64,000 bases of DNA from assembly GCF_034274695.1 (NCBI RefSeq), contig NZ_CP128362.1, positions 8,434,501 through 8,498,500 of the forward strand. Direction: 5' to 3'. The stretch's first letter is position 1. The number at the start of each line of letters is the position of its first letter. Of this stretch, positions 1 to 64,000 are shown piece after piece. The notes under the pieces were generated by a model, which saw only the letters and a program-made list of their open reading frames with translations, did not search any database and had not been told where the DNA came from. The translations under genes and the position numbers were made by a program. The DNA is from Chitinophaga sp. LS1. GTDB taxonomy: Bacteria; Bacteroidota; Bacteroidia; Chitinophagales; Chitinophagaceae.

Positions 1-62
1 TTCAGTTTTTCCAGCTGATCATACAAGTCCGCAATAGGTTTTTCGAATTCCAGGAATTGCAT
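1..62 (-). CDS. accA: Acetyl-CoA carboxylase carboxyltransferase subunit alpha, N-terminal fragment (window edge)
   Basis: Only the first 20 codons lie in the window; the gene runs off the left edge. The translated start reads MQFLEFEKPIADLYDQL, which matches the usual opening of AccA (a short strand followed by FE-KPI-EL and a coiled segment). AccA forms the alpha half of the carboxyltransferase that makes malonyl-CoA for fatty acid synthesis in the cytoplasm. The ATG is at 60-62. The call rests on recognition of about 20 residues, so it is good but not certain. Confidence 0.7.
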   Translation of the reverse strand, partial: MQFLEFEKPIADLYDQLEKL

Positions 63-127
63 ATTTATGTTATAAATTGGTTAAAGTACGGTGTAAAGAT
101 AACGGCTTAAATATTTTTTAAAAAAGA

Positions 128-160
128 TTTGCAAAATTGGTTGGTTTGTCGCTATCTTTG
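128..160 (+). promoter_or_regulatory. Bacteroidota-type promoter of the tRNA-Asp gene
   Basis: A TATCTTTG box at 153-160 matches the Bacteroidota -7 consensus TAnnTTTG. A TTTG at 128-131 sits 21 bases upstream, as expected for the -33 element. It points toward the tRNA gene at 237. Confidence 0.6.
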
Positions 161-236
161 CAATCCCAAAACGGGAAACACAACAGTGTTAAACGAAGGG
201 AAAAGGATCAGTTTCCTTCGAACTAAAAAGGGAGAA

Positions 237-310
237 GGATCAGTAGTTCAGTTGGTTAGAATGCCGCCCTGTCACGGCGGAGGTCGCGGGTTCGAGTCCC
301 GTCTGGTCCG
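237..310 (+). tRNA. tRNA-Asp (GTC anticodon)
   Basis: The 74-base sequence folds as a standard cloverleaf. The acceptor strands GGATCAG and CTGGTCC pair over seven positions with one G-T pair. The anticodon stem-loop reads CCGCC-CTGTCAC-GGCGG with anticodon GTC. The T arm is GCGGG-TTCGAGT-CCCGT, and the discriminator base is G. CCA is not encoded. A terminator follows at once. The 3' end abuts a decayed recombinase gene on the opposite strand, so this tRNA was probably an integration site. Confidence 0.96.
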
Positions 311-316
311 CTAAGA

Positions 317-352
317 GGGACTGATTATCGAAAAGATGATCGGTCCCTTTTT
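317..352 (+). terminator. Rho-independent terminator of tRNA-Asp
   Basis: GGGACTGAT at 317-325 pairs with ATCGGTCCC at 339-347 (one G-T pair) and is followed by a run of T. Confidence 0.75.
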
Positions 353-1004
353 CGTTTTTACTCGTATTACCCACCTGTTGGGCAATACGGATAAAAATAT
401 AGTTAACTTTGGGAGTTCGAAATGTCTCATTTTGTCGGTCATAGATAATTCCGTCGGGGAATATGAGAGTTTGAAGCTTTTCCTTTGCACCTGTGTTACT
501 GGAACGCCATACCATAGCGAGATTGGAAGAAAGAGATATGGCTTGGTTGATTACTTCTTCCGGGTTCGAAATACTTCCGGTGCATTTTTCCAGGTTGGTG
601 GAAATAAGATTCCGCTACTTACTATACCGGGAATAAAACTTATCGAACGTCTCCTGCCCTATTTCTTTTAATACATACCTACTTTCCTCCAAGCCGTCGA
701 TCTTGTTATCAACCTCCTTTAATTGAGCGGTTAATATTTTCTGTTGTTCTATGTTTTCCCTGTTCATTTCATAATACTCCTCTAGAAGTACCTTTCTAAG
801 GAATTCTATCTGATTATCATCAAAACAGAATTGACTTAATAACTGCTCAAATAGTTCATGCATCCTTTTGGCGCTTTTATTGCACTTACAGCCATCTTTT
901 CGGCATTTATAATACCACAGTGATTTTGCTTTGACTACATAACCTGTAAATGGCTGGTTGCAGGTATCACATTTAATGAGACACTGTACACTGTCCGTTA
1001 CCGA
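320..1004 (-). pseudogene. Serine site-specific recombinase, C-terminal remnant with internal stop
   Basis: Read on the minus strand from 1004, one frame gives a zinc beta-ribbon (C-x2-C ... C-x4-C-x-C, around KCDTCNQPFTGY), then a coiled segment (residues rich in E, Q, K), and then, after an in-frame TAG at 615-617, the usual recombinase tail (KLQTLIFPDGIIYDRQ and FRTPKVNYIF). These features belong to the large serine recombinases of Bacteroidota mobile elements. The catalytic N-terminal domain and the recombinase domain are absent, and a stop lies just upstream of 1004. The tail runs toward the 3' end of tRNA-Asp, as in elements integrated at tRNA genes. It is a relic that cannot catalyse recombination. 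Confidence 0.8.
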
Positions 1005-1034
1005 CTACAACATAACCTCGTAAAAATATTTACC

Positions 1035-1502
1035 CTATGATAAAGTGAATATGCTCTTAAATAGCATGTCAAATAATGACTGTTTCTGAATTGCTATTTC
1101 TAAAGTCCCTATCATCCCCACTTTTACATCAACTAAATTGTGTCGTTTTCTAAATAAGATAAGAGGAACATTAAATTCAGTAAAGGTAACACCTGCCACA
1201 TCTCCATTAATAGTCTGTTTTGATTCCATATTTAAACTGAGCCTTGCAGGCTGTCCAGCTTTTATATTTTTTGATATGGCAGTATTCAATGATAATATCA
1301 TAAATGAAGTGTCAGATGGAAATGGTAAAATAGTAATAGGTATATTGGCAGTCTCATGCACTTTAAGGGTGTTTAGTAAAATAAACAATCCAAAAATAAG
1401 TCCTCCAATGCCCAAACCGCCCCAGACCAATAATCCTTTAGGAGGATTATGGATAATTTCCTGTGCTTCTTCAGATCTTACTTTATATTTATTGGGTTCC
1501 AT
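1035..1502 (-). CDS. Very short HlyD-like secretion accessory protein
   Basis: 155 residues. An N-terminal cytoplasmic stretch (KYKVRSEEAQEII) is followed by one hydrophobic segment at about residues 24-45, as in HlyD-type membrane fusion proteins of Bacteroidota peptide exporters. The C-terminal part (AGQPARLSLN ... VDVKVGMIGTLEIAI ... LFDMLF) resembles the end of HlyD, where a beta barrel closes with a Gly-Met-x-Gly turn. The lipoyl and coiled-coil parts that occupy the middle of normal HlyD proteins (about 400 residues) are missing. It begins 2 bases after the exporter gene ends, so it is the last gene of the RiPP operon. It may be a minimal adaptor or an internal-deletion product; the sequence alone cannot decide. 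Confidence 0.6.
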   Translation of the reverse strand: MEPNKYKVRSEEAQEIIHNPPKGLLVWGGLGIGGLIFGLFILLNTLKVHETANIPITILPFPSDTSFMILSLNTAISKNIKAGQPARLSLNMESKQTINGDVAGVTFTEFNVPLILFRKRHNLVDVKVGMIGTLEIAIQKQSLFDMLFKSIFTLS

Positions 1503-1504
1503 AT

Positions 1505-3715
1505 TTAACTACCTAATTCAAGTTGGTTTTTTACCAGTTCAAAATACTTATACTTGTTCTTCACAAGCCGATCATGATTCCCTGTTTCTACAATATGACC
1601 ATTTTCCAATACAATGATCTGATCTGCATTTCTTACCGTACTCAAGCGATGAGCAATGATTACCACAGTTTTACCTTTTAGAAATTCATTCAAATTTTCC
1701 ATGATCACTCGTTCATTGTTAGTATCAAGATTGCTGGTAGCTTCATCAAAGAAAATGTAATGAGGGTTTTTATATACAGCTCGTGCAATCAGGATTCGTT
1801 GCTTTTGCCCTCCGCTAATCCCGAGACCAGAGGCTCCTATCTTCGTAGTATAGGCTAGTGGCAGCCCCTCAATAAACGGCATTAGATTGGCAGTTACCAC
1901 TGCTTTTTCCATTAATTGATCATCGATCTCTTCACCATTCATTGCTATATTTCCAGCTATAGTATCATAAAAGATATATCCTTCCTGCATCACGGTACCA
2001 CACTGTCCTCGCCAGAGACCAGGCGATAATGTATGAAGAGGGCTTTCTCCAATCATAATTTCGCCCTTCACTGGTTTATAAAATCCTAAAAGCAATTTTA
2101 ACAGTGTTGTTTTTCCACTGCCACTCGTACCTACAATAGCTGTTATTCTCCCTTTTGGAATGACCATTGAAATATCTTTAAGTACAAATGGAGAATTAGG
2201 ACCTTCATATTGAAAGGACAGATGGTCAATAATGATATCCCTGTGAAGATCACGCTCTCGTTGGAATTGATCAGAATGGCTTTCCTCATCTTCTTTATTA
2301 AAAATCTCCTGCAATCTATCTATACTGAGTCGTGCATCCTGTGAGGCTTTAATAAAGCTAACCAATTGTTCTATAGGTCCGTTAATCTGTCCGGTGATAT
2401 ATGAAATACTAAGCAGCACCCCCAGACTGATATCTCCTTTTATGACATAGCTGGCAGCAAGGAAGGATACAACAATATTTTTAATTGTATTGATGAAGAT
2501 AAAGCCCGATTGTTGATACTGTTCTAGTGCGAGAGCCTTTATACCCAGGTTAAAATTTTTCACCTGCAACTGCTCCCACTCATTACGTTTATTGGCTTCG
2601 CTTCCAAACAATTTTATTTCCTGCATGCCAATAATTGTTTCATAAAGCTTATCCTGATTTTCTCTACTGGTAGCAAACCGCTTATAGTCCAACTGTTCTC
2701 TTTTTTTCTGAAAAAGAAATATCCACCCTACACTAATTACACTTAGGATCGCAAAGATGGAAAAGATCAGGCAACTGAAATAAGCAAGAATAGCGGTAAA
2801 GAGGAGCATATTTATCAAAGAAAATATGGACGTTAATACCGTTCCTGTTAAGAAGTTTTCTATTCTATGATGGTCGTTTATCCTTTGAGATAGATCTCCA
2901 ACAGCCTTCGTTTCAAAAAACTTTAACGGCAGCCTAAGTAACTTTGATAGGAAATCGGATATGATATGCAGGCTGATCCTCGCGTTAATATGTAATAATA
3001 ACCAACTTCGGATAAAGTCAATGACAGTACTCCCAATAAACAAAAATAATTGAGAGAGCAATACAAGGTAAACTAATGAGATGTTCTTTCTGCTTACTCC
3101 TTCATCAATCAATAACCGGGTTAGGAAAGGAAAAGAAAGAGAAATAAGACTAGCCCCCAGCATTGCTCCTATTAACAATACAATATGCTTCTTAAAAGGA
3201 GATAAATAATTTAGTAAAAAACCATATCCCAATCTTTTTTCTCTGACTTCACGGGCCAATCTAAATTCAGAGGATGGTTCTAATAAAAGAATGGTTCCTT
3301 TATTGTCAAATGTTGATATCCAGGATCTATGTATTTTTTCTTCATCGAGCGCTACTATTCCAAATGCAGGATCAGCGACGATAAAATAAATTTTCTTTGT
3401 TAATAAAGCCTTTTTAATACCATACAAAACAACAAAATGGTTTTGATCCCAATGCAGTATGGCCGGAAATGGACAATCGTTTACAAGCAGATCCATATCT
3501 ACATATGCCATCTGCGTACGAAATCCGATACTTTCAGCAGCCTCACTGATACTTAAAAGACTAACTCCTTCTCTACTAATAAAACATCTCTCACGCAAAT
3601 AGTCAAGGGGGTACAACTTCCCATAAAAACGCGCGATCATTTTTAAACAGGTAGGCCCACAATCTATTGAGTCATGCTGGCGGTAAAAGAATCTTTTTCT
3701 CCCCATGTTAAACAT
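1505..3715 (-). CDS. Peptidase-containing ABC transporter (C39 peptidase, leader-cleaving exporter)
   Basis: 736 residues in the classic order of a PCAT exporter. A C39 cysteine peptidase domain comes first (C19 in DCGPTC, H93 in QNHFVV, D115 in VADPAFG form the expected triad). An ABC transmembrane domain follows (about residues 165-450). The last part is an ATPase with Walker A GTSGSGKTT, signature ISGGQKQR and Walker B YIFFDEATSNLD. Such proteins cut double-glycine leaders on the inner side of the membrane and export the core peptide. The neighbours are several precursors with GG leaders and a radical SAM enzyme, so these are its probable substrates. It starts 9 bases after the maturase stop, which suggests one transcript. 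Length is normal and no key residue is missing. Confidence 0.93.
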   Translation of the reverse strand: MFNMGRKRFFYRQHDSIDCGPTCLKMIARFYGKLYPLDYLRERCFISREGVSLLSISEAAESIGFRTQMAYVDMDLLVNDCPFPAILHWDQNHFVVLYGIKKALLTKKIYFIVADPAFGIVALDEEKIHRSWISTFDNKGTILLLEPSSEFRLAREVREKRLGYGFLLNYLSPFKKHIVLLIGAMLGASLISLSFPFLTRLLIDEGVSRKNISLVYLVLLSQLFLFIGSTVIDFIRSWLLLHINARISLHIISDFLSKLLRLPLKFFETKAVGDLSQRINDHHRIENFLTGTVLTSIFSLINMLLFTAILAYFSCLIFSIFAILSVISVGWIFLFQKKREQLDYKRFATSRENQDKLYETIIGMQEIKLFGSEANKRNEWEQLQVKNFNLGIKALALEQYQQSGFIFINTIKNIVVSFLAASYVIKGDISLGVLLSISYITGQINGPIEQLVSFIKASQDARLSIDRLQEIFNKEDEESHSDQFQRERDLHRDIIIDHLSFQYEGPNSPFVLKDISMVIPKGRITAIVGTSGSGKTTLLKLLLGFYKPVKGEIMIGESPLHTLSPGLWRGQCGTVMQEGYIFYDTIAGNIAMNGEEIDDQLMEKAVVTANLMPFIEGLPLAYTTKIGASGLGISGGQKQRILIARAVYKNPHYIFFDEATSNLDTNNERVIMENLNEFLKGKTVVIIAHRLSTVRNADQIIVLENGHIVETGNHDRLVKNKYKYFELVKNQLELGS

Positions 3716-3724
3716 AGTGTTATT

Positions 3725-5020
3725 TTATGCGTAAACTATTGCTTCCAGGAACCTTTCAATGACCATCTGTTTCTTTTTATCTTCATCAAAATCATATACA
3801 CAATAATCAATCCCCTCATGCTCAATTGCTTGTTGTGAACACCCTCCATTACATATAGGCATGATCTTACATTCAAGACATGGCTTATTCTTAAATTTAC
3901 TACTCATGCGTTTTTCATATTTGGGGTTCCAGAGGATCTTACCATCATCAGATAAAATACCTTCACTATTATTAGTTGTAAAATCCCTTGCAGTGCATTT
4001 AAATACCTCCCCATTATAATTGATAGTAGCATGGTTTCTATGATCACCATAGCAGGATCCCAAAACGGTATCATGTGACGCAGTATCTACCTTAAATCCT
4101 TTTTCCCGATAATACCAGCGGGCATCTCTTAAATCCTGGTCGTCTATGTTTTCCAGCTCCTGCCAAACTTTATGTATATCAAAGGAAAGATAACTTCTGT
4201 CGGTTTCATTTAATTCTTCAAAGTCCGTTAAAATATCATTTAAGCCAGGCAGCGTTTCTGGTGAGCAGTTAATCCTTACCAGTACTGTCAATTGATTTTT
4301 CAATAAGAGTTTGATGTTTGATACTATTGCATCATAAGATCCCTTGCCTTCAGATATAAACCTAACTTTATCATGTCTTTCCCGATGTCCGTCAAGCGTG
4401 ATCTGAAAAAAGGAAAGATTGTTACTTTTAGCCTGATCGGCTATCTCCTGGTTGATAAGTAAAGCATTAGTAGTCATGGATGAAGTGAACATAACACCTT
4501 TATCTGTGCACAGTGTTTTGACCTTTTCCAAAAGCGGGGCTACTACTTTTTTAAAATATAGCAAAGGTTCACCTCCAAACCATGAAATGGATAGTTCTTT
4601 AAGGTTAGGCATTTGTTCTAGTATGGCCGACACAAACCGAAGTGTATTAAGCTTTGTATCTTCATCCATCTTTGAATCTTTGATATGGGTTTCATAACAA
4701 TACCAACACTTAAAATTACAGTTCATGGTAGGATTAATATGGAGCTCAAACAGGGTATCATTATTATCAACCTGGTTAACTATATTTTTCACCTGTTCTA
4801 TCTCATCCAAATCGTCATTGACAATAAACCCCTTTTCAATTAGAAAGTTATAGAATGTTGGATGTACTTCGTCTAGCTCCGTGAAATCAGCTTTTTTGAC
4901 AGAAGCCTCATACATCGCTACTAACATTGGATCAAGTATTATATATTCTCTGGTGAATGAATTGAATCCAATGGTCTGTTGATCATACTCAAAAAAAAAA
5001 TTATAACGACTAACTTTCAT
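3725..5020 (-). CDS. Radical SAM/SPASM peptide maturase
   Basis: 431 residues. The N-terminal ~90 residues look like a peptide-recognition region. C101, C105 and C108 in CNFKCWYC form the CxxxCxxC site for the S-adenosylmethionine-binding 4Fe-4S cluster, and WFGGEPLL is the GGE motif. The C-terminal part carries SPASM cysteines (C in GSCYGD, C in VFKC, then CLECKIMPICNGGC and a late C in DYCVYDF) for two further clusters. Such enzymes make thioether or other crosslinks in ribosomally made peptides. It lies between the Cys-rich precursors and the C39 exporter on the same strand, so those precursors are the likely substrates. The exact chemistry is not readable from sequence. Confidence 0.9.
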   Translation of the reverse strand: MKVSRYNFFFEYDQQTIGFNSFTREYIILDPMLVAMYEASVKKADFTELDEVHPTFYNFLIEKGFIVNDDLDEIEQVKNIVNQVDNNDTLFELHINPTMNCNFKCWYCYETHIKDSKMDEDTKLNTLRFVSAILEQMPNLKELSISWFGGEPLLYFKKVVAPLLEKVKTLCTDKGVMFTSSMTTNALLINQEIADQAKSNNLSFFQITLDGHRERHDKVRFISEGKGSYDAIVSNIKLLLKNQLTVLVRINCSPETLPGLNDILTDFEELNETDRSYLSFDIHKVWQELENIDDQDLRDARWYYREKGFKVDTASHDTVLGSCYGDHRNHATINYNGEVFKCTARDFTTNNSEGILSDDGKILWNPKYEKRMSSKFKNKPCLECKIMPICNGGCSQQAIEHEGIDYCVYDFDEDKKKQMVIERFLEAIVYA

Positions 5021-5156
5021 AATTTCATCATTAATGGCATAAAGAGATATCTGTCCGCATTGTGAGTGCAGATAGAAAATTTTATTTTTTATGGAATATA
5101 TTAATACAGGAGGCTGGTAGTAGTTTGGGTTTTACGAACTATGCTAAACGATCAGA

Positions 5157-5381
5157 TTAGCAGCTCTTAGAGTTGTTACAACCTTGTTTGTTCGTGGTAT
5201 CTGTACAATCAGTGCCGTTTGTGCAAGTATAGTTAGTACCTGTGCAAGTACCCGTATTATTGCAGGTATTGGACGCTTCAAATGTGCTGAACCCACCTCT
5301 GATAGAACCGAATCCACCGGTGATAGTACCCTCTGAATTGGTATTGATGCTTTTGATAAATGATGAAATGCTCTTTTTCAT
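5157..5381 (-). CDS. Cys-rich RiPP precursor 1 (double-glycine leader)
   Basis: 74 residues. The leader MKKSISSFIKSINTNSEG is followed by two GG pairs (ITGGFGSIRGG); cleavage after the second, by the C39 exporter nearby, would release a core of about 44 residues. The core has six cysteines in three pairs, CNNTGTC, CTNGTDC and CNNSKSC, each fitting C-x-N-x-x-x-C, separated by Thr/Asn-rich linkers. It is the precursor nearest the maturase gene. Its role as a substrate of that enzyme is inferred from position, leader type and Cys spacing. Confidence 0.85.
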   Translation of the reverse strand: MKKSISSFIKSINTNSEGTITGGFGSIRGGFSTFEASNTCNNTGTCTGTNYTCTNGTDCTDTTNKQGCNNSKSC

Positions 5382-5407
5382 TTTTAGTAGTTTAATTAAT
5401 TAAATAA

Positions 5408-5650
5408 TCATGAACAGGTAACTTTGTTTGTGCAAACAGATACTCCACTACCCACATTTGTAGAGGAACAAGTGTTGGAATTAGTACATGCACTATTTAC
5501 GCCCTCAGTGCAGGAAGTTGAGTTGGTACATGATACATTACTTGATGCAGCCAGGCTTGCACCACCTTTGATAGCCCCAAAACCACCAGAGATCCTTCCA
5601 TCAGTAGCGGCGTTTAATTGAGACATTAGGGATTTGATGCTTTTCTTCAT
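5408..5650 (-). CDS. Cys-rich RiPP precursor 2 (double-glycine leader)
   Basis: 80 residues. The leader is close to that of precursor 4 (KSLMSQLNAATDGRISGG, then FGAIKGG). The core after the second GG has three pairs, CTNSTSC, CTNSNTC and CTNKVTC, all C-x-N-x-x-x-C, and ends in a single Ser. Only 26 bases separate its stop from precursor 1. The strong match of leader and core pattern among these neighbours shows tandem duplication of one gene. Confidence 0.85.
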   Translation of the reverse strand: MKKSIKSLMSQLNAATDGRISGGFGAIKGGASLAASSNVSCTNSTSCTEGVNSACTNSNTCSSTNVGSGVSVCTNKVTCS

Positions 5651-5665
5651 ATTTTTTTCAATTAA

Positions 5666-5906
5666 CTAACAATCACCTAAATTTGTACAAGTTTGAAAAT
5701 TGCTTGTGTCTTCACATCCCAAATAATTTGTGCAATCGGAATTAGTATTTGAACAGAATGTTGCTTCGTTTGAACAACTATAATTAGTGTTTATATAGGC
5801 AGCATTTACACTAAATGCCACCTCTAATAGTTCCGAATCCACCCGAAATTTTACCGTCTTCGCTGGTATTAATGTGTTTAATAAATAAAGAAATACTCTT
5901 TTTCAT
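5666..5906 (-). pseudogene. RiPP precursor 3, frameshifted right after the double-glycine
   Basis: From ATG 5906 the frame gives a normal leader (MKKSISLFIKHINTSEDG, then ISGGFGTIRGG) but meets TAG two codons after the GG. Moving one base forward at about 5814-5818 restores a full core that starts FSVNAAYINTNYSC, contains CTNYLGC and CTNLGDC (both C-x-N-x3-C) and CSNEATFC (one residue longer), and stops at 5666. A single extra A within GGTGGCATTTAG explains the break. It could be a true pseudogene, a slippage site, or a sequencing error; as written only the leader is made. Confidence 0.75.
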
Positions 5907-5935
5907 TTTTAATGGTTTTTAAGTGAATAAAATAA

Positions 5936-6175
5936 TCAGGAACAAGTACCCTTATTAGCACAAACGTAAGTCCCATTACCTGTATTTGTAGCAGAACAGG
6001 TACCTGTATTAACACATACAGAATTTGATCCTTCAGTACAAGAAGTTGAATTTGTACATGACGAATTACTTGATGCAATCAGGCTTGCACCGCCTTTAAT
6101 AGCCCCAAAACCACCTGTGAGCTTTCCATCACCAGAGGCGTTTAGTTGGGTCATTAGGGATTGGATACTTTTCAT
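5936..6175 (-). CDS. Cys-rich RiPP precursor 4 (double-glycine leader)
   Basis: 79 residues. The leader MKSIQSLMTQLNASGDGK is followed by LTGGFGAIKGG. The core is nearly the same as in precursor 2 at its start (ASLIASSNSSCTNSTSC) and has the three pairs CTNSTSC, CVNTGTC and CANKGTC, again all C-x-N-x-x-x-C. The two cores differ mainly in the linkers. It lies upstream of the frameshifted precursor on the same strand. Confidence 0.85.
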   Translation of the reverse strand: MKSIQSLMTQLNASGDGKLTGGFGAIKGGASLIASSNSSCTNSTSCTEGSNSVCVNTGTCSATNTGNGTYVCANKGTCS

Positions 6176-6186
6176 CTTACATTTTT

Positions 6187-6430
6187 TTAAATTGATTTAC
6201 AATTAAAATCACCGGCATAGCCACACTCTGTAGCATTTGGCGAGACGTTAAAAGTACTATATTTAGACAATAATAGTTGATGACCTCTCCACATATACTG
6301 TTAGTACAAGAAACATTGGATACGGTCTATCTGCTATTACGTTAAACTCGTCTCTTATAGCTATGAGTTTAACAGCATGCCTCAATGGGTGGATGCATTA
6401 ATTGCTGTCTTAAACATTTGATTTTTTCAT
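6187..6430 (-). pseudogene. Decayed fifth RiPP precursor
   Basis: Between precursor 4 and the outer-membrane barrel gene, the minus strand starts ATG-AAA-AAA-TCA at 6430 like the other precursors but stops after six codons, and no leader GG can be read. Further along, a frame gives NVSCTNSIC, close to the NVSCTNSTSC of precursor 2, then a frame change to a tail with SPNATECGYAGDFNC before TAA at 6187. Several indels and stops separate these parts, so the gene is dead. Its identity rests on the short matches and on its place in the tandem series. Confidence 0.55.
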
Positions 6431-6462
6431 TTCTATTATTTTTTTTGTTAAAAAATCACCCC

Positions 6463-8856
6463 TCAACTACCAGCTCTTCCTGTATTGGTTTCTGAAGAAT
6501 GTGCATTACCTGTCTTTAATTTTTTATTCCCGAAATTATATCTCATGGTTAGACCTACCTTCCTGGCATCATTATAACCACTGTTGGTAATCAAGATCCC
6601 ATTTGCTATATAGCTGGAAGAAAACTTCCTTGTCCTGAAAATATCATTTACGTTCAATCCTATTTGTAGTTTGCCATTCGGGAATCTATAACGTCCTGTA
6701 ATATTGAAGTAGTAATATCCCGCATTCTGCTCTATATCGCTTACATCTTTAGATTGATAATTAAACTCTACACCTCCTGCCAGGGTTTTATCTTTATTAA
6801 AATAGAAGGTATTGTTACTCCTGAAAATCGCCCCCCAACCATCAGTAACAGCAGCCGTTGAAGAAAGAGAAGATCTTGCACTGTTATAATAAACATATAC
6901 CTCGTTCACACTTTCTAACCACTTAATATTTGCCTGATAATAGGAGACCCCTGCCTGAACAAATTGAGAAGAAAGGAAGTTAGCATACTTTGTAGCCGTG
7001 ATTTTGGTATCTTCATCCGGGATACCTATAACACCGATCTTGTCATCGCTAAAGCTATACGAAAGAGAAAAATTCAGATTATTACAGGTTTCTGAAATAG
7101 AAAAATTATTAGTGATAGAAGGGGTTAGATAAGGATCTCCCTCTAGATATTGGTACTGACTCAGATAACGGCGAAAAGGATTCAGAAATGTAAAGGATGG
7201 TCTATTGATCCTTCTTCCATAATCAATGGTCAGCTGATTTTTATCATTGAGCTTGTATTGCAGGTAAACTGTTGGAAACAGATTGAAATAATTGTTATGA
7301 TTGATCGTGTCTGAACCATTATATGAATGTCCTTTCGTTTGGGTATATTCTCCTCTCAATCCTGACTGAAAGGTCAGCCGCTTTCCAATAGTAGTGCTAT
7401 AGTTAAGGAACAGTGCCTGCGTATTTTCATTCAATTTAAAAACATTCCTGCTGTAAAAATCATCGATCCCTATTTGATGCGTATTCAAATCCACATCATT
7501 ATCATTCTTAATAAAATTAACTTTAGCACCAAATGACAGATCATGTTTTTTAGCTGGCAACTTTACAATTGCATTAAGTGAATAAAATTTAGAAGATTGA
7601 AAATTATTGGACGTTAGCTGAGAATATCTATCTGTTAATTCATGTCTTTCTCCATCATACAAATTATTGTCTATACTCCTTGGTAAGGCAGAATGATCTA
7701 TCGTCCAGTCAGCATCAACGGTTAATTGTTTTTTATGAAGAGAGTCCAGGAATTTTTCATAATGTACATTCGCGCTGGCTGTCTTATAGGTGATATTATT
7801 TTTTATATATTGATCCGATATAGAGTCAATCCCCTTATTTTTATTTAAGAAAGTAGTATAATTATTACCTGTCTGATAAGGATAAGAATAGAGGATATTA
7901 ATAGAAGCACCTACCAGGCTATTTTTACCCAGATCAGCATCAAAACCAAACTGTCCACTCGCAAATTGAGAAAGCTCTTTCACATCATTCTTTGTAACCT
8001 GAGTTTGATCGCTATAATAAATGGAACCGGAATAAGAATCTAACCTGCTGCCTTTGGCGACGCCAGCAATTGCAAAATATCTTATATTCTTTTTGTTATA
8101 GTTCAGAGAAATATTGCTTCGGGCTAATTGTTCCCGGGTCTTCTGCGCATAAAGGGTCAATGTTCCATTGTATCCCAATTCTTTTTTTCTTTTTAGAATG
8201 ATATTAATGATCCCACTACTACCCTGTGCATTGTACATCGCTGGCGGAGTAGTCATAATTTCTATGCTTTCTACTGATTCAGCAGGAAGGGATTTCAAAT
8301 AATTAGCCAGCGCATCCGCTGAAAATTGCAATGGACGATTATTAATCATGATTGAGACTTCCTCCTTTCCGATTATACGAATCGCATTCCCATCCACTTT
8401 AACCTGAGGAGTTTTTGATAATAACTCCATAACATCGGCGCCATTAGTATTAATATTATTACTTACATTAAATATTAATCTGTCGATTTTCCTTTCTATA
8501 ATTGGTTTCTTTCCTTTTATATCTACCGAATTAAGTAGTTGGGTGTTTCTTTTCATTGCAATATTAATAGTGGTATCACCATCTACCCAAAGTGATAATT
8601 CCTTACCTCCATAATTCAAAAAGGAGAATTTCAACCGATAACTATTTCGTTCATTAATATTTAACTTATAATATCCAGTACTGTCGCTGAATGCTATCTG
8701 CTGTTCCCCTTTTCCAGCCTCTAATGTTATGGTAACCAGCTCTAAAGCAGAATTGGTAAGACTATCTGAGATCTTTCCCTGAAGAATATATTGTGCATAT
8801 AACCTAGCATTGAAAAATAATATTACGAGCGTAAAAAAAACAATCAGGCGCTTCAT
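6463..8856 (-). CDS. Outer-membrane beta-barrel protein with carboxypeptidase-like and TonB plug domains
   Basis: 797 residues. A signal peptide (to about residue 21, ending RLYAQ) is followed by a carboxypeptidase-regulatory-like fold (about 24-105, ILQGKISDSLTNSALELVTI), a TonB plug-like part (about 115-220, IERKIDRLIFNV and IMINNRPL), and a long barrel that ends in an aromatic strand before a short tail. This is the family usually listed as outer membrane beta-barrel protein or TonB-dependent receptor of Bacteroidota. It is the first gene of the RiPP run on this strand and may release, take up or protect against the peptide; that role is inferred from position only. Confidence 0.85.
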   Translation of the reverse strand: MKRLIVFFTLVILFFNARLYAQYILQGKISDSLTNSALELVTITLEAGKGEQQIAFSDSTGYYKLNINERNSYRLKFSFLNYGGKELSLWVDGDTTINIAMKRNTQLLNSVDIKGKKPIIERKIDRLIFNVSNNINTNGADVMELLSKTPQVKVDGNAIRIIGKEEVSIMINNRPLQFSADALANYLKSLPAESVESIEIMTTPPAMYNAQGSSGIINIILKRKKELGYNGTLTLYAQKTREQLARSNISLNYNKKNIRYFAIAGVAKGSRLDSYSGSIYYSDQTQVTKNDVKELSQFASGQFGFDADLGKNSLVGASINILYSYPYQTGNNYTTFLNKNKGIDSISDQYIKNNITYKTASANVHYEKFLDSLHKKQLTVDADWTIDHSALPRSIDNNLYDGERHELTDRYSQLTSNNFQSSKFYSLNAIVKLPAKKHDLSFGAKVNFIKNDNDVDLNTHQIGIDDFYSRNVFKLNENTQALFLNYSTTIGKRLTFQSGLRGEYTQTKGHSYNGSDTINHNNYFNLFPTVYLQYKLNDKNQLTIDYGRRINRPSFTFLNPFRRYLSQYQYLEGDPYLTPSITNNFSISETCNNLNFSLSYSFSDDKIGVIGIPDEDTKITATKYANFLSSQFVQAGVSYYQANIKWLESVNEVYVYYNSARSSLSSTAAVTDGWGAIFRSNNTFYFNKDKTLAGGVEFNYQSKDVSDIEQNAGYYYFNITGRYRFPNGKLQIGLNVNDIFRTRKFSSSYIANGILITNSGYNDARKVGLTMRYNFGNKKLKTGNAHSSETNTGRAGS

Positions 8857-9861
8857 GGTTAATTATAAATGCTTTATTTCGAAATCTTAATATTAATATG
8901 GACAGATTTTGGCAATAAGATCCTCCTTCGCAACATTGTAGCGAATATGCAATTAGTACTCCCAATTGAGTAACAGGTATTTTAGTAGAAATAAATATAA
9001 CTTGCCATTAGCACAAAGCCGATGTGAACACTTATGACATGACTGGTTGATTAAATGATCATGCCGGGTATAACACGATAAATTTTAATAATTATGATTT
9101 AAATTAAGCTATAGGTAAATGGTTGGGTAAATAATAATCAGATTCGCGCTTCTCACATTGTATAGTATATCCCGAGTAGTTTAACAACAAGACAAGTATA
9201 GGTAAAAAAAATTAAAGAAGGAAATTTAATTAATAAAAACATTGTTGTACAGAAAATACTGAAATAAAAACTTTAAAAAAATTTAACATCTAGTGATTGG
9301 TCATTGACTATAATTACAGAAATACTTATATCAAATTGGTTTACAATACTTAATAAATAAATTACTATTTTTCAACAGGTTTCCTTCCGCTCGGCAAGCT
9401 TAAATGCCTTCAATTCGAAAGATTTAAACGCTTTGTTGATATAAAAAAAACAGGGCAAGGAGTTACTAGAGACAAATCACTTTTTCTTAAGTGCTCTTCT
9501 AAAAGCACATTCCAAATTCCTTCCTTCGATAAAAGCTATAAATACTTAATCAAAAAACGAATAAAGGAGTTATAAGGGGAATAACTCAGCAATGAATATT
9601 GCATCCTATCCCTCCAATAATATCGATGAAACATTGTAATAAAATTTATAACGGCACTAGGTGGTAATTCTGATGCAACTGGGAACACTTATGTTTCCAT
9701 ATCAAACCAGGTATCACCCCAGGATATAAATGATATATGATCGTTAACTGGCTTTCAATAGATTTTTAATTTCATTTTACCAATAAAGTTGTGAATCTCA
9801 GATAAATCTTCCATAAACTGGTTCGAAACTTGTCCCCTCCACCCCGCAAGTTAAATTGAAA

Positions 9862-9890
9862 CCTCGCGCTTAGCGCGGGGTTTTGTTTTT
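9862..9890 (+). terminator. Rho-independent terminator
   Basis: CCTCGCGC at 9862-9869 and GCGCGGGG at 9873-9880 form an 8-bp GC-rich stem with a TTA loop, followed by TTTTGTTTTT. No intact gene precedes it on this strand. Confidence 0.75.
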
Positions 9891-9967
9891 TAGTCGCATG
9901 GATAGTCGAGTTCCGGCAGGTTCAACTTAATATTCTTACCCTATTTGATGAGGATTGACAGTTTTTT

Positions 9968-10004
9968 ATAAATAAAGTTAATTAATTGGTTCGAATCCCA
10001 GCGG
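9968..10004 (+). other. tRNA 3'-end-like fragment (possible attachment-site scar)
   Basis: The segment reads TTGG-TTCGAAT-CCCAG-CGGGATC-A, that is, an imperfect T arm followed by a seven-base acceptor strand and discriminator. No 5' half of a tRNA lies upstream. A terminator follows 20 bases later, as it would behind a real tRNA. It may be the duplicated 3' end that an integrative element leaves behind. Confidence 0.35.
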
Positions 10005-10021
10005 GATCACAGCCAACTTAT

Positions 10022-10052
10022 AAAACCTGCGCTGGTCACAGGTTTTACTTTT
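10022..10052 (+). terminator. Rho-independent terminator
   Basis: AAAACCTG at 10022-10029 pairs with CAGGTTTT at 10039-10046, followed by ACTTTTTT. It lies just behind the tRNA-like fragment. Confidence 0.65.
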
Positions 10053-10172
10053 TTAGTTGAGCGTTTAGTTGAGTTCCTTTTGTATAACCCCGATTTCTTT
10101 CCCGTACTTTATACAGGTTAATCAGCTTTTACTAAGTTACGAAATGTAAATCTTGAATTGCCTAACTTCTGA

Positions 10173-10835
10173 TTATCTTGTCTTGGTCAAGACGTGGATA
10201 ATTGTGCTTACGTGTTCTTTGACATTGTCTCTGCCTATTTGCATGAGTGTGTAATATTGGGATTTATGACATTTCCTCATTTTTTCTCTACTTCCACAAA
10301 AACACTGAGAGGTTCTGCCAAGATCTCCATTCTTTAGGAACTTTATAAGTAAGCCTAACACCTTTTCAGAATTGAGATTCATAAATAACTCTGTGTAATA
10401 TTGAAGAATACCTGCTAGTCCGTGTTCATATTCTCCATTAACATAGTAGCCTTCAACCATACGATGCGTTTGATTGAAAAAATATGGTATTACGGCTTCT
10501 TCATAGAAATCGAGTAACATAATCCCATTTTTGCATCGAATAATTTCTTCTGGTACAATTCCAATACAGCATGCTAAAGTGTCCTCATACATATGCCAGT
10601 CTGCAATTTTAGGTATTTTATTACTTACTTCATAAACAGAAGGAAAGCGGTTGGGATAACTGTTCGTACAGTGAATCTCTATTTCAAAGGTTTGCCAGTA
10701 TTTTCCATTCTGATCTACAATGTCTAACATGCCTTTAACTATGGGAAGTCCATCTAAAGACGATTTACTCAGTTGTGGATATTTGAGAATCAAACTATTT
10801 GATTGACTCTCAAATATCTCTCTGCTTTTATTCAT
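10173..10835 (-). CDS. E2 ubiquitin-conjugating-like protein with C-terminal SEC-C zinc motif
   Basis: 220 residues. The N-terminal ~150 residues fit the prokaryotic E2 fold: an FEIEIHCTNSYPNRFPSVYE strand pattern, then IPKIADWHMYEDTLACCIG, where a conserved His and the Cys pair near residues 88-89 stand where E2 enzymes have their active Cys. The C-terminus ends with a SEC-C motif, CFCGSREKMRKCH. Its start overlaps the stop of the CD-NTase fragment by four bases (ATGA), so the two were one operon. In short type II CBASS systems an E2-like protein modifies the C-terminus of the cyclic nucleotide synthase; this gene would have had that role. The gene is intact but its partner is truncated. Confidence 0.7.
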   Translation of the reverse strand: MNKSREIFESQSNSLILKYPQLSKSSLDGLPIVKGMLDIVDQNGKYWQTFEIEIHCTNSYPNRFPSVYEVSNKIPKIADWHMYEDTLACCIGIVPEEIIRCKNGIMLLDFYEEAVIPYFFNQTHRMVEGYYVNGEYEHGLAGILQYYTELFMNLNSEKVLGLLIKFLKNGDLGRTSQCFCGSREKMRKCHKSQYYTLMQIGRDNVKEHVSTIIHVLTKTR

Positions 10836-11368
10836 ATTTTCAAGCCCCCTGGACGATTAGTTGATGCACCTGTAAAAAGACCAACAGTAGCAGTGTTATT
10901 GCCTGTTTCATTTTTTGCTAAGTGGCATGGAAATCTATCGCCAAAATTTTTTTGCCAATGAGCACACGCATTAACTCCATTGCTCTCCTTTAGGGCCTCT
11001 TTTGCATTGGAGATAAAATCTGATAAACATTTCATAAAATAATCCTTGTTGGTATAGCTAGATAAAAGGTTTTCACCCTGTTCCGGAGTCGGTCTACCAC
11101 AACTGAAGTTTTTGGATAGAGTATATTCCATATTTACCATTGTTTCTTTCAAAGCAATATCATCTCGATCATGAGAATAGAAATTATTTACAACCAAAAT
11201 AGTCAACACCAAACCACTTGGCATTTTTTTGTCAACCCGCGCAAATTCTCGATAATCACACCACGCCTTTGTATATCTAACTAATCGTCTTATTTGTGGA
11301 TTAGCGTCAGCTATTTCATTGAACCAATTTACGGTAGCAATAATAATCCTCCTATCAGATGTTGACAT
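10832..11368 (-). pseudogene. CD-NTase (CBASS nucleotide cyclase), 5'-truncated: C-terminal half only
   Basis: 178 codons that match the C-terminal helical half of CBASS nucleotidyltransferases: NPQIRRLVRYTKAWCDYREF, then KKMPSGLVLTILVVNNF, RDDIALKETM, FSCGRPTPEQGE, YFMKCLSDFI and WQKNFGDRFPCHLAK. The N-terminal half, with the GS motif and the Asp triad that bind metal and NTP, is absent. The ATG falls in the loop of a terminator hairpin (11347-11377), so the 5' part has been replaced by unrelated DNA. A complete enzyme would be near 380 residues. As it stands it cannot make a cyclic nucleotide. The E2-like gene follows with a 4-base overlap. Confidence 0.75.
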
Positions 11369-11386
11369 TTTGATAGGAGTTTTTTT
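11347..11386 (+). terminator. Rho-independent terminator at the truncation point of the CD-NTase
   Basis: CTCCTATCA at 11347-11355 and TGATAGGAG at 11369-11377 form a perfect 9-bp stem, followed by nine T. It points along the plus strand, yet no plus-strand gene ends here. It probably came with the DNA that replaced the 5' half of the CD-NTase. Confidence 0.8.
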
Positions 11387-11750
11387 TTATTATCAATGAC
11401 TCCCAACGTTAGAAGTTTACGGGGGCGAAGCCCTAAATTCTATCTTTTTCTCTCAAACGATGTCTTAACTACAGTAGAACACAAAGCCAAACCATATTTT
11501 GACAGCATCTGTGATTTACCCAACCACTTGCCTTACTTACTAAATTGTAGCAATTTGAATCATTAACCTCGCATTAACCTTGTTCAATTGGTTAATTCCT
11601 TTATTCCGCTCCCGTTTTACATCATCGACCAAAAGAATAACCCCTATTTGAAAGGTTGCCATCGTCAAAGACTGATTTAATGATAAATGCAGGCAGTTTG
11701 AACCCGGAAAAAAACGCCACGCTGGAAGCCTGATCACTTCCCCCTTACGA
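11387..11750. other. Intergenic stretch, no supported gene
   Basis: A 65-codon open frame on the minus strand (11540-11737) shows no recognisable family, no neighbour on the same transcript and an odd composition; it is not called. Nothing else was recognised. Confidence 0.4.
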
Positions 11751-11787
11751 AAAGGTCTGCTACCTTAATTAGGAGCAGACCTTTTTT
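11751..11787 (+). terminator. Rho-independent terminator (may work in both directions)
   Basis: AAAGGTCTGCT at 11751-11761 and AGCAGACCTTT at 11774-11784 pair over 11 positions and are followed by more T on the plus strand. On the minus strand it lies just after the small gene ending at 11808, with a shorter T run. Confidence 0.75.
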
Positions 11788-11807
11788 TATAACTATCAGG
11801 ACCTAAA

Positions 11808-12005
11808 CTATTTTTTGATTATGAGGTGAGCCAGTTCTGAATCATTCATGATGTGTATATATTCGGCATTAACCACTTTCTGAATATCGGCGCGGATATG
11901 TAGAAAATTCCGTTCTACCATATCCTGTGTTACATACCGAATTTTGGGAATATTTTTGCAAGCTGCTTCCTCTGCTTGCAGAAGACACCTTCTTTTCATT
12001 TTCAC
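11808..12005 (-). CDS. Small hypothetical protein coupled to the lipoprotein gene
   Basis: 65 residues from a GTG at 12005, or 63 from the ATG at 11999. No family recognised. It has two Cys near the N-terminus (RRCLLQAEEAAC) and a charged helical middle. The GTG overlaps the stop of the upstream gene by four bases (GTGA), which suggests coupled translation. It has no signal peptide although its partner is a predicted lipoprotein. Confidence 0.4.
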   Translation of the reverse strand: MKMKRRCLLQAEEAACKNIPKIRYVTQDMVERNFLHIRADIQKVVNAEYIHIMNDSELAHLIIKK

Positions 12006-12562
12006 TCACCTGCATGAAGAATAAAGTATTTATCAAATGATTTGTCTTTAGGTATAAAAAAGTATGATGTATCTTTTGAAGTTAGTTCCAGCCAAGATCC
12101 TGCATTAACTTCAAGTAGAAACGACTTGCCACTTACCTTTATATGTGAATATAACTTACATTCCAGATGACTGTAGGCTAAATCCCAACCAATCCCATCC
12201 AGCGGCTTGCTATTTCTTAAGAGTTTAACAATGGTAGCTGAATCAAGATTCCATTTCTTACACCTAGAAAGATATTGCTTATCCGAGTCCTCATCAACAC
12301 CATACTTCTTAATTTGTCCTATCTCAATAGTGGTTGTATCAGTAATGATTACAGCAGTATCACTATAGGTTTTAGGTTCATTTTTCACACTAACAGGATC
12401 AAGTGCTGTATCATGGTGGGTTTGTTCGGGTACGGGTGCTGGTATGGAAACATTTTGTTCAATTACACTAGAATCGATAGTTTTATGACTTTCTGAAGAA
12501 CTGCCGTTTTTACATTTAAGACTGGTAAACATCAATATAAAAAATAAGGGAAATTTTTTCAT
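12002..12562 (-). CDS. Hypothetical lipoprotein
   Basis: 186 residues. The start MKKFPLFFILMFTSLKCKNG is a short lipoprotein signal with a Cys at residue 17; a Ser/Thr-rich spacer follows (about 20-85), then a folded part with KYLSRCKKWNLDSATIVKLL and IGWDLAYSHLECKLYSHI. The last part resembles small Bacteroidota proteins that do not have a known function. It is probably anchored in the outer or inner membrane. Confidence 0.6.
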   Translation of the reverse strand: MKKFPLFFILMFTSLKCKNGSSSESHKTIDSSVIEQNVSIPAPVPEQTHHDTALDPVSVKNEPKTYSDTAVIITDTTTIEIGQIKKYGVDEDSDKQYLSRCKKWNLDSATIVKLLRNSKPLDGIGWDLAYSHLECKLYSHIKVSGKSFLLEVNAGSWLELTSKDTSYFFIPKDKSFDKYFILHAGE

Positions 12563-12660
12563 AGTTAAAAGTTTGATTAAAATCTTTTCAGAATTACCTC
12601 TGTTTAGTCAAATTATAGTTCTTTACATATTATAGTCGAAACTTTGCACGGAAGCGGGTT

Positions 12661-13380
12661 TTGCATACATTTGCAATATCCCAAAAGAAAAGCCCAAACA
12701 GTAGAAACCGAACGGGCTTTATTAATAAACAAAAATATGAGTCGAAAATAAACAATTTCCGGCTCGTAGAGAGTCGGTTGTTACAATTTCTTCTCAGCTT
12801 TACATTTTACTTTAAGAGCAAGACAAAAGACGGAACATCAAATGCAGCTTCTTATTTGAAGGGGTTAATGGTTAGTCGACAACGTAATTGCCAGGTGATG
12901 GCAGAGGAGCTTCAAAATACCAGTCAGCAATGCTTACATCACTTTATAACCATTGGCAAGTGGTGTTATTCAAAGTTGATGGATAGGATAACATTAGATT
13001 TCTGGCATCTTTTACAACAGAGTGGACTGGAAGACGATACCTGTTTGATAATAGATGAAAGTGGCAATCCTAAAAAAGGAAGGCTCTCTGCAGGTGTGAA
13101 AAGACAATACTGCGGGCAAATTAGTAAAACAGAGAACTGTCAGGTCGGTGTCTTTGGCGCTCTATGTGGAGGCAGTTTGGTTAGCCTTGTACAAGCCAGA
13201 TTGTCTTTGGGATCGGAGTCGACCAAGATTGATCTTGCAAAGGAAATCATAGATCACGTCGTGTTGTGTTTAAAGATAAAGGTAAAATGGGTTTGCTTTA
13301 AATGCCTGCTCACCAATGGTTTTAAGCAATTGTACACCTCCTTTGCCTGCAAAATATGGTTAATCCTTATAGAAATATAA
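12661..13380 (+). pseudogene. DDE transposase (IS701-like group), 3'-truncated
   Basis: 239 codons. The frame carries YLKGLMVSRQRNCQVMAEEL, then LIIDESGNPKKGRLSAGVKRQYCG (the first catalytic Asp region) and ENCQVGVFGALCGG, the pattern of DDE endonuclease transposases of the IS701 type. After KIKVKWV the family would continue G-F-D-x-x-Y-G, but here it is replaced by unrelated residues and ends. About half of the enzyme, with the last catalytic residues, is missing. It lies between the CBASS remains and the RHS toxin locus and may have helped assemble this region. Confidence 0.75.
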
Positions 13381-13545
13381 GGATATTGTCTTACAAATAT
13401 TCTTACCTCCTCCGGTTTATAGTATATTTCAATTAAATTAGGCGAGGTCAGAATTATATTCAGGAGTTTTCTTTGGAGATTATTATTTCCTAATTTTGAA
13501 GGCTAATAACCTACATACGAATTTATAACAGCACTCGCGTTAATT

Positions 13546-13941
13546 ATGGCAAATTTATTATCAAAGTTAATAGGGGGATCGTTTTTTAAATCCAAAAAGA
13601 ATTTTACCATTTTTGATTTTCAAAAAGAAGAAGAACAATTGTTATTAAGATCTCAGGATGGGAATAAAAATGTAGATATTATCTTTCAAGGTGTACAGCA
13701 GATACAATTGCCAGTTTCATTCTCCGGCCTGAGTATCCGAATAGCAGATGCCAATAAGGTGAAGCTGCCCTATACGCAAAATGAGCATTCTTACAATAAC
13801 ACCTTATTTGAAATTATATCCTCCGGAGAAAAATTTTATTTGCTCGCTAAATTTTGTAAGATATACGAAAATGATCTCCCATTTAATGAAAGTAGCCTGA
13901 ATGGGGCCAGGGGTAAGGAAATAGCAGGTTCTGATAATTAG
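13546..13941 (+). CDS. Putative immunity protein, paralogue of the gene behind the RHS toxin
   Basis: 131 residues. It shares with the gene at 20483-20893 the core VDIIFxGVxxxQLPxSFxGLxIR and, further on, LFExIxxG ... Y ... YENxLxxNESS. No known domain was recognised and there is no signal peptide, so it should be cytoplasmic. One copy sits 270 bases before, the other 12 bases after, the giant RHS gene. Such twin genes often are immunity proteins for present and former toxin tips. The role is inferred from position only. Confidence 0.55.
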   Translation: MANLLSKLIGGSFFKSKKNFTIFDFQKEEEQLLLRSQDGNKNVDIIFQGVQQIQLPVSFSGLSIRIADANKVKLPYTQNEHSYNNTLFEIISSGEKFYLLAKFCKIYENDLPFNESSLNGARGKEIAGSDN

Positions 13942-14218
13942 CATTTATTTTGTGATTAATAAATTTATCAGAAAAAAAATGCATCCTTCAATTTATTTAT
14001 TAATTTGCCGCCCTTGAAATCAACTTATATGCTGTAGCAAAATTGATCCCTTATAACCGAGGAATACTTCTACGAGTTTATACAATTGTAATTTATGTTC
14101 ATTTCTATTAACCTATTAGGTGGGACAAGCGATTATAGCGCTTAGATTGTTCGCGTTTTTCATTGTGCCTTATTGAAGTATTCCATATTGTATAACCTAT
14201 ATCGATAATTGTAGTTTT

Positions 14219-17200
14219 ATGTTTCCCTTTCCGAAAGAGTTCCTGAAGAAAATTCAGGTAATGTTGCTATGCCTATTGCCTATGCTACCGCGGGCGCAAA
14301 CGATCAATACATCGTTGCCTGTTGGTTCGCCTAAGGGGGCTAGCGGGGTAAGTAGTGCTGGTGGCAGTACTTACTCGATTCCTATCAAAGTGCTGTCGGG
14401 TACGAACAGCATGACACCTACTGTTAATTTAATGTACAATTCCCAATCCGGAGATGGTGTAGCTGGTTGGGGATGGAATCTATCCTGTATGTCTGTGATC
14501 AGCAGAGCAGGAAAGTCGAATTTTTACAATGGCATTAATACGCCGGTAAAGTATACCAATACAAATGATGCCTTTGTATTGGACGGACAACGTATGTTCG
14601 CTACGTCAGGTACGAATGGAGCGAACGGAGCAGTATATGGTCTGGAGAATGAGCAGTTCACCAAAATAGAGTCATTCGGTGGCAGCGAAACACTGGGCCC
14701 TGCTTATTTTAAGGTCACTACCAAAGATGGTACAGTTTTGGAATATGGCAATGCTACCAATGCAAAAATGACCACTGATGATGGTACTGGTAGTACAATG
14801 ATGTGGTTTTTGAACAAGGTGACGGACATCAGTGGTAATTATCAGGTATATGTGTATACAATTAATACTACGGATCGTACCTATGTATTATCAGAGATAC
14901 AATATACAGGTAATGCTACGGCTGGTATTACAACTTATAACAAGATTATCTTTACTTACACTACCCGCACCGGTTGGCAGAATAGCACTGTCTATGATGG
15001 GGGAGCTTCTTTACGCAGGGCATACAATCTGAGTAATATCAGTATAAAGAATGCTTCAGCACAAACCGTGCGTTCTTATGATCTGGCATACACCCTGATT
15101 AAAAATCAATATTTCCTGCAGTCCTTTACAGAAAAGGGCTCCAATGGATCAGCCTTTAATCCGCTGGTGTTTAGTTATGGTGCTAATACTACAGCTCCCG
15201 ATGTAACTACGTCCGTCCAGTATTCCGGAATGAATCAGGGGAATGTGTATGCAGGAGACTTTGATGGGGATAGTCAGCAGGATGTACTGGAATCCTCTTA
15301 TTACCTGGATAACAACAGTGTTCCCCATTATACATCTTACGATGTAATGAGCCATTTTTCTACCTATGCGGGGCAGCCAGCTATCTCCTATTTTTACCAG
15401 TTTAAAATTCCCGAGTCAGGTGTTACTGAACTGAAAGGAACTAGTAATGGCTACTACAATTTCCAAACCTTTGATTATGATGGAGATGGAAAGGATGATG
15501 TCGTAATGTTAAATACGATTATAAGTGGAAGTGACAGGATTTACAATGGCATCCGTATTAATTATTCCAGGAAATTCAATGTCTACTCGGGAGCATATTA
15601 TGACTCTGTCAATTATACGGCACTACCTCATTCCAGTTTTTATACACAGGATTTTAAATATGTATACCGTAACGGTACTACATATGGTAACTACTTCGTG
15701 GCTGGTGATTTTGATGGGGATGGTGCGCAGGATTATATCCTTATTCTCGGAATCAATTATAGTAATGCTTTTAAAGGATTTTTCTCCAGTCCGAAGAAAG
15801 GCATTTACAACCAGGAGATTGCACTATTTGGTGTGGAAGGGACTTCAAGTGATCCTTTTTATGCGAATTCTATAGCAAGTGCAAAGCAGTTGCTGCCCAT
15901 AGATTTTGATGGGGATGGCAAGCGGGAGATCCTTGTGGTAAAAGACAATCAGAGTTATGTATTATCTGTATATCCTGTATCAGCATCGTCTGGGTATAGT
16001 TATGCAGCGCAGGTACTTTATACCTTTTCAGATATAAAAGGCAATTATCCAACATTGCCCGGTGACTTTAACGGAGATGGGAAAACGGACCTGCTGTATA
16101 GAAATACGCCCAGTACTTCTACTGGCAGCTGGTTTCAGCTGACAAGTACAGGAAAGGCGTATACTTCGCAGGCATTTGGATTTTATAATCGTCCTTACCT
16201 GGCAGGTGATGAAGCTGGTACTGCCCATCATCTGGTAGTAGCTGATTTCAATGGAGATGGAAAATCAGATGTATGGCATTCGCTCGATCTTACTACTTCC
16301 TCTTCCCGGCATACGATTTATTATAGTAATGGGCTCACTTTTAACATTGAGCACTACAATCAGGCTGTGAGTACCAATGGAGGCAAAAAGTCCAATACAG
16401 TAGTAGGTGATTTTAACGGAGATGGAAAACCTGATATCCTGTCTATCAACAGTAGCAATTCAGGACGTTTCATCTATCCCAAGCCCATGAAGGAAGAACG
16501 CTTTCTTACAAAGATAACAGATGGTCTTGGGGCACAGGAAGGGTTTAATTATGTAATGCCAATTCAAAGCGGTTATTATAGCCGTTCGGCTGAATATGAA
16601 TATGATAAGAAAGGAGTAGCGATTGGAGCAGGTGCCAATGGCAATCCTTACAATGTGTTGTTCTCCCCATTGTACCTTGTAAAGGAGACTTATAAGTCTA
16701 ATGGTGTGGGCACTGGATTACGTTATACTTCATATGAATATACGGATGCCTGTTATTCTCCCATCAGGGGCTTCCTGGGTTTTAAAAAGGTGAAAGCGTC
16801 GGATGAAAGTTCTGGAATTGTAACCACTACTGAAAATGATATTCATCCCGATTACCTGATCCCTTACCGGACAAGACAAACGATGGTATATGGAGCAGAG
16901 ACACTGAGTGATACGAAATTTACAACCAACCTGCTGAAGCCTTCCAGTAATTACCTGGATAAACGGGTGGTTGTACAGGTGCCGAAAACACTTACCATCA
17001 ACGGTATTACAGGAGAAGCGGCTGAAACTACCAGTACTTTTGATAATTATGGAAATACGACCCAATCTGTTACCAAAGTAGGTAGTGTAAGTGGAGATGT
17101 AGTTACTCCTATTGAGACCAGCACGATCACGTCGGTATACGGTACGCATGGAACACCATTCCCTGCCTCTCCGGAATCCATCACTACTAAGAATGTGAGA

Positions 17201-20200
17201 AATGGACAGGCAGAAGTGAGCAAGGTGACTACCTATGCTTATAATACTGCCAATCTGGTTTCATCAATAGTAGAGTTTTCCGGGAAGGCCAAGGCATATA
17301 CTACCAATTTTACCTATGATGCATTTGGGAATGTGAAGCAGAGAGATCTGGTAGCGACAGGATTGCCTACCCGCTCTGAGAAGTCAACTTATGATAATAC
17401 CGGGCGTTTCCTGTTACAATCTGAAACAGTAGGGGCGGATGTTACTAAAAAGCAGGTATTCACTTATGAAACTTCATTTGGGTTACCGGCTACAGTGAAA
17501 TCTGCTGATGGGCTGACCACTGGTTACCAGTATGATGTATTTGGCAGATTAAACCTGACCACCCTGCCGGAAGGATATAGTATCACGCAAACTATGGCAT
17601 GGGAAAGTACCTCTGGCCGGTATTCAGTGAGTGCTACCAGACCTGGTGGTGGTAATAATCAAAAGATTTTCTATGATCTGTTGGGCAGGGAAGTGAGAAT
17701 GGAAATGTCTGGTTATAATGGAGGAACACTTGTATCTTCAAAAAGCTATAATGCAAAAGGTGAACTGGTTTCTTTAACTGCTCCATATTATAGCACTGAG
17801 ACGCCTCTTACTACCACTTATCAATACGATAATTACGGTCGTACCAGCCAGGTGTCCAATGGTACAGTCACCACTAATTATTCTTATAGCAAGCTGGCAG
17901 GAGGTCAATATAAGACTACCGTTACCAGTAGCTCCGGACAGTCCAGTAGCCAGACAGAGGATGCCAGTGGTATGATTATCGCTGCTACAGACAATGCCGG
18001 TTCGGTTGGATTTGTTTATGATAGCCGTGGCAATAAGACAGAGACGTCTGTGAACGGTGTAGTGATGACTGCCAATAGTTATGATGAGTATGGTAATGAG
18101 ACCGGTGTGACTGATAAGCATGCGGGTACTTATAGTTATCAGTACGACGCTTTCCGGCAACTGGTAGCTGAAACAAATCCCCAGGGGCAAACAAGAACCC
18201 TAACCTATGATCCATTTGGCAGGGTAACCCAACACGCCGGCCCGGAGGGAACAACTACCTATGAATACTGGAAAGAAGCCAGCACCGGATATTGTAACGA
18301 TAACCTGACCAAAGTAACAGGCTTTGACGGAGATGTGACGGAGTATACTTATGATAACCTCAGACGTTCTCTATCAGAAAAAATTACAACAGATGGTAAT
18401 GCATTTAATACACAATATGGTTATGATGCTTATAATAACCTGACAAAGATTACCTATCCATCCGGAGTTACTGTAAGTCGTACCTATGACAGAAATGGAA
18501 CCGTCACAGGGGTACAAATGGGTGAAGGTACTGGTGCTACTACCCTATTCACGGCTTCTGGTATGAACAGCCTTGGATATTATACAGGTTATTCTTATGG
18601 TAATGGTAAATCTACGACTGAAAGCTATAATCTGGCATTGGGGGCAATGACTCAAACCTCAACCCCGGGGGTGTTCCAGATGAACTATTCCTTTGACCCC
18701 CTGACCGGCAACCTGAATAGCAGGAAAGACATGATTAGGAATCTGGATGAGGTGTTTACTTATGATAATACTAACCGTCTCCTGACATCAAAAATTAATA
18801 ATGTTCAACAGTTGAATATTACCTATGATGGTGCAGGCAGCAGTTTTGGGAATATCAAGACAAAGACGGATGCTGGTAATTATACTTATAATGATCAGAA
18901 GGTCAATGCGCTGGCTTTTATAACAAATCCTGCGGGTAGCCAGGTACCACCATCGGTGATATCACAGCTGCAACAGGATGTGACTTATACCGCTTTCAAC
19001 CGTACATCGACAATAACCGAAGGGTCCAATCAGCTGACATATGCTTATGGTGCAGACTACGGGCGAATAAAGGGTACCTTTAAACAAAACGGGGCCTTAG
19101 CTGAGACGAGATATTACCTGGGAGGGTATGAAAGGCAGATTAAAGGCAGTGTAACCAGGGATATTCATTATATAGAAGCTAGTAATGGTATTGGTGCTAT
19201 CCTTACCAAGGAAGGAAGTGCTGTCACAGTATATTACGTTTACCATGATTATCTGGGTAGCATCCTGACCGTAACAGATGCATCCGGTAATGTGATAGCT
19301 TCCCAGAACTTTGATGCATGGGGGCGTTACAGGAATCCTTCGGACTGGAGTTATAATAATGTTCCCAATCAACCGGAATGGTTGTATAGGGGCTTTACCG
19401 GTCACGAGCACCTGAAGGACTTTTCCCTGATCAATATGAATGGGCGAATGTATGATCCTGTATTGGGTCGTATGATGAGCCTTGATAACTTTGTATCTGT
19501 ACCCGGAAGTAGTCAGGGATATAACAGATATGCCTATGGATTAAATAATCCACTGGTTGTTCGGGATCCTAACGGAGAGTGGATTCATATTGTGGTAGGT
19601 GCTGCAATAGGAGGTGTCCTGAATCTGACTGTAAAAGCGGTACAGGGAAAGATCCATAATGTGGGAGATGGATTTGCTGCATTTGGCATTGGAGCAGCAG
19701 CGGGGGCTGTTGGGGCGGCTACAGGAGGTGCGGCGCTGTCCATGTTTGGATTGCAGGCAACTACGGTTGCAGGAGGTGCCGTGGCGGGTTTTGCAGGTGC
19801 AGTAACATCGAGTCCGGTACAGGGAATAGGGAATGCTGTTTATTTTGGCGACAAGTATACCTTGAAGGATTTTGGAATGGACGTGGTGATAGGTACTGTA
19901 GTAGGAGGTGCTTCAGGGTATATTGCTGGCCGGTTAAAAGCAAGTACTGCCGGTGCAAAAACGGATCTGAACAAAGGACGGACGGGTGCAGGGGGTGCTG
20001 GCAATGGTGGAGGAGTAACAGGCAAGGTGAAAGCGAGTGTATCATTCGGTCAATTAACCGGAGAAATGCCGGAGGCTATAAAGCCCAATGGAGGACCATT
20101 ACGTACACCAGTTGTTTTAAATTTAGCAAAAAAGACGAAAGACATTTCGTTGGGAATAGGTGAATTATTAGCCGATTTTTCAGCAAGCGTGAAGGCTTCT

Positions 20201-20470
20201 CCCTGGTGGGAATGGGGTGCAGATGAATTCGAGTTTGCTTTTCAGAATATGATCCGGGATCCGGAAGTAAAGATTCATTTCAACCTGACGATGAAGGATG
20301 GAAAAATGATGAATGTATGGGAAGCGCTTAAGGAAGGTGCAAATGGTTATTCCGGTAGCCGTGTTACTTCCTGGGAGCTGTTTGAAATAAAGCACACAGG
20401 GGATGCTTTGTCAAGGACTATATTCTATTACCAGGGAAGGGTTATCGCCAACCCATTTTTAGGACTATAA
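14219..20470 (+). CDS. Giant secreted SpvB/FG-GAP/RHS-repeat polymorphic toxin
   Basis: 2083 residues. A signal peptide (ends PRAQT, about residue 27) is followed by an SpvB-like domain (GDGVAGWGWNLSCMSVISR, about 75-100). Seven calcium-binding FG-GAP-like repeats come next (for example GDFDGDGAQDYIL, GDFNGDGKTDLLY, about 340-740), then a TcdB-like middle (about 755-900). Many YD/RHS repeats follow (for example YDNYGRTSQV, about 1000-1650). The RHS core ends YGLNNPLVVRDPNGEW near residue 1785. The last ~300 residues are variable: a Gly/Ala-rich stretch that looks membrane-active, a Gly linker, and a terminal domain ending FYYQGRVIANPF. Proteins of this build form a shell around a toxic tip. 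The tip here was not recognised. A putative immunity gene follows after 12 bases. Confidence 0.9.
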   Translation: MFPFPKEFLKKIQVMLLCLLPMLPRAQTINTSLPVGSPKGASGVSSAGGSTYSIPIKVLSGTNSMTPTVNLMYNSQSGDGVAGWGWNLSCMSVISRAGKSNFYNGINTPVKYTNTNDAFVLDGQRMFATSGTNGANGAVYGLENEQFTKIESFGGSETLGPAYFKVTTKDGTVLEYGNATNAKMTTDDGTGSTMMWFLNKVTDISGNYQVYVYTINTTDRTYVLSEIQYTGNATAGITTYNKIIFTYTTRTGWQNSTVYDGGASLRRAYNLSNISIKNASAQTVRSYDLAYTLIKNQYFLQSFTEKGSNGSAFNPLVFSYGANTTAPDVTTSVQYSGMNQGNVYAGDFDGDSQQDVLESSYYLDNNSVPHYTSYDVMSHFSTYAGQPAISYFYQFKIPESGVTELKGTSNGYYNFQTFDYDGDGKDDVVMLNTIISGSDRIYNGIRINYSRKFNVYSGAYYDSVNYTALPHSSFYTQDFKYVYRNGTTYGNYFVAGDFDGDGAQDYILILGINYSNAFKGFFSSPKKGIYNQEIALFGVEGTSSDPFYANSIASAKQLLPIDFDGDGKREILVVKDNQSYVLSVYPVSASSGYSYAAQVLYTFSDIKGNYPTLPGDFNGDGKTDLLYRNTPSTSTGSWFQLTSTGKAYTSQAFGFYNRPYLAGDEAGTAHHLVVADFNGDGKSDVWHSLDLTTSSSRHTIYYSNGLTFNIEHYNQAVSTNGGKKSNTVVGDFNGDGKPDILSINSSNSGRFIYPKPMKEERFLTKITDGLGAQEGFNYVMPIQSGYYSRSAEYEYDKKGVAIGAGANGNPYNVLFSPLYLVKETYKSNGVGTGLRYTSYEYTDACYSPIRGFLGFKKVKASDESSGIVTTTENDIHPDYLIPYRTRQTMVYGAETLSDTKFTTNLLKPSSNYLDKRVVVQVPKTLTINGITGEAAETTSTFDNYGNTTQSVTKVGSVSGDVVTPIETSTITSVYGTHGTPFPASPESITTKNVRNGQAEVSKVTTYAYNTANLVSSIVEFSGKAKAYTTNFTYDAFGNVKQRDLVATGLPTRSEKSTYDNTGRFLLQSETVGADVTKKQVFTYETSFGLPATVKSADGLTTGYQYDVFGRLNLTTLPEGYSITQTMAWESTSGRYSVSATRPGGGNNQKIFYDLLGREVRMEMSGYNGGTLVSSKSYNAKGELVSLTAPYYSTETPLTTTYQYDNYGRTSQVSNGTVTTNYSYSKLAGGQYKTTVTSSSGQSSSQTEDASGMIIAATDNAGSVGFVYDSRGNKTETSVNGVVMTANSYDEYGNETGVTDKHAGTYSYQYDAFRQLVAETNPQGQTRTLTYDPFGRVTQHAGPEGTTTYEYWKEASTGYCNDNLTKVTGFDGDVTEYTYDNLRRSLSEKITTDGNAFNTQYGYDAYNNLTKITYPSGVTVSRTYDRNGTVTGVQMGEGTGATTLFTASGMNSLGYYTGYSYGNGKSTTESYNLALGAMTQTSTPGVFQMNYSFDPLTGNLNSRKDMIRNLDEVFTYDNTNRLLTSKINNVQQLNITYDGAGSSFGNIKTKTDAGNYTYNDQKVNALAFITNPAGSQVPPSVISQLQQDVTYTAFNRTSTITEGSNQLTYAYGADYGRIKGTFKQNGALAETRYYLGGYERQIKGSVTRDIHYIEASNGIGAILTKEGSAVTVYYVYHDYLGSILTVTDASGNVIASQNFDAWGRYRNPSDWSYNNVPNQPEWLYRGFTGHEHLKDFSLINMNGRMYDPVLGRMMSLDNFVSVPGSSQGYNRYAYGLNNPLVVRDPNGEWIHIVVGAAIGGVLNLTVKAVQGKIHNVGDGFAAFGIGAAAGAVGAATGGAALSMFGLQATTVAGGAVAGFAGAVTSSPVQGIGNAVYFGDKYTLKDFGMDVVIGTVVGGASGYIAGRLKASTAGAKTDLNKGRTGAGGAGNGGGVTGKVKASVSFGQLTGEMPEAIKPNGGPLRTPVVLNLAKKTKDISLGIGELLADFSASVKASPWWEWGADEFEFAFQNMIRDPEVKIHFNLTMKDGKMMNVWEALKEGANGYSGSRVTSWELFEIKHTGDALSRTIFYYQGRVIANPFLGL

Positions 20471-20482
20471 ATACTAGCGGAT

Positions 20483-20893
20483 ATGCAGGATATTATTTTC
20501 AGCTCAGACAAGCATTTTACGATGCATGATTTTCATATTAGTCATAGTCAGCTGTTGATCAGAGCAGCTGAAGATACAGGCAACGGCTTTAGGAATGTTG
20601 ATATCATTTTTATGGGGGTTCATTATGTACAGTTACCTCCATCATTTGCCGGCCTTACAATCCGGGAATCTTCTTATGAAGAAAGTACTATCCTGTATCC
20701 GTCAGTAAGGAAATTTTTAAGCTATCCCTCCAGTCATCTGTTTGAGGTTATTACTGAAGGTACCAGCTACTATGTAGCCGCAGGTGTCTGTATGGTATAT
20801 GAAAACGAATTATCGTTGAATGAGTCCAGTGTGGGCCCGGCTAATGAGAAAAAAAGAGGCAGGCTCATTCACAGCTCGGCAAAAATGGGATGA
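20483..20893 (+). CDS. Putative immunity protein of the RHS toxin
   Basis: 136 residues. It starts 12 bases behind the RHS gene, the usual place of the immunity gene, and is a paralogue of the gene at 13546-13941 (VDIIFMGVHYVQLPPSF; VYENELSLNESS). The N- and C-terminal ends differ between the two, the middle is kept. It has no signal peptide and no recognised domain. Binding to the toxin tip is inferred. Confidence 0.6.
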   Translation: MQDIIFSSDKHFTMHDFHISHSQLLIRAAEDTGNGFRNVDIIFMGVHYVQLPPSFAGLTIRESSYEESTILYPSVRKFLSYPSSHLFEVITEGTSYYVAAGVCMVYENELSLNESSVGPANEKKRGRLIHSSAKMG

Positions 20894-20919
20894 TATAGAT
20901 TAATTAAAAATGAAATTAA

Positions 20920-21999
20920 ATGAAGTATTCTTTTTTATTATTAGCAATATGTCTGAGCATAAAGTTGTATGCTCAACCAGCAATCAGTTCAGAAAGAAGG
21001 GTAAATATAGACGGGGTGGGTAAATATACAGGTGCAATTATTTCTGCAAAAATTGCGGGGATAAGGACCATAACGGTCGGTAATGATACTCTGATTGGAT
21101 ATGCACCTGTGCAATATGGGAATGAAACGTGTAAGCTGATGGTTGAATGTAGCTATGATAAATGGCTGGAGACCTTTGTGGAGAATAGATTCGGAGGAAC
21201 GTATGCATCTCAGGGAAAGCAGTTATTATGGGCAATTAAGCACATTTCGATCACCTCCGACCTGAGCGCACAATATTTTTTTACCAGGTTACAGGCTACG
21301 GTGTATGTAAATGGGGATGGAACTGCTTATCGGCAACTATTTACCACTGATACCGTATTTACAGGAATTATGAACAGTGATAGCAATTATGTGGCCGGGC
21401 TGGTCAATGCAATGGATGGTCTGTATCAGCAATCTGTGGCACGACTGGCTAAAGCAGAAAGATTAACAATAAATGCAGCCCGTCAAAAGGTATTCACTGT
21501 TTCAGATGTTATTAATACAGCATCTGCAGAGGTTGTGTTGCCTGTAATGAAAGATGCAAATGTAAATGAAGGAATTTTCACCTCCTATGATGCTTTTACT
21601 GTTAATAAGCCGGAATCTTCTATGGGCGTTTGGGCAGTTCCTGATACGACGAAGGGTGCTGGCTATGTAAAAGTATATACAATGGGTGCTGATAGTAGTG
21701 TGCAGCAGGTTACAAAGATCTGGGGTATCTGTTTAGGTGATAACGAGCTGTATAAGTATGAAGACGGAAAATTGATCTCAATAGAGCGTGATGGAGAAGG
21801 TATTATTCTATCCCGCTACCAGGAACCAAAAAAGCGGAAGAACCAGGCCTTTTACTGGCGTCGTCTGGCAGCGAATGGCTGGCCGAATGATACAAATCCT
21901 TTTTGCAGGGAGCAATCTGTATTTGTAAAACATGGTCAGGGAGATCAGAGACCGGTAGCGACCCGCATTGATATGGCTACAGGAGAGCTTTCATTTTAA
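20920..21999 (+). CDS. Secreted hypothetical protein of the RHS locus
   Basis: 359 residues. A clear signal peptide (MKYSFLLLAICLSIKLYAQP) precedes a mostly soluble protein with no recognised domain. It starts 26 bases behind the putative immunity gene and ends 17 bases before the next, so all four genes may be one transcript. It could assist export or assembly of the giant protein, but nothing in the sequence proves it. Confidence 0.65.
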   Translation: MKYSFLLLAICLSIKLYAQPAISSERRVNIDGVGKYTGAIISAKIAGIRTITVGNDTLIGYAPVQYGNETCKLMVECSYDKWLETFVENRFGGTYASQGKQLLWAIKHISITSDLSAQYFFTRLQATVYVNGDGTAYRQLFTTDTVFTGIMNSDSNYVAGLVNAMDGLYQQSVARLAKAERLTINAARQKVFTVSDVINTASAEVVLPVMKDANVNEGIFTSYDAFTVNKPESSMGVWAVPDTTKGAGYVKVYTMGADSSVQQVTKIWGICLGDNELYKYEDGKLISIERDGEGIILSRYQEPKKRKNQAFYWRRLAANGWPNDTNPFCREQSVFVKHGQGDQRPVATRIDMATGELSF

Positions 22000-22016
22000 T
22001 TTTACAAAGCATATAT

Positions 22017-22451
22017 ATGCCAAGAATATTGTTTATTTTATCATTTTTACTTTTTTATACAATGGTGGGCAAATCCCAGAACCTACCAGTTAATACCTGT
22101 GGTGTAGTATATAGTTACGATGCTACGGGCAACCGTACCCAGCGCATGTATGTTTGCAACAATGCAGTAACAGGGGGCAGACTGGCCGCCGTAAAGGATT
22201 CGACAGCAGAACTGCCTCAGGTGACAGCCTTATATCCCAATCCTACCACAGGAAGTTTTAAGATCACCTTTGTGAAGTCATTGAACAATGCAAGGATTGT
22301 GATAATGAATATGAATGGAAGGGTATTGCAACAGCGTACCGAAAGTGGAAATGTAGTCATGTTTGATCTTTCTGTTTATCCGGCAGGGATGTATTGGGTG
22401 CAGGTACAGGATGCAGGACATCCTTATGTGTTCAAAGTGATCAAACAATGA
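22017..22451 (+). CDS. Small secreted protein with YD-like motif and type IX secretion C-terminal signal
   Basis: 144 residues. A signal peptide (ends VGKSQ) is followed by VVYSYDATGNRTQRMYVCNN, a single YD/RHS-like repeat. The rest is a C-terminal sorting domain of type A: ALYPNPTTGSFKI, then NMNGRVLQQ and YPAGMYWVQVQ, ending in VFKVIKQ. Such tails direct proteins through the type IX secretion system of Bacteroidota. It is nearly only a signal plus a fragment of RHS repeat, and it closes the RHS run; it may couple the giant toxin, which lacks this tail, to the secretion machine. Confidence 0.8.
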   Translation: MPRILFILSFLLFYTMVGKSQNLPVNTCGVVYSYDATGNRTQRMYVCNNAVTGGRLAAVKDSTAELPQVTALYPNPTTGSFKITFVKSLNNARIVIMNMNGRVLQQRTESGNVVMFDLSVYPAGMYWVQVQDAGHPYVFKVIKQ

Positions 22452-22477
22452 TAATAAGGAGCTGTAATAATAATTCA

Positions 22478-22510
22478 GAACGGCTGGCGATGGCCAGTCG
22501 TTCTTTTTTT
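22478..22510 (+). terminator. Rho-independent terminator of the RHS operon
   Basis: GAACGGCTGGC at 22478-22488 pairs with GCCAGTCGTTC at 22493-22503 (one G-T pair), followed by a run of T. It closes the series of genes from 14219. Confidence 0.85.
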
Positions 22511-22725
22511 AATGATAGACTTCTTTTTAGGCATGGCGGTAATAGTTAATCCAGACGTGAGGATGGTAAAATTGAAAAACCTTGCAATTGTAAATGAGGT
22601 ATTGTTTAAATATTACAAATTTTGCTCCACGGATGATGACAGCACAGCATCCGGCACTCAGGTCATTTTTGTGAAATAATTATTAAATTGCTTTTACTGA
22701 AATATTTACCCCTTCGGTTTGTCCC

Positions 22726-22857
22726 CTATCCAAAAAATGCGTCGTAATCAAGCATATTCAAAGTCTCATCAGCAGAGGCATTTGATGAAGCCACAAGTTG
22801 TTCAAAGGTTACATTATGTGAGCCAGCGATCATTACTGCCATTTCCGCTGAAGACAT
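22726..22857 (-). CDS. Small open frame, 43 residues, possibly a gene remnant
   Basis: The frame MSSAEMAVMIAGSHNVTFEQL and the following acidic residues (SADETLNMLDYDAFFG) look like real, helical protein rather than noise. The same frame is open upstream for another 20 codons without a start codon, which suggests the end of a longer, lost gene. No family recognised. Confidence 0.3.
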   Translation of the reverse strand: MSSAEMAVMIAGSHNVTFEQLVASSNASADETLNMLDYDAFFG

Positions 22858-23058
22858 TTTAACTGTTTGAGCAGCGGATCTTCTATAACTATCATATATT
22901 GTTCTCCTCTTAAATGTACATGTTTAGCAATTGATTTATTTATCTAAACAACCCAAATACAAATAGTACATCCTTTATAGGAAACAGTTATATGATCAAT
23001 TGTAACAGGGTGGGTAAGATTATTCCTCGCAATATACCTGGCTTTTGTACAGTACTAT

Positions 23059-23253
23059 TTATCTCATCGGATCAACTGATTTGATTGAACCATCATCGTA
23101 GACACCAAAAATTAAAAAAACTCCACCAGGCAAATTAGAAAATGCAGACAAATGTTGAGCTAGACGATCGCTTTTATCCGACAAAGTGGATTTCCAATCA
23201 AGTTCATTTATTTCAGTAGGCACTGGATTCAATGTACGTTCTAGTAAACCCAA
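23059..23253 (-). pseudogene. AlbA/Schlafen-type regulator, N-terminal fragment
   Basis: 64 codons. NELDWKSTLSDKSDRLAQHLSAFSN, then LPGGVFLIFGVYDDGSI, match the first part of the AlbA_2 putative DNA-binding domain (E-x-K, then a helix with SA-x-SN, then GG-x-x-x-GV-DDG). Full proteins have 200-500 residues; here the frame ends after SVDPMR. It is a truncated remnant. Confidence 0.65.
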
Positions 23254-23641
23254 TGCTCTAGTTTCCCAGCTTTTTTTGTAGTTACATAAAAAGTGTAATG
23301 ATTTTCAATGATTTATTATTAACATTGATAAGTTTAAAGTTATTCAAGTTACATAATGGATACTTCGCGGAAACTGTGCCATTTATTTCGCGTGTACAAG
23401 CCAAATCTTTCGCTGCAAACTGTGCCAGTGCTTCGTTAAAAATTTAACAACTATCCTTTTGATTCCGCGTCAAATTGTGAATTTTAGATATTTAAACAGT
23501 GCCGCCTTACCCTCCCAAACGGGATGATAGGGCAAATTGTACTGTATGAAGAAAAAAATATGTAGGGGCACAATTCAAAATAAAAAGATTAAAAATTTCG
23601 CTTAATAAAGGTCCACACCAAAGCATGGGCCTATTTAATTT
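23254..23641. other. Intergenic stretch with a repeated AAACTGTGCCA motif
   Basis: No gene seen. AAACTGTGCCA occurs twice, at about 23379 and 23427, each followed by a similar TTCG-containing stretch. Repeats of TGGCACAGTTT type at close range resemble the ends of insertion sequences (IS21-like), but no transposase is present. Confidence 0.3.
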
Positions 23642-23941
23642 TTACTTCACTGATATCTTTCCAACCGCGATCTTTGTCTTACCAAATATCCTGTCTGAAC
23701 AACCTACAAGGTAAAGATCATTACCAATGATCGCACATTTCCTTGGCATAGCCGTAGGAATGAAAGCAAACAATGTAAAACTGTGATAAACCTCTTTTTG
23801 TAATGGTAAGGTTAAACTTATTGGTTCAGCCGATTCATCAACCAAATAATCTTCATGGTATAAAAGCTTATAGCCGCCATCATATTCTATTAGTGAACCA
23901 GCAAGTATGTTATTATAATATACTCTTGCAGTCTTACTCAT
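23642..23941 (-). pseudogene. hipA: HipA-like kinase, N-terminal domain remnant
   Basis: 99 codons from the ATG at 23941, which overlaps the hipB stop by four bases (ATGA); a longer frame exists but this overlap fixes the start. ARVYYNNILAGSLIEYDGGYKLLYHEDYL and EPISLTLPLQKEVY match the N-terminal domain of HipA toxins. The following F-F-D-x-L-x-P-E-G motif is not present and the tail is unlike the family. The kinase domain is absent. Some Bacteroidota carry HipA split into a short N-terminal gene and a kinase gene; no kinase gene is seen here. Confidence 0.65.
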
Positions 23942-24143
23942 GATATGCTGTTTTAGTTGCTGGTATAAGTTCCATCCCAAATAAATTGAGTAATTGATTC
24001 ACCTTATCCATACGCATGGATGTTTTACCCTGTTCAATTTCCCGGATGAGCCGTAATCCCAATCCAGATTTTAAGGATCGCTCTTCTTATGTTAATCCGT
24101 TTTCTTTACGCTTAGCTTTAATTTTTTGGGCCAAAAGAGTCAT
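23934..24143 (-). pseudogene. hipB: HipB-like antitoxin with an internal stop
   Basis: The frame from ATG 24143 reads MTLLAQKIKAKRKENGLT, then TAA, then EERSLKSGLGLRLIREIEQG and MDKVNQLLNLFGMEL, to a stop at 23934. This is a HipB-type helix-turn-helix protein of about 70 residues. At the stop the family has Gln (CAA to TAA is one base change). Two operator-like palindromes lie directly upstream, and hipA overlaps its end. Confidence 0.8.
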
Positions 24144-24145
24144 TT

Positions 24146-24203
24146 TATACCTTAAAAGGTATAAAAAACTGAATATTAATCGATTTATACCTTTTAGGGT
24201 ATA
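24146..24203 (-). promoter_or_regulatory. Pair of HipB-type operators
   Basis: TATACCTT-AA-AAGGTATA at 24146-24163 is a perfect inverted repeat. TATACC-TTTTAG-GGTATA at 24186-24203 is a second one with the same half-site, 40 bases away. They lie just in front of hipB, as do the autoregulatory operators of hipBA loci. Confidence 0.65.
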
Positions 24204-24471
24204 ATTGTTAAAGATGAGTGAAAAATTTCTTGAGATTTGTGAATTGCCTATAATAGTTTTTTATCTAAGAAAACATAATAACTAAAGATATAATCATTAA
24301 TAATAGCATGTTTGGCAATTATTTTTACTTATAAACGTATGAATTCTAGATAGATCCTCTGCGAACAAGTTCGAAAGTTCTCCCATCCTGGAGGTTTATT
24401 GAGGGTATGATTAGAAAATTAAGTGGGAAGTTCAGCTTGGGTTACTACTATTTGGTACATGGAAAGGTAAA

Positions 24472-24512
24472 AGCAAAGCCACAAACTACTTAACGTATTC
24501 TGCGGCTTTGCT
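24472..24512 (-). terminator. Terminator of the RNA-binding protein gene
   Basis: On the minus strand AGCAAAGCC (24512-24504) pairs with GGCTTTGCT (24480-24472) over nine positions with a 23-base loop, followed by TTTT. It lies 52 bases behind the gene end at 24565. Confidence 0.5.
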
Positions 24513-24564
24513 CTTCTGCTCTCTTAACAGATAAAGGTAATCGACGTTTTAAAACATCCAACTA

Positions 24565-24873
24565 TTAGTATCTGGATCTAAATCCAGGTCTTGGACCGGA
24601 TCTGGAGAAACGATTATCTTCTGGTCTTTCAGGTCTTGGACGAGCCTCATACACTACTATTGTCTGGCCAGCAACTACTGAATTATTCAATTCCTTAATT
24701 GCCTGTACTGCATTGGAATCGTCTGGCATTTCAACGAATGCAAAGCCTTTGGAACGGCCACTGTACTTATCATAAGCCACATTAATAGTATATACAACTC
24801 CAAATGGGTCAAATAAAGACCATATTTCATCTTCAGTTGTTCTGTCACTTATATTACCTACAAAAATATTCAC
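24565..24873 (-). CDS. RNA recognition motif (RRM) protein
   Basis: 102 residues: one RRM domain with RNP-2 (IFVGNI, residues 3-8) and RNP-1 (KGFAFVEM, about 43-50), followed by an Arg/Pro-rich tail (RPRPERPEDNRF, RSGPRPGFRSRY). Such small glycine- or arginine-tailed RRM proteins are common in Bacteroidota and cyanobacteria and bind single-stranded RNA, often under cold stress. It stands alone between remnants. Confidence 0.92.
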   Translation of the reverse strand: MNIFVGNISDRTTEDEIWSLFDPFGVVYTINVAYDKYSGRSKGFAFVEMPDDSNAVQAIKELNNSVVAGQTIVVYEARPRPERPEDNRFSRSGPRPGFRSRY

Positions 24874-25117
24874 AATTATAATTTTAATTAAACATAAATA
24901 CTGCTAAAAAACAGCAACTTAGGAAGAAAAAGAAACCCAAAATAAATCAGAAGGGGGCAAATGCAACCTTGCTAAAGTTAGAGCAATAAATTGGGTATTA
25001 CAGGATTAATTTATAGAGATATTACATTATTATTAAAATCTCTAATAAGGATTGCTATATTAGTACTAACAGATCAGATCTACTGAATGCACTGTTACAT
25101 AGTGTCTAAAACGGAGG

Positions 25118-25669
25118 TCATTGGACCACCCGTAATACTCCACTGGGATTAGATGTATCTGCTGGTTGCGTAACGGCAAATACGTTAATACCGTATTTAT
25201 CTCTTAGCTCTTCCGCGAGTTTAATCGCTCCACCACCTGTTCGGGAAAAACGGTCGAGAGTATAGACCAACACGTGGCTTACTTTGGATACCTGCCTTTT
25301 CTGAAACATCCCATTAATTACCTTTCTCAACTCAGGTAATGCAGCAATATCCCTGGTTCCCAAATGGGAACTTATATCTTGTGGCTTATTAAGGGAAATT
25401 TGTTGCAGGAACTCCAGATATTCCCCCGAAAGCGGCTCCCATTTACCTGGAATATGCAGCCAGCCATATCTCAACAGGTCTTCAGCTGCCCAATAACGGA
25501 TATATTGTGTCATCGCTTCACGAAAAGCCTGGCTGGTATGCTGTTGCCGGTTATAAGTATTAAGGGTATCTAACATGCTCCGCATCAATGTAAGCCGGTG
25601 TGACTGATAGCCTGTTTGTTCCAGGGAATTTATTTTCTTCTTTTCATTGTCATACGGTAACATCGCCAA
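25118..25669 (-). pseudogene. Chimeric open frame ending in a serine recombinase fragment
   Basis: 183 codons. The last ~50 (SHVLVYTLDRFSRTGGGAI, then KLAEELRDKYGINVFAVTQP) are part of the catalytic domain of a serine recombinase, from the D-R-F-S-R motif to N-P-S-G. The recombinase start, with the catalytic Ser, is missing, and the frame ends at V-V-Q. The first ~130 residues belong to no family I recognise, and the same frame stays open about 30 codons further upstream without a start codon. Two unrelated gene pieces therefore seem fused by deletion. Confidence 0.6.
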
Positions 25670-25801
25670 CTGCTTTGGCAGGAAAATGCGCAGGTGTTTA
25701 TTTATAAACCAACATTGGTGAGCATGTTTACATTGCTGGTTTCAAATGATTAAAGCTCGCCCCTCCTGAAATTTATTTAATATTTACCAGGATGAGAATA
25801 A

Positions 25802-26176
25802 TTAGTCTATTTTCCGCTTCATTACCTCTTTTCTATGTTGCATCCCCCATTCAACCATTGCGTCCAGCACATATTTAATGGATCTCCCCGATGAAGTGAA
25901 CTCATATTCAATTACAACCGGAATCGAATCATGAACCATCCTTTGTACAATTCCATTCAATTCAAGATCCCGGAGTTCTTTAGATAACATCCTGGGAGTG
26001 ATTTTTGGAATTTCACGTTCAATCTCCTTGAATCTCTTCTTACCAAAAACCAACGTAGCCATGATAGGCAATTTCCACTTACCCGTCAACACGTTCATGG
26101 CATCATTCACTGCTACCACAAATGAATGCGGACATTCTTTAATGACATTCAGGTCAATATCTATTTCCATTTCCAT
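25802..26176 (-). CDS. HxlR-family transcriptional regulator
   Basis: 124 residues: a winged helix protein with the HxlR pattern VNVLTGKWKLPIMATL-like opening (seen here as NVLTGKWKLPIM), then FKEIEREIPKITPRMLSKELRDLE and VPVVIEYEFTSSGRSI. The single Cys at residue 15 (KECPHSF) is where HxlR sensors often carry the redox or electrophile-sensing Cys. It diverges from the DoxX/pirin/NmrA genes and probably controls them. Confidence 0.9.
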   Translation of the reverse strand: MEMEIDIDLNVIKECPHSFVVAVNDAMNVLTGKWKLPIMATLVFGKKRFKEIEREIPKITPRMLSKELRDLELNGIVQRMVHDSIPVVIEYEFTSSGRSIKYVLDAMVEWGMQHRKEVMKRKID

Positions 26177-26192
26177 ATAATAAAAATCTCAC

Positions 26193-26224
26193 TATACTAA
26201 AGTATATCGGTATAAAAAGTATAG
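26193..26224. promoter_or_regulatory. Candidate HxlR operator
   Basis: TATACT-AA-AGTATA at 26193-26206 is a perfect inverted repeat; CTATACT at 26192 recurs inverted as AGTATAG at 26218-26224. It lies 16 bases in front of the HxlR gene in the divergent promoter region. Confidence 0.5.
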
Positions 26225-26264
26225 CAAATATAAAATAATTTTGATCCTAATTAAATCAGTCAAT

Positions 26265-26627
26265 GTGAAAAAAACAAAAGTTATCTACTGGATCACCACC
26301 TTACTTGCCATGTTAACAGGCGCTTCATCAGCATTTATGTACTTCACAAGTCCCAAATTTATTGAAGGATACAGGCATCTGGGCTTTCCCGATTACTTCA
26401 GGATAGAACTGGGTATTGCGAAGATTATCGGTATGCTTATACTACTGCTTCCATTTATCCCTTCCCGCATTAAAGAATGGGCATATGTAGGGTTTGGTAT
26501 CACCTTTATTTCCGGCATCATTGCGCACAGCATAGTAGACGGACCCGGATTAGGCTTTGTCCCCATGGTCCCACTGGTATTTTTGGTGATATCCTACATT
26601 TATTTTCATAAACTGAGAAATGCCTGA
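26265..26627 (+). CDS. DoxX-like membrane protein
   Basis: About 120 residues from GTG 26265 (VKKTKVIYW); a TTG at 26241 is another possible start. Four hydrophobic segments, and the pattern YFTSPKFIEGYRHLGFPDYFRIELGIAKIIG, place it in the DoxX-like family of Bacteroidota. Function is unknown; relatives are linked to redox stress. It is the first gene divergent from the HxlR regulator. Confidence 0.8.
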   Translation: MKKTKVIYWITTLLAMLTGASSAFMYFTSPKFIEGYRHLGFPDYFRIELGIAKIIGMLILLLPFIPSRIKEWAYVGFGITFISGIIAHSIVDGPGLGFVPMVPLVFLVISYIYFHKLRNA

Positions 26628-26698
26628 TTAATAATTTCAGCCCTTATTCACCAGCATGTCTTGTGCCGTTTCTACGGATTATAAAACTATCGCCACAT

Positions 26699-27667
26699 AT
26701 GAACAGGAGACAATACCTTAAAAAATCATTTACTATGGCAACAGGCATATTAGCAACAGATTTAATGTCGGTAGCAATGTCCACACAAAAGAAGGTACCA
26801 CGCAGCTTGTATAAAGTCATCAAATCATCCGGTTCAAATATGGGTAAGATGACATTGAAAAATGTTATTCAAGGGAATGATCAAAACCATGTTTCCCCAT
26901 TTTTCCTGATCGATGAATTTGGCCCTATGCAACTGCCCAAAGGAGCTCAATTCCGGGTAGATGCGCATCCACATGCGGGTATCATTCCCACAACTTACCT
27001 TTTGAAAGGTAACGCTCATCATCGTGATAGTATGGGCAATGATTTCCAATATTATGAGGGTGATTTTATTCAGTTTACTTCTGGCAGGGGTGCTTTGCAT
27101 ATGGAGGAGACCGGGGATGATTTATATAAAAATGGCGGTGTTTTTCAAGGTATACAGTGCTGGTTGAACATACCATCCCACTTGAAAAAATCGAATCCTT
27201 CCGCCAGTTACCTGAAGAAAGATGATATCGAACTGGTTATTTCAGAAAATGTCACCATTAGAGTCATACTGGGGGAAGTATACGGGGTTAAATCCCCTAT
27301 CAAACTTTTAATGCCGGTCATTTACTGGCATATTTCTTTAAAAGAAAATACTTACCTGGATCTCCCTGTTGATCCGACCCAAAATGTATTTATATACCTG
27401 TTGACCGGGAAGTTGAAAGTAAACGATCATCAGGAGGTAAATGCCGGCGACGCAGCGCTTTTTGAGCGGGATGGCGATTTTATTAAGATCAGGGCGAAGA
27501 AGGATGCAAACTTTCTAGTGCTGGGCGGAGAAGTCAATAATGAACCTTTTGTTGCGAATGGCCCTTTTGTATTGAACAACGAGCAGGAACTAAGACAAGC
27601 ATACGAAGATTTTAAGAATGGAAAATTTGGCAATATCGCCGAAACAAATGGTATTAGAAGACCATAA
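26699..27667 (+). CDS. Pirin family protein with twin-arginine-like signal
   Basis: 322 residues from ATG 26699; a GTG 36 bases upstream would give a worse start. The N-terminus MNRRQYLKKSFTMATGI looks like a twin-arginine signal. The pirin cupin follows: DEFGPMQLPKGAQFRVDAHPHAG carries the metal-binding His pair (H-x-H), with GNAHHRDSMGN and later GALHMEE. The second cupin is at the C-terminal half (NVFIYLLTGKLKVN). Pirins are Fe-binding proteins; some are quercetin dioxygenases. It stands in the HxlR-linked redox series. Confidence 0.88.
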   Translation: MNRRQYLKKSFTMATGILATDLMSVAMSTQKKVPRSLYKVIKSSGSNMGKMTLKNVIQGNDQNHVSPFFLIDEFGPMQLPKGAQFRVDAHPHAGIIPTTYLLKGNAHHRDSMGNDFQYYEGDFIQFTSGRGALHMEETGDDLYKNGGVFQGIQCWLNIPSHLKKSNPSASYLKKDDIELVISENVTIRVILGEVYGVKSPIKLLMPVIYWHISLKENTYLDLPVDPTQNVFIYLLTGKLKVNDHQEVNAGDAALFERDGDFIKIRAKKDANFLVLGGEVNNEPFVANGPFVLNNEQELRQAYEDFKNGKFGNIAETNGIRRP

Positions 27668-27689
27668 TAATTAAACTGATCTATTTACA

Positions 27690-28340
27690 ATGAAAGTTGC
27701 TGTAATTGGTGCTACCGGCTTTACTGGTCACCATATCTCCAAAGAATTAGCAAATAGGAATATCAAAGTATTAGGTATATCAAGAAAGGGCTCAATAACA
27801 GACACTCCTCTTATTAATTATATCAGTATGGACGTGATGAATGTTGCCGGACTTGCTGAAACAATAAAGGGTTGTGATGTTGTCGTCAATGCATTTAACC
27901 CGGGATGGAATAACCCGGAGATCTATGATCAATTTCTAAAAGGTGCTCAGGCTATTCAGGCGGCCGTAAAACTTTCAGGCGTAAAACGTTTGATTGCCAT
28001 TGGAGGCGCAGGAAGCTTGTATGTTTCACCAGGTGGTCCTCAGGTCATAGATACTGTTTCGAATGATCATCCATTTTATGCCGGCGCAAAAGCTGCTAAA
28101 GATTATCTGGAAATTATTAAACAGGAAACTGATCTTGATTGGGCGTTTTTCAGTCCGGCATTGGAAATGCACCAGGGTATTACTACTGGCAGAACAGGTC
28201 GATACAGGCTGGGTACAGACTATCCTGTAACAGATGAAAATGGTAAAAATGTCCTGTCAGGCGAAGATCTTGCAGTGGTGATAGCTGATGAGATTGAACA
28301 TCCGAAACATCACCAGGTAAGATTTACGGCGGCCTACTAG
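27690..28340 (+). CDS. NAD(P)-binding protein, NmrA/SDR type
   Basis: 216 residues. A Rossmann fold starts at once (VAVIGATGFTGHHISKEL, the GxxGxxG motif). Further motifs are VVNAFNPGW and VKRLIAIGGAGSL. It resembles the YwnB/BVR-B type of flavin- or NAD(P)H-binding reductases. It starts 22 bases behind pirin and belongs to the same series. Confidence 0.87.
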   Translation: MKVAVIGATGFTGHHISKELANRNIKVLGISRKGSITDTPLINYISMDVMNVAGLAETIKGCDVVVNAFNPGWNNPEIYDQFLKGAQAIQAAVKLSGVKRLIAIGGAGSLYVSPGGPQVIDTVSNDHPFYAGAKAAKDYLEIIKQETDLDWAFFSPALEMHQGITTGRTGRYRLGTDYPVTDENGKNVLSGEDLAVVIADEIEHPKHHQVRFTAAY

Positions 28341-28383
28341 AAGAATATATGCATCATATTTTAATACTTTAAAACAACAGAAA

Positions 28384-29241
28384 ATGATATTAGTTACAGG
28401 AGCAACTGGCCAGTTAGGTGGAGCTGCAGTAGCACAGCTATTGAAAACAATCGCACCTGATGAATTGGCAGTTTTGGCAAGAGATGGAAATAAAGCACAA
28501 CGTTATATTGATAAAGGTGTGAATGTTCGCATAGGGGACTTCGATGATGAGGAATCATTGGAACAGGCGATGAAAGGTATCAGCAAAGTTTTATTAATTC
28601 CTACTATCGCACCTCATCGCCTGGAGCAACACAAAAAAGTGATTGATGCTGCTGTAAAAAATGGTGTAAAGCACATTGTTTATCCTGGCGTATCGTGCAA
28701 AAATATAGAGACATCAGCTACAGCAGGACTGGATGCGCATTTTAAAACAGAGGATTATATCCGTGATACCGGATTAACATACACTTTCCTTAGAAACACA
28801 CTTTATATGGAGGCCATTCCCCTTTTTGGTGGTGAAAAATTGTCTGAGAGTGGCTTTTTCCTTCCGGCAGGAAATGGTAAGGTGCCTTTTGCGTTAAGAC
28901 GGGAAATGGGTGAAGCAGCTGCAAATGTGTTATTGCAGGAGGGTCATGAGAATAAAATATATGATATAACAGGCAGTGAATTGTATGGATATGCGGAAGT
29001 TGCAGATGAGTTAGCAAAGCTTACCGGGAAATCTATTAGCTATACATCAGCAGATCCTGCTCTATTTGCAGAACAATTGAAAAGTGCCGGAGTGGATGAG
29101 TTTTTCGTCTTTGTAGTAACCGGTTTTAATCTTGATATAAAGAACAGGCAGTTTGAAATTGTAACTAATGATCTGGAAAACTTGCTGGGCAGGAAACCTG
29201 TTGGACTGAAGGATGGCCTTATCGAAGTATTTGGTCTTTAA
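28384..29241 (+). CDS. NmrA family NAD(P)-binding protein (quinone oxidoreductase QOR2-like)
   Basis: 285 residues. MILVTGATGQLGGAAVAQLL is the NAD(P) loop. The body (VKHIVYPGVSCKN, YTFLRNTLYMEAIP, EVADELAKLTGKSISY) matches the NmrA-like reductases related to E. coli QorB, which reduce quinones with NADPH. It fits with the redox genes around it. Confidence 0.88.
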   Translation: MILVTGATGQLGGAAVAQLLKTIAPDELAVLARDGNKAQRYIDKGVNVRIGDFDDEESLEQAMKGISKVLLIPTIAPHRLEQHKKVIDAAVKNGVKHIVYPGVSCKNIETSATAGLDAHFKTEDYIRDTGLTYTFLRNTLYMEAIPLFGGEKLSESGFFLPAGNGKVPFALRREMGEAAANVLLQEGHENKIYDITGSELYGYAEVADELAKLTGKSISYTSADPALFAEQLKSAGVDEFFVFVVTGFNLDIKNRQFEIVTNDLENLLGRKPVGLKDGLIEVFGL

Positions 29242-29311
29242 GATTAGTTCCTGGTTGCAGATAAATTTTTTATTAAATAATACCTGTTTTTAAAACATTC
29301 AAAATAAAAAG

Positions 29312-29941
29312 ATGAGTTTAATTACATCTTTAAAATGGCGTTATGCTGTTAAGAAATTTAGCAATAAAAAAGTTAACAATGTTGATCTGCAAACAATTTT
29401 AGATGCTATTAACCTTTCAGCATCTTCAGCTGGCTTGCAACCGTATCGTGTCATTGTAGTTGAAAATGAGGAAATACGTGCGCAACTAGGTAAGGGCGAA
29501 TTTAATCCTCAAATAACGGAAGCTTCACATTTACTTGTATTTGCGGCAAAGGAAGAGCTTTCTACATCTGACATTGACGAATACATGCAACGCATGGCTG
29601 ATACCAGAGGACTTCCGATTGAATCTTTATCAGGTTTCAGGGAAATTTTGACGGCGCACATTACCGGGAGATCTAAAGAAGAGAATTTTGTATGGGCTAC
29701 CAAACAGGCATATATTGGTTTGGGTACTGGTTTGGCTGTAGCAGCGGAATTGCGCATAGATACTACGCCAATGGAAGGGTTTAATCCAGCAAAATTTGAT
29801 GAAATCCTTGAACTAAAGAAAAAGGGATTAAAAAGCGTTGTATTATTAGCTGTGGGGTACAGAGATACTGAAAAAGATCCCTATGTAAATGCCGCGAAGG
29901 TAAGATTGGATGTCGAAGATTTTACAATATTTGTAAAATAG
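29312..29941 (+). CDS. Nitroreductase family NAD(P)H-dependent oxidoreductase
   Basis: 209 residues. WRYAVKKFSNKKV at the start gives the flavin-phosphate contacts, SASSAGLQPYRVIVV is the second FMN motif, and the C-terminal GYRDTEKDPY is usual for the family. It is an FMN enzyme that reduces quinones or nitro compounds. It is the last gene of the HxlR-linked series. Confidence 0.9.
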   Translation: MSLITSLKWRYAVKKFSNKKVNNVDLQTILDAINLSASSAGLQPYRVIVVENEEIRAQLGKGEFNPQITEASHLLVFAAKEELSTSDIDEYMQRMADTRGLPIESLSGFREILTAHITGRSKEENFVWATKQAYIGLGTGLAVAAELRIDTTPMEGFNPAKFDEILELKKKGLKSVVLLAVGYRDTEKDPYVNAAKVRLDVEDFTIFVK

Positions 29942-30487
29942 AAGCTGAATTTATCCTAAGTGTCTCTTTTAAGTATTATTATAAGTTTTGTGTTTTTCAG
30001 GGATTAAGTGTGCAAATAATAATGTCGGGGTTTGGGGTATATTTTTTTTGATCTTGTGGTTAAGATTTTTAATAAGATTAGTAAAAGTCGATTGAAAATA
30101 AAATTTAGTATCAAATTGATAGATTACTTGTCCTAACCAGCGAATATTTTATATCGGGCCATAACTATATAAAGTTACACAGTTATGGCCGGATATAAAA
30201 ACAATACGGGCCATCATTATCAAATGATGGCACTTATGGCCCGATATAATTAAAATCAAATATGGAAAATTAATCTTTAGGCAGTAATTGCTTTAACTCT
30301 TTGAAAATATTACTTTTAGATATTATACTGTTAATAATATGCTTAACAGTAAATTTTACCACTGAGAATATTAATGTTATATAAATCCGCCATAAATTGG
30401 TGCGAGGTGCGAACCTCCTGGCCCGAATGATGATATCTTTTAACAAATTCCCCTTTTAGCCTATACTGCTCCACATCTTTATAAACC
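29942..30487. other. Intergenic region between convergent genes, holds a compound inverted repeat
   Basis: The nitroreductase and AraC genes converge here. A 97-base folded element lies at 30151-30247 (listed separately). A minus-strand open frame in 30343-30615 overlaps the AraC gene in another frame and is not called. Confidence 0.6.
30151..30247. repeat. Compound inverted repeat (three related arms plus an inner hairpin)
   Basis: ATATCGGGCCATAA at 30151-30164 is exactly inverted at 30234-30247. The same left arm also pairs with AGTTATGGCCGGATAT at 30181-30196 (one mismatch). Between the right arms, GCCATCATT at 30210-30218 and AATGATGGC at 30223-30231 form a small hairpin with loop ATCA. 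Two large foldings that exclude each other are thus possible. It lacks a T run and is not a plain terminator. Confidence 0.8.
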
Positions 30488-31396
30488 CTATTTAACCGCT
30501 CCTTTATACTTACTAGGAGCAATACCAGTATGCTTTTTAAAAAATTTACTAAAGAAAAACTGATCACTAAACTGCAGCTGCGCCGCCACCGTGGCCACTG
30601 AGAGACCAAGATCATTCAGCATTATTTTTGCTTCTAAAATCACAATTTCATCAATCATTTCACCACAAGTCTTATTAGTAACTTCTTTTACCATTTTAGT
30701 GAGGTGCTTAGGTGTTATATAGAGCGCATCTGCGTAGAATTGAACCCCGCGCTCTTCCCTGAAGTGTTGAAAAAGCAGCTTTAAAAAAGATGTTAATATC
30801 TCTTCTTTCCTGGTTAATTTCACTTCTTCATTAGGTCGGTACTTTTTAAATAAAGCAGCTACTTCATAAATAAAAATATTAAACCCATGTTGAACTATCT
30901 CCGCCTTAAACGGATGCTCATATGCCGGATCATTCGCTTTATGCAACATTTTTATAACTCCATGCAATGCGTCAGCATCCTCATCGTCCAATATTAAATA
31001 AGGATTATTTTGTGGAGAGAAGAAACCATAGGATGATAGATGCTTTTCGCTAACCCGGGACTGTCCAATAAAATCATGTGAAAAGCAAACAACTATTACT
31101 ATGGATTTATCATCATGATTTTGAATCTGGTGTATAGTATTAAAAGGAATGACGACAAGGCTGTTCTTTTTTACACAGTAATTAACCAGGTTGATTTGAA
31201 CATCTATTTCCCCCTCAATAACCAACGCAATTGAAAAATGATCTGAACGTATAGGGTTCCCTAATATCTCCTCTTTAGGTTTTACTTCATCACTCCTGAA
31301 AGTGAGAAAATCTTTAGCCGGGCACTTATGCCCAATGTCAGTACTGACTTCATTTATCGTATAATTATGAATGGAGGAAATATTATTGGTTTTCAT
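30488..31396 (-). CDS. AraC family transcriptional regulator
   Basis: 302 residues. An N-terminal cupin-like sensor (about 40-120, SLVVIPFNTIHQI) is followed by an AraC DNA-binding part with two helix-turn-helix units, VQFYADALYITPKHLTKMVK and LQFSDQFFFSKFFKKHTG, ending PSKYKG. It is transcribed away from the Ndh and SDR genes in the same direction and may control them or the divergent efflux operon. Confidence 0.93.
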   Translation of the reverse strand: MKTNNISSIHNYTINEVSTDIGHKCPAKDFLTFRSDEVKPKEEILGNPIRSDHFSIALVIEGEIDVQINLVNYCVKKNSLVVIPFNTIHQIQNHDDKSIVIVVCFSHDFIGQSRVSEKHLSSYGFFSPQNNPYLILDDEDADALHGVIKMLHKANDPAYEHPFKAEIVQHGFNIFIYEVAALFKKYRPNEEVKLTRKEEILTSFLKLLFQHFREERGVQFYADALYITPKHLTKMVKEVTNKTCGEMIDEIVILEAKIMLNDLGLSVATVAAQLQFSDQFFFSKFFKKHTGIAPSKYKGAVK

Positions 31397-31541
31397 AAAC
31401 TTAACATGACAATTGACATGAGTGAAAGACCAAATTAATTAAATTAAACCAGATTCTATATTCCTTAACCCTGTTTATGAAACATGATACAAATTAAGTA
31501 TATCTCAATAAATTAATTACTACTAAAGCGATAATAATGAC

Positions 31542-32816
31542 CTATGCTCTTGAAGATGGCCTGATGATCATACGTAATACCTGGTCTTTTGTAAAATAGG
31601 CCAGCATCCAGTTATAAAAAGTTTTAACACGGTTACGATGATTGGTTAAATAGGTTAAATGTATAAACAACCACATCACCCAGGCTATAAATCCATTAAA
31701 ATGTATTCTCTGCTTTGGCATATCTGCCACCGCTTTTTTACTTCCAATAATAGCCATTGATCCCTTGTCAAAATAGGTAAATGGTTTAAGGGGCTTATTA
31801 CTATTAATTGCCATTAAATTATAAGCGAGACTTTTACCTTGCTGTATTGCTACCTGCGCTACCTGGGGGTGACCATTGCTATAGTTCGGATCACTGGTTT
31901 GCAAAGCGATATCACCAATAGCAAAAATGTTTGAAAAACCATTTACAGTATTGTGCGCATCCACTCTTAAACGGTTTCCATTGCCATAGGAACTTTGGGG
32001 AATACCTGGAAATACCTCGCCTGTAACACCTGCTGCCCATATTAAAATTTTAGCTGGAATAATTTCACCCGTAGATAACATTAACATATCATCTACATAA
32101 TCCGTTACGCGTGCACCTAGCATAATCCTCACCCCCATATCCTGTAATTTATTATAAGTATAGGCTTGTGAACGCTCACTCATTGAAGATAGTAAGGAGT
32201 GATGACTATCTACTAAATAGATACCACCTGCATGATCATTCAATTCAGGGTAATCTTTAGGCAAAATACTTTTTGTCATTTCAGCAAGCATACCAGCTAT
32301 TTCTATTCCTGTTGGACCGCCCCCTACAATAACAATAGTAGTTAACTTTTTCTTTGCAGCAATATCCGTTACCCTGGAAGCTGTTTCAATTTGCTGTAGC
32401 AAATAATTACGCATATTTATAGCGTCATCTAATGTCTTCATGGGTAATGCATTTGCTTCAATGTTTTTCAGATTTAAATAATTGCTCTTAGTACCAGTTG
32501 CCAAAACCAGGTAATCATATTCCATCTCCCCTACATCCAGCAATACCTTATTCTCTGCAGGTAAAATTTCAACCAGCCGGCCTAAACAGAAGTGAATGTT
32601 CTTTTTACCCTGCAACAATTTCCGGTAAGGATAGCTTATACTGGAAACCTCTAAAAAACCCGTAGCTACCTGGTATAACAACGGTTGAAAAAAGTTATAA
32701 TTATTCCTGTCAATCAATGTAATATGATAACCAGGGGTTTTTACCAGATTTTTAGCCAGGTTTAACCCTGCAAAACCACCGCCTATTATTACCACCTTCT
32801 TATGAGTATGTTCCAT
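31542..32816 (-). CDS. ndh: Type II NADH dehydrogenase (NAD(P)/FAD-dependent oxidoreductase)
   Basis: 424 residues. The FAD loop VVIIGGGFAGLNLAK opens the protein; FQPLLYQVATG is a family mark; IVIVGGGPTGIEIAGMLAEM is the NADH loop; FAIGDIA is the second FAD contact. The C-terminus has a hydrophobic, amphipathic helix (FIAWVMWLFIHLTYLTNH) that holds the enzyme on the membrane. It passes electrons from NADH to quinone without pumping protons. The SDR gene lies 13 bases upstream on the same strand. Confidence 0.92.
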   Translation of the reverse strand: MEHTHKKVVIIGGGFAGLNLAKNLVKTPGYHITLIDRNNYNFFQPLLYQVATGFLEVSSISYPYRKLLQGKKNIHFCLGRLVEILPAENKVLLDVGEMEYDYLVLATGTKSNYLNLKNIEANALPMKTLDDAINMRNYLLQQIETASRVTDIAAKKKLTTIVIVGGGPTGIEIAGMLAEMTKSILPKDYPELNDHAGGIYLVDSHHSLLSSMSERSQAYTYNKLQDMGVRIMLGARVTDYVDDMLMLSTGEIIPAKILIWAAGVTGEVFPGIPQSSYGNGNRLRVDAHNTVNGFSNIFAIGDIALQTSDPNYSNGHPQVAQVAIQQGKSLAYNLMAINSNKPLKPFTYFDKGSMAIIGSKKAVADMPKQRIHFNGFIAWVMWLFIHLTYLTNHRNRVKTFYNWMLAYFTKDQVLRMIIRPSSRA

Positions 32817-32829
32817 ATTTAACTATTGA

Positions 32830-33522
32830 TTAATGATTATTCTGCATCCATTGAAACAGCGTTCCTTTGTCTTTTGTATTGCCGTCATACAAATCCAGTA
32901 TTAATGCTCCCAACTCATCCGGATGGATATAATTATTTTTAGCCTTGTTCTTCTTCTTAGGATCTACATATAAATGATAATATTCCATATTTGTGTCCTT
33001 TATTTCTTCGAAGAACATTTTTGCCATTTCTTTTTGCATGCATAGTGATAAGCGGGTAAGTTTAGCCAGCTTCCTTTTTAAAGTATGGTCCGTAAAATCG
33101 ATACTGATGAACATACCTTGCCGGGATTTTTTTATACCCATGATGGATAGCCTTGCAGCAACAAAAAAAGCTGTTATGTTTTGTTCAATAGTACGCTCCC
33201 ATTCCGTAATTTCTACCTCATTAAGAGGCTTATTGAGTGTAGCACTTTCAAAACAGGCAATACTCAAATCTATTTGACCAAAACGTTCAATAATATCATC
33301 CGCCAATTGTTCCGCCTTATAATAATCAGGATAATCAGCCAGCATAGTGATGATTGAACCCCCGTTCGAAATTGTCTCCATTTGTTTGATCCATAACAGA
33401 TCCTTGGCGCTTTGCGCGAGTACTATAATAATGGCATTTTCTTTCAATAACATTTTTACAATGTTTATCGCTATTACACCAGTACTACCCGCTAAAATCG
33501 CGACTTTATTTTTCAATGACAT
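32830..33522 (-). CDS. Atypical short-chain dehydrogenase-like protein
   Basis: 230 residues from the ATG at 33522; a start 10 codons earlier is possible. The opening SLKNKVAILAGSTGVIAINI is a Rossmann loop, but the usual T-G-x-x-x-G-I-G is altered. IDLSIACFESA replaces the D-x-L-V-N-N-A-G motif, and no Y-x-x-x-K pair is found after GMFISIDF. The active site is therefore probably lost, so it may be a binding or regulatory member. It shares the transcript with ndh. Confidence 0.7.
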   Translation of the reverse strand: MSLKNKVAILAGSTGVIAINIVKMLLKENAIIIVLAQSAKDLLWIKQMETISNGGSIITMLADYPDYYKAEQLADDIIERFGQIDLSIACFESATLNKPLNEVEITEWERTIEQNITAFFVAARLSIMGIKKSRQGMFISIDFTDHTLKRKLAKLTRLSLCMQKEMAKMFFEEIKDTNMEYYHLYVDPKKKNKAKNNYIHPDELGALILDLYDGNTKDKGTLFQWMQNNH

Positions 33523-33755
33523 CTTATAAAGATTAACTGCTTGTGAAAACAATACAAATATTGGTATTAAAAAGGGATGTATCCATGTCTGTATGTGGTA
33601 ACAATATGTCTAAATGGCTCATTCAAATGCAGGCAAATAGTTAAATGCGATATATACACATGCTTTCACTCCTTACAGACATTTTTTAATGATGGTCTAA
33701 CACTCAACTTTGTGCCATCAATAAAAAAATACGCTGTAAATAATCACATCAATTA

Positions 33756-34976
33756 ATGCATATAAGTATGAAAATGCCAATAAAAATAAACCAGGTACTA
33801 CTAATCATTCAATTGTCGACAACATTGCTAGTATTAGCTTCATGCGGGAGTAAACCTGCAGCCGCAGGACATGGAGCAGCAGGACCCGGAGCAGGTGGCC
33901 CCGCAGGACCTCCCCCTTATAAATCCGCAGCAGTATACTCAGGAGATGCTACCATGTTTTACAGCTATCCTGCTACTATACAAGGTGAACAGAATGTTGA
34001 AATACGCCCTAAAGTTGATGGTTTTATTCAAAACATATTTGTAGACGAAGGTGCAACCGTACATAAAGGTGAGCCACTCTTTGAATTACGGAATCCACAA
34101 TACGAAGCCGCTGTAAGAAGCGCTATTGCTGCTGTTAAGATAGCAGAGGCAGACGTTCAGACTGCAGAAATGGATGTAGAAAAGGTAAAGCCCCTGGTGG
34201 AAAGAAAGATCATCAGCGATTACGAGTTAAAATCAAAACAATATGCCTTAAATTCCAAAAAAGCCTCTCTGGCATCAGCCCAGGCCGACCTGGTTAACGC
34301 TAAAGTAAATGTAGGTTATACCTATTTAACCAGTCCTTCTAACGGCGTTATAGGAACAATACCCTATAAGGTTGGTAGTTTGGTAAGCAGCACATCGGCA
34401 AGTCCACTTACCACGGTTTACAACACAAATAACATTTACGTATACTTTTCTTTAAATGAAAAACAACTACTTGAATTTTCAAGAACGGTAAAAGGCGCAA
34501 CGCTTAAAGAAAAACTGGCAACCATGGAAGATGTGTCATTAATACTTGCTGATGGCACAGAGTATCCGGAAAAAGGAAGAATCGTTACAGCCAGTGGGCT
34601 AATCAGTACAGAAACAGGATCAGTAAGTTTCAGGGCCAATTTCCCCAACAAGCTTGGCCTGATACGCAGCGGAAGTAGTGCGACCATCAAAATACCTGTT
34701 AAAATGGAGAACGCTTTGTTGATTCCTCAAAATGCTACATATGATATGCAGGGACAAAAATTTGTTTACACAGTAAACGATAAAGATAATACTGTAAATG
34801 TCAGTGTAAGTGTATCCGAAAATCCTATTGGAAATCTATATGTGGTGGAAAGCGGTTTGAAAAAAGGTGATAAGCTGATAGTAGAAGGTGTAGGTAACTT
34901 AAAACCGGGTATGGCTGTCAAACCACTACCGACCAATACCGATAGCTTATATGCTGATGCAGGTAAACATAAGTAG
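33756..34976 (+). CDS. RND efflux periplasmic adaptor (membrane fusion lipoprotein)
   Basis: 406 residues; the start may also be four codons later (33768). A lipoprotein signal ends LVLASC at residue 30. A Gly/Ala/Pro-rich linker follows, then the biotinyl-lipoyl parts (GFIQNIFVDEGATVHKGEPLFEL and VNVGYTYLTSPSNGVIGTI) around a coiled hairpin of about 70 residues, and the beta-barrel and proximal domains. It joins the inner-membrane pump to the outer-membrane channel. The pump gene starts 41 bases downstream. Confidence 0.93.
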   Translation: MHISMKMPIKINQVLLIIQLSTTLLVLASCGSKPAAAGHGAAGPGAGGPAGPPPYKSAAVYSGDATMFYSYPATIQGEQNVEIRPKVDGFIQNIFVDEGATVHKGEPLFELRNPQYEAAVRSAIAAVKIAEADVQTAEMDVEKVKPLVERKIISDYELKSKQYALNSKKASLASAQADLVNAKVNVGYTYLTSPSNGVIGTIPYKVGSLVSSTSASPLTTVYNTNNIYVYFSLNEKQLLEFSRTVKGATLKEKLATMEDVSLILADGTEYPEKGRIVTASGLISTETGSVSFRANFPNKLGLIRSGSSATIKIPVKMENALLIPQNATYDMQGQKFVYTVNDKDNTVNVSVSVSENPIGNLYVVESGLKKGDKLIVEGVGNLKPGMAVKPLPTNTDSLYADAGKHK

Positions 34977-35017
34977 GTCAATTCACTGTAATGGTTCACA
35001 CAAAACTTTAAAATATT

Positions 35018-38000
35018 ATGCTTAAGATATTCATAAAAAGACCGGTCTTATCTACTGTAATATCGGTAATAATAGTAATACTGGGAGTATTAGCTTATTT
35101 AGGGCTCCCCGTTACACAATACCCTGAAATCGCCCCCCCTACAGTTAAGGTATCGGCTACTTATACTGGTGCCGGCGCAGACGTAATCCAAAGAAACGTT
35201 ATTATACCACTGGAAGAGCAGATAAATGGTGTAGAAGGAATGACTTACATGACATCCACCGCCACTAATGATGGTGATGCTACCATCACTGTATACTTTA
35301 AACTTGGTACAAACTCAGATATAAACGCTGTAAACGTACAGAACAGGGTGCAAAGGGCCACTAATTTACTGCCTGCCGAAGTAACCAAAGCAGGAGTAAC
35401 TGTAGATAAGCAGCAAAGTAGTAACCTGCTCATCTTTGCGCTTAAAAGTAATAATCCGTCTTATGACCAGACATTTTTAAGCAATTATGCCAACATCAAT
35501 CTTATACCGGAAATTAAGCGGATAAACGGCGTGGGCAGTGTAGTTTCATTTGGTACAAAGGACTATTCCATGCGTGTTTGGCTGAAGCCGGATATAATGG
35601 CTACCTATGGCATAACCCCTGCAGATGTGAACAACGCGCTTGCAGAACAAAATTTTGATGCTGCGCCCGGTAAATTTGGAGAAAACAGCGACCAGGTTTT
35701 TCAGTACACCATTAAATATACCGGCCGGTTGATCGATACCACGCAGTTTGGTAACATCATTATGCGTTCTAAAACTGATGGCCAGTTATTACGATTAAAG
35801 GATATCGCCAGGCTGGAATTGGGTTCCCTCACCTATTCTTCTACTATGAATACTGACGATCAGCCCGCAACAGTTATTGCTATAAGCCAAACGGCAGGAT
35901 CCAATGCCCAGGCCATTATTAAGGATGCCATAGCTACACTTGATAAAGCTTCCGCTTCTTTTCCCGAAGGTGTTAGTTATATACCCTTGTTGAACGCGAA
36001 TGACTTTTTAGGTGCATCTATAGAAAAAGTAGTACACACTTTAATAGAAGCCTATATTTTGGTTTTCCTTGTTGTTTTTATTTTTCTCCAGGATTTTCGC
36101 TCCACCCTTATTCCGGGTATATCGGTTTTGGTGTCTATCATCGGTACGTTTGCCTGTCTCAGCTTGTTTGGCTTTACAATTAACCTGCTAACGCTTTTTG
36201 CTTTGGTCCTGGCCATCGGTATTGTGGTAGATGATGCTATAGTAGTCGTAGAGGCGGTACATGCCAAGCTTGATGAAGGTTATAAATCAGCATACAATGC
36301 ATCTGTTGATGCTATGTCTGAATTGGGCGGAACTATCGTAGCAATTACATTGGTCATGGCCGCCGTGTTTGTTCCGGTTTCTTTTATCAGCGGTAGCTCA
36401 GGGGTATTTTTTAAACAGTTTGGTTTAACGTTGGCTTCAGCAATTGTAATTTCAGCGATCAATGCCTTAACGCTAAGCCCCGCATTATGCGCCCTGTTTT
36501 TGAAACCACATGAAGAACATAATGGAACCAGAAAAAACCTGCTGCAAAGGTTTTATATGGCTTTTAATACCGGTTTTGATGCCTTAAAGGGCAAATACCA
36601 AAAGTCAATAGGCTTCTTAACCCGCAAAAAATGGATCATTCCGTCTGCAGTAGTTCTATTTACCGCATTACTCGTTTTCTTCATGAAAACATCGCCAGGC
36701 GGTTTTGTGCCCAATGAAGATCAGGGAACCATCTTCGCTGATATCAGCTTACCGCCGGGTAGCTCTCTTGAAAAAACCATGCAGGTTGCCAATATGGTAG
36801 ACAATATGGCGAAGAATATACCTGAAGTTGCTAACCGGGCAAAAATAACCGGGCAAAGCATTATCAATGGTACCGGTAGCAATTTTGGATTGCTCATATT
36901 TAAGTTAAAGCCGTGGGATAAAAGAGAGGGGGTAAAAGTAGATGATGTGATTGGCAGGTTATTTGGAATGACCGCCGGAATAAAAGATGCAAAAATCATC
37001 TTCTTTGCACCACCAACTGTACCAGGCTTTGGTAACTCAAGCGGGTTTACCATTGAACTGCAGGATAAAACAGGAGGCAGCGTTGAAAATTTCAGCAAAG
37101 TAGCCGGTGGCTTCCTGGGAGCAATTAACCAACGTCCGGAAATCTTATACGGCGCTACTGGGTTCAATCCTAACTACCCTCAATATTTAATGAATATAAA
37201 CGTAGCCAAAACAAAAGAAGCCGGCATTTTACCCAGCGATCTGATGTCAACTATGCAGGGGTATTACGGTGGTATATATGCTTCTAACTTTAACCAGTTT
37301 GGTAAACAATACCGGGTTATGATACAGGCTGATGCTAAATACCGGAGCAATTCACAGAGCCTCAATAATGTATATGTTAAAAATGCATCTGGTAACATGG
37401 CGCCTGTGTCCGAATTTGTTACCCTCACTTCTGTTAATGGACCACAAAGTTTGTCAAGGTTCAACCTGTATAATAATATATCTGTTATCGGCAGTCCCAA
37501 ACCCGGGTTTAGCAGCGGCGATGCACTTAATGCTGTGAGAGAAACTGCGGCCCAAACCCTGCCTGCCGGTTATACTTTTGACTACTCAGGATTATCACGT
37601 GAAGAGGTAAATTCTGGTGGACAAACAGTTTTCATCTATATACTTTGTATAGTGTTTGTATTCTTTTTACTGAGCGCTCTTTATGAAAGTTATATTATAC
37701 CGTTTGCTGTTCTATTATCCCTTCCTGTAGGCTTGTTTGGCACTTACCTTTTTGCAAGGATCATGGGGATAGATAACAACATATATATGCAAATATCTGT
37801 AGTGATGCTCATTGGTTTACTCGCTAAAAATGCTATCCTGATAGTTGAGTATGCAGTTGCAAGGCGAGAGAAAGGTATGACAATTGTAAACGCCGCCATT
37901 GAAGCTGCCACAGCACGTTTGCGGCCTATATTAATGACGTCACTTGCGTTTATTGTGGGCCTGATGCCGCTGATGTTCTCATCTGGTGTTGGTGCTGCCG

Positions 38001-38161
38001 GCAATCGCTCTATTGGCACCGGTGCTGTAGGCGGAATGCTAGTAGGAACAATATTCGGTGTATTCATTATTCCTGTCCTTTACATCATTTTTCAAACATT
38101 ACAGGAAAAATTCAGCGGAAAAAAGAAGCCAGGTGAGGTGGTAATTCCTGCATTAGATTAA
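35018..38161 (+). CDS. RND multidrug efflux pump, HAE1 family (AcrB-like)
   Basis: 1047 residues, normal length. The start MLKIFIKRPVLSTVISVIIVILG is the first membrane helix. GIVVDDAIVVVEAVH carries the two Asp of the proton path in TM4, and the internal repeat (about residues 540-1030) gives the second set of helices, ending with the GTGAVGGMLVGT pattern. It pumps hydrophobic drugs out of the periplasm and inner membrane using the proton gradient. It is the middle gene of the three-gene efflux operon. Confidence 0.96.
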   Translation: MLKIFIKRPVLSTVISVIIVILGVLAYLGLPVTQYPEIAPPTVKVSATYTGAGADVIQRNVIIPLEEQINGVEGMTYMTSTATNDGDATITVYFKLGTNSDINAVNVQNRVQRATNLLPAEVTKAGVTVDKQQSSNLLIFALKSNNPSYDQTFLSNYANINLIPEIKRINGVGSVVSFGTKDYSMRVWLKPDIMATYGITPADVNNALAEQNFDAAPGKFGENSDQVFQYTIKYTGRLIDTTQFGNIIMRSKTDGQLLRLKDIARLELGSLTYSSTMNTDDQPATVIAISQTAGSNAQAIIKDAIATLDKASASFPEGVSYIPLLNANDFLGASIEKVVHTLIEAYILVFLVVFIFLQDFRSTLIPGISVLVSIIGTFACLSLFGFTINLLTLFALVLAIGIVVDDAIVVVEAVHAKLDEGYKSAYNASVDAMSELGGTIVAITLVMAAVFVPVSFISGSSGVFFKQFGLTLASAIVISAINALTLSPALCALFLKPHEEHNGTRKNLLQRFYMAFNTGFDALKGKYQKSIGFLTRKKWIIPSAVVLFTALLVFFMKTSPGGFVPNEDQGTIFADISLPPGSSLEKTMQVANMVDNMAKNIPEVANRAKITGQSIINGTGSNFGLLIFKLKPWDKREGVKVDDVIGRLFGMTAGIKDAKIIFFAPPTVPGFGNSSGFTIELQDKTGGSVENFSKVAGGFLGAINQRPEILYGATGFNPNYPQYLMNINVAKTKEAGILPSDLMSTMQGYYGGIYASNFNQFGKQYRVMIQADAKYRSNSQSLNNVYVKNASGNMAPVSEFVTLTSVNGPQSLSRFNLYNNISVIGSPKPGFSSGDALNAVRETAAQTLPAGYTFDYSGLSREEVNSGGQTVFIYILCIVFVFFLLSALYESYIIPFAVLLSLPVGLFGTYLFARIMGIDNNIYMQISVVMLIGLLAKNAILIVEYAVARREKGMTIVNAAIEAATARLRPILMTSLAFIVGLMPLMFSSGVGAAGNRSIGTGAVGGMLVGTIFGVFIIPVLYIIFQTLQEKFSGKKKPGEVVIPALD

Positions 38162-38185
38162 TGATCATTAATTAAATTAAACAAC

Positions 38186-39583
38186 ATGAACTTAAAATAT
38201 CTTACACGTACAGCTGCTGTAATTGCAGTGGCTGTACTAATATTGCCTGGATGCAAAATAAGGCAGGCCTACATACGCCCTGCTGTTGAAACAGATAGCC
38301 TGTACCGCGCCGCATACACTACAGATACAGCTACCATCGCAAATTTATCCTGGAGACAGATGTTTAAGGATGACAAATTGCAGGCTTTGATACAGGAAGG
38401 CATTGCCAATAATTACGATTTAATAATTGCCGTGGCCCGGATCAAACAAGCCGAAGCCAACTTGCGTCAGGCCAAAGCAGCATTTTTACCCACACTAAGC
38501 GTTGAACCACAGTACACGAAGCAAAAAGTTGCTGCTACACAAGGCGGGAACCTGGGTTTTACACCAGCAAACGTTTACGCGGTTCAAGGCAACGCCAGTT
38601 GGGAAATAGACTTGTGGGGAAAATTAAGTAGTGCCAAAAAGGCTTCACTCGCATTACTTTTACAAACTTATGCCTACCAACGGTCTGTTCAGACGAAACT
38701 GATTGCCGACATTGCTACCAACTATTATAACCTGTTGGCTTACGATAAGCAACTGGCTATAACTGTGGAAACTGTGGATAACCGTAAAGAAGATGTAGAA
38801 ACTAATAAAGCATTAAAGATAGCTAATCGTGTAAATGAAGCATCAGTTGCACAAAGTGAGGCCAACCTTTATGCGGCCGAGGTTACCATACCCGATCTGC
38901 AAAACAGTATTCGCGAGACTGAAAATGCATTGTGCGTTTTGACTGGAAGACATCCTGGTACAATTCAAAGAAACATGCTTGATGGGCAAGAGGTAGACAC
39001 TACATTACAAACCGGTGTGCCTGCACAATTGCTAAGCAACCGCCCTGATGTACAACAGGCGGAGTATAATGTCAGGTACTATTTTGAGCAGATCAATGTA
39101 GCCCGCGCTTACTTTTATCCCACTCTTAATATTACAGCCCAGGGTGGTTGGCAATCGGCAACCGTTGGCGATCTGTTTAAAAGCGCTACCATTTTTGGTA
39201 ATGTTGTAGGAGGTTTAACACAGCCAGTATTTAACAAAGGACAGAACAAACAACGGTTGCAACTTGCGAAAGCACAATACGAAGAGAATGTGGCAACGTT
39301 TCAGCAAACAGTACTTGATGCCGGTCGCGAAGTTTCTGACGCGTTATACAACTACAAAGCAGTTCAGGATAAAGCCTTAACACGTAAGCTGCAACTTGAT
39401 GCCTGGTTCAGATCTGTAGATTACAACCGCGAACTACTTAAAAACGGTTACGTCACCTATACCGATGTTTTAACATCTGAACAGTCCTATTTATCTGCAC
39501 AATTAAGCGGCGTAAACGACCGGTTGCAACAATTGACATCATTAGTAACGTTGTACAAAAGTTTAGGAGGGGGATGGAAATAA
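38186..39583 (+). CDS. Outer-membrane efflux channel (TolC/NodT family lipoprotein)
   Basis: 465 residues. A lipoprotein signal ends LPGC at residue 23. The repeated TolC pattern is clear: LSWRQMFKDDKLQALIQEGI, NYDLIIAVARIKQAEANLRQAKAAFLP and LLSNRPDVQQAEYNV. Such trimers form the outer-membrane tunnel of RND pumps. It starts 24 bases behind the pump gene. Confidence 0.94.
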   Translation: MNLKYLTRTAAVIAVAVLILPGCKIRQAYIRPAVETDSLYRAAYTTDTATIANLSWRQMFKDDKLQALIQEGIANNYDLIIAVARIKQAEANLRQAKAAFLPTLSVEPQYTKQKVAATQGGNLGFTPANVYAVQGNASWEIDLWGKLSSAKKASLALLLQTYAYQRSVQTKLIADIATNYYNLLAYDKQLAITVETVDNRKEDVETNKALKIANRVNEASVAQSEANLYAAEVTIPDLQNSIRETENALCVLTGRHPGTIQRNMLDGQEVDTTLQTGVPAQLLSNRPDVQQAEYNVRYYFEQINVARAYFYPTLNITAQGGWQSATVGDLFKSATIFGNVVGGLTQPVFNKGQNKQRLQLAKAQYEENVATFQQTVLDAGREVSDALYNYKAVQDKALTRKLQLDAWFRSVDYNRELLKNGYVTYTDVLTSEQSYLSAQLSGVNDRLQQLTSLVTLYKSLGGGWK

Positions 39584-40166
39584 GCTTGTACAGATAGGTA
39601 ATGTCCAATTTACACGCCCGGACTAAATCCTGACATCTATTTATACTACCCTCGAACTTTAACCAAACTATATTTACTCAATTTAGTCTAACAACCCCCT
39701 AAATAAACCCGATCCTGCATAATCTGGTTCGAGGTTATGATACCTGGGACCGCAAGGAAATTAAACGAGGCTGTATTTCTTAAGTAAGATACGGCCTCGT
39801 TTTATTCAGATACCTAATGGAGATAGGTAGTCCTTTAAGCACTTCTGAGGAGGTTTATTTATTTTTATTACCGATGCTTTAAGCTAGATACAATGACCGT
39901 AATAGCTTTTTCAAAGAGAATACACCACATAAAAAATTTATCATATATAATGATACCACTCTATCAACTCAAAAGGAATGGTGGTCTGGACAAAAGCGGT
40001 ATTCCAGAAAATAATCCATCCTGGCGAGAATAGTCTTTCATTCACTGAAACCCAATTTATTGATTTGTAAACCTGAAATTCAATTAAATTCAGGGATTAT
40101 AAACCTGGAATTTATTGCAAATTCAGGTTTATGAGATCTACATTTGCTATATAATTCAGCCCGAAA
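39584..40166. other. Intergenic stretch with a tRNA-like scrap and a terminator
   Basis: No gene seen. CTGGTTCGAG at about 39724 followed by TGGGACCGCA resembles the T arm and 3' end of a tRNA, with a broken middle. A strong terminator follows at 39763-39802. This repeats the arrangement seen at 9824-9890 and 9970-10052. Confidence 0.4.
39763..39806 (+). terminator. Rho-independent terminator
   Basis: AAACGAGGC at 39763-39771 pairs with GCCTCGTTT at 39794-39802; the stem continues inward through GTAT and ATAC. It may end the efflux operon or belong to a lost tRNA. Confidence 0.75.
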
Positions 40167-40358
40167 ATGATTAAAAGATATATATATGATCAGATTATCA
40201 GCAATCTCTTCAAAGGGAAAGCCATTATCATTACCGGACCCAGGCAGGTAGGAAAAACCACTTTGCTTCAGGCAATTATGGAACAGGCTAAAGGAAAAGT
40301 ACTTTATCTCAACTGCGATGAGCCGGATATCCGACCAATGCTGACAGGTACCCATTAA
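40167..40358 (+). pseudogene. AAA ATPase (DUF4143-type), N-terminal fragment
   Basis: 63 codons. MIKRYIYDQIISNLFKGKAI, then IITGPRQVGKTTLL (Walker A) and KVLYLNCDEPDIRPML, match the start of the ATP-binding proteins of about 380 residues that are common in Bacteroidota. After MLTGT the frame stops. A different frame then opens and ends KVDENGTLQKHKLTGK-stop, one base before the next ATG; this is the tail of some other lost gene. Confidence 0.8.
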
Positions 40359-40408
40359 GGTCGACGAAAATGGAACACTGCAAAAACACAAACTGACGGG
40401 TAAGTAAA

Positions 40409-40750
40409 ATGATAAAGAAAAGTACCACTAGCAGGAGTAGTTTAATGATAAAATTGTTATTTATCTTTTGCAAAAGGTTTATACTGCCCTCCGTGCTGTT
40501 CACAATAGTATGCTGTTTAGTTATCTGGAGATTTCAGTTAACGAATACAATAGGGGCTATTATATGGATGAAAGCCCTGAGTAACCTTGTATTCTATTTC
40601 CTGTTAAAGACGTATAGAAGTAATGAATATTATTTCTTTTACAATCTAAACGTGAATCCAAACAAACTTTATATTTACACGTATCTATTAGACTTCTTAT
40701 TATTTGGCATACTGGCTTTCCTTACCTCACAAAATTCAATAGCCCGATGA
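40409..40750 (+). CDS. Small membrane protein, partner of the ABC ATPase
   Basis: 113 residues with three hydrophobic segments (about 14-38, 46-66 and 85-105). No family is firmly recognised. Its end overlaps the start of the ABC ATPase by four bases (ATGA), so the two are made together and it may be the membrane partner, although it is far too small for a usual permease. Confidence 0.6.
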   Translation: MIKKSTTSRSSLMIKLLFIFCKRFILPSVLFTIVCCLVIWRFQLTNTIGAIIWMKALSNLVFYFLLKTYRSNEYYFFYNLNVNPNKLYIYTYLLDFLLFGILAFLTSQNSIAR

Positions 40751-41397
40751 ATATATTAGAAGTTGATAGTGTAACATATAGCGTCATGGGGAGACAGATA
40801 CTTTCGGATGTATATATAAAAACACAAACGGGTCGTATAACGACGCTGATAGGAAGAAATGGCCAAGGTAAATCGTCTTTATTTAAGGTGATCTATGGTA
40901 CTGTAAATGCGGAAAACAAATCAGTAAGACTGAATAATACCTACTTGCGGAATGATCTGTATAAGGTGAAAGGTCTGATAAACTTCCTGCCACAATCTTC
41001 CTTTTTACCTAAAGCGCTTAAAGTAAAAGAAGCTTTTGATTTTTTCTCCATGGAGACAAGTGATTTTTTTGAATACTTCCCAGAGCTGAAATTTTCAACA
41101 GCGGACAGGTTAGGCCAATTATCAGGTGGTGAAACCAAGCTGATAGAAGCCTTCCTGGTTATTCGCTCAAATACGCTGTTCACCATATTGGACGAACCGT
41201 TTGTTTATCTGATGCCAATTTATATAGAACGATTAAAAGAAATAATCAGTCACGAAAAGAAGAATAAAGGGTTCCTGGTCACAGACCATTTAGTACGTGA
41301 AATATGTGATATCAGCGATGATATCTATTATATAAACACAGGAAATGTTTGTTTGACTAATGTGGAGAGGCTAAACAGACTCGGGTTTTTCCTATAA
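40747..41397 (+). CDS. ABC transporter ATP-binding protein
   Basis: 216 residues. Walker A is GRNGQGKSS, the Q-loop FLPQSS, the signature LSGGETKLIEA, Walker B LFTILDEP, and the switch His stands in VTDH. The set resembles the LptB-like ATPases. It is coupled by overlap to the small membrane protein in front. A lanthipeptide-like precursor gene follows 160 bases downstream, so export of a small peptide is possible but not shown. Confidence 0.88.
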   Translation: MNILEVDSVTYSVMGRQILSDVYIKTQTGRITTLIGRNGQGKSSLFKVIYGTVNAENKSVRLNNTYLRNDLYKVKGLINFLPQSSFLPKALKVKEAFDFFSMETSDFFEYFPELKFSTADRLGQLSGGETKLIEAFLVIRSNTLFTILDEPFVYLMPIYIERLKEIISHEKKNKGFLVTDHLVREICDISDDIYYINTGNVCLTNVERLNRLGFFL

Positions 41398-41558
41398 ATA
41401 CATTGTCAGGTTCAATTCAATTGAAATGTTATAGCTACAACATAGCTATATCCGGACAACTATTACTATAACTATTGTAGGATCAATATAAACTTTTGGA
41501 TCCATCGCGTCAAGTCTGAAATTCGTATTAGAGTAAGGTACAATCTCTAAAAAGAATC

Positions 41559-41681
41559 ATGAAAAAGAAAATTAAACTCAACAAGAAGAAAATCGCTGAA
41601 CTGGACAAACAAACTGCTTCTCAGGTTAAAGGTGGTGGTACTACTTCAGACTGCACAGTAACGATGAAAGAACCTGAATGA
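41559..41681 (+). CDS. Class I lanthipeptide-like natural product precursor (40 residues)
   Basis: The leader KKKIKLNKKKIAELDKQTAS is followed by QVKGGG and a core TTSDCTVTMKEPE. This is the plan of the short Bacteroidota natural-product precursors (Lys-rich start, L-x-x-x-I-A-x-L, then Q-V-x-G-G). The core has one Cys and four Ser/Thr that a lanthionine enzyme could use. No LanB, LanC or radical SAM gene is adjacent, so its modifying enzymes must lie elsewhere or are lost. Confidence 0.75.
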   Translation: MKKKIKLNKKKIAELDKQTASQVKGGGTTSDCTVTMKEPE

Positions 41682-41733
41682 TTTGATTGTGTATCAGTTT
41701 CTATTTTCTTAAAAATTCACCTACCTTCGCAGC

Positions 41734-42240
41734 TTGAAACTGACTACCACACTCACAGAAATCGCACGCGCTGCGGAAGAAAAGGAAGCTGAAAATCTCG
41801 CATTCAGATCATACCTGCAATCACAAAACTCAGATGACATAGATGAACTTGTACAGGAACTGGATACCCTCATCACCCCACAAATAGACTGCACCTCCTG
41901 TGGTAATTGCTGCCGTAACCTCATGATCAATGTTACGGAAGATGAAGTCACTGCATTAGCTACACATCTCAACACCACCAATACCGAACTCAAGGAAAAA
42001 TATATCGAAACCGGCTCCAGCAATGACATGATGATCATCAACACCATCCCCTGTCATTTCCTGCACGAAAGCCGCTGCACCATCTACGAACACCGCTTTG
42101 CCGGCTGTCGGGAATTTCCGGCACTGCACCTGCCAAAGTTTAATAAACGACTATTTACCACTTTCACTCATTACAGCACCTGTCTCATCATTTACAATGT
42201 AGTAGAAGAAATGAAGAAAAGAGTATCATTTCATGTGTAA
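41734..42240 (+). CDS. YkgJ family cysteine cluster protein
   Basis: 168 residues from a TTG at 41734. CTSCGNCCRNL and the later C in TIPCHFLHESRCTIYEHRFAGCREFP form the zinc or iron-binding cysteine set of the family. A TACCTTCG promoter-like box lies only 5 bases before the TTG, so the real start could be further in. The last residues KKRVSFHV come from a tandem duplication: the 20 bases at 42196-42215 recur at 42239-42258, and the second copy would give the likely ancestral end KKRLAF. Confidence 0.82.
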   Translation: MKLTTTLTEIARAAEEKEAENLAFRSYLQSQNSDDIDELVQELDTLITPQIDCTSCGNCCRNLMINVTEDEVTALATHLNTTNTELKEKYIETGSSNDMMIINTIPCHFLHESRCTIYEHRFAGCREFPALHLPKFNKRLFTTFTHYSTCLIIYNVVEEMKKRVSFHV

Positions 42241-42307
42241 TGTAGTAGAAGAAATGAAAAAAAGACTGGCATTCTAAACCGCTTTATGCAAACCAAATCC
42301 CTTCCAA

Positions 42308-43624
42308 CTAAAACGCCTCATTCAACCCCAAAAAGAACCCCTTCGCTCCAAACTTACCCCAGGCATAATCCAGGCACAAATTCGTCCTCGTCAGCTTATT
42401 AAACAACACCCGCAAACCCGCACCACCACCCGGCTGCCACACCTGAAACAACTTTGTCCCTGATGCATCATTCGCCGTCTGCATATGAAAGAACGCCACC
42501 CCACTCAGGAACTTATTCCTTAATATCGGAAACCGATACTCTACCTCCGAATAGTTATACTGCGTCCCCTTAAAATACCCTACCGTATACCCCCTCCCAC
42601 TTCTAAACGACGGATCCTTGCTCGTACCCGGCAATTCCAGGTAAGGAATATTCCCCGCTATCAAATAAGATCCCCAGTTCCAGAACGCGACCACATGCTC
42701 CGGATTCCGCTGCGACAAACTAAAGTATTTTCTAAAATCAGATGTAAACTGCAACGCATTCCGCGTACTCGCCAGCCAGGTTTGATTCAACCTGAAACCC
42801 GCATCTATATACATCCCTTTATATGCCCGGTTCTGATTATCCCTCGTGGTATACTGTACATTGAACAACAACCCGTTTGCCATATAGTGATCCCTGTGAA
42901 ACCCATGCCTGTCACTATAAATATCATAAGGCGTATTCCCTGAAGTATCTGTTTCTGTGAGTTTTCTCCTGATATCAAATGATACCCCTGCTCCTAAAAA
43001 CAAATGCGGCACCACCTCCTTATACACCTTCTCCCTGAAGTTATAAAACTGCGCATGCAGTCCCCGTGCCTTACGGTCAGGATTTGCCAGCTGTTTATCC
43101 GTTTCACTACCCGCAGGATCTATCCCTATCCCCAAACCATAATCAGGTGTCACCGTTTTTGCAGCTACCAGGTTCCCCTGAAAATTCCATTTATTCCCCG
43201 GTGTGTAGATATTATGACTGATGTAGAAATAGATGATCCCCTTTGTAGTGATAGATGCTGAAGTGGCTCCTACCGATAATAAAGTATTCGGATCATTACC
43301 CAGCTTCCTCCCGGCTACCGCCTTGATACCAATCTGTGACCCAATACTGGGATTGGATGCGATATTCGGAACAATGATGATACCTGAAGGTTTCTTATCC
43401 GGATCCCTGTGCACATGAAAAATATCCCTGACGAGATCGGTAAAGTCAAATTGCGTTTCCAGCCTTTCAACGACTACAGGGTTATTCAAATGAACACGCG
43501 AAGAATCACCCTTCAGCGTATCGGCAGCCGGTACAGGTACCTGGCCAAATGCACTGGTACAACAGCCTGCCAAAATGAACAGAAACAGGCCCTTCAATAA
43601 AGCGGTTTTGTAAAGAGGTAACAT
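42308..43624 (-). CDS. Outer-membrane surface antigen (BamA/D15-like barrel)
   Basis: 438 residues from the ATG at 43624, where a signal peptide starts (MLPLYKTALLKGLFLFILAG, cut near SAFGQ); an ORF start 27 codons earlier has no signal. The barrel has the features of the bacterial surface antigen family: paired aromatic strands, SGIIIVPNIASNPSIGSQIG near the start and GPGGGAGLR-like WQPGGGAGLRVLF near the end, and a last strand ending LNEAF. It has no POTRA units. Function unknown; some relatives secrete or assemble patatin-like partners. Confidence 0.82.
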   Translation of the reverse strand: MLPLYKTALLKGLFLFILAGCCTSAFGQVPVPAADTLKGDSSRVHLNNPVVVERLETQFDFTDLVRDIFHVHRDPDKKPSGIIIVPNIASNPSIGSQIGIKAVAGRKLGNDPNTLLSVGATSASITTKGIIYFYISHNIYTPGNKWNFQGNLVAAKTVTPDYGLGIGIDPAGSETDKQLANPDRKARGLHAQFYNFREKVYKEVVPHLFLGAGVSFDIRRKLTETDTSGNTPYDIYSDRHGFHRDHYMANGLLFNVQYTTRDNQNRAYKGMYIDAGFRLNQTWLASTRNALQFTSDFRKYFSLSQRNPEHVVAFWNWGSYLIAGNIPYLELPGTSKDPSFRSGRGYTVGYFKGTQYNYSEVEYRFPILRNKFLSGVAFFHMQTANDASGTKLFQVWQPGGGAGLRVLFNKLTRTNLCLDYAWGKFGAKGFFLGLNEAF

Positions 43625-43654
43625 TAAATTAGCGGAAACAAATTTTAAACCAAC

Positions 43655-44014
43655 ATGATAACCAACATGACTGTCACCGAATATATCTCTTCGTTTCCCA
43701 CTCACATCCAGGCCCTGCTACAACAGGTACGACAAACCATACAACAGGCTGCCCCTGATGCTACAGAAACTATAAAATATGCTATACCTACCTTTGTACT
43801 AAATGGCAATCTGGTGCATTATGCGGCATTTAAGCACCATATTGGGTTCTACCCTGCCCCTACAGGCATCAGGGCGTTTGAAAAGGAATTAGCGCCTTAT
43901 AAACAGGGAAAGGGGTCGATCCAGTTTCCCCTGGATCAACCCCTTCCCCTGGATCTTATTACTAAAATCGTTATTTACCGTGTAAAACAAAATGCCGAAA
44001 AAAAGAAGAAATAA
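43655..44014 (+). CDS. DUF1801 domain protein (YdhG-like)
   Basis: 119 residues. EYISSFPTHIQALLQQVRQTI, then TIKYAIPTFVLNGNLVHYAAFKHHIGFYP and GKGSIQFPLDQPLPLDLI are the marks of the DUF1801/iron-chaperone-like fold. A start four codons later (ATG 43667) is equally possible. It diverges from the outer-membrane barrel gene. Confidence 0.9.
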   Translation: MITNMTVTEYISSFPTHIQALLQQVRQTIQQAAPDATETIKYAIPTFVLNGNLVHYAAFKHHIGFYPAPTGIRAFEKELAPYKQGKGSIQFPLDQPLPLDLITKIVIYRVKQNAEKKKK

Positions 44015-44070
44015 CTTCCCCTCTAAAGTAGATGCCCCCTCTAAAGTAGCCTCTCCTCTAAAATTATCCC

Positions 44071-45891
44071 TTACCCCTTTTTAAGTTCAGCTACAGGTAT
44101 GGAAATTATCCTGCCTACCGGCCTGCCCTTTTTAAAACTGACAACCCTTAGCATTACCGCATCTTCTGGCAGCACAAAAGGCCCCTTGTATAATAAAGAC
44201 TTTATATCCGGGAATGAATTATCCACACTATAATGCATTTCCAATCCATCTATTTCAGGAATAAACGTACACACACCTGACTGCAGGGTTACATCCGGCT
44301 CATACATACAAGGTGCATAATTAACGGTATCTCTGTCTAATAACTTCATATGCTGCTCTACCTTCTCTACAAAACGCGGCCAGTCTTTCTTTGATGCCGG
44401 ACTCCACAAACTCTCCGCCACCGCCAATCCACGTGGCCAGGTCATATATTCTACCTTGCTGAAATCGAAGATCTGCTCTGTCCACAAATTCGCCTGCCCA
44501 CCTAAAACATAGGCTGGATCTACACCAGCAGGTACCGGGTTGAATGCATACACCTTCTTCAATCGCAGGTTTTCATACACCTTTGATTCCATATACTTAT
44601 TTCCCTGCACATAGTCAATGTATACATAGTTGTTCGGGGTCATCACCACCTGGTGTTTCAAACGGGCGGCCTCTATTCCCCCCTTCTCGCCCCTCCAGCT
44701 CATAATGGTAGCATTTGGTGCCACCCCACCTTCCAGGATCTCATCCCACCCTATCAGTTTCTTACCTTTGGATGCAACAATCGCTTCTACTTTCTTTTCA
44801 AAATAAGCCTGCACCTCTTCATAGTTTTTCAGTTTTTCCTTCTGCATCAACGCAGTCACATTCGGATCTTTCTGCCAGTAATTCTTCGCACATTCATCAC
44901 CACCTACATGTATATAACCAAAAGGAAATAAACCCGCTACCTCTCCAAAAACCTTATCCAAAAACTTATACACCTCTGGTTTGGCAGGATTGAGGGTATT
45001 ATCATACCGGGCTACTATACCATGATCCGTCCAATCCATGAAACCCTTTTCACCTGAATACACCTTGTAATTCACTGCATCCTTTGTACCTGACAACTCC
45101 GGATAGGCCACTACCGCCGCCATAGAGTGACCAGGAATATCTATTTCAGGAAGGATATCGACATACTGCGCCTTTGCATATTGTACAATGTCTTTTATAT
45201 CCTGCTGGGTATAAAATCCACCATAGTTATACTTTGCATCTTTTCCAGGTGCTGAAAACTCACCGTAATAACCATACTTTTCCACACACCATGCACCTAC
45301 TTCTGTCAACTTAGGATAACTCTTTATTTCTATACGCCACCCACCATCATCTGTCAGGTGCCAATGCAGCACATTAAATTTGTAAGCAGCTATTTCATCA
45401 ACATACCGCATCACTTCTGCTTTGGTAAAGAAGTGCCTGGATACATCCAGCATCATGCCTCTCCACCCTACCACAGGATAATCCCTGATTGTCAGGTAAG
45501 GCACATCCGGCGTTACCAGCAACTGCCGCACTGTCTGTAACCCATAAAACAATCCATTCTCTTTATTCGCAGAAATATGAATACCATCCTTATCAATTTC
45601 AAGCAGGTAGCCCTCTGCACCAATTCCACTATCTTCTTTTTTCAACAGGGTCAGGGAAATATTAGTTGTATTCAAACCCGTTATATTCTTCCTGCAATCC
45701 GCTTCCAGCTGTGCCTTCGCTAATGATAAGGAAGCACTCTTAACATCTGTCGTCCAGCTAATGTCCTGCCCCAGTGCCAAAGTGCCACTATGAACTTGCA
45801 TAGATACAGGCTCAGGAATAATATTCAGTTGTTGTGCATGACTATTCATGTTGCAAAACATTGCCAACATCATAGAGGTAAGTAATCTCAT
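44071..45891 (-). CDS. Beta-N-acetylhexosaminidase, GH20
   Basis: 606 residues. A signal peptide (ends NSHAQ), an N-terminal GH20b domain (about 20-135), and the catalytic barrel: WRGMMLDVSRHFF, HWHLTDDGGWR, PEIDIPGHSMA and HVGGDECAKNYW, in which the Asp-Glu pair acts in substrate-assisted hydrolysis. A small C-terminal domain follows. It releases terminal GlcNAc from chito-oligosaccharides or glycans in the periplasm, as fits a chitin-using organism. Confidence 0.95.
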   Translation of the reverse strand: MRLLTSMMLAMFCNMNSHAQQLNIIPEPVSMQVHSGTLALGQDISWTTDVKSASLSLAKAQLEADCRKNITGLNTTNISLTLLKKEDSGIGAEGYLLEIDKDGIHISANKENGLFYGLQTVRQLLVTPDVPYLTIRDYPVVGWRGMMLDVSRHFFTKAEVMRYVDEIAAYKFNVLHWHLTDDGGWRIEIKSYPKLTEVGAWCVEKYGYYGEFSAPGKDAKYNYGGFYTQQDIKDIVQYAKAQYVDILPEIDIPGHSMAAVVAYPELSGTKDAVNYKVYSGEKGFMDWTDHGIVARYDNTLNPAKPEVYKFLDKVFGEVAGLFPFGYIHVGGDECAKNYWQKDPNVTALMQKEKLKNYEEVQAYFEKKVEAIVASKGKKLIGWDEILEGGVAPNATIMSWRGEKGGIEAARLKHQVVMTPNNYVYIDYVQGNKYMESKVYENLRLKKVYAFNPVPAGVDPAYVLGGQANLWTEQIFDFSKVEYMTWPRGLAVAESLWSPASKKDWPRFVEKVEQHMKLLDRDTVNYAPCMYEPDVTLQSGVCTFIPEIDGLEMHYSVDNSFPDIKSLLYKGPFVLPEDAVMLRVVSFKKGRPVGRIISIPVAELKKG

Positions 45892-45940
45892 ACGTGAACT
45901 CTTTATTCCCGATAAAATAAGAAACTATTTCCTATTATCT

Positions 45941-45948
45941 TATATTTG
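45941..45948 (+). promoter_or_regulatory. Promoter -7 box in front of the PAS fragment
   Basis: TATATTTG fits TAnnTTTG and stands 27 bases before the ATG at 45975. The -33 TTTG is not clear. Confidence 0.4.
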
Positions 45949-45974
45949 TTTCGGACGATACATACATTATTCCA

Positions 45975-46223
45975 ATGGACACAAGACCACTACCAGATGA
46001 CTCCGCTTCGTACGAGCGCCTGCTACAGCTTGCTGAACAAAAAAACGCAACCCTCCTTCGCAATGAGGAGCGATACCACAAAATGGTGGAAGAAATGGAA
46101 GACTATGCCATCCTCCTCCTCGACACAGATGGGTGTATCATTAACTGGAATAAAGGCGGCGAAAAGATCAAAGGTTACAAAGCCGCCGAAGTCATAGGTT
46201 GTAACTCCATCAATATTTCCTGA
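45975..46223 (+). pseudogene. PAS-domain sensor protein, N-terminal fragment
   Basis: 82 codons. A coiled start (RLLQLAEQKNATLLRNEERY) leads into a PAS domain (KMVEEMEDYAILLLDTDGCI, then INWNKGGEKIKGYKAAEVIG), which breaks off after about 50 residues. Such openings belong to hybrid histidine kinases. The rest of the PAS domain and the kinase are absent, so it is a truncated remnant although its promoter remains. Confidence 0.75.
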
Positions 46224-46302
46224 TCTTCCCTGTCGTCATCTGCTAACAGGAATTTAAACATTCTTTCGTTCATAGCGCGATAACTAATATACTACTTATC
46301 GC

Positions 46303-48789
46303 TTAAAAATCAAACTTCAACATCGCCCTTATTCCCCATGATGGCACATCCGGATGATCCAGGTAAGTGAACCGCTTTACCACATCGACCCTGATGATCT
46401 TAAAGATATTGCCAACACCAACACTTCCCTCTATATAAGGCCCGTTACTCAACGAATAGGTGCCGGAAGGGAACAACATCAGTTTTCCTGCATTCTCACT
46501 CCTCAACCCACCCCACAGGAACTTCGCATTCACCACTTCTCTCCATTTCAACCTGCGTAACAATGGCACCTTGTTAAAGAAAAATCCATTGAAGTGATGA
46601 TCTATATTCACACCTGCATAATGATCGCTCACAAACTCCAAAAAGTTCATCAGGTTGTAAGACTGCAACTGAAAGGAATACGTCTGGTTCGCCCTGTGAA
46701 TATCCAGCAATGGAAACGGTACCTGTCCAAACAAATATGAACCTTCTGCACTCACATCCGTATACCCCAGCTGTGACAAATAAAACCGCTTTGATATATT
46801 CAATCCTACATGCTGGTAATTGTATTCACTATTCAGCAATCCTTTAATACCCTGGTTGTACCGCAATGTAAATACAGGATACTTATCTGTAATCGGTGTA
46901 CGGTATAATTTACTCTGGTAAAACTGTTCATGTGGTGCATAACGCAATGTCATATTCACTTCGCTGGTCTTCACACCTGCTACATTGACCGCCTCTTCAT
47001 TCACCAGTTTCTGGAAAGACAATCCTCCTGCCGGATGCTGGTCCCAGTATTTAAATCCAAAGGAATAAGAGAAATGATTCTGTAACTCACGCATGTACTC
47101 TACCTTGAAAAAATCATTGTACAGCATCTGATTGCTGGTACCGCGCTTGAATGATAACAACACGTTGTTCTCCTGCACAAATTGCAGTTCCTGCCCCGGA
47201 ATCTTGGTATCGTGTTGAAAACTGGCCCGGATATAATGTTGAGGGAAAGTATAAATTGATTTATTGTTCAATGAATAAGTGGCACTCGCGAAATACTTAA
47301 AGCGTTCATCTTTTACCCCATACGCCACGTACCCTTCAAAGTAAATCCGCTTGCTCAGTTTCTCCGTCGTTCTGCCCCCAAAGCGTGGCCGGAAACCTTC
47401 CACCGAATTAAAACTGTAGAAAGTATTCACCGGTCCTATTTCAAAAGGCCCGAAGTTTTTAAACCCGATCAATAAAAATGTAGCCCAGTTCACCGCTCTC
47501 TTAAAAGAAGGCGTATGCTGCAGGCTATCCATATTTTTGTATACCCCCGACGCTGGCCCTGACAATGCAAAAGGACGATTCGAGGTCCAGTAACCGGTAT
47601 CCTTTTTCTCCGCATCTGCAAGCGTTTCTACCGCAGGTCCTGCATAATCTGCAGCAGGTCTTTTTTTATCCAGGAAGAAGCTATCTATCTGCACAATACG
47701 CTCTCCATACATCCCTTTTCCTTTCTCTTTGCTGAGACCAAAATCCATCTTCAGCGTACTTTCTTTCAACTGGTTTCGCTCATCAAAAGTAAGGTTGGCT
47801 TCCATACGCCGTACAAAGTTCAGGTTGATACGCTTATCCACCGTCAGTTCTGCCCGCGATATGGCATATGTACTATCCAGCCTGATATACAACCGCCCTT
47901 CAAAGAGCAGGTCTGTTTTACTCCGGGGACTGAAATCCAGTACCACCTGATTATCTACCGTATCTGTGATGAAATATTTATAAAACCCTGGTGCACCACC
48001 AGCCACAGGACTCAATAACTGGTTCGTCATCACCATGATATTATTCTGGTAAATATCTATATCCTGGTAAAAGAAATTGAGTGTGGAAGACCAGCCTTTA
48101 TTATCAATCAGATTTTCATCGTACTTCACCTGCTTGCTGGCACGGATAATCTGCTTTTTGGTATAAGGATTGCGACGATAATAATTGTCAGACATCTTTT
48201 CTTCCATATACACAGGCAGCATCAACCTGCCACCAATGGCATTGGAATCCTGCTCTGTAAAAAGGAACTGGTAATTTTTAAAGAGACGCCGGTTACGAAA
48301 GGTATCTGTCAGATGACTGAGTGAGAGTAACATCCTTTCATATTTATGATACTCTACATAGTCATAATTTTCCGGACGGTTCTTTGATTTATGTGCAATC
48401 ACTTCCCTGATCAGGTCGACAGCAGGATTATTCTTATTCGAATATTTCTGCCTTTTCCCCGATTTGACCACAACTTCATTGAGACCATAGGTATCCTGCA
48501 CCAGCTTTACGTTGATCACCTGCTGCTTGTCGGGTACTACGGCAAATTTCACCGTTTTGTATCCCATTGCATAAACGGAGATCTGTGTAAATGGTTCGTT
48601 AGCCGTCAACGTAAAATGACCTTTTTCGTCAGAATGTGTACCGATTGTTTTGCCAGCAATCACAATACTCACCATCTGCAGGGGAGCACGGGTGCCGGCG
48701 TCGGTCACTGTTCCTGACACAATAGTCTGGGCAACAAGAGAAATGGGAAAGGCAATCAATAAAAAATACGATAGTATCGTACACTTCAT
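46303..48789 (-). CDS. DUF5686 and carboxypeptidase-like regulatory domain protein
   Basis: 828 residues. A signal peptide (ends SLVAQ) is followed by the regulatory-like beta domain (TIVSGTVTDAGTRAPLQMVSI and GHFTLTANEPFTQISVYAMG), then the long DUF5686 barrel region with NPAVDLIREVIAHKSKN and YVEYHKYERML, and a final strand AMLKFDF. It is an outer-membrane protein of unknown role typical of Bacteroidota. Confidence 0.92.
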   Translation of the reverse strand: MKCTILSYFLLIAFPISLVAQTIVSGTVTDAGTRAPLQMVSIVIAGKTIGTHSDEKGHFTLTANEPFTQISVYAMGYKTVKFAVVPDKQQVINVKLVQDTYGLNEVVVKSGKRQKYSNKNNPAVDLIREVIAHKSKNRPENYDYVEYHKYERMLLSLSHLTDTFRNRRLFKNYQFLFTEQDSNAIGGRLMLPVYMEEKMSDNYYRRNPYTKKQIIRASKQVKYDENLIDNKGWSSTLNFFYQDIDIYQNNIMVMTNQLLSPVAGGAPGFYKYFITDTVDNQVVLDFSPRSKTDLLFEGRLYIRLDSTYAISRAELTVDKRINLNFVRRMEANLTFDERNQLKESTLKMDFGLSKEKGKGMYGERIVQIDSFFLDKKRPAADYAGPAVETLADAEKKDTGYWTSNRPFALSGPASGVYKNMDSLQHTPSFKRAVNWATFLLIGFKNFGPFEIGPVNTFYSFNSVEGFRPRFGGRTTEKLSKRIYFEGYVAYGVKDERFKYFASATYSLNNKSIYTFPQHYIRASFQHDTKIPGQELQFVQENNVLLSFKRGTSNQMLYNDFFKVEYMRELQNHFSYSFGFKYWDQHPAGGLSFQKLVNEEAVNVAGVKTSEVNMTLRYAPHEQFYQSKLYRTPITDKYPVFTLRYNQGIKGLLNSEYNYQHVGLNISKRFYLSQLGYTDVSAEGSYLFGQVPFPLLDIHRANQTYSFQLQSYNLMNFLEFVSDHYAGVNIDHHFNGFFFNKVPLLRRLKWREVVNAKFLWGGLRSENAGKLMLFPSGTYSLSNGPYIEGSVGVGNIFKIIRVDVVKRFTYLDHPDVPSWGIRAMLKFDF

Positions 48790-49162
48790 AAAGGTCTATG
48801 TTCGTTCGCGTACAGGTAGCCTGCGGGGTCAATACTACAACTGAATCCGATAAATCAGGCAGGCTTATAGGCATATGCCGGAATTGTCGCGACCAGCACT
48901 CAGATTCCTGCGATATGACCCGAAAAGCGAACACAGCTATGCAAAAACGGTATATCGACAAACTTTCGACCCTCGTCGCTAATATTAAATGATTATGAAC
49001 AAAAAGTGGACATTTGAATAAATAATTAACTTACAGTCTGAATAGATTGAATAGGATACCTACAACTTAAAAAAACGATTGATAGAAGCTGCCGCCAGTG
49101 ACAAGACCTACATTGTCAAGCCCGGCATTGCCAATTGAAATTCAGTGTAAACGACTTTATTT
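48790..49162. other. Intergenic stretch between divergent genes, nothing recognised
   Basis: It must hold the promoters of the DUF5686 and PAP2 genes. A 64-codon plus frame (48798-48992) shows no family and overlaps the expected promoter; it is not called. Confidence 0.5.
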
Positions 49163-49759
49163 ATGGACATATTACATTCGTTCAGGGAACTGGACAAGGT
49201 CCTTTTTATGCTTATTAATCATGATACAGATGTTAAATTTCTGGATCCCATCATGATAGCCATAAGAGAACCACTCACATGGATTCCCCTCTATGCGTTT
49301 ATGTTATGGTTTAGCATCCGTAAGCTGAAACACAATGCAGTGTTGTTTATCGTTATGACCCTGGTGGCCTTTGCATTTACAGATGCAATGTGTGCACAGT
49401 TTGTTAAACCATTCATAGGCAGACTACGCCCCTGCTATGATCCGGAACTGAACGGTATGGTAAGAAGCCTGGTGGATTGTGGCGGCCAATACTCCTTCCC
49501 ATCCAATCACGCTGCCAATCACTTTGCATTGGCAACTTATTGGTTCTTTGCAATCAGACATTACTTAGATAAAAAATGGAACTGGTTGTGGATATGGGCA
49601 GCAGCAATTTGTTATGCACAGGTGTACGTCGGTAAACATTTCCCTTCTGACGTGTTAGGTGGGGCAATCATCGGTTCACTGGTGGGTGGTGCAGCTTTTC
49701 AACTTTCACTAAGATGGCAATTCGTCTATAATATTAAAAAGGATTTATATCAAAAATAA
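49163..49759 (+). CDS. PAP2-family membrane phosphatase
   Basis: 198 residues with about six membrane segments. The three catalytic motifs are present: KPFIGRLRPC, PSNHAANHF (the family has PSGH) and YVGKHFPSDVLGGA. It probably removes phosphate from lipid carriers such as undecaprenyl pyrophosphate or from phosphatidic acid at the membrane surface. Confidence 0.92.
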   Translation: MDILHSFRELDKVLFMLINHDTDVKFLDPIMIAIREPLTWIPLYAFMLWFSIRKLKHNAVLFIVMTLVAFAFTDAMCAQFVKPFIGRLRPCYDPELNGMVRSLVDCGGQYSFPSNHAANHFALATYWFFAIRHYLDKKWNWLWIWAAAICYAQVYVGKHFPSDVLGGAIIGSLVGGAAFQLSLRWQFVYNIKKDLYQK

Positions 49760-49845
49760 TGATTTGAAAAGGGGGTGGATCATAAATAAATGAAACTCCT
49801 GAGAATCACAAAAAATGGAATCTGGCTCCATCAGGTATCCTGATT

Positions 49846-49885
49846 AAAGGGGGTGTATCATACATTTGATACACCCCCTTTTTAA
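49846..49885. terminator. Bidirectional terminator between PAP2 and SRPBCC genes
   Basis: AAAGGGGGTGTATCA at 49846-49860 is exactly inverted at 49867-49881. T runs follow on both strands, so it serves both convergent genes. Confidence 0.9.
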
Positions 49886-49890
49886 TTCGC

Positions 49891-50301
49891 TTAGATGGAC
49901 TCAGTGTACTTCTTAAAATTATCAAGAATCGCCTGCCATCCCGCTCTTTGCATTTCTTCGGGGTTTTGATTTTCAGGTTCGAAAGTCTCGTTAATATCAG
50001 TTGAGTCTCCATGACTGTGGAAATAGATATCTACTTTGCGGCCATCGCCGAGGGTATAGCCGATTTTCTCGTGCGGCTTTACCACATCGTAGGTACCCCA
50101 AAAATCAAAGCCCATACTGCCATCTTTCGCTTCCATCCTGGAAGAAAACCGACCTCCCGGACGCAGGTCATTTGTTGCCTTGGGAGTGTGCCAGTCTTCA
50201 GAAGCTGTGCTCCATTTAACAATGTGTTCGGGATTACTCCAGATTTTCCACACCTTGTCTACAGGTGCATTAACCGTGGTTTTGATGGTGATCGCGCTCA
50301 T
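49891..50301 (-). CDS. SRPBCC (AHSA1-like) domain protein
   Basis: 136 residues. ITIKTTVNAPVDKVWKIWSNPEHIVKW at the start and a C-terminal GWQAILDNFKKYTES are typical for AHSA1/START-like proteins of Bacteroidota. They bind hydrophobic ligands; no specific function can be given. Confidence 0.9.
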   Translation of the reverse strand: MSAITIKTTVNAPVDKVWKIWSNPEHIVKWSTASEDWHTPKATNDLRPGGRFSSRMEAKDGSMGFDFWGTYDVVKPHEKIGYTLGDGRKVDIYFHSHGDSTDINETFEPENQNPEEMQRAGWQAILDNFKKYTESI

Positions 50302-50529
50302 GGTGTTTGATTTTTATACTACGAATTTAAGTTAAGTCATTTATTCCAATTATGGGCAATTCCGACAATTGCCGGGTACGATACGCCACGTATCTGTTTA
50401 CTACAGGAAAGGGTGCAATGCGCAAGCATGCCGGCGTAGCACCGGGCGAAATCCGTAACGCAGCAGTATTTGTTTGAAAATTGTAAGTTTCCGTTTGAAT
50501 CCCTTAATAGCCGCCTGCTATGCGGCTCC

Positions 50530-50537
50530 TACCTTTG
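50530..50537 (+). promoter_or_regulatory. Promoter -7 box of the aldo/keto reductase remnant
   Basis: TACCTTTG fits TAnnTTTG, 23 bases before the ATG at 50561. Confidence 0.4.
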
Positions 50538-50560
50538 TATCTACAAAAAACACGCACGAT

Positions 50561-50803
50561 ATGAAGTACAGAACCCTTGGCAATACCGGCGAAACGCTCT
50601 CCGCTACAGGATTGGGCTGCATGGGTATGAGCTTTGCATATGGCCCTGACAATGATACTGAAAGCATTGCCACCCTGCACAGAGCATTAGAACTGGGCAT
50701 CAATTTCTGGGACACGGCAGATATGTATGGCGCTGGTGATTAAGTATCCGAATTTAGGAGAAAGATACCTGCATGGTGCCATGAAATTAATCAATAACTA
50801 AAT
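50561..50803 (+). pseudogene. Aldo/keto reductase with its middle deleted
   Basis: From ATG 50561 the frame reads [19 protein letters not shown] and goes on to [14 protein letters not shown], the first ~60 residues of an aldo/keto reductase including the Asp-x-x-x-Tyr catalytic site. It then stops at 50741-50743. In another frame just after the junction (about 50740) comes KYPNLGERYLHGAMKLINN-stop, which matches the C-terminal end of the same family. About 250 residues are missing between, so this is one gene with an internal deletion. Its promoter and terminator are kept. Confidence 0.8.
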
Positions 50804-50805
50804 AA

Positions 50806-50837
50806 AAAATGCGGGTTGTATAACCCGCATTTTTTAT
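50806..50837. terminator. Bidirectional terminator
   Basis: AAAAAATGCGGGTT at 50806-50819 is exactly inverted at 50824-50837. It lies behind the aldo/keto reductase remnant and overlaps the end of the MarR-GNAT gene (stop 50834). Confidence 0.85.
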
Positions 50838-51793
50838 AAGATCAACTCCATTTGAATATTACATCTTTCATAAGGCGTAGCACGTCCGGCTACTTTTTTA
50901 AATCCTAATTTCTGGTATAATCCAATAGCTGGTTTGAGGATCGTATTGCTTTCGAGGTAGAGGTTTTTAGCACCCAATGATCGTGCTTTCTCTACAATCG
51001 CATTACCTAGTTTATAGCCCACGCTTTTGCCTTGTGCTTTTGGAGACACAGCCATTTTAGCGAGTTCATATTCATACACAGGATCTGCCATTTTGATGAG
51101 TGCACATACCCCTACAGGTGTCTCTCCATCTAAAGCCACTAAAATATATCCTCCACTATCAAGGATGTATTCATTGGGATGATCTAAGGCTTTATAATCT
51201 GCCTCTTCCATTTTGAAATATGTGGTGATCCATTCTTCATTCAGATCGCGAAAAGCCTTTTGATATTCAGACGTGTATTCCACGATACGAATGGCATTAC
51301 CTTCTCTTAGTTTCCTGGTTTCCATTACACGGCGCAGCAGACTTTTTTCTTCCAACAGGTATTCCCATTCTTCAATCGCTGTCCAAAGGTCATTTCTTGT
51401 CTGGGAAGAGATCTCGTCGATGGCCTGTTCTACATCTTTATATTGATCCACAATCTGAAGGGCGGTGTCTTTTCCTTTTTTAGATAACTGCACCACATTC
51501 CGGCGGCCATCGGTTTTATCCTTTTTCTCAAGGAGGTAACCGGCTTTTGCCATTTCGGTGGTGATCTTACTTACGGATGGGTGGGTATGACCTATCTCTT
51601 TGGCGATAGCGGTGATGGTTTTGCCTTCACCTTTTGAGAGCACGTAGAAAACCGGAAACCACTTCGGTTGCATGTCGATACCATAGAGGCTGTAAATCTG
51701 TCCTGCGTCCTCAGTGATCTTTTCAGTGAGTAGCCGGAGTCGGCTGCCAAGTGCCATTTTGCCTGCTTCTTTGAAGAATTCCATTGTTGACAT
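50834..51793 (-). CDS. MarR regulator fused to a GNAT acetyltransferase
   Basis: 319 residues. The first ~150 are a MarR winged helix (ITAIAKEIGHTHPSVSKITTEM, then KKDKTDGRRNVVQLSKKG). From about residue 165 a GNAT domain follows (ILVALDGETPVGVCALIKM, then LAKMAVSPKAQGKSVGYKLG with the acetyl-CoA loop, and LYQKLGFKKV). This fusion is known in Bacteroidota. A perfect 24-base palindrome starts one base upstream of its ATG, so it almost surely represses itself. Confidence 0.93.
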   Translation of the reverse strand: MSTMEFFKEAGKMALGSRLRLLTEKITEDAGQIYSLYGIDMQPKWFPVFYVLSKGEGKTITAIAKEIGHTHPSVSKITTEMAKAGYLLEKKDKTDGRRNVVQLSKKGKDTALQIVDQYKDVEQAIDEISSQTRNDLWTAIEEWEYLLEEKSLLRRVMETRKLREGNAIRIVEYTSEYQKAFRDLNEEWITTYFKMEEADYKALDHPNEYILDSGGYILVALDGETPVGVCALIKMADPVYEYELAKMAVSPKAQGKSVGYKLGNAIVEKARSLGAKNLYLESNTILKPAIGLYQKLGFKKVAGRATPYERCNIQMELIL

Positions 51794-51794
51794 A

Positions 51795-51818
51795 ATTTAC
51801 GTAACTAGTTACGTAAAT
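51795..51818. promoter_or_regulatory. MarR operator: perfect 24-base palindrome
   Basis: ATTTACGTAACT at 51795-51806 is followed directly by its exact reverse complement at 51807-51818. It begins one base beyond the ATG (51791-51793) of the MarR-GNAT gene, so a bound repressor would cover the transcript start. Confidence 0.85.
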
Positions 51819-51873
51819 GTAATAAGTATCTCCGGAATTACCATCATATATGAAAAATCTCAATAAGTTAGGG

Positions 51874-51881
51874 TATCTTTG
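51874..51881 (+). promoter_or_regulatory. Promoter -7 box of the secreted protein gene at 51906
   Basis: TATCTTTG matches TAnnTTTG and lies 24 bases before the ATG. No clear TTTG at -33. Confidence 0.5.
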
Positions 51882-51905
51882 TCCTATTCCAAATGACCAA
51901 TACCT

Positions 51906-52682
51906 ATGAAAAAATCTATCCTATCCCTGCTTCTATGCCTGCTATTTGCCGGCACCAGTCATGCAGGCTGGTATGTTTGCTATAATTTCAAAGGGAAGAT
52001 CGGAGACCGACCCATTCATCTCTCTGTGCAGTTGTTGCGCGGGTATGGAGATGATCCGGAAGCCATTACAGTGAAAGGGGTGTATATGTATGATAACCTC
52101 AACGAACCTATTGCGCTCAATGGTATACTCAACGAACGTACCCACATGGTTTTGAAAGAGACCATCAATAACCAGCCGAATGCGATGATGGACTTCCTTT
52201 TTTACGGGACTAAAATGAAAGGTACCTGGATGTCTTTGAAAAACAACATGACACCTGAGGTACTAGAACTGGAAAAGATCGGTGAACTGATTGATACAGT
52301 GGCTACTTCGAAGATCGCTCCCATCGATATTATACAGAGTGCCAGTCTGAAAGATAAATACCTGGTAGGGGTATATAGCAAGAAAGTCATTGGCAAACAA
52401 GCGATTATGCGGAAGCTGAAGATTGTGGATAAAGTGACCAACAAGGTGACCCAGGAAATTGACTTTGAAAAAGTAAAAACTGCCAGTGGAAATGTGTGGA
52501 CCATTATTTATGGCAATGCGATCGTAGATGATATTAACAATGATGGGAACAAGGATATTACTGTGTGGAATGATGTTGGAAAGAGGGGTGGGTATCTGTA
52601 CATCATTTACGATCCGAAGAAAAAGGAATATGTGTTGAATCCGACGCCTGAGGCAGATGAGATAACTCCTGCAAAGAATTAA
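51906..52682 (+). CDS. Secreted hypothetical protein
   Basis: 258 residues. A signal peptide (ends GTSHA, about residue 20) precedes a beta-rich protein. Near the C-terminus, DDINNDGNKDITVWND looks like a single calcium-binding FG-GAP-type loop (D-x-N-x-D-G-x-x-D). No family recognised. It diverges from the MarR-GNAT gene, so the palindrome between them might affect it too. Confidence 0.7.
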   Translation: MKKSILSLLLCLLFAGTSHAGWYVCYNFKGKIGDRPIHLSVQLLRGYGDDPEAITVKGVYMYDNLNEPIALNGILNERTHMVLKETINNQPNAMMDFLFYGTKMKGTWMSLKNNMTPEVLELEKIGELIDTVATSKIAPIDIIQSASLKDKYLVGVYSKKVIGKQAIMRKLKIVDKVTNKVTQEIDFEKVKTASGNVWTIIYGNAIVDDINNDGNKDITVWNDVGKRGGYLYIIYDPKKKEYVLNPTPEADEITPAKN

Positions 52683-52690
52683 ATCCTATA

Positions 52691-52726
52691 AAAAAACGCT
52701 TTTGCCTCCGGCAAAAGCGTTTTTTT
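52691..52726 (+). terminator. Rho-independent terminator
   Basis: AAAAAACGCTTTTGCC and GGCAAAAGCGTTTTTT pair fully around a three-base loop. It ends the secreted protein gene and may also serve the convergent OsmC gene. Confidence 0.92.
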
Positions 52727-52761
52727 ACATACCACGGATTGCCTGCGGCAGACAAATTTTA

Positions 52762-53184
52762 TTATTTATAAGTCACATTCAAAGTGATTGGCGTAGCTGC
52801 CAGCGCTTTTGAAATCGGGCAATTCTCCTTTGCTCCTTTCGCAATCGCATTAAACTGCTCTTCGCTTACTCCTGGAATCACGGCAGCAACCAGGTCCAGT
52901 GTAATTCCTGTAATACCAGGAATAGAAGGATCCAGTTCTACAGTTGCTTTTGTATCCAGGTCACCAGCTGTAAAACCAGCCTGTGTGAGAGCTGCACTCA
53001 GTGCCATGGTAAAACAACCTGCATGGGAAGCACCCAGCAGTTCTTCGGGGTTAGTACCTACTCCATCAGCAAAACGGGCGTTAAAAGAATACTGTGTGTT
53101 GGTCAACACGGTGCTCTGGGTAGAGATATTGCCCTGACCTTCTTTTAAATTACCATTCCAATGTGCATTTGCTGTTCTTTTCAT
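52762..53184 (-). CDS. OsmC family peroxiredoxin
   Basis: 140 residues. TANAHWNGNLKEGQGNIST at the start and NPEELLGASHAGCFTMALSAAL with the peroxidatic Cys, then NCPISKALA with the resolving Cys, define the OsmC type. It reduces organic hydroperoxides. It stands alone between a terminator and a convergent gene. Confidence 0.94.
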   Translation of the reverse strand: MKRTANAHWNGNLKEGQGNISTQSTVLTNTQYSFNARFADGVGTNPEELLGASHAGCFTMALSAALTQAGFTAGDLDTKATVELDPSIPGITGITLDLVAAVIPGVSEEQFNAIAKGAKENCPISKALAATPITLNVTYK

Positions 53185-53266
53185 AATATCTGGTTTTTAG
53201 GTTTTTTGTGTATTTGTTTGTTGATGTAAAATTGAATCTTTCTCAGCACAATAATTTTAACCTGGG

Positions 53267-53923
53267 TTAAAATGTCAATACTGATCCTCTCAGATATTTC
53301 AGTTTCTCAAACGCATCCAGCTCTTTAAAACCTGCATCCAACCAAAGTTGTTTACATTGGGGGTTGGCGTATAAGATCTTTAGCGGCCGGGGGTTTCGGA
53401 TCAAGCTCTCCATGACCTGGCTGATAAAATCATCCATGATCACCTCGTCAAATGGATTGAAAAGGAAGATCACACCTACCTGGTCGGGAATATCATATTT
53501 TCGGGCGTCTGCACATATAATATCAACTTTACAACCGGCATACCTGGTCTCCAGGGAGGTAGCGGTTTCAAGTGCATCACTATATAACTTCGGAGAAAAA
53601 TCGATGCCGGTGATCTGTTTGAATCCATATGCAGCAGCGATGGCCAGCACTCTCCCTTTACCACAACCTACATCCAGGAATGCAGTATCCAGCTCATGTT
53701 TTTCTACATGATCAAATAACCAGCTACCTGTGTAATAGTTCACTGGTTCATACATAGATGCATGCTCCAGCTCAGCTGCCGGTAAATGTTTTACCAGGTC
53801 ATCTGTGCCGATTGTCTTTACACCGAACTGCTTTTCGCCGCGAATCTCATACCAGATGATAAAAAATGCCATGCTGATGCCCCAGTGCCAACCGATATAA
53901 AAAAAGTAGGAAAGATATCTCAT
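53267..53923 (-). CDS. Class I SAM-dependent methyltransferase
   Basis: 218 residues. A hydrophobic N-terminal stretch (YLSYFFYIGWHWGISMAFFI) is followed by the methyltransferase fold: FLDVGCGKGRVLAIAAAYG is motif I, ITGIDFSPKL motif II, VDIICADARKYD and VGVIFLFNPFDE the next ones. The N-terminal segment may anchor it to the membrane. The substrate is unknown. Confidence 0.88.
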   Translation of the reverse strand: MRYLSYFFYIGWHWGISMAFFIIWYEIRGEKQFGVKTIGTDDLVKHLPAAELEHASMYEPVNYYTGSWLFDHVEKHELDTAFLDVGCGKGRVLAIAAAYGFKQITGIDFSPKLYSDALETATSLETRYAGCKVDIICADARKYDIPDQVGVIFLFNPFDEVIMDDFISQVMESLIRNPRPLKILYANPQCKQLWLDAGFKELDAFEKLKYLRGSVLTF

Positions 53924-54349
53924 TAGGGGATTTACAAGGTTTAAAAATGGGGTGATCCATTGGGTCTTATAAACGTGGTATTGTTACAATTCCGGTGTTG
54001 AATATAGGAATTTTTCGACAAACCCATCCGGGTCATATCTCCAAAGAAGATATTATCTTTCCATTAACAGCGATGACCCGGACAATGTATAACGGTCATG
54101 TATATATAATTGTACTAAGGATTTACCCATACCTTTAACAATCGGGTACCATATAACACGTTTGTAGTAGGATAAAATCTTCCTCTCTGATAATCAATTC
54201 ACTTGTTCAGAAATCACCCGCAGCCATGTAGCAGTTCCTTTAAAAAGCAGTCCGGCATCACACCCACATCCCTTACCAGATAAGGGTTTCAGCAGATTGT
54301 TAAAGTTTGGCATTCTATTTGGCTATTGATAAGTATAAAACAACTTGTT
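53924..54349. other. Intergenic stretch between divergent genes, no gene recognised
   Basis: CCGGGTCAT near 54030 is inverted as ATGACCCGG near 54071, a loose 9-base pair with a 32-base loop. Nothing else stands out. Confidence 0.4.
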
Positions 54350-55102
54350 ATGAAAAAGATAGTTCTTATTACCTGTTTAGTAGCCATTGGTTCAATATAC
54401 GGTTATAAGGCAGACGCACAGGTTAGGTTTAATGTGAACGTGAATATTGGTAGCCAGCCAGCGTGGGGACCTGAGGGTTATGATTATGCTGAATATTACT
54501 ATATGCCAGATATCGACGCATATTATTACGTACCTGAACGCCAGTTTATATACCTGGAAGGAAGCAGATGGGTGTTTGCACCGGCTTTACCTCCACGCTT
54601 TCATTATGACCTTTATCGCGGTTATAAAGTAGTGGTAAATGATCCCCGTCCTTACCTGAACCCTGGTATTTACAGGAACAGATATGCAGGATATAGAGGA
54701 GCATGGGGCCGTCAGACGATCATCAGAGATTCACGTAATCCACGTTACTTCGCAGCACAACCTCATGGAGGTGGCGGATATTATGGCGGACGTGGTCATG
54801 AAGGTGGTGGTCCCGGTTGGAACGGTGGCGGTCGCGGTCATGAAGGCGGTGGTCCCGGTTGGAATGGTGGCGGACGTGGTCATGAAGGCGGTGGTCCAGG
54901 TTGGAACGGTGGCGGACGTGGTCATGAAGGCGGTGGTCCAGGTTGGAACGGTGGCGGACGTGGTCATGAAGGCGGTGGTCCAGGTTGGAACGGTGGCGGA
55001 CGTGGTCACGAAGGAAATGGTGGTGGACGTGGTCATGAAGGTGGCCAGGGTCGTGGCAATGAAGGCGGACGTGGTGGAGACCATGGCAGACATGACCGTT
55101 AA
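54350..55102 (+). CDS. Secreted glycine-rich repeat protein
   Basis: 250 residues from the ATG at 54350 (signal peptide MKKIVLITCLVAIGSIYG, cut near ADAQ). The middle (about 40-110: MPDIDAYYYVPERQFIYLEG, then LPPRFHYDLYRGYKVVVND) is a small domain common in secreted Bacteroidota proteins of unknown role. The last ~110 residues are low complexity: five copies of GRGHEGGGPGWNGG and then shortened variants, ending GGDHGRHDR. The His/Gly/Arg tail could bind metal or nucleic acid. Confidence 0.8.
   Translation: MKKIVLITCLVAIGSIYGYKADAQVRFNVNVNIGSQPAWGPEGYDYAEYYYMPDIDAYYYVPERQFIYLEGSRWVFAPALPPRFHYDLYRGYKVVVNDPRPYLNPGIYRNRYAGYRGAWGRQTIIRDSRNPRYFAAQPHGGGGYYGGRGHEGGGPGWNGGGRGHEGGGPGWNGGGRGHEGGGPGWNGGGRGHEGGGPGWNGGGRGHEGGGPGWNGGGRGHEGNGGGRGHEGGQGRGNEGGRGGDHGRHDR
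54786..55010 (+). repeat. 42-base coding tandem repeats (about five copies)
   Basis: The unit encodes GRGHEGGGPGWNGG. Later copies are almost the same in DNA, the first two differ at a few third positions, which suggests recent growth by unequal exchange. Open frames on the other strand here are mirror images of this repeat. Confidence 0.9.
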
Positions 55103-55144
55103 ATTTTGAACAAGTAATTCTCACTATAAATCACTAGTAATAAA

Positions 55145-55176
55145 AAGGCCCCGACTTCTGCCGGGGCCTTCCTTAT
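55145..55176. terminator. Terminator between convergent genes
   Basis: AAGGCCCCG at 55145-55153 pairs with CGGGGCCTT at 55162-55170. The T run is weak on the plus strand and better on the minus strand side (TTTTTA), so it may end the methyltransferase/coiled-coil pair as well as the repeat protein gene. Confidence 0.75.
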
Positions 55177-55454
55177 TAAATTTCTTGTAGTTCCTCCTGC
55201 TTTCGAAGATAGATACGCGTGTATCGCAGGTTCATCCATTGAACACTATCTACTTCCAGAGGTGACACTTCTTCCAGTTTCTCTTCCAGTTGTCTGATGG
55301 AAATTTTGCTTGCTTCCATTTCTTTCAGAGAAACATCTAATAAAGCTTCAACTGCGCCGTCGTCTTTTGCATTTTTTAGTTGGACGATTATCTTCGACGC
55401 TAATTCTGCTGTTTTCATGTCATTAATCAATTTTTCCGTTAACGTTTTATCCAC
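55176..55454 (-). CDS. Small coiled-coil hypothetical protein
   Basis: 92 residues from a GTG at 55454 that overlaps the end of the methyltransferase gene by 16 bases; an ATG at 55418 is a possible later start. The protein is almost all helix and charge (LASKIIVQLKNAKDDGAVEAL, then LKEMEASKISIRQLEEKLEE). No family recognised. The overlap suggests that it works with, or is regulated with, the methyltransferase. Confidence 0.6.
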   Translation of the reverse strand: MDKTLTEKLINDMKTAELASKIIVQLKNAKDDGAVEALLDVSLKEMEASKISIRQLEEKLEEVSPLEVDSVQWMNLRYTRIYLRKQEELQEI

Positions 55455-56041
55455 ATTTTCAGAAGCATATCATCCGAAGCGTCTACTAGCTGATAACTAT
55501 CCGGAACTTCATCGCCCATACTATAATAGGTGACTAGTCGGGTGCCCGAAACCCTTTGATCCATTATATCCTGCATATAGAGGGTATAATAATCGTAAAG
55601 ACTTGTTGAATAGTTGATCTGCTGGTCGATACCATCTTCTGGACTCAGATGTTCAAAAAATGAATTGTAAAAGTAAAAACCATCGTACTGGTCTGCGTTA
55701 AAACGGGTGAAGTTACCTAAAATAAAATCGGCATTGTCCACCTTCAATACTTCCTTTGCAGTTCTGGCGTACAGGTACAGCTCTTTTCGTTGTTCGATTC
55801 CGTAAAAATAAGATTTTGGGTGAAAACATGCCCCTATCAGGCAGAATTTACCAACTCCACTACCTATATCCAGGATTCTGGAACCCGGCTTTTCAGCCAG
55901 GAACGCTGCAGACGCCGTAGCGATCTGAAGCGGAGTCCAGTGCCTCTTTGACAATTGTTGAATCCCTTGCGGATAGACCAGGTCAAAGGCATCATCAGAA
56001 GCAAACATTTGCGTATTTACACGCGAATCACTCATAAGCAT
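55439..56041 (-). CDS. SAM-dependent methyltransferase
   Basis: 200 residues. SRILDIGSGVGKFCLIGACF is motif I, YFYGIEQRKELYLYART motif II, and VDNADFILGNFTRFNADQYDG the next strands. It resembles methyltransferases of the histone-lysine DOT1-like/rRNA type in fold only; the target is unknown. The small coiled-coil gene overlaps its end. Confidence 0.85.
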   Translation of the reverse strand: MLMSDSRVNTQMFASDDAFDLVYPQGIQQLSKRHWTPLQIATASAAFLAEKPGSRILDIGSGVGKFCLIGACFHPKSYFYGIEQRKELYLYARTAKEVLKVDNADFILGNFTRFNADQYDGFYFYNSFFEHLSPEDGIDQQINYSTSLYDYYTLYMQDIMDQRVSGTRLVTYYSMGDEVPDSYQLVDASDDMLLKMWIKR

Positions 56042-56108
56042 TCCAAGGTCAAAGTTAACCTGATTCTGTCAGGAAATATTGTAAATATTAAGCAAAATAT
56101 TGTCAGCA

Positions 56109-56921
56109 TTAGGGTAATATTCTACTTGAATTTATTAAGTAAAATAGAGAGTTGAGTATAAACCTGTTCTGGTAAGGGTTTGAGAATGTATAAGATAATT
56201 CCTTATTAGTACCATGCTCATAGTCAATGTCATTATGCCCCATGTTTACATAGACCATTTTATACCGTTTATTGGTCCATGCTACCGGGTAATAGCCACC
56301 ATGCCAGATTTCACTGGGTTTAGGTCCGGTACCCAGGGGGAAACTGGCAGGATCGATGGACAATAAGATGGTAATATCTTCATTCTTCCGGAGGTCGTTG
56401 GACCACCGATACCATTCATTTGGTGCTGACCGGAAGGTATCCGGCAGGTCATGAACGATTTTATGTTGTTTGTTTTCTACTCTTAATACGGCGGAAGTCG
56501 GTCGCCAGGTATTGCTACCATAAGATCCGGAGCCCAGGAAGGTGTTGTGATACCAGTTCCAATCCTGGTTGTATGCCGAAGGGGTGAGGGCGAAGGCGGA
56601 AAAGTGAAATCCCATCCAGGCGCCGCCCTGTTCCATATATTTTTGAAAGGCTGCTCTTTGAGCAGGAGCTTCCGGACGGGTGTCCAGGAAGAGAATGACG
56701 TTGTATCTGGCCAGGGTGTCGGGGTTGCATTTGCTCCAGTCGTTGGTGGAGTCGTAGGTCCAGTGGTATTGGGCGAGGGCGGTGGGGAACCATTTGTTGG
56801 CTTCGTGGACAAAGCTGATGTGGGCGGCGTCTTCTTTGGCAGTGTAGAAGGCGAGGATTTTCTGGGAGAATCCGGGGGAGAGGTAGAGGAGTGATGCTAA
56901 GAAGAAGGTAAGTGGTTTCAT
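56109..56921 (-). CDS. ThuA domain protein
   Basis: 270 residues. A signal peptide (ends PGFSQ) precedes a ThuA fold: ILAFYTAKEDAAHISFVHEA, then YNVILFLDTRPEAPAQRAAFQKYMEQGGAWMGFHFSAF in outline, and PVAWTNKRYKMVYVNMGHND near the end. ThuA proteins have a glutamine amidotransferase-like fold and occur in sugar (trehalose) use. It is exported here. Confidence 0.92.
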   Translation of the reverse strand: MKPLTFFLASLLYLSPGFSQKILAFYTAKEDAAHISFVHEANKWFPTALAQYHWTYDSTNDWSKCNPDTLARYNVILFLDTRPEAPAQRAAFQKYMEQGGAWMGFHFSAFALTPSAYNQDWNWYHNTFLGSGSYGSNTWRPTSAVLRVENKQHKIVHDLPDTFRSAPNEWYRWSNDLRKNEDITILLSIDPASFPLGTGPKPSEIWHGGYYPVAWTNKRYKMVYVNMGHNDIDYEHGTNKELSYTFSNPYQNRFILNSLFYLINSSRILP

Positions 56922-57284
56922 AGGTCAAGTATACTACAAGTTCAGTATAACTCGGGTATAAGTTCGGTATGATTCCGGTATTACTTCGGTACCAAAAGGG
57001 CATTAAAAGGTCACTTCATTATCCAGGGGATATTGAGGTGACCTTTTAGTGACGAAGAAGCATCGAAGGCCTGATATAGAGCTGTCGAAAAAGACTGGAA
57101 TTCCAATAAAATGTCTTATAAAAAGTTTTTTATCTAATAAAAATATCATTAGATTTGTAGTAACACAGTCTGCCACCCCTCTGCTTGCAAGGGCAAATTT
57201 GGCAGGCTATTTTATTTTAAGACCACGTTGTAGCCAGCCTATTTTGACTCCAAAAAATACAGGCCGGCAAATTTCATCACATTT
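56922..57284. other. Intergenic stretch, no gene recognised
   Basis: It holds the promoter of the thuA-like gene. A short plus frame (57049-57288) has no recognisable features and is not called. Confidence 0.45.
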
Positions 57285-57487
57285 ATGAATTTGTTTACTA
57301 CACCACCTCTTTCTATTGAAGAGCAAATTGAGCTGCTTCAACAGAAAGGTCTAAACATCCTACCTGAAGATGATTTAGCTCGAAATTCAAATCTAATCTT
57401 CTACAGCTTATCAATAGTAATCCGGATATTGACTATGTACATATGGGATTTACTGAAAATTGGAAAGAGGAAGCTATCTGGCAGTAA
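57285..57487 (+). pseudogene. Abi family (abortive infection) gene with its middle deleted
   Basis: From ATG 57285 the frame reads TTPPLSIEEQIELLQQKGLN and ILPEDDLAR, the start of Abi_2 (AbiD/F) proteins. Two bases out of frame follows FKSNLLQLINSNPDIDYVHM, then GFTENWKEEAIWQ-stop (57485-57487), which is the C-terminal end of the same family. About 250 residues between are gone. The stop overlaps the xdhA ATG (TAATG). Confidence 0.72.
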
Positions 57488-58959
57488 TGGCTAATCGGGG
57501 GAATTGCTTTTCTGGCATTTTTTTATTATCTTCCAATAAACCCATTTCCCCATTGCTACGCTTCATTCTAAATAATGACGACATTGGTACCGCTCTTCCC
57601 CCAGGTATGCTGTTGCTGGATTTTATCCGGTACCATCAGCATCTGCCCGGTACAAAGATCGGCTGCAATGAGGGTGACTGCGGAGCATGCACCGTTTTAA
57701 TAGGGGAATTACAAAACTGGGCCATGCATTACCGTTCCTTTACCTCCTGCCTAACCCCGCTGGGTAATGTAAGAGGTAAACACGTGGTGACCATTGAGGG
57801 GATTAACCTGCCAGGCTCACTTACCGCAGTCCAATATGCCATGCAGGAATGTGCCGCTACCCAATGTGGCTTCTGCACACCGGGTTTTGTCATGTCCCTC
57901 ACGGGATTTTGCCTCAGCCACCAGGCACCGACATTGACAAATGCCATTGCCGCCATAGATGGAAACATCTGTCGCTGCACCGGTTATAAATCCATAGAAA
58001 GAGCTGCCGCCAGGGTAGCAGAAATATTACAACCCCGGAATGGTACGACGCCGGCACAATACGCTGCCGGTGCACAGATATTGCCTGATTATTTTGTACA
58101 AATTCCAGCCCGGTTACGCACACTCCATAGCACACTGGAATCTGCCGATGATGTAAAAGCGCAGCCTATTGGCGGAGGGACCGACCTGTATGTACAACAA
58201 CACGACGCCCTTGGAAAAAAAGCGCTGCGATTCCTGTATGATCAACCTGCACTGAAAGGCATCCGGCAGGAAGGAAACAAATGCATACTGGGCGGCGCTA
58301 CCACCGTCTCGGACCTGTTAGCATCCCCCTTATTACAGGCTTACTTTCCTTATTTAAATAATTACCTGAAAAAGGTGAGCTCTACCCAGATCCGGAACAT
58401 GGCCACTATCGCTGGTAATTTTATCAACGCCTCCCCCATTGGCGATTTCTCTATTTTTTTCCTGGCACTGGATGCCACCCTCGTACTTAGCGACGGACGA
58501 AAAGAAAGAGAACTCCCCCTCAGACATTTATTCAAAGGCTATAAACAACTGAACAAATCAGGTGATGAATACATCACCCGTATCTGGTTCAATCTGCCTT
58601 CCCAACATACTTTGTTCAACTTTGAAAAAGTGAGCAAGCGCACCCACCTCGATATTGCCAGCGTGAATACTGCTATCAGCATCACCATGCAATACGATAT
58701 CATTAACGACATCCGCATTTCTGCAGGTGGGGTCGGACCTGTACCACAATTGCTGAAGGAAACTGCCCGGTTCATGACAGGCAAATTATTGACTGAATCA
58801 CTGATCAGGGAAGCCAGCTTTCTGTTGCAAACGGAAGTCACCCCCATCTCTGATGCCAGAGGCACGGAAGATTACAAACGATTATTACTGGCACAATTGT
58901 TCAAGGCTCATTTTATTACCCTGTTTCCACAACTGGAAACAGCCATCCTGATCCGATGA
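57487..58959 (+). CDS. xdhA: Xanthine dehydrogenase small subunit (2Fe-2S and FAD domains)
   Basis: 490 residues from the ATG at 57487; the first ~22 residues (MANRGNCFSGIFLL) are unlike the family, so a TTG at 57553 (LLRFILNNDD) may be the true start. CNEGDCGACTVL and later CGFCTPGFVMS with CRCTGY bind two 2Fe-2S clusters. IGGGTDLYVQ and IRNMATIAGNFINASPIGD belong to the FAD domain. With XdhB it oxidises hypoxanthine and xanthine to urate. The upstream promoter region seems to have been replaced by the Abi remnant. Confidence 0.93.
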   Translation: MANRGNCFSGIFLLSSNKPISPLLRFILNNDDIGTALPPGMLLLDFIRYHQHLPGTKIGCNEGDCGACTVLIGELQNWAMHYRSFTSCLTPLGNVRGKHVVTIEGINLPGSLTAVQYAMQECAATQCGFCTPGFVMSLTGFCLSHQAPTLTNAIAAIDGNICRCTGYKSIERAAARVAEILQPRNGTTPAQYAAGAQILPDYFVQIPARLRTLHSTLESADDVKAQPIGGGTDLYVQQHDALGKKALRFLYDQPALKGIRQEGNKCILGGATTVSDLLASPLLQAYFPYLNNYLKKVSSTQIRNMATIAGNFINASPIGDFSIFFLALDATLVLSDGRKERELPLRHLFKGYKQLNKSGDEYITRIWFNLPSQHTLFNFEKVSKRTHLDIASVNTAISITMQYDIINDIRISAGGVGPVPQLLKETARFMTGKLLTESLIREASFLLQTEVTPISDARGTEDYKRLLLAQLFKAHFITLFPQLETAILIR

Positions 58960-61256
58960 AAAACATAGACTCCGATACCCACGTCACAGGTACCTCGGTG
59001 TACCTGGATGATTTGCCACTACTACAGGGCACGCTCTTTGCCGCGGCCTATGGCTCTCCTGTGGCACATGGTATACTGCGCCGGCTGGAAATTGCCGAGG
59101 CATTACAGATACCGGGGGTGGTACGCATTTTCACTGCAAGCGATATTCCCGGGGAAAACCAGATCGGTGGAATTATTCAGGATGAACCCCTGTTTGCCGA
59201 TCATCATATTCATTTTGCAGGGATGCCGCTGGCACTGGTAGTAGCAAAAAGCAGAGATGCTGCAAGAGCGGCAGTAAAGAAAATTCAGGCCATTATCGAT
59301 CCATTGGAAGTGATCACGAATCCAAGAGTGGCACAGGCAAAAGGAGAACTGATCATGCCACCAAAATCAGTGATACAGGGAGATACGAATAGTGCATGGT
59401 CACAGTGCACACATATCTTTGAAGGTGCTATTGACATCAACGGACAGGAACATCTTTATATTGAAACGCAGGGTGCATACGCTATCCCGCAGGAACATGG
59501 ATCATTGAAAGTATATTCTTCTACCCAGGGACCTACTGCGGTACAAAGAACCATTACCCGGGTATTGGGTATTCCCATGCACCGGTTAGAGGTAGTCGTA
59601 TCCCGCCTTGGCGGAGGGTTTGGCGGGAAAGAGGATCAGGCGAATACCTGGGCAGCGTTGTGCGCACTGGCAGCACATCTGCTGAATAAACCTGTGAAAT
59701 ATTCATTGCATAGAATGGAAGATATGGCCATGACGGGAAAGCGTCATCCTTATATGGCTGACTTTAAAATTGGGTTGGATAGCCGGTTAAAAATACTGGC
59801 GTATGAGGTGACTTTTTTCCAGAATGCCGGCGCCAGTGCAGACCTTTCTCCCGCTGTGCTGCAAAGAACTTTATTTCATTGTACCAACGCGTATTATATA
59901 CCAAATGTAACTGCGACCGCGTATAGTTGTAAAACACATTTGCCCCCCAATACAGCATTCCGGGGTTTTGGAGGCCCACAGGGCATGTATGTGATTGAGG
60001 CGGCGATAGCTGCTGCTGCTGCAGGTTTGCAGATTGATAAAGCCCTGATTCAAAGAGCGAATTTAATTCAGACAGGCGATCCATTTCCCTATGGACAGTT
60101 AGCGGAAAGCGAAGCCATCGCCTGCTGGGATAAAGCCGTCGCATTGTATGAGCTGGAGAATGTACGTGCTGCTATCAATACCTTTAATGAAGCACATTTA
60201 TTAGTTAAAAAAGGCATAGCGCTGATGCCGATCTGTTTTGGTATCTCGTTTACAAATACCCTGATGAATAATGCACGCTCACTGGTACATATATATAGTG
60301 ATGGGAGTGTAGGGATCAGTACCGGTGCTGTGGAGATGGGACAGGGTGTGAATACAAAAATATTGCAGGTGGCCGCACAGACGTTGGGCATTGCTTATGA
60401 GAGAGTGAAGATCAATGTGACCAGTACTTATACTATTGCGAACACCTCTCCTTCTGCGGCAAGTGCTACAGCGGACCTGAATGGCAAAGCGACCTGGATA
60501 GCCTGCAATGCATTGTTAGAAAGATTATTGGCATTAGCAGCAGCGGATTTAAAAGTCACTCCCGGGCAGCTGACTATTCAAAATGAAATTGTATTATTGA
60601 ATGGTACGCCTACGGAATGGAACTGGCTCCGCCTTGTGAATACTGCTTTTGTGCAAAGAGTATCCCTCTCTGAACATGGTCATTATGCCACTCCCACTAT
60701 TCATTATAATAATGAAACAGGCAAAGGACATCCTTTTGCCTATCATGTATACGGTACAGCTATTATTGAAGTCACCATCGATTGTTTGCGCGGCACCTAT
60801 GAAACCGACAGCGTGAAAGTCGTGCATGACTTTGGTCTAAGCATGAACCCTGATATCGACAGGGGACAAATTGAAGGAGGTATTGTACAGGGAATAGGCT
60901 GGATGACACTGGAAGAAGTGATCTATAACCAACATGGTAAACTGGTATCGAATGCACTGTCCACTTACAAAGTGCCCGACATCTATGCGGTACCAAAAGA
61001 TATTCTCATTGACCATTTACATACTGATAATGATAATCTGGCCATCTTCAGATCAAAAGCTGTGGGAGAGCCGCCACTGATGTATGGCATAGGTGCATGG
61101 TTTGCGCTAAGGGATGCGATATTGGCTTTCCATCCGAAGGCCCTGATTCCGTTTGTAGCACCCATGACACCTGAAAAAGTATTGATGGCATTGTACTCGA
61201 AACAACCCGTTCCTGCCCATGAAGAAAAAGTTAGTCATCTGGGAATTGATCAGTGA
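58956..61256 (+). CDS. xdhB: Xanthine dehydrogenase molybdopterin-binding subunit
   Basis: 766 residues. It overlaps xdhA by four bases (ATGA). VTGTSVYLDDLP, LGGGFGGKEDQAN, AFRGFGGPQGMYVIE and VEMGQGVNTK are the motifs that hold the molybdenum cofactor, and VGEPPLMYGIG near the end carries the catalytic Glu. It is the purine-oxidising half of the enzyme. Confidence 0.95.
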   Translation: MKNIDSDTHVTGTSVYLDDLPLLQGTLFAAAYGSPVAHGILRRLEIAEALQIPGVVRIFTASDIPGENQIGGIIQDEPLFADHHIHFAGMPLALVVAKSRDAARAAVKKIQAIIDPLEVITNPRVAQAKGELIMPPKSVIQGDTNSAWSQCTHIFEGAIDINGQEHLYIETQGAYAIPQEHGSLKVYSSTQGPTAVQRTITRVLGIPMHRLEVVVSRLGGGFGGKEDQANTWAALCALAAHLLNKPVKYSLHRMEDMAMTGKRHPYMADFKIGLDSRLKILAYEVTFFQNAGASADLSPAVLQRTLFHCTNAYYIPNVTATAYSCKTHLPPNTAFRGFGGPQGMYVIEAAIAAAAAGLQIDKALIQRANLIQTGDPFPYGQLAESEAIACWDKAVALYELENVRAAINTFNEAHLLVKKGIALMPICFGISFTNTLMNNARSLVHIYSDGSVGISTGAVEMGQGVNTKILQVAAQTLGIAYERVKINVTSTYTIANTSPSAASATADLNGKATWIACNALLERLLALAAADLKVTPGQLTIQNEIVLLNGTPTEWNWLRLVNTAFVQRVSLSEHGHYATPTIHYNNETGKGHPFAYHVYGTAIIEVTIDCLRGTYETDSVKVVHDFGLSMNPDIDRGQIEGGIVQGIGWMTLEEVIYNQHGKLVSNALSTYKVPDIYAVPKDILIDHLHTDNDNLAIFRSKAVGEPPLMYGIGAWFALRDAILAFHPKALIPFVAPMTPEKVLMALYSKQPVPAHEEKVSHLGIDQ

Positions 61257-62187
61257 GAGTCTGCGGCAACATATTCCCGTCATGCTGCTGTATGTATTGC
61301 AGAGTGATGGGAGTAGTCCCGGCAGACAAGGATTTTTCATGGCAGTGAATGCTGTGGGGAATCTGGTGGGGTCTATCGGAGGGGGGATTATGGAGCATAA
61401 ATTTGTGGAGATGGCCAGAGAGCGGTTAATGCAGGGAGAAGAAGTGGCAGCGGTACGTAGACAGGTGCATGATAAAAGTAGTCCGGGAGATCAGAGTGGT
61501 ATGATCTGTTCCGGGGAACAGACAATCTTATTGTATCGTGTTACTAACAAAGAAGCTGCTGTGATTCAACAGATTATTCACTGTCTTTCTCAGTATAAAA
61601 ATGGGTTACTGCATTTATCGCCTGCGGGATTACAGTTCAGGGAAGGGCCGGGTAGTTCGGAATTTATGATGCATTCACCTGATAACTGGGTCTATACAGA
61701 ACAACTGGGCCATAGAGATCATTTATACCTGGTTGGGGGCGGACATTGTTCTTTAGCTTTTTCGAAAATCATGTTTATGCTGGATTTTTATATTCACGTG
61801 TATGATAACAGGCCTGGGCTGAATACGTTTTTGCAGAATGAATGTGCGCATGAGAAGGTGATCGTAGAAGATTACAGTCAACTGAAGGGAATGATACCTG
61901 AAGGACAGCATAATTATGTAGTGGTCATGACCATGGGGTACCGCAGTGATGATGTGGTGATCAGGGCTTTGCTCCACAAACAGTTCAGGTATTTAGGGAT
62001 GTTGGGGAGTCAGGCTAAGATCACACAGTTGTTTGAAGGATATAAAGCGGAAGGAATCTCTTCTCAGGTATTGCAAAGGATTCACGCTCCTGTGGGTATG
62101 CAGATTAAGAGTCAGACCCCGGAAGAAATTGCGGTTAGTATTGCAGCGGAAATAATCAGGGAGAGGAATACACCTGCTTCTGGATAA
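61219..62187 (+). CDS. xdhC: XdhC, molybdenum cofactor insertion protein
   Basis: 322 residues; it overlaps the end of xdhB by 38 bases. SDGSSPGRQGFFMAVNA, GSIGGGIMEHKFVE and MICSGEQTILLY form the XdhC/CoxI N-terminal domain; LYLVGGGHCSLAFSKIMFML starts the Rossmann domain, and VVMTMGYRSDDVVIRALL and YLGMLGSQAKI follow. It loads sulfurated cofactor into XdhB. Behind its stop are short tandem repeats (62174-62281). Confidence 0.93.
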   Translation: MKKKLVIWELISESLRQHIPVMLLYVLQSDGSSPGRQGFFMAVNAVGNLVGSIGGGIMEHKFVEMARERLMQGEEVAAVRRQVHDKSSPGDQSGMICSGEQTILLYRVTNKEAAVIQQIIHCLSQYKNGLLHLSPAGLQFREGPGSSEFMMHSPDNWVYTEQLGHRDHLYLVGGGHCSLAFSKIMFMLDFYIHVYDNRPGLNTFLQNECAHEKVIVEDYSQLKGMIPEGQHNYVVVMTMGYRSDDVVIRALLHKQFRYLGMLGSQAKITQLFEGYKAEGISSQVLQRIHAPVGMQIKSQTPEEIAVSIAAEIIRERNTPASG

Positions 62188-62281
62188 GCGGGCATATGAT
62201 ATAGTCAGATGCCTTGGCGGAATAAACCTACTTCCGGATAATAGAGCATATGATATAGCCAGATGCCTGCTACTCCCGGAT
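62174..62281 (+). repeat. Tandem duplication of the xdhC gene end
   Basis: A 41-base piece at 62174-62214, which contains the xdhC stop, recurs with six or so differences at 62228-62268. A third, short copy starts at 62270 (CTACTCCCGGAT) and overlaps the stop of the uricase gene on the other strand. GCATATGATATAG is common to the first two copies. Confidence 0.8.
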
Positions 62282-63094
62282 GACAGTGCCTACAATATAC
62301 CCATAAGGTTCATCTGTAGCTATAAAAACTTCATTCTGATTGCTCATACCAAACTGCTCTAAATTAAAGAGAATATGGTGTTTATTAGGCATTTTCAGGG
62401 TGATCTCCTGTACTTCAGGATAAGCTTCCAGCACAGCTTCTCCCATGGCATACAGGGTTTGCTGTACAGACAGACTATTATGGCCGGCAAAGGTACCCAG
62501 CAAGGTAGCGCGGATATTATCAAAAATAACAGCATAATCCTTTAGCTGCCCTTTGTATATCCAGCTCGCTTCACATTGGGTAGCGAAAATGCGGTCGCTG
62601 GTTGCCTTTAATGTGGTGTACGGATCTTTGATAAAATGCTCAAACCCAGAATCGGTGGTTTTGAGAATAAGCAGGTCAGTGATGCCACTGGTAATAGTTG
62701 TCGAAGCAGCATTATAGACGATTTTAGTCGTATGTTTTTCACTGCCGCCACTGATGTAAGCATGAGGCGTAAGCCTTGACCACGCTGCCTCTGCGATTTC
62801 GACGGTAGCAGTAGATACCTGTTGCTGGGTATGCACAAAATGTTCTGCCAGATGGAGGGCAAAAGCTTCGATGCTGGTAGTGAAATGCTCTTTGGCAAGT
62901 GCATACACTGTGTTCTTTTGTGTGTCCGTTGGCAGGATCTTCGTGTTGTCACCAAGTGTATGGGCGGTTTCAAAATCGCCTTTCAGAGATACACTGACAG
63001 TAATTTGTCTGAATTCATGGTAATCTGCGTGACGGATGATTTTGGATAATTGAACGGCGTTTTTGCCGTATGAATTTTCGCCTAGTTTGATCAT
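62270..63094 (-). CDS. Urate oxidase (uricase)
   Basis: 274 residues from ATG 63094 (MIKLGENSYGKNAVQLSK); an ATG four codons upstream is possible. Both halves of the T-fold are present: ILPTDTQKNTVYALAKEH holds the catalytic Thr-Lys pair and SGITDLLILKTTDSGFEHFIKD is the second signature. It turns urate into 5-hydroxyisourate without a cofactor. It is convergent to xdhABC and divergent from allantoinase. Confidence 0.95.
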   Translation of the reverse strand: MIKLGENSYGKNAVQLSKIIRHADYHEFRQITVSVSLKGDFETAHTLGDNTKILPTDTQKNTVYALAKEHFTTSIEAFALHLAEHFVHTQQQVSTATVEIAEAAWSRLTPHAYISGGSEKHTTKIVYNAASTTITSGITDLLILKTTDSGFEHFIKDPYTTLKATSDRIFATQCEASWIYKGQLKDYAVIFDNIRATLLGTFAGHNSLSVQQTLYAMGEAVLEAYPEVQEITLKMPNKHHILFNLEQFGMSNQNEVFIATDEPYGYIVGTVIRE

Positions 63095-63159
63095 GATGGT
63101 TAACATTTACTTCTCTAATTTAAAAAATTAAATGCCTATTTTTAAATAAGATCTCATTT

Positions 63160-64000
63160 ATGTTTGACCTGGCGATAAAAGGGAGTCGCATTATTACTCC
63201 AGAAGGTATTCAACCGGCCGTGGTACTGATTAAAGATGGATTGATTGCAGATGTTGCAACTGTTATACCCGGCGATGCTGTTAAAAAAATAATAGATATT
63301 CAGGATTATGTATTGATGCCTGGCATCACGGATCCGCATGTACATATCAATGAACCCGGCCGAACCGACTGGGAAGGGTTTACTACGGCCACCCGGGCCG
63401 CACTGGCCAGTGGCATTACGACTTTAGTAGATATGCCATTGAATGCACACCCGGTCACGACGACAGTGGCGGCACTGGAAGAGAAGATCAGGGCGGCGAA
63501 CCTATTTACCAATTGTGGTTATTGGGGAGGGGTCGTACCCGGGAATGTGAATGAGCTGGAACCATTGATTGAACACGGCGTATTAGGGTTCAAAGCATTT
63601 TTAACCCATTCGGGTATTGACGATTTTCCCAATGTGACAGCCGAGGATCTGAGAAAGGCAATGCCGGTAATTGCAAAACATGGGTTGCCGTTGTTAGTAC
63701 ATTGTGAGTTATCCACACCGGTACCATCATCGATAGTGGGTACTTATTCAGCCTATCTGGCCTCCCGCCCTGCTGCATGGGAAGAAAATGCGATTGCAAT
63801 GATGATTCGCTTATGTGAGGAGTTCAATTGCAGGGTGCATATCGTACATCTCTCCGCTGCCTCCGCATTGCCACAGATTATAAAAGCAAAGGCGGAAGGA
63901 TTGCCGTTGACAGTTGAAACCGCACAACACTATTTATACTTCAACGCAGAAGATATTCCGGATGGCAATATGGCGTTTAAATGTGCGCCGCCGATAAGAG
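63160..64000 (+). CDS. allB: Allantoinase, N-terminal part (window edge)
   Basis: 280 codons from ATG 63160; the gene leaves the window. MFDLAIKGSRIITPEGIQPA opens an amidohydrolase. GITDPHVHINEPGRTDWEGF gives the first metal His pair, GFKAFLTHSGIDDFPNV the bridging Lys, LLVHCELSTP and VHIVHLSAASAL the next ligands. Allantoinase opens the ring of allantoin to allantoate, which fits its place beside uricase and xanthine dehydrogenase. Confidence 0.94.
   Translation, partial: MFDLAIKGSRIITPEGIQPAVVLIKDGLIADVATVIPGDAVKKIIDIQDYVLMPGITDPHVHINEPGRTDWEGFTTATRAALASGITTLVDMPLNAHPVTTTVAALEEKIRAANLFTNCGYWGGVVPGNVNELEPLIEHGVLGFKAFLTHSGIDDFPNVTAEDLRKAMPVIAKHGLPLLVHCELSTPVPSSIVGTYSAYLASRPAAWEENAIAMMIRLCEEFNCRVHIVHLSAASALPQIIKAKAEGLPLTVETAQHYLYFNAEDIPDGNMAFKCAPPIR

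Follow-up and report, generated by a model that had tools for sequence, protein, structure and literature searches.

A window of 64,000 nucleotides from the genome of Chitinophaga sp. LS1 (8.67 Mb) contains a gene cluster that probably produces ranthipeptide-like RiPPs, in which a radical SAM/SPASM maturase would join Asn residues to the Cys residues following them by thioether bonds, a C39 exporter would remove the leader and export the peptide, and an outer-membrane barrel would let the product pass or recover it. In the precursors found beside this maturase and its relatives, nearly every Cys has a preceding Asn of its own, which suggests that the radical enzyme ties each pair into a small ring. 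More tentatively, we consider it possible that a single maturase lineage of Bacteroidota, equipped with a dedicated barrel, makes one thioether per Cys with one upstream Asn each, with one ring or up to six tandem rings per core and with interleaved rings in the cores of the NNC-GGNC type, and that the products constitute a large undescribed natural-product family. If so, a simple sequence rule predicts the ring positions across a large peptide family, and the single-ring members are ideal minimal substrates. Asn-acceptor thioether chemistry would likewise be widened from a one-ring streptococcal peptide to tandem, perhaps interleaved arrays, and a radical-enzyme peptide pathway would be tied to a conserved outer-membrane barrel, the role of which (exit or uptake) becomes testable.

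Gene content of the cluster and the maturase

All genes of the cluster are on the minus strand. The first gene of the module (6463..8856) encodes an outer-membrane beta-barrel protein with a signal-peptide-like start and a carboxypeptidase-regulatory-like domain, in which Pfam detected PF14905 (260.1 bits), PF13715 and, weakly, the plug domain PF07715. Three intact precursor genes follow, encoding peptide 3 (79 aa; 5936..6175), peptide 2 (80 aa; 5408..5650) and peptide 1 (74 aa; 5157..5381), each with six Cys and an upstream Asn for each of them. Two further precursor genes have decayed. One of them (5666..5906) retains the GG leader and a six-Cys core in separate frames, and its counterpart in the relative L013 is in the identical broken state; the other is a remnant at about 6190..6330, in which three-frame translation recovered SNVSCTN and SPNATECGYAGDFNC from two different frames. 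The precursors are followed by the genes for the maturase (431 aa; 3725..5020), a C39-peptidase ABC exporter (736 aa; 1505..3715; PF03412, PF00664 and PF00005) and a short membrane-fusion-like protein (155 aa; 1035..1502), which is probably the partner of the exporter and matched nothing in Pfam or NCBIfam. The earlier note had located the three intact precursors correctly and had recognized the GG-terminated leaders, the radical SAM/SPASM enzyme and the C39 exporter on a single strand. The leaders contain GGF...KGG or RGG. The barrel gene, the short membrane-fusion-like gene and the two decayed precursors are parts of the cluster as well. At the sequence level, this is a RiPP locus, as short precursors made of leader and core are encoded next to an exporter and a radical SAM/SPASM enzyme. 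With regard to Rgg/SHP regulation as in the streptococcal NxxC group, Pfam and NCBIfam gave no regulator family for the seven cluster proteins scanned; of the wider neighbourhood, the scan covered some parts.

The maturase matched the radical SAM family PF04055 with 64.1 bits, while its SPASM region scored 16.1 bits on PF13186, under the cut-off of 21.5. Across 57 sequences, the CxxxCxxC motif (residues 101, 105 and 108) and seven additional Cys (323, 342, 381, 384, 390, 394 and 407) were invariant. The AF2 model (mean pLDDT of 89.5) predicts for residues 1 to about 90 a small domain of strands and helices, perhaps an RRE. The maturase scored below every NCBIfam cut-off shown. The best-scoring model was TIGR04463, whose members have Cys-rich partners, and yet membership was rejected at 181.2 bits against a cut-off of 525; another SPASM enzyme of the same genome scored 223.6 bits on this model, also under the cut-off. 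The freyrasin/PapB family (124.1 bits on NF047865; cut-off, 340) and SCIFF (73.9 bits on TIGR03974; cut-off, 425) were rejected likewise. Among solved structures, 5wgg, which we take to be CteB, was the best sequence match and also a nearly full-length fold match to the maturase, whereas the acceptor described for SCIFF is Thr and the score on TIGR03974 is far below the cut-off.

The precursors matched no family in Pfam or NCBIfam, and no paper on this precursor/maturase family was found in open-licence PMC among the matches listed. The available portions of PMC10352776 and PMC9062424 contain no description of it.

Asparagine upstream of cysteine in the precursor cores

A scan of species genomes with a maturase alignment detected 131 relatives, and the 80 best ones were retained (loci numbered with L). 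Small ORFs up to 2.5 kb upstream of each maturase were collected as precursor candidates if they had one Cys or more and a leader of the GG type, a filter through which Cys-free peptides could not appear. This selected 143 ORFs at 75 of the 80 loci. Three chance ORFs (L035 6723, L067 5816 and L089 5695) were removed. The leader pattern had overlooked six precursors of L017 and L019, and their inclusion brought the set to 146; removal of cores at least 80% alike left 122 non-redundant cores from 66 loci. The precursors of L032, L052, L086, L095-L097, L099 and L100 stand outside the count, and the search found no precursor at L060 or L098. The maturase does co-occur with such precursors. Neither of the results that the earlier note would have counted as a refutation was obtained: the precursors matched no Pfam or NCBIfam family, and the co-occurrence was not absent.

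The earlier note had described nine Cys pairs (18 Cys) of the form C-x-N-x-x-x-C joined by variable linkers. The pattern holds for 9/9 pairs; the description of the linkers is incomplete, as their Asn is constant: each of the 18 Cys in the window is separated by Asn from the Cys before it or, at the front, from the start of the core. The nearest upstream Asn of these 18 Cys is separated by three residues in nine cases and by two in five. Among the 122 non-redundant precursors, an own upstream Asn within nine residues was assignable for 436 of the 464 Cys, compared with 350.6 for the sum of the shuffled means (here and below, shuffling held the Cys positions fixed and the statistics ignore kinship). 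The close clade of 20 cores, a group picked after the data were seen, gave 102/102 Cys (shuffled maximum, 91), and the NNC-GGNC group gave 113/113 (99). As the latter group was defined by an Asn-containing motif, the figure without this bias is that of all cores outside the close clade pooled, 334/362, to which the remaining cores contributed 221/249 (shuffled maximum, 195).

A search with a single precursor returned no matches, whereas a profile built from 20 precursors retrieved 38 database proteins, six known before and 32 further; the profile takes in the core, and the 32 are not a blind sample. In these 32 precursors, 174 of 177 Cys had an own upstream Asn (shuffled maximum, 150). The intervals between successive Cys gave a similar picture: Asn was present in 82/82 intervals of the closest clade (500 shuffles: mean, 58.8; maximum, 68) and in 143/145 of the profile-found set (mean, 102.0; maximum, 115). 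Taken over the 227 intervals of these 52 cores, Asn occurred in 99.1% and the more abundant Thr in 88.1%. The commonest spacing in the same cores was N-x3-C (159/279 Cys). A further 24 cores contain no more than two Cys, and N-x2-C or N-x3-C was found at the first Cys of all 24. In the NNC-GGNC group, the interval test was not above chance (55/82; shuffled mean, 50.1), and therefore the rings are predicted to interleave there if the rule holds. Both exceptions in L024 have Asp at the position expected for Asn; several other exceptions have no such Asp.

Proposed crosslink chemistry and alternative readings

We regard thioether rings from Asn to Cys as most likely, the core sequences being compatible with the alpha or the beta carbon and with more than one ring pattern. 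The small domain at the N-terminus of the maturase would probably bind the leader (GGF...KGG). The enzyme would take a hydrogen from Asn, with the beta carbon as the most likely site; a Cys located shortly after, usually with three residues between, would then attach its thiol to this carbon, closing a thioether ring with a change of -2 Da. Every unit would undergo this step, which would give up to six rings in one peptide. The C39 exporter is predicted to cleave the leader behind GG and would move the core out together with the short fusion-like protein, the barrel then passing or recovering it. The pattern of the cores would fit the ranthipeptide class.

The streptococcal NxxC peptide, of which the original study is reportedly Caruso 2019, is a precedent for an Asn-acceptor thioether, and the crosslink type is therefore probably not new; the tandem Asn-Cys array and the peptide family may be. 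Cys23 of this peptide is joined to the beta carbon of Asn20, and the NxxcA/NxxcB system resembles the present one in that a radical SAM enzyme acts on a peptide whose Asn stands a short way before Cys, with the bond predicted here, from Cys sulfur to the Asn beta carbon (PMC8326336, PMC13361665). The differences are one described N-x2-C unit in an Rgg-linked streptococcal group there, as opposed to up to six mostly N-x3-C units with a C39 exporter, an outer-membrane barrel and Bacteroidota hosts here. Freyrasin (PapA-PapB) is similar in its six thioether units per peptide, its x3 spacing and an acceptor with a side-chain carbonyl, but there Cys precedes an Asp acceptor (C-x3-D), whereas Asn comes first here. 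PapB accepts zero to six residues between the partners (PMC9413430), and variable N-to-C spacing is therefore no obstacle.

The same pairing with the alpha carbon of the upstream Asn, as in sactipeptides, is unlikely. The sequence pattern cannot tell the alpha from the beta carbon, and a review places Asn among the acceptors of sactipeptide alpha-thioethers; on the other hand, NxxcA, with its Asn upstream of Cys, and freyrasin, with the chemically similar Asp, are beta-thioethers. We find it rather improbable that the Cys are paired in disulfides, with Asn serving folding or turns and the maturase doing other work such as epimerisation. The even number of Cys in the window peptides, six each, and the frequent G, N, S and T between Cys would suit disulfides, but in relatives with one Cys or three (L055 is an example of three), the Asn is retained along with a maturase of this family. 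Single-Cys cores with N-x2-3-C occur at five loci (L035, L039, L044, L049 and L054), and Cys-Cys pairing is therefore not required at these loci.

As for thioethers from Asn to the following Cys, their direction can be judged against the unit favored in the earlier note, in which Asn at +2 was joined to, or acted with, the preceding Cys (C-x-N). Asn is at +2 after 49 of the 96 scoreable Cys of the closest clade, and a mirror test for downstream Asn gave 82/102 Cys in this clade (shuffled mean, 69.0; maximum, 78) and 146/177 in the profile-found set (mean, 121.6). These are the two sets in which the units alternate. The 102 cores outside the clade gave downstream counts close to those of the shuffles or lower (66 Cys against a mean of 77.5 in the NNC-GGNC group; 150 against 143.9 in the remaining cores). 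In the closest clade, the first Cys had an Asn up to seven residues upstream in 20/20 cores (shuffled mean, 15.5, with 20 also reached), while the last Cys had one up to seven residues downstream in 0/20; over all 122 cores, these numbers were 115 (shuffled maximum, 104) and 21. The profile-found set gave 30/32 (shuffled maximum, 30) and Asn in 3/32 tails, the two misses at the first Cys being an artefact of trimming the cores at GG. As the upstream count exceeds shuffling in every group and the mirror count only where units alternate, the direction is most simply Asn first and Cys after. In the relatives, the linkers keep Asn and the first Cys has an Asn ahead of it; the repeat can therefore be written as N-x(most often 3)-C, and, read from these cores, C-x-N-x3-C is two such units back to back. 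The single-Cys relatives retain N-x2-3-C, too. The C-x-N unit is thus very unlikely and the note had the pairing the wrong way round; the linkers carry the N-x-C unit as well. Its proposal that the modified site includes the fixed Asn is supported by the conservation of Asn across genera and its co-occurrence with one maturase family.

Probable transport partners, distribution and possible mobility

Of the 80 loci, 62 have a relative of the barrel upstream and on the same strand. A precursor was counted at 60 of these barrel loci, and at 51 of them the barrel match stops 74-534 bases short of the first precursor. A relative of the C39 exporter was found downstream on the same strand in 71 of the 80. 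It is hardly credible that Asn and Cys bind metal in a metallophore taken up through the barrel, with the enzyme changing something else: the conserved barrel and its weak plug-domain match would agree with this, but Asn ligates metals poorly, binding by cores with one Cys would be weak, and Pfam assigned none of the seven proteins scanned to a metal-transport family.

The short membrane-fusion-like protein had relatives in 3/80 loci by tblastn, and six of the 12 other loci inspected (L015-L019 and L062) have an ORF of 160-178 aa after the exporter. In L014, a member of the closest group, neither barrel, exporter nor fusion-like partner was found within its 17 kb. A glycosyltransferase-like gene (PF02709) follows the exporter partner in L015 (12082-13842) and L016 (11983-13731), and L018 has an ORF judged similar by its start (12079-13839); no such gene is at this position in the window. 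Judging from these neighbours, the products of the relatives may carry sugars.

The best 80 of the 131 relatives were labelled as Bacteroidota groups except for L019 (Beijerinckiaceae, perhaps mis-binned) and L043 (an unplaced bacterium). At E <= 0.001, the maturase matched 3,684 proteins, not all of them in this family. With the own genome included, relatives were detected in 9/195 genomes of the family at E <= 1e-50, and in 9/396 genomes of the order and 2/395 of the phylum at E <= 1e-80. A scan of viral contigs gave two weak matches. The maturase tree comprised 81 of 85 sequences (L021, L029, L065 and L098 were excluded by length), with several core labels set by hand (L032, L052, L086, L095-L097 and L099). 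The window maturase, represented by L013, grouped with a support of 100/99 in a clade of eight, all with C-x-N type precursors, and the neighbours of this clade have single-unit or NNC-GGNC cores. The labels were clustered without forming one clade each, requiring 8 changes for C-x-N, 4 for single-unit and 6 for NNC-GGNC cores.

Bases 289-9824 of the window are 99.86% identical to bases 1864-11405 of L013 ([Flexibacter] sp. ATCC 35208), and the flanks on either side do not match between the two. A tRNA-Asp (237-311) borders the cluster, and the identity begins inside the tRNA end. This arrangement suggests a recently moved island.

The same genome has a second locus (L100; G000 C1 6,654,092-6,655,345), with a SPASM enzyme and a short GG precursor whose core, ARRLEDSCTKNCTKKSEEIE, has a first Cys without an upstream Asn; a barrel-type protein fragment and a C39-like protein were also read there from the sequence. 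Elsewhere in the window are a CBASS-like remnant (10173-11368), in which an E2-like protein lies beside an oligonucleotide cyclase reduced to its C-terminal part, a partial ORF matching the DDE-type transposase domain PF13546 (12661-13380), and a gene (14219-20470) for a protein of 2,083 residues with an SpvB-like N-terminal domain and FG-GAP and RHS repeats.
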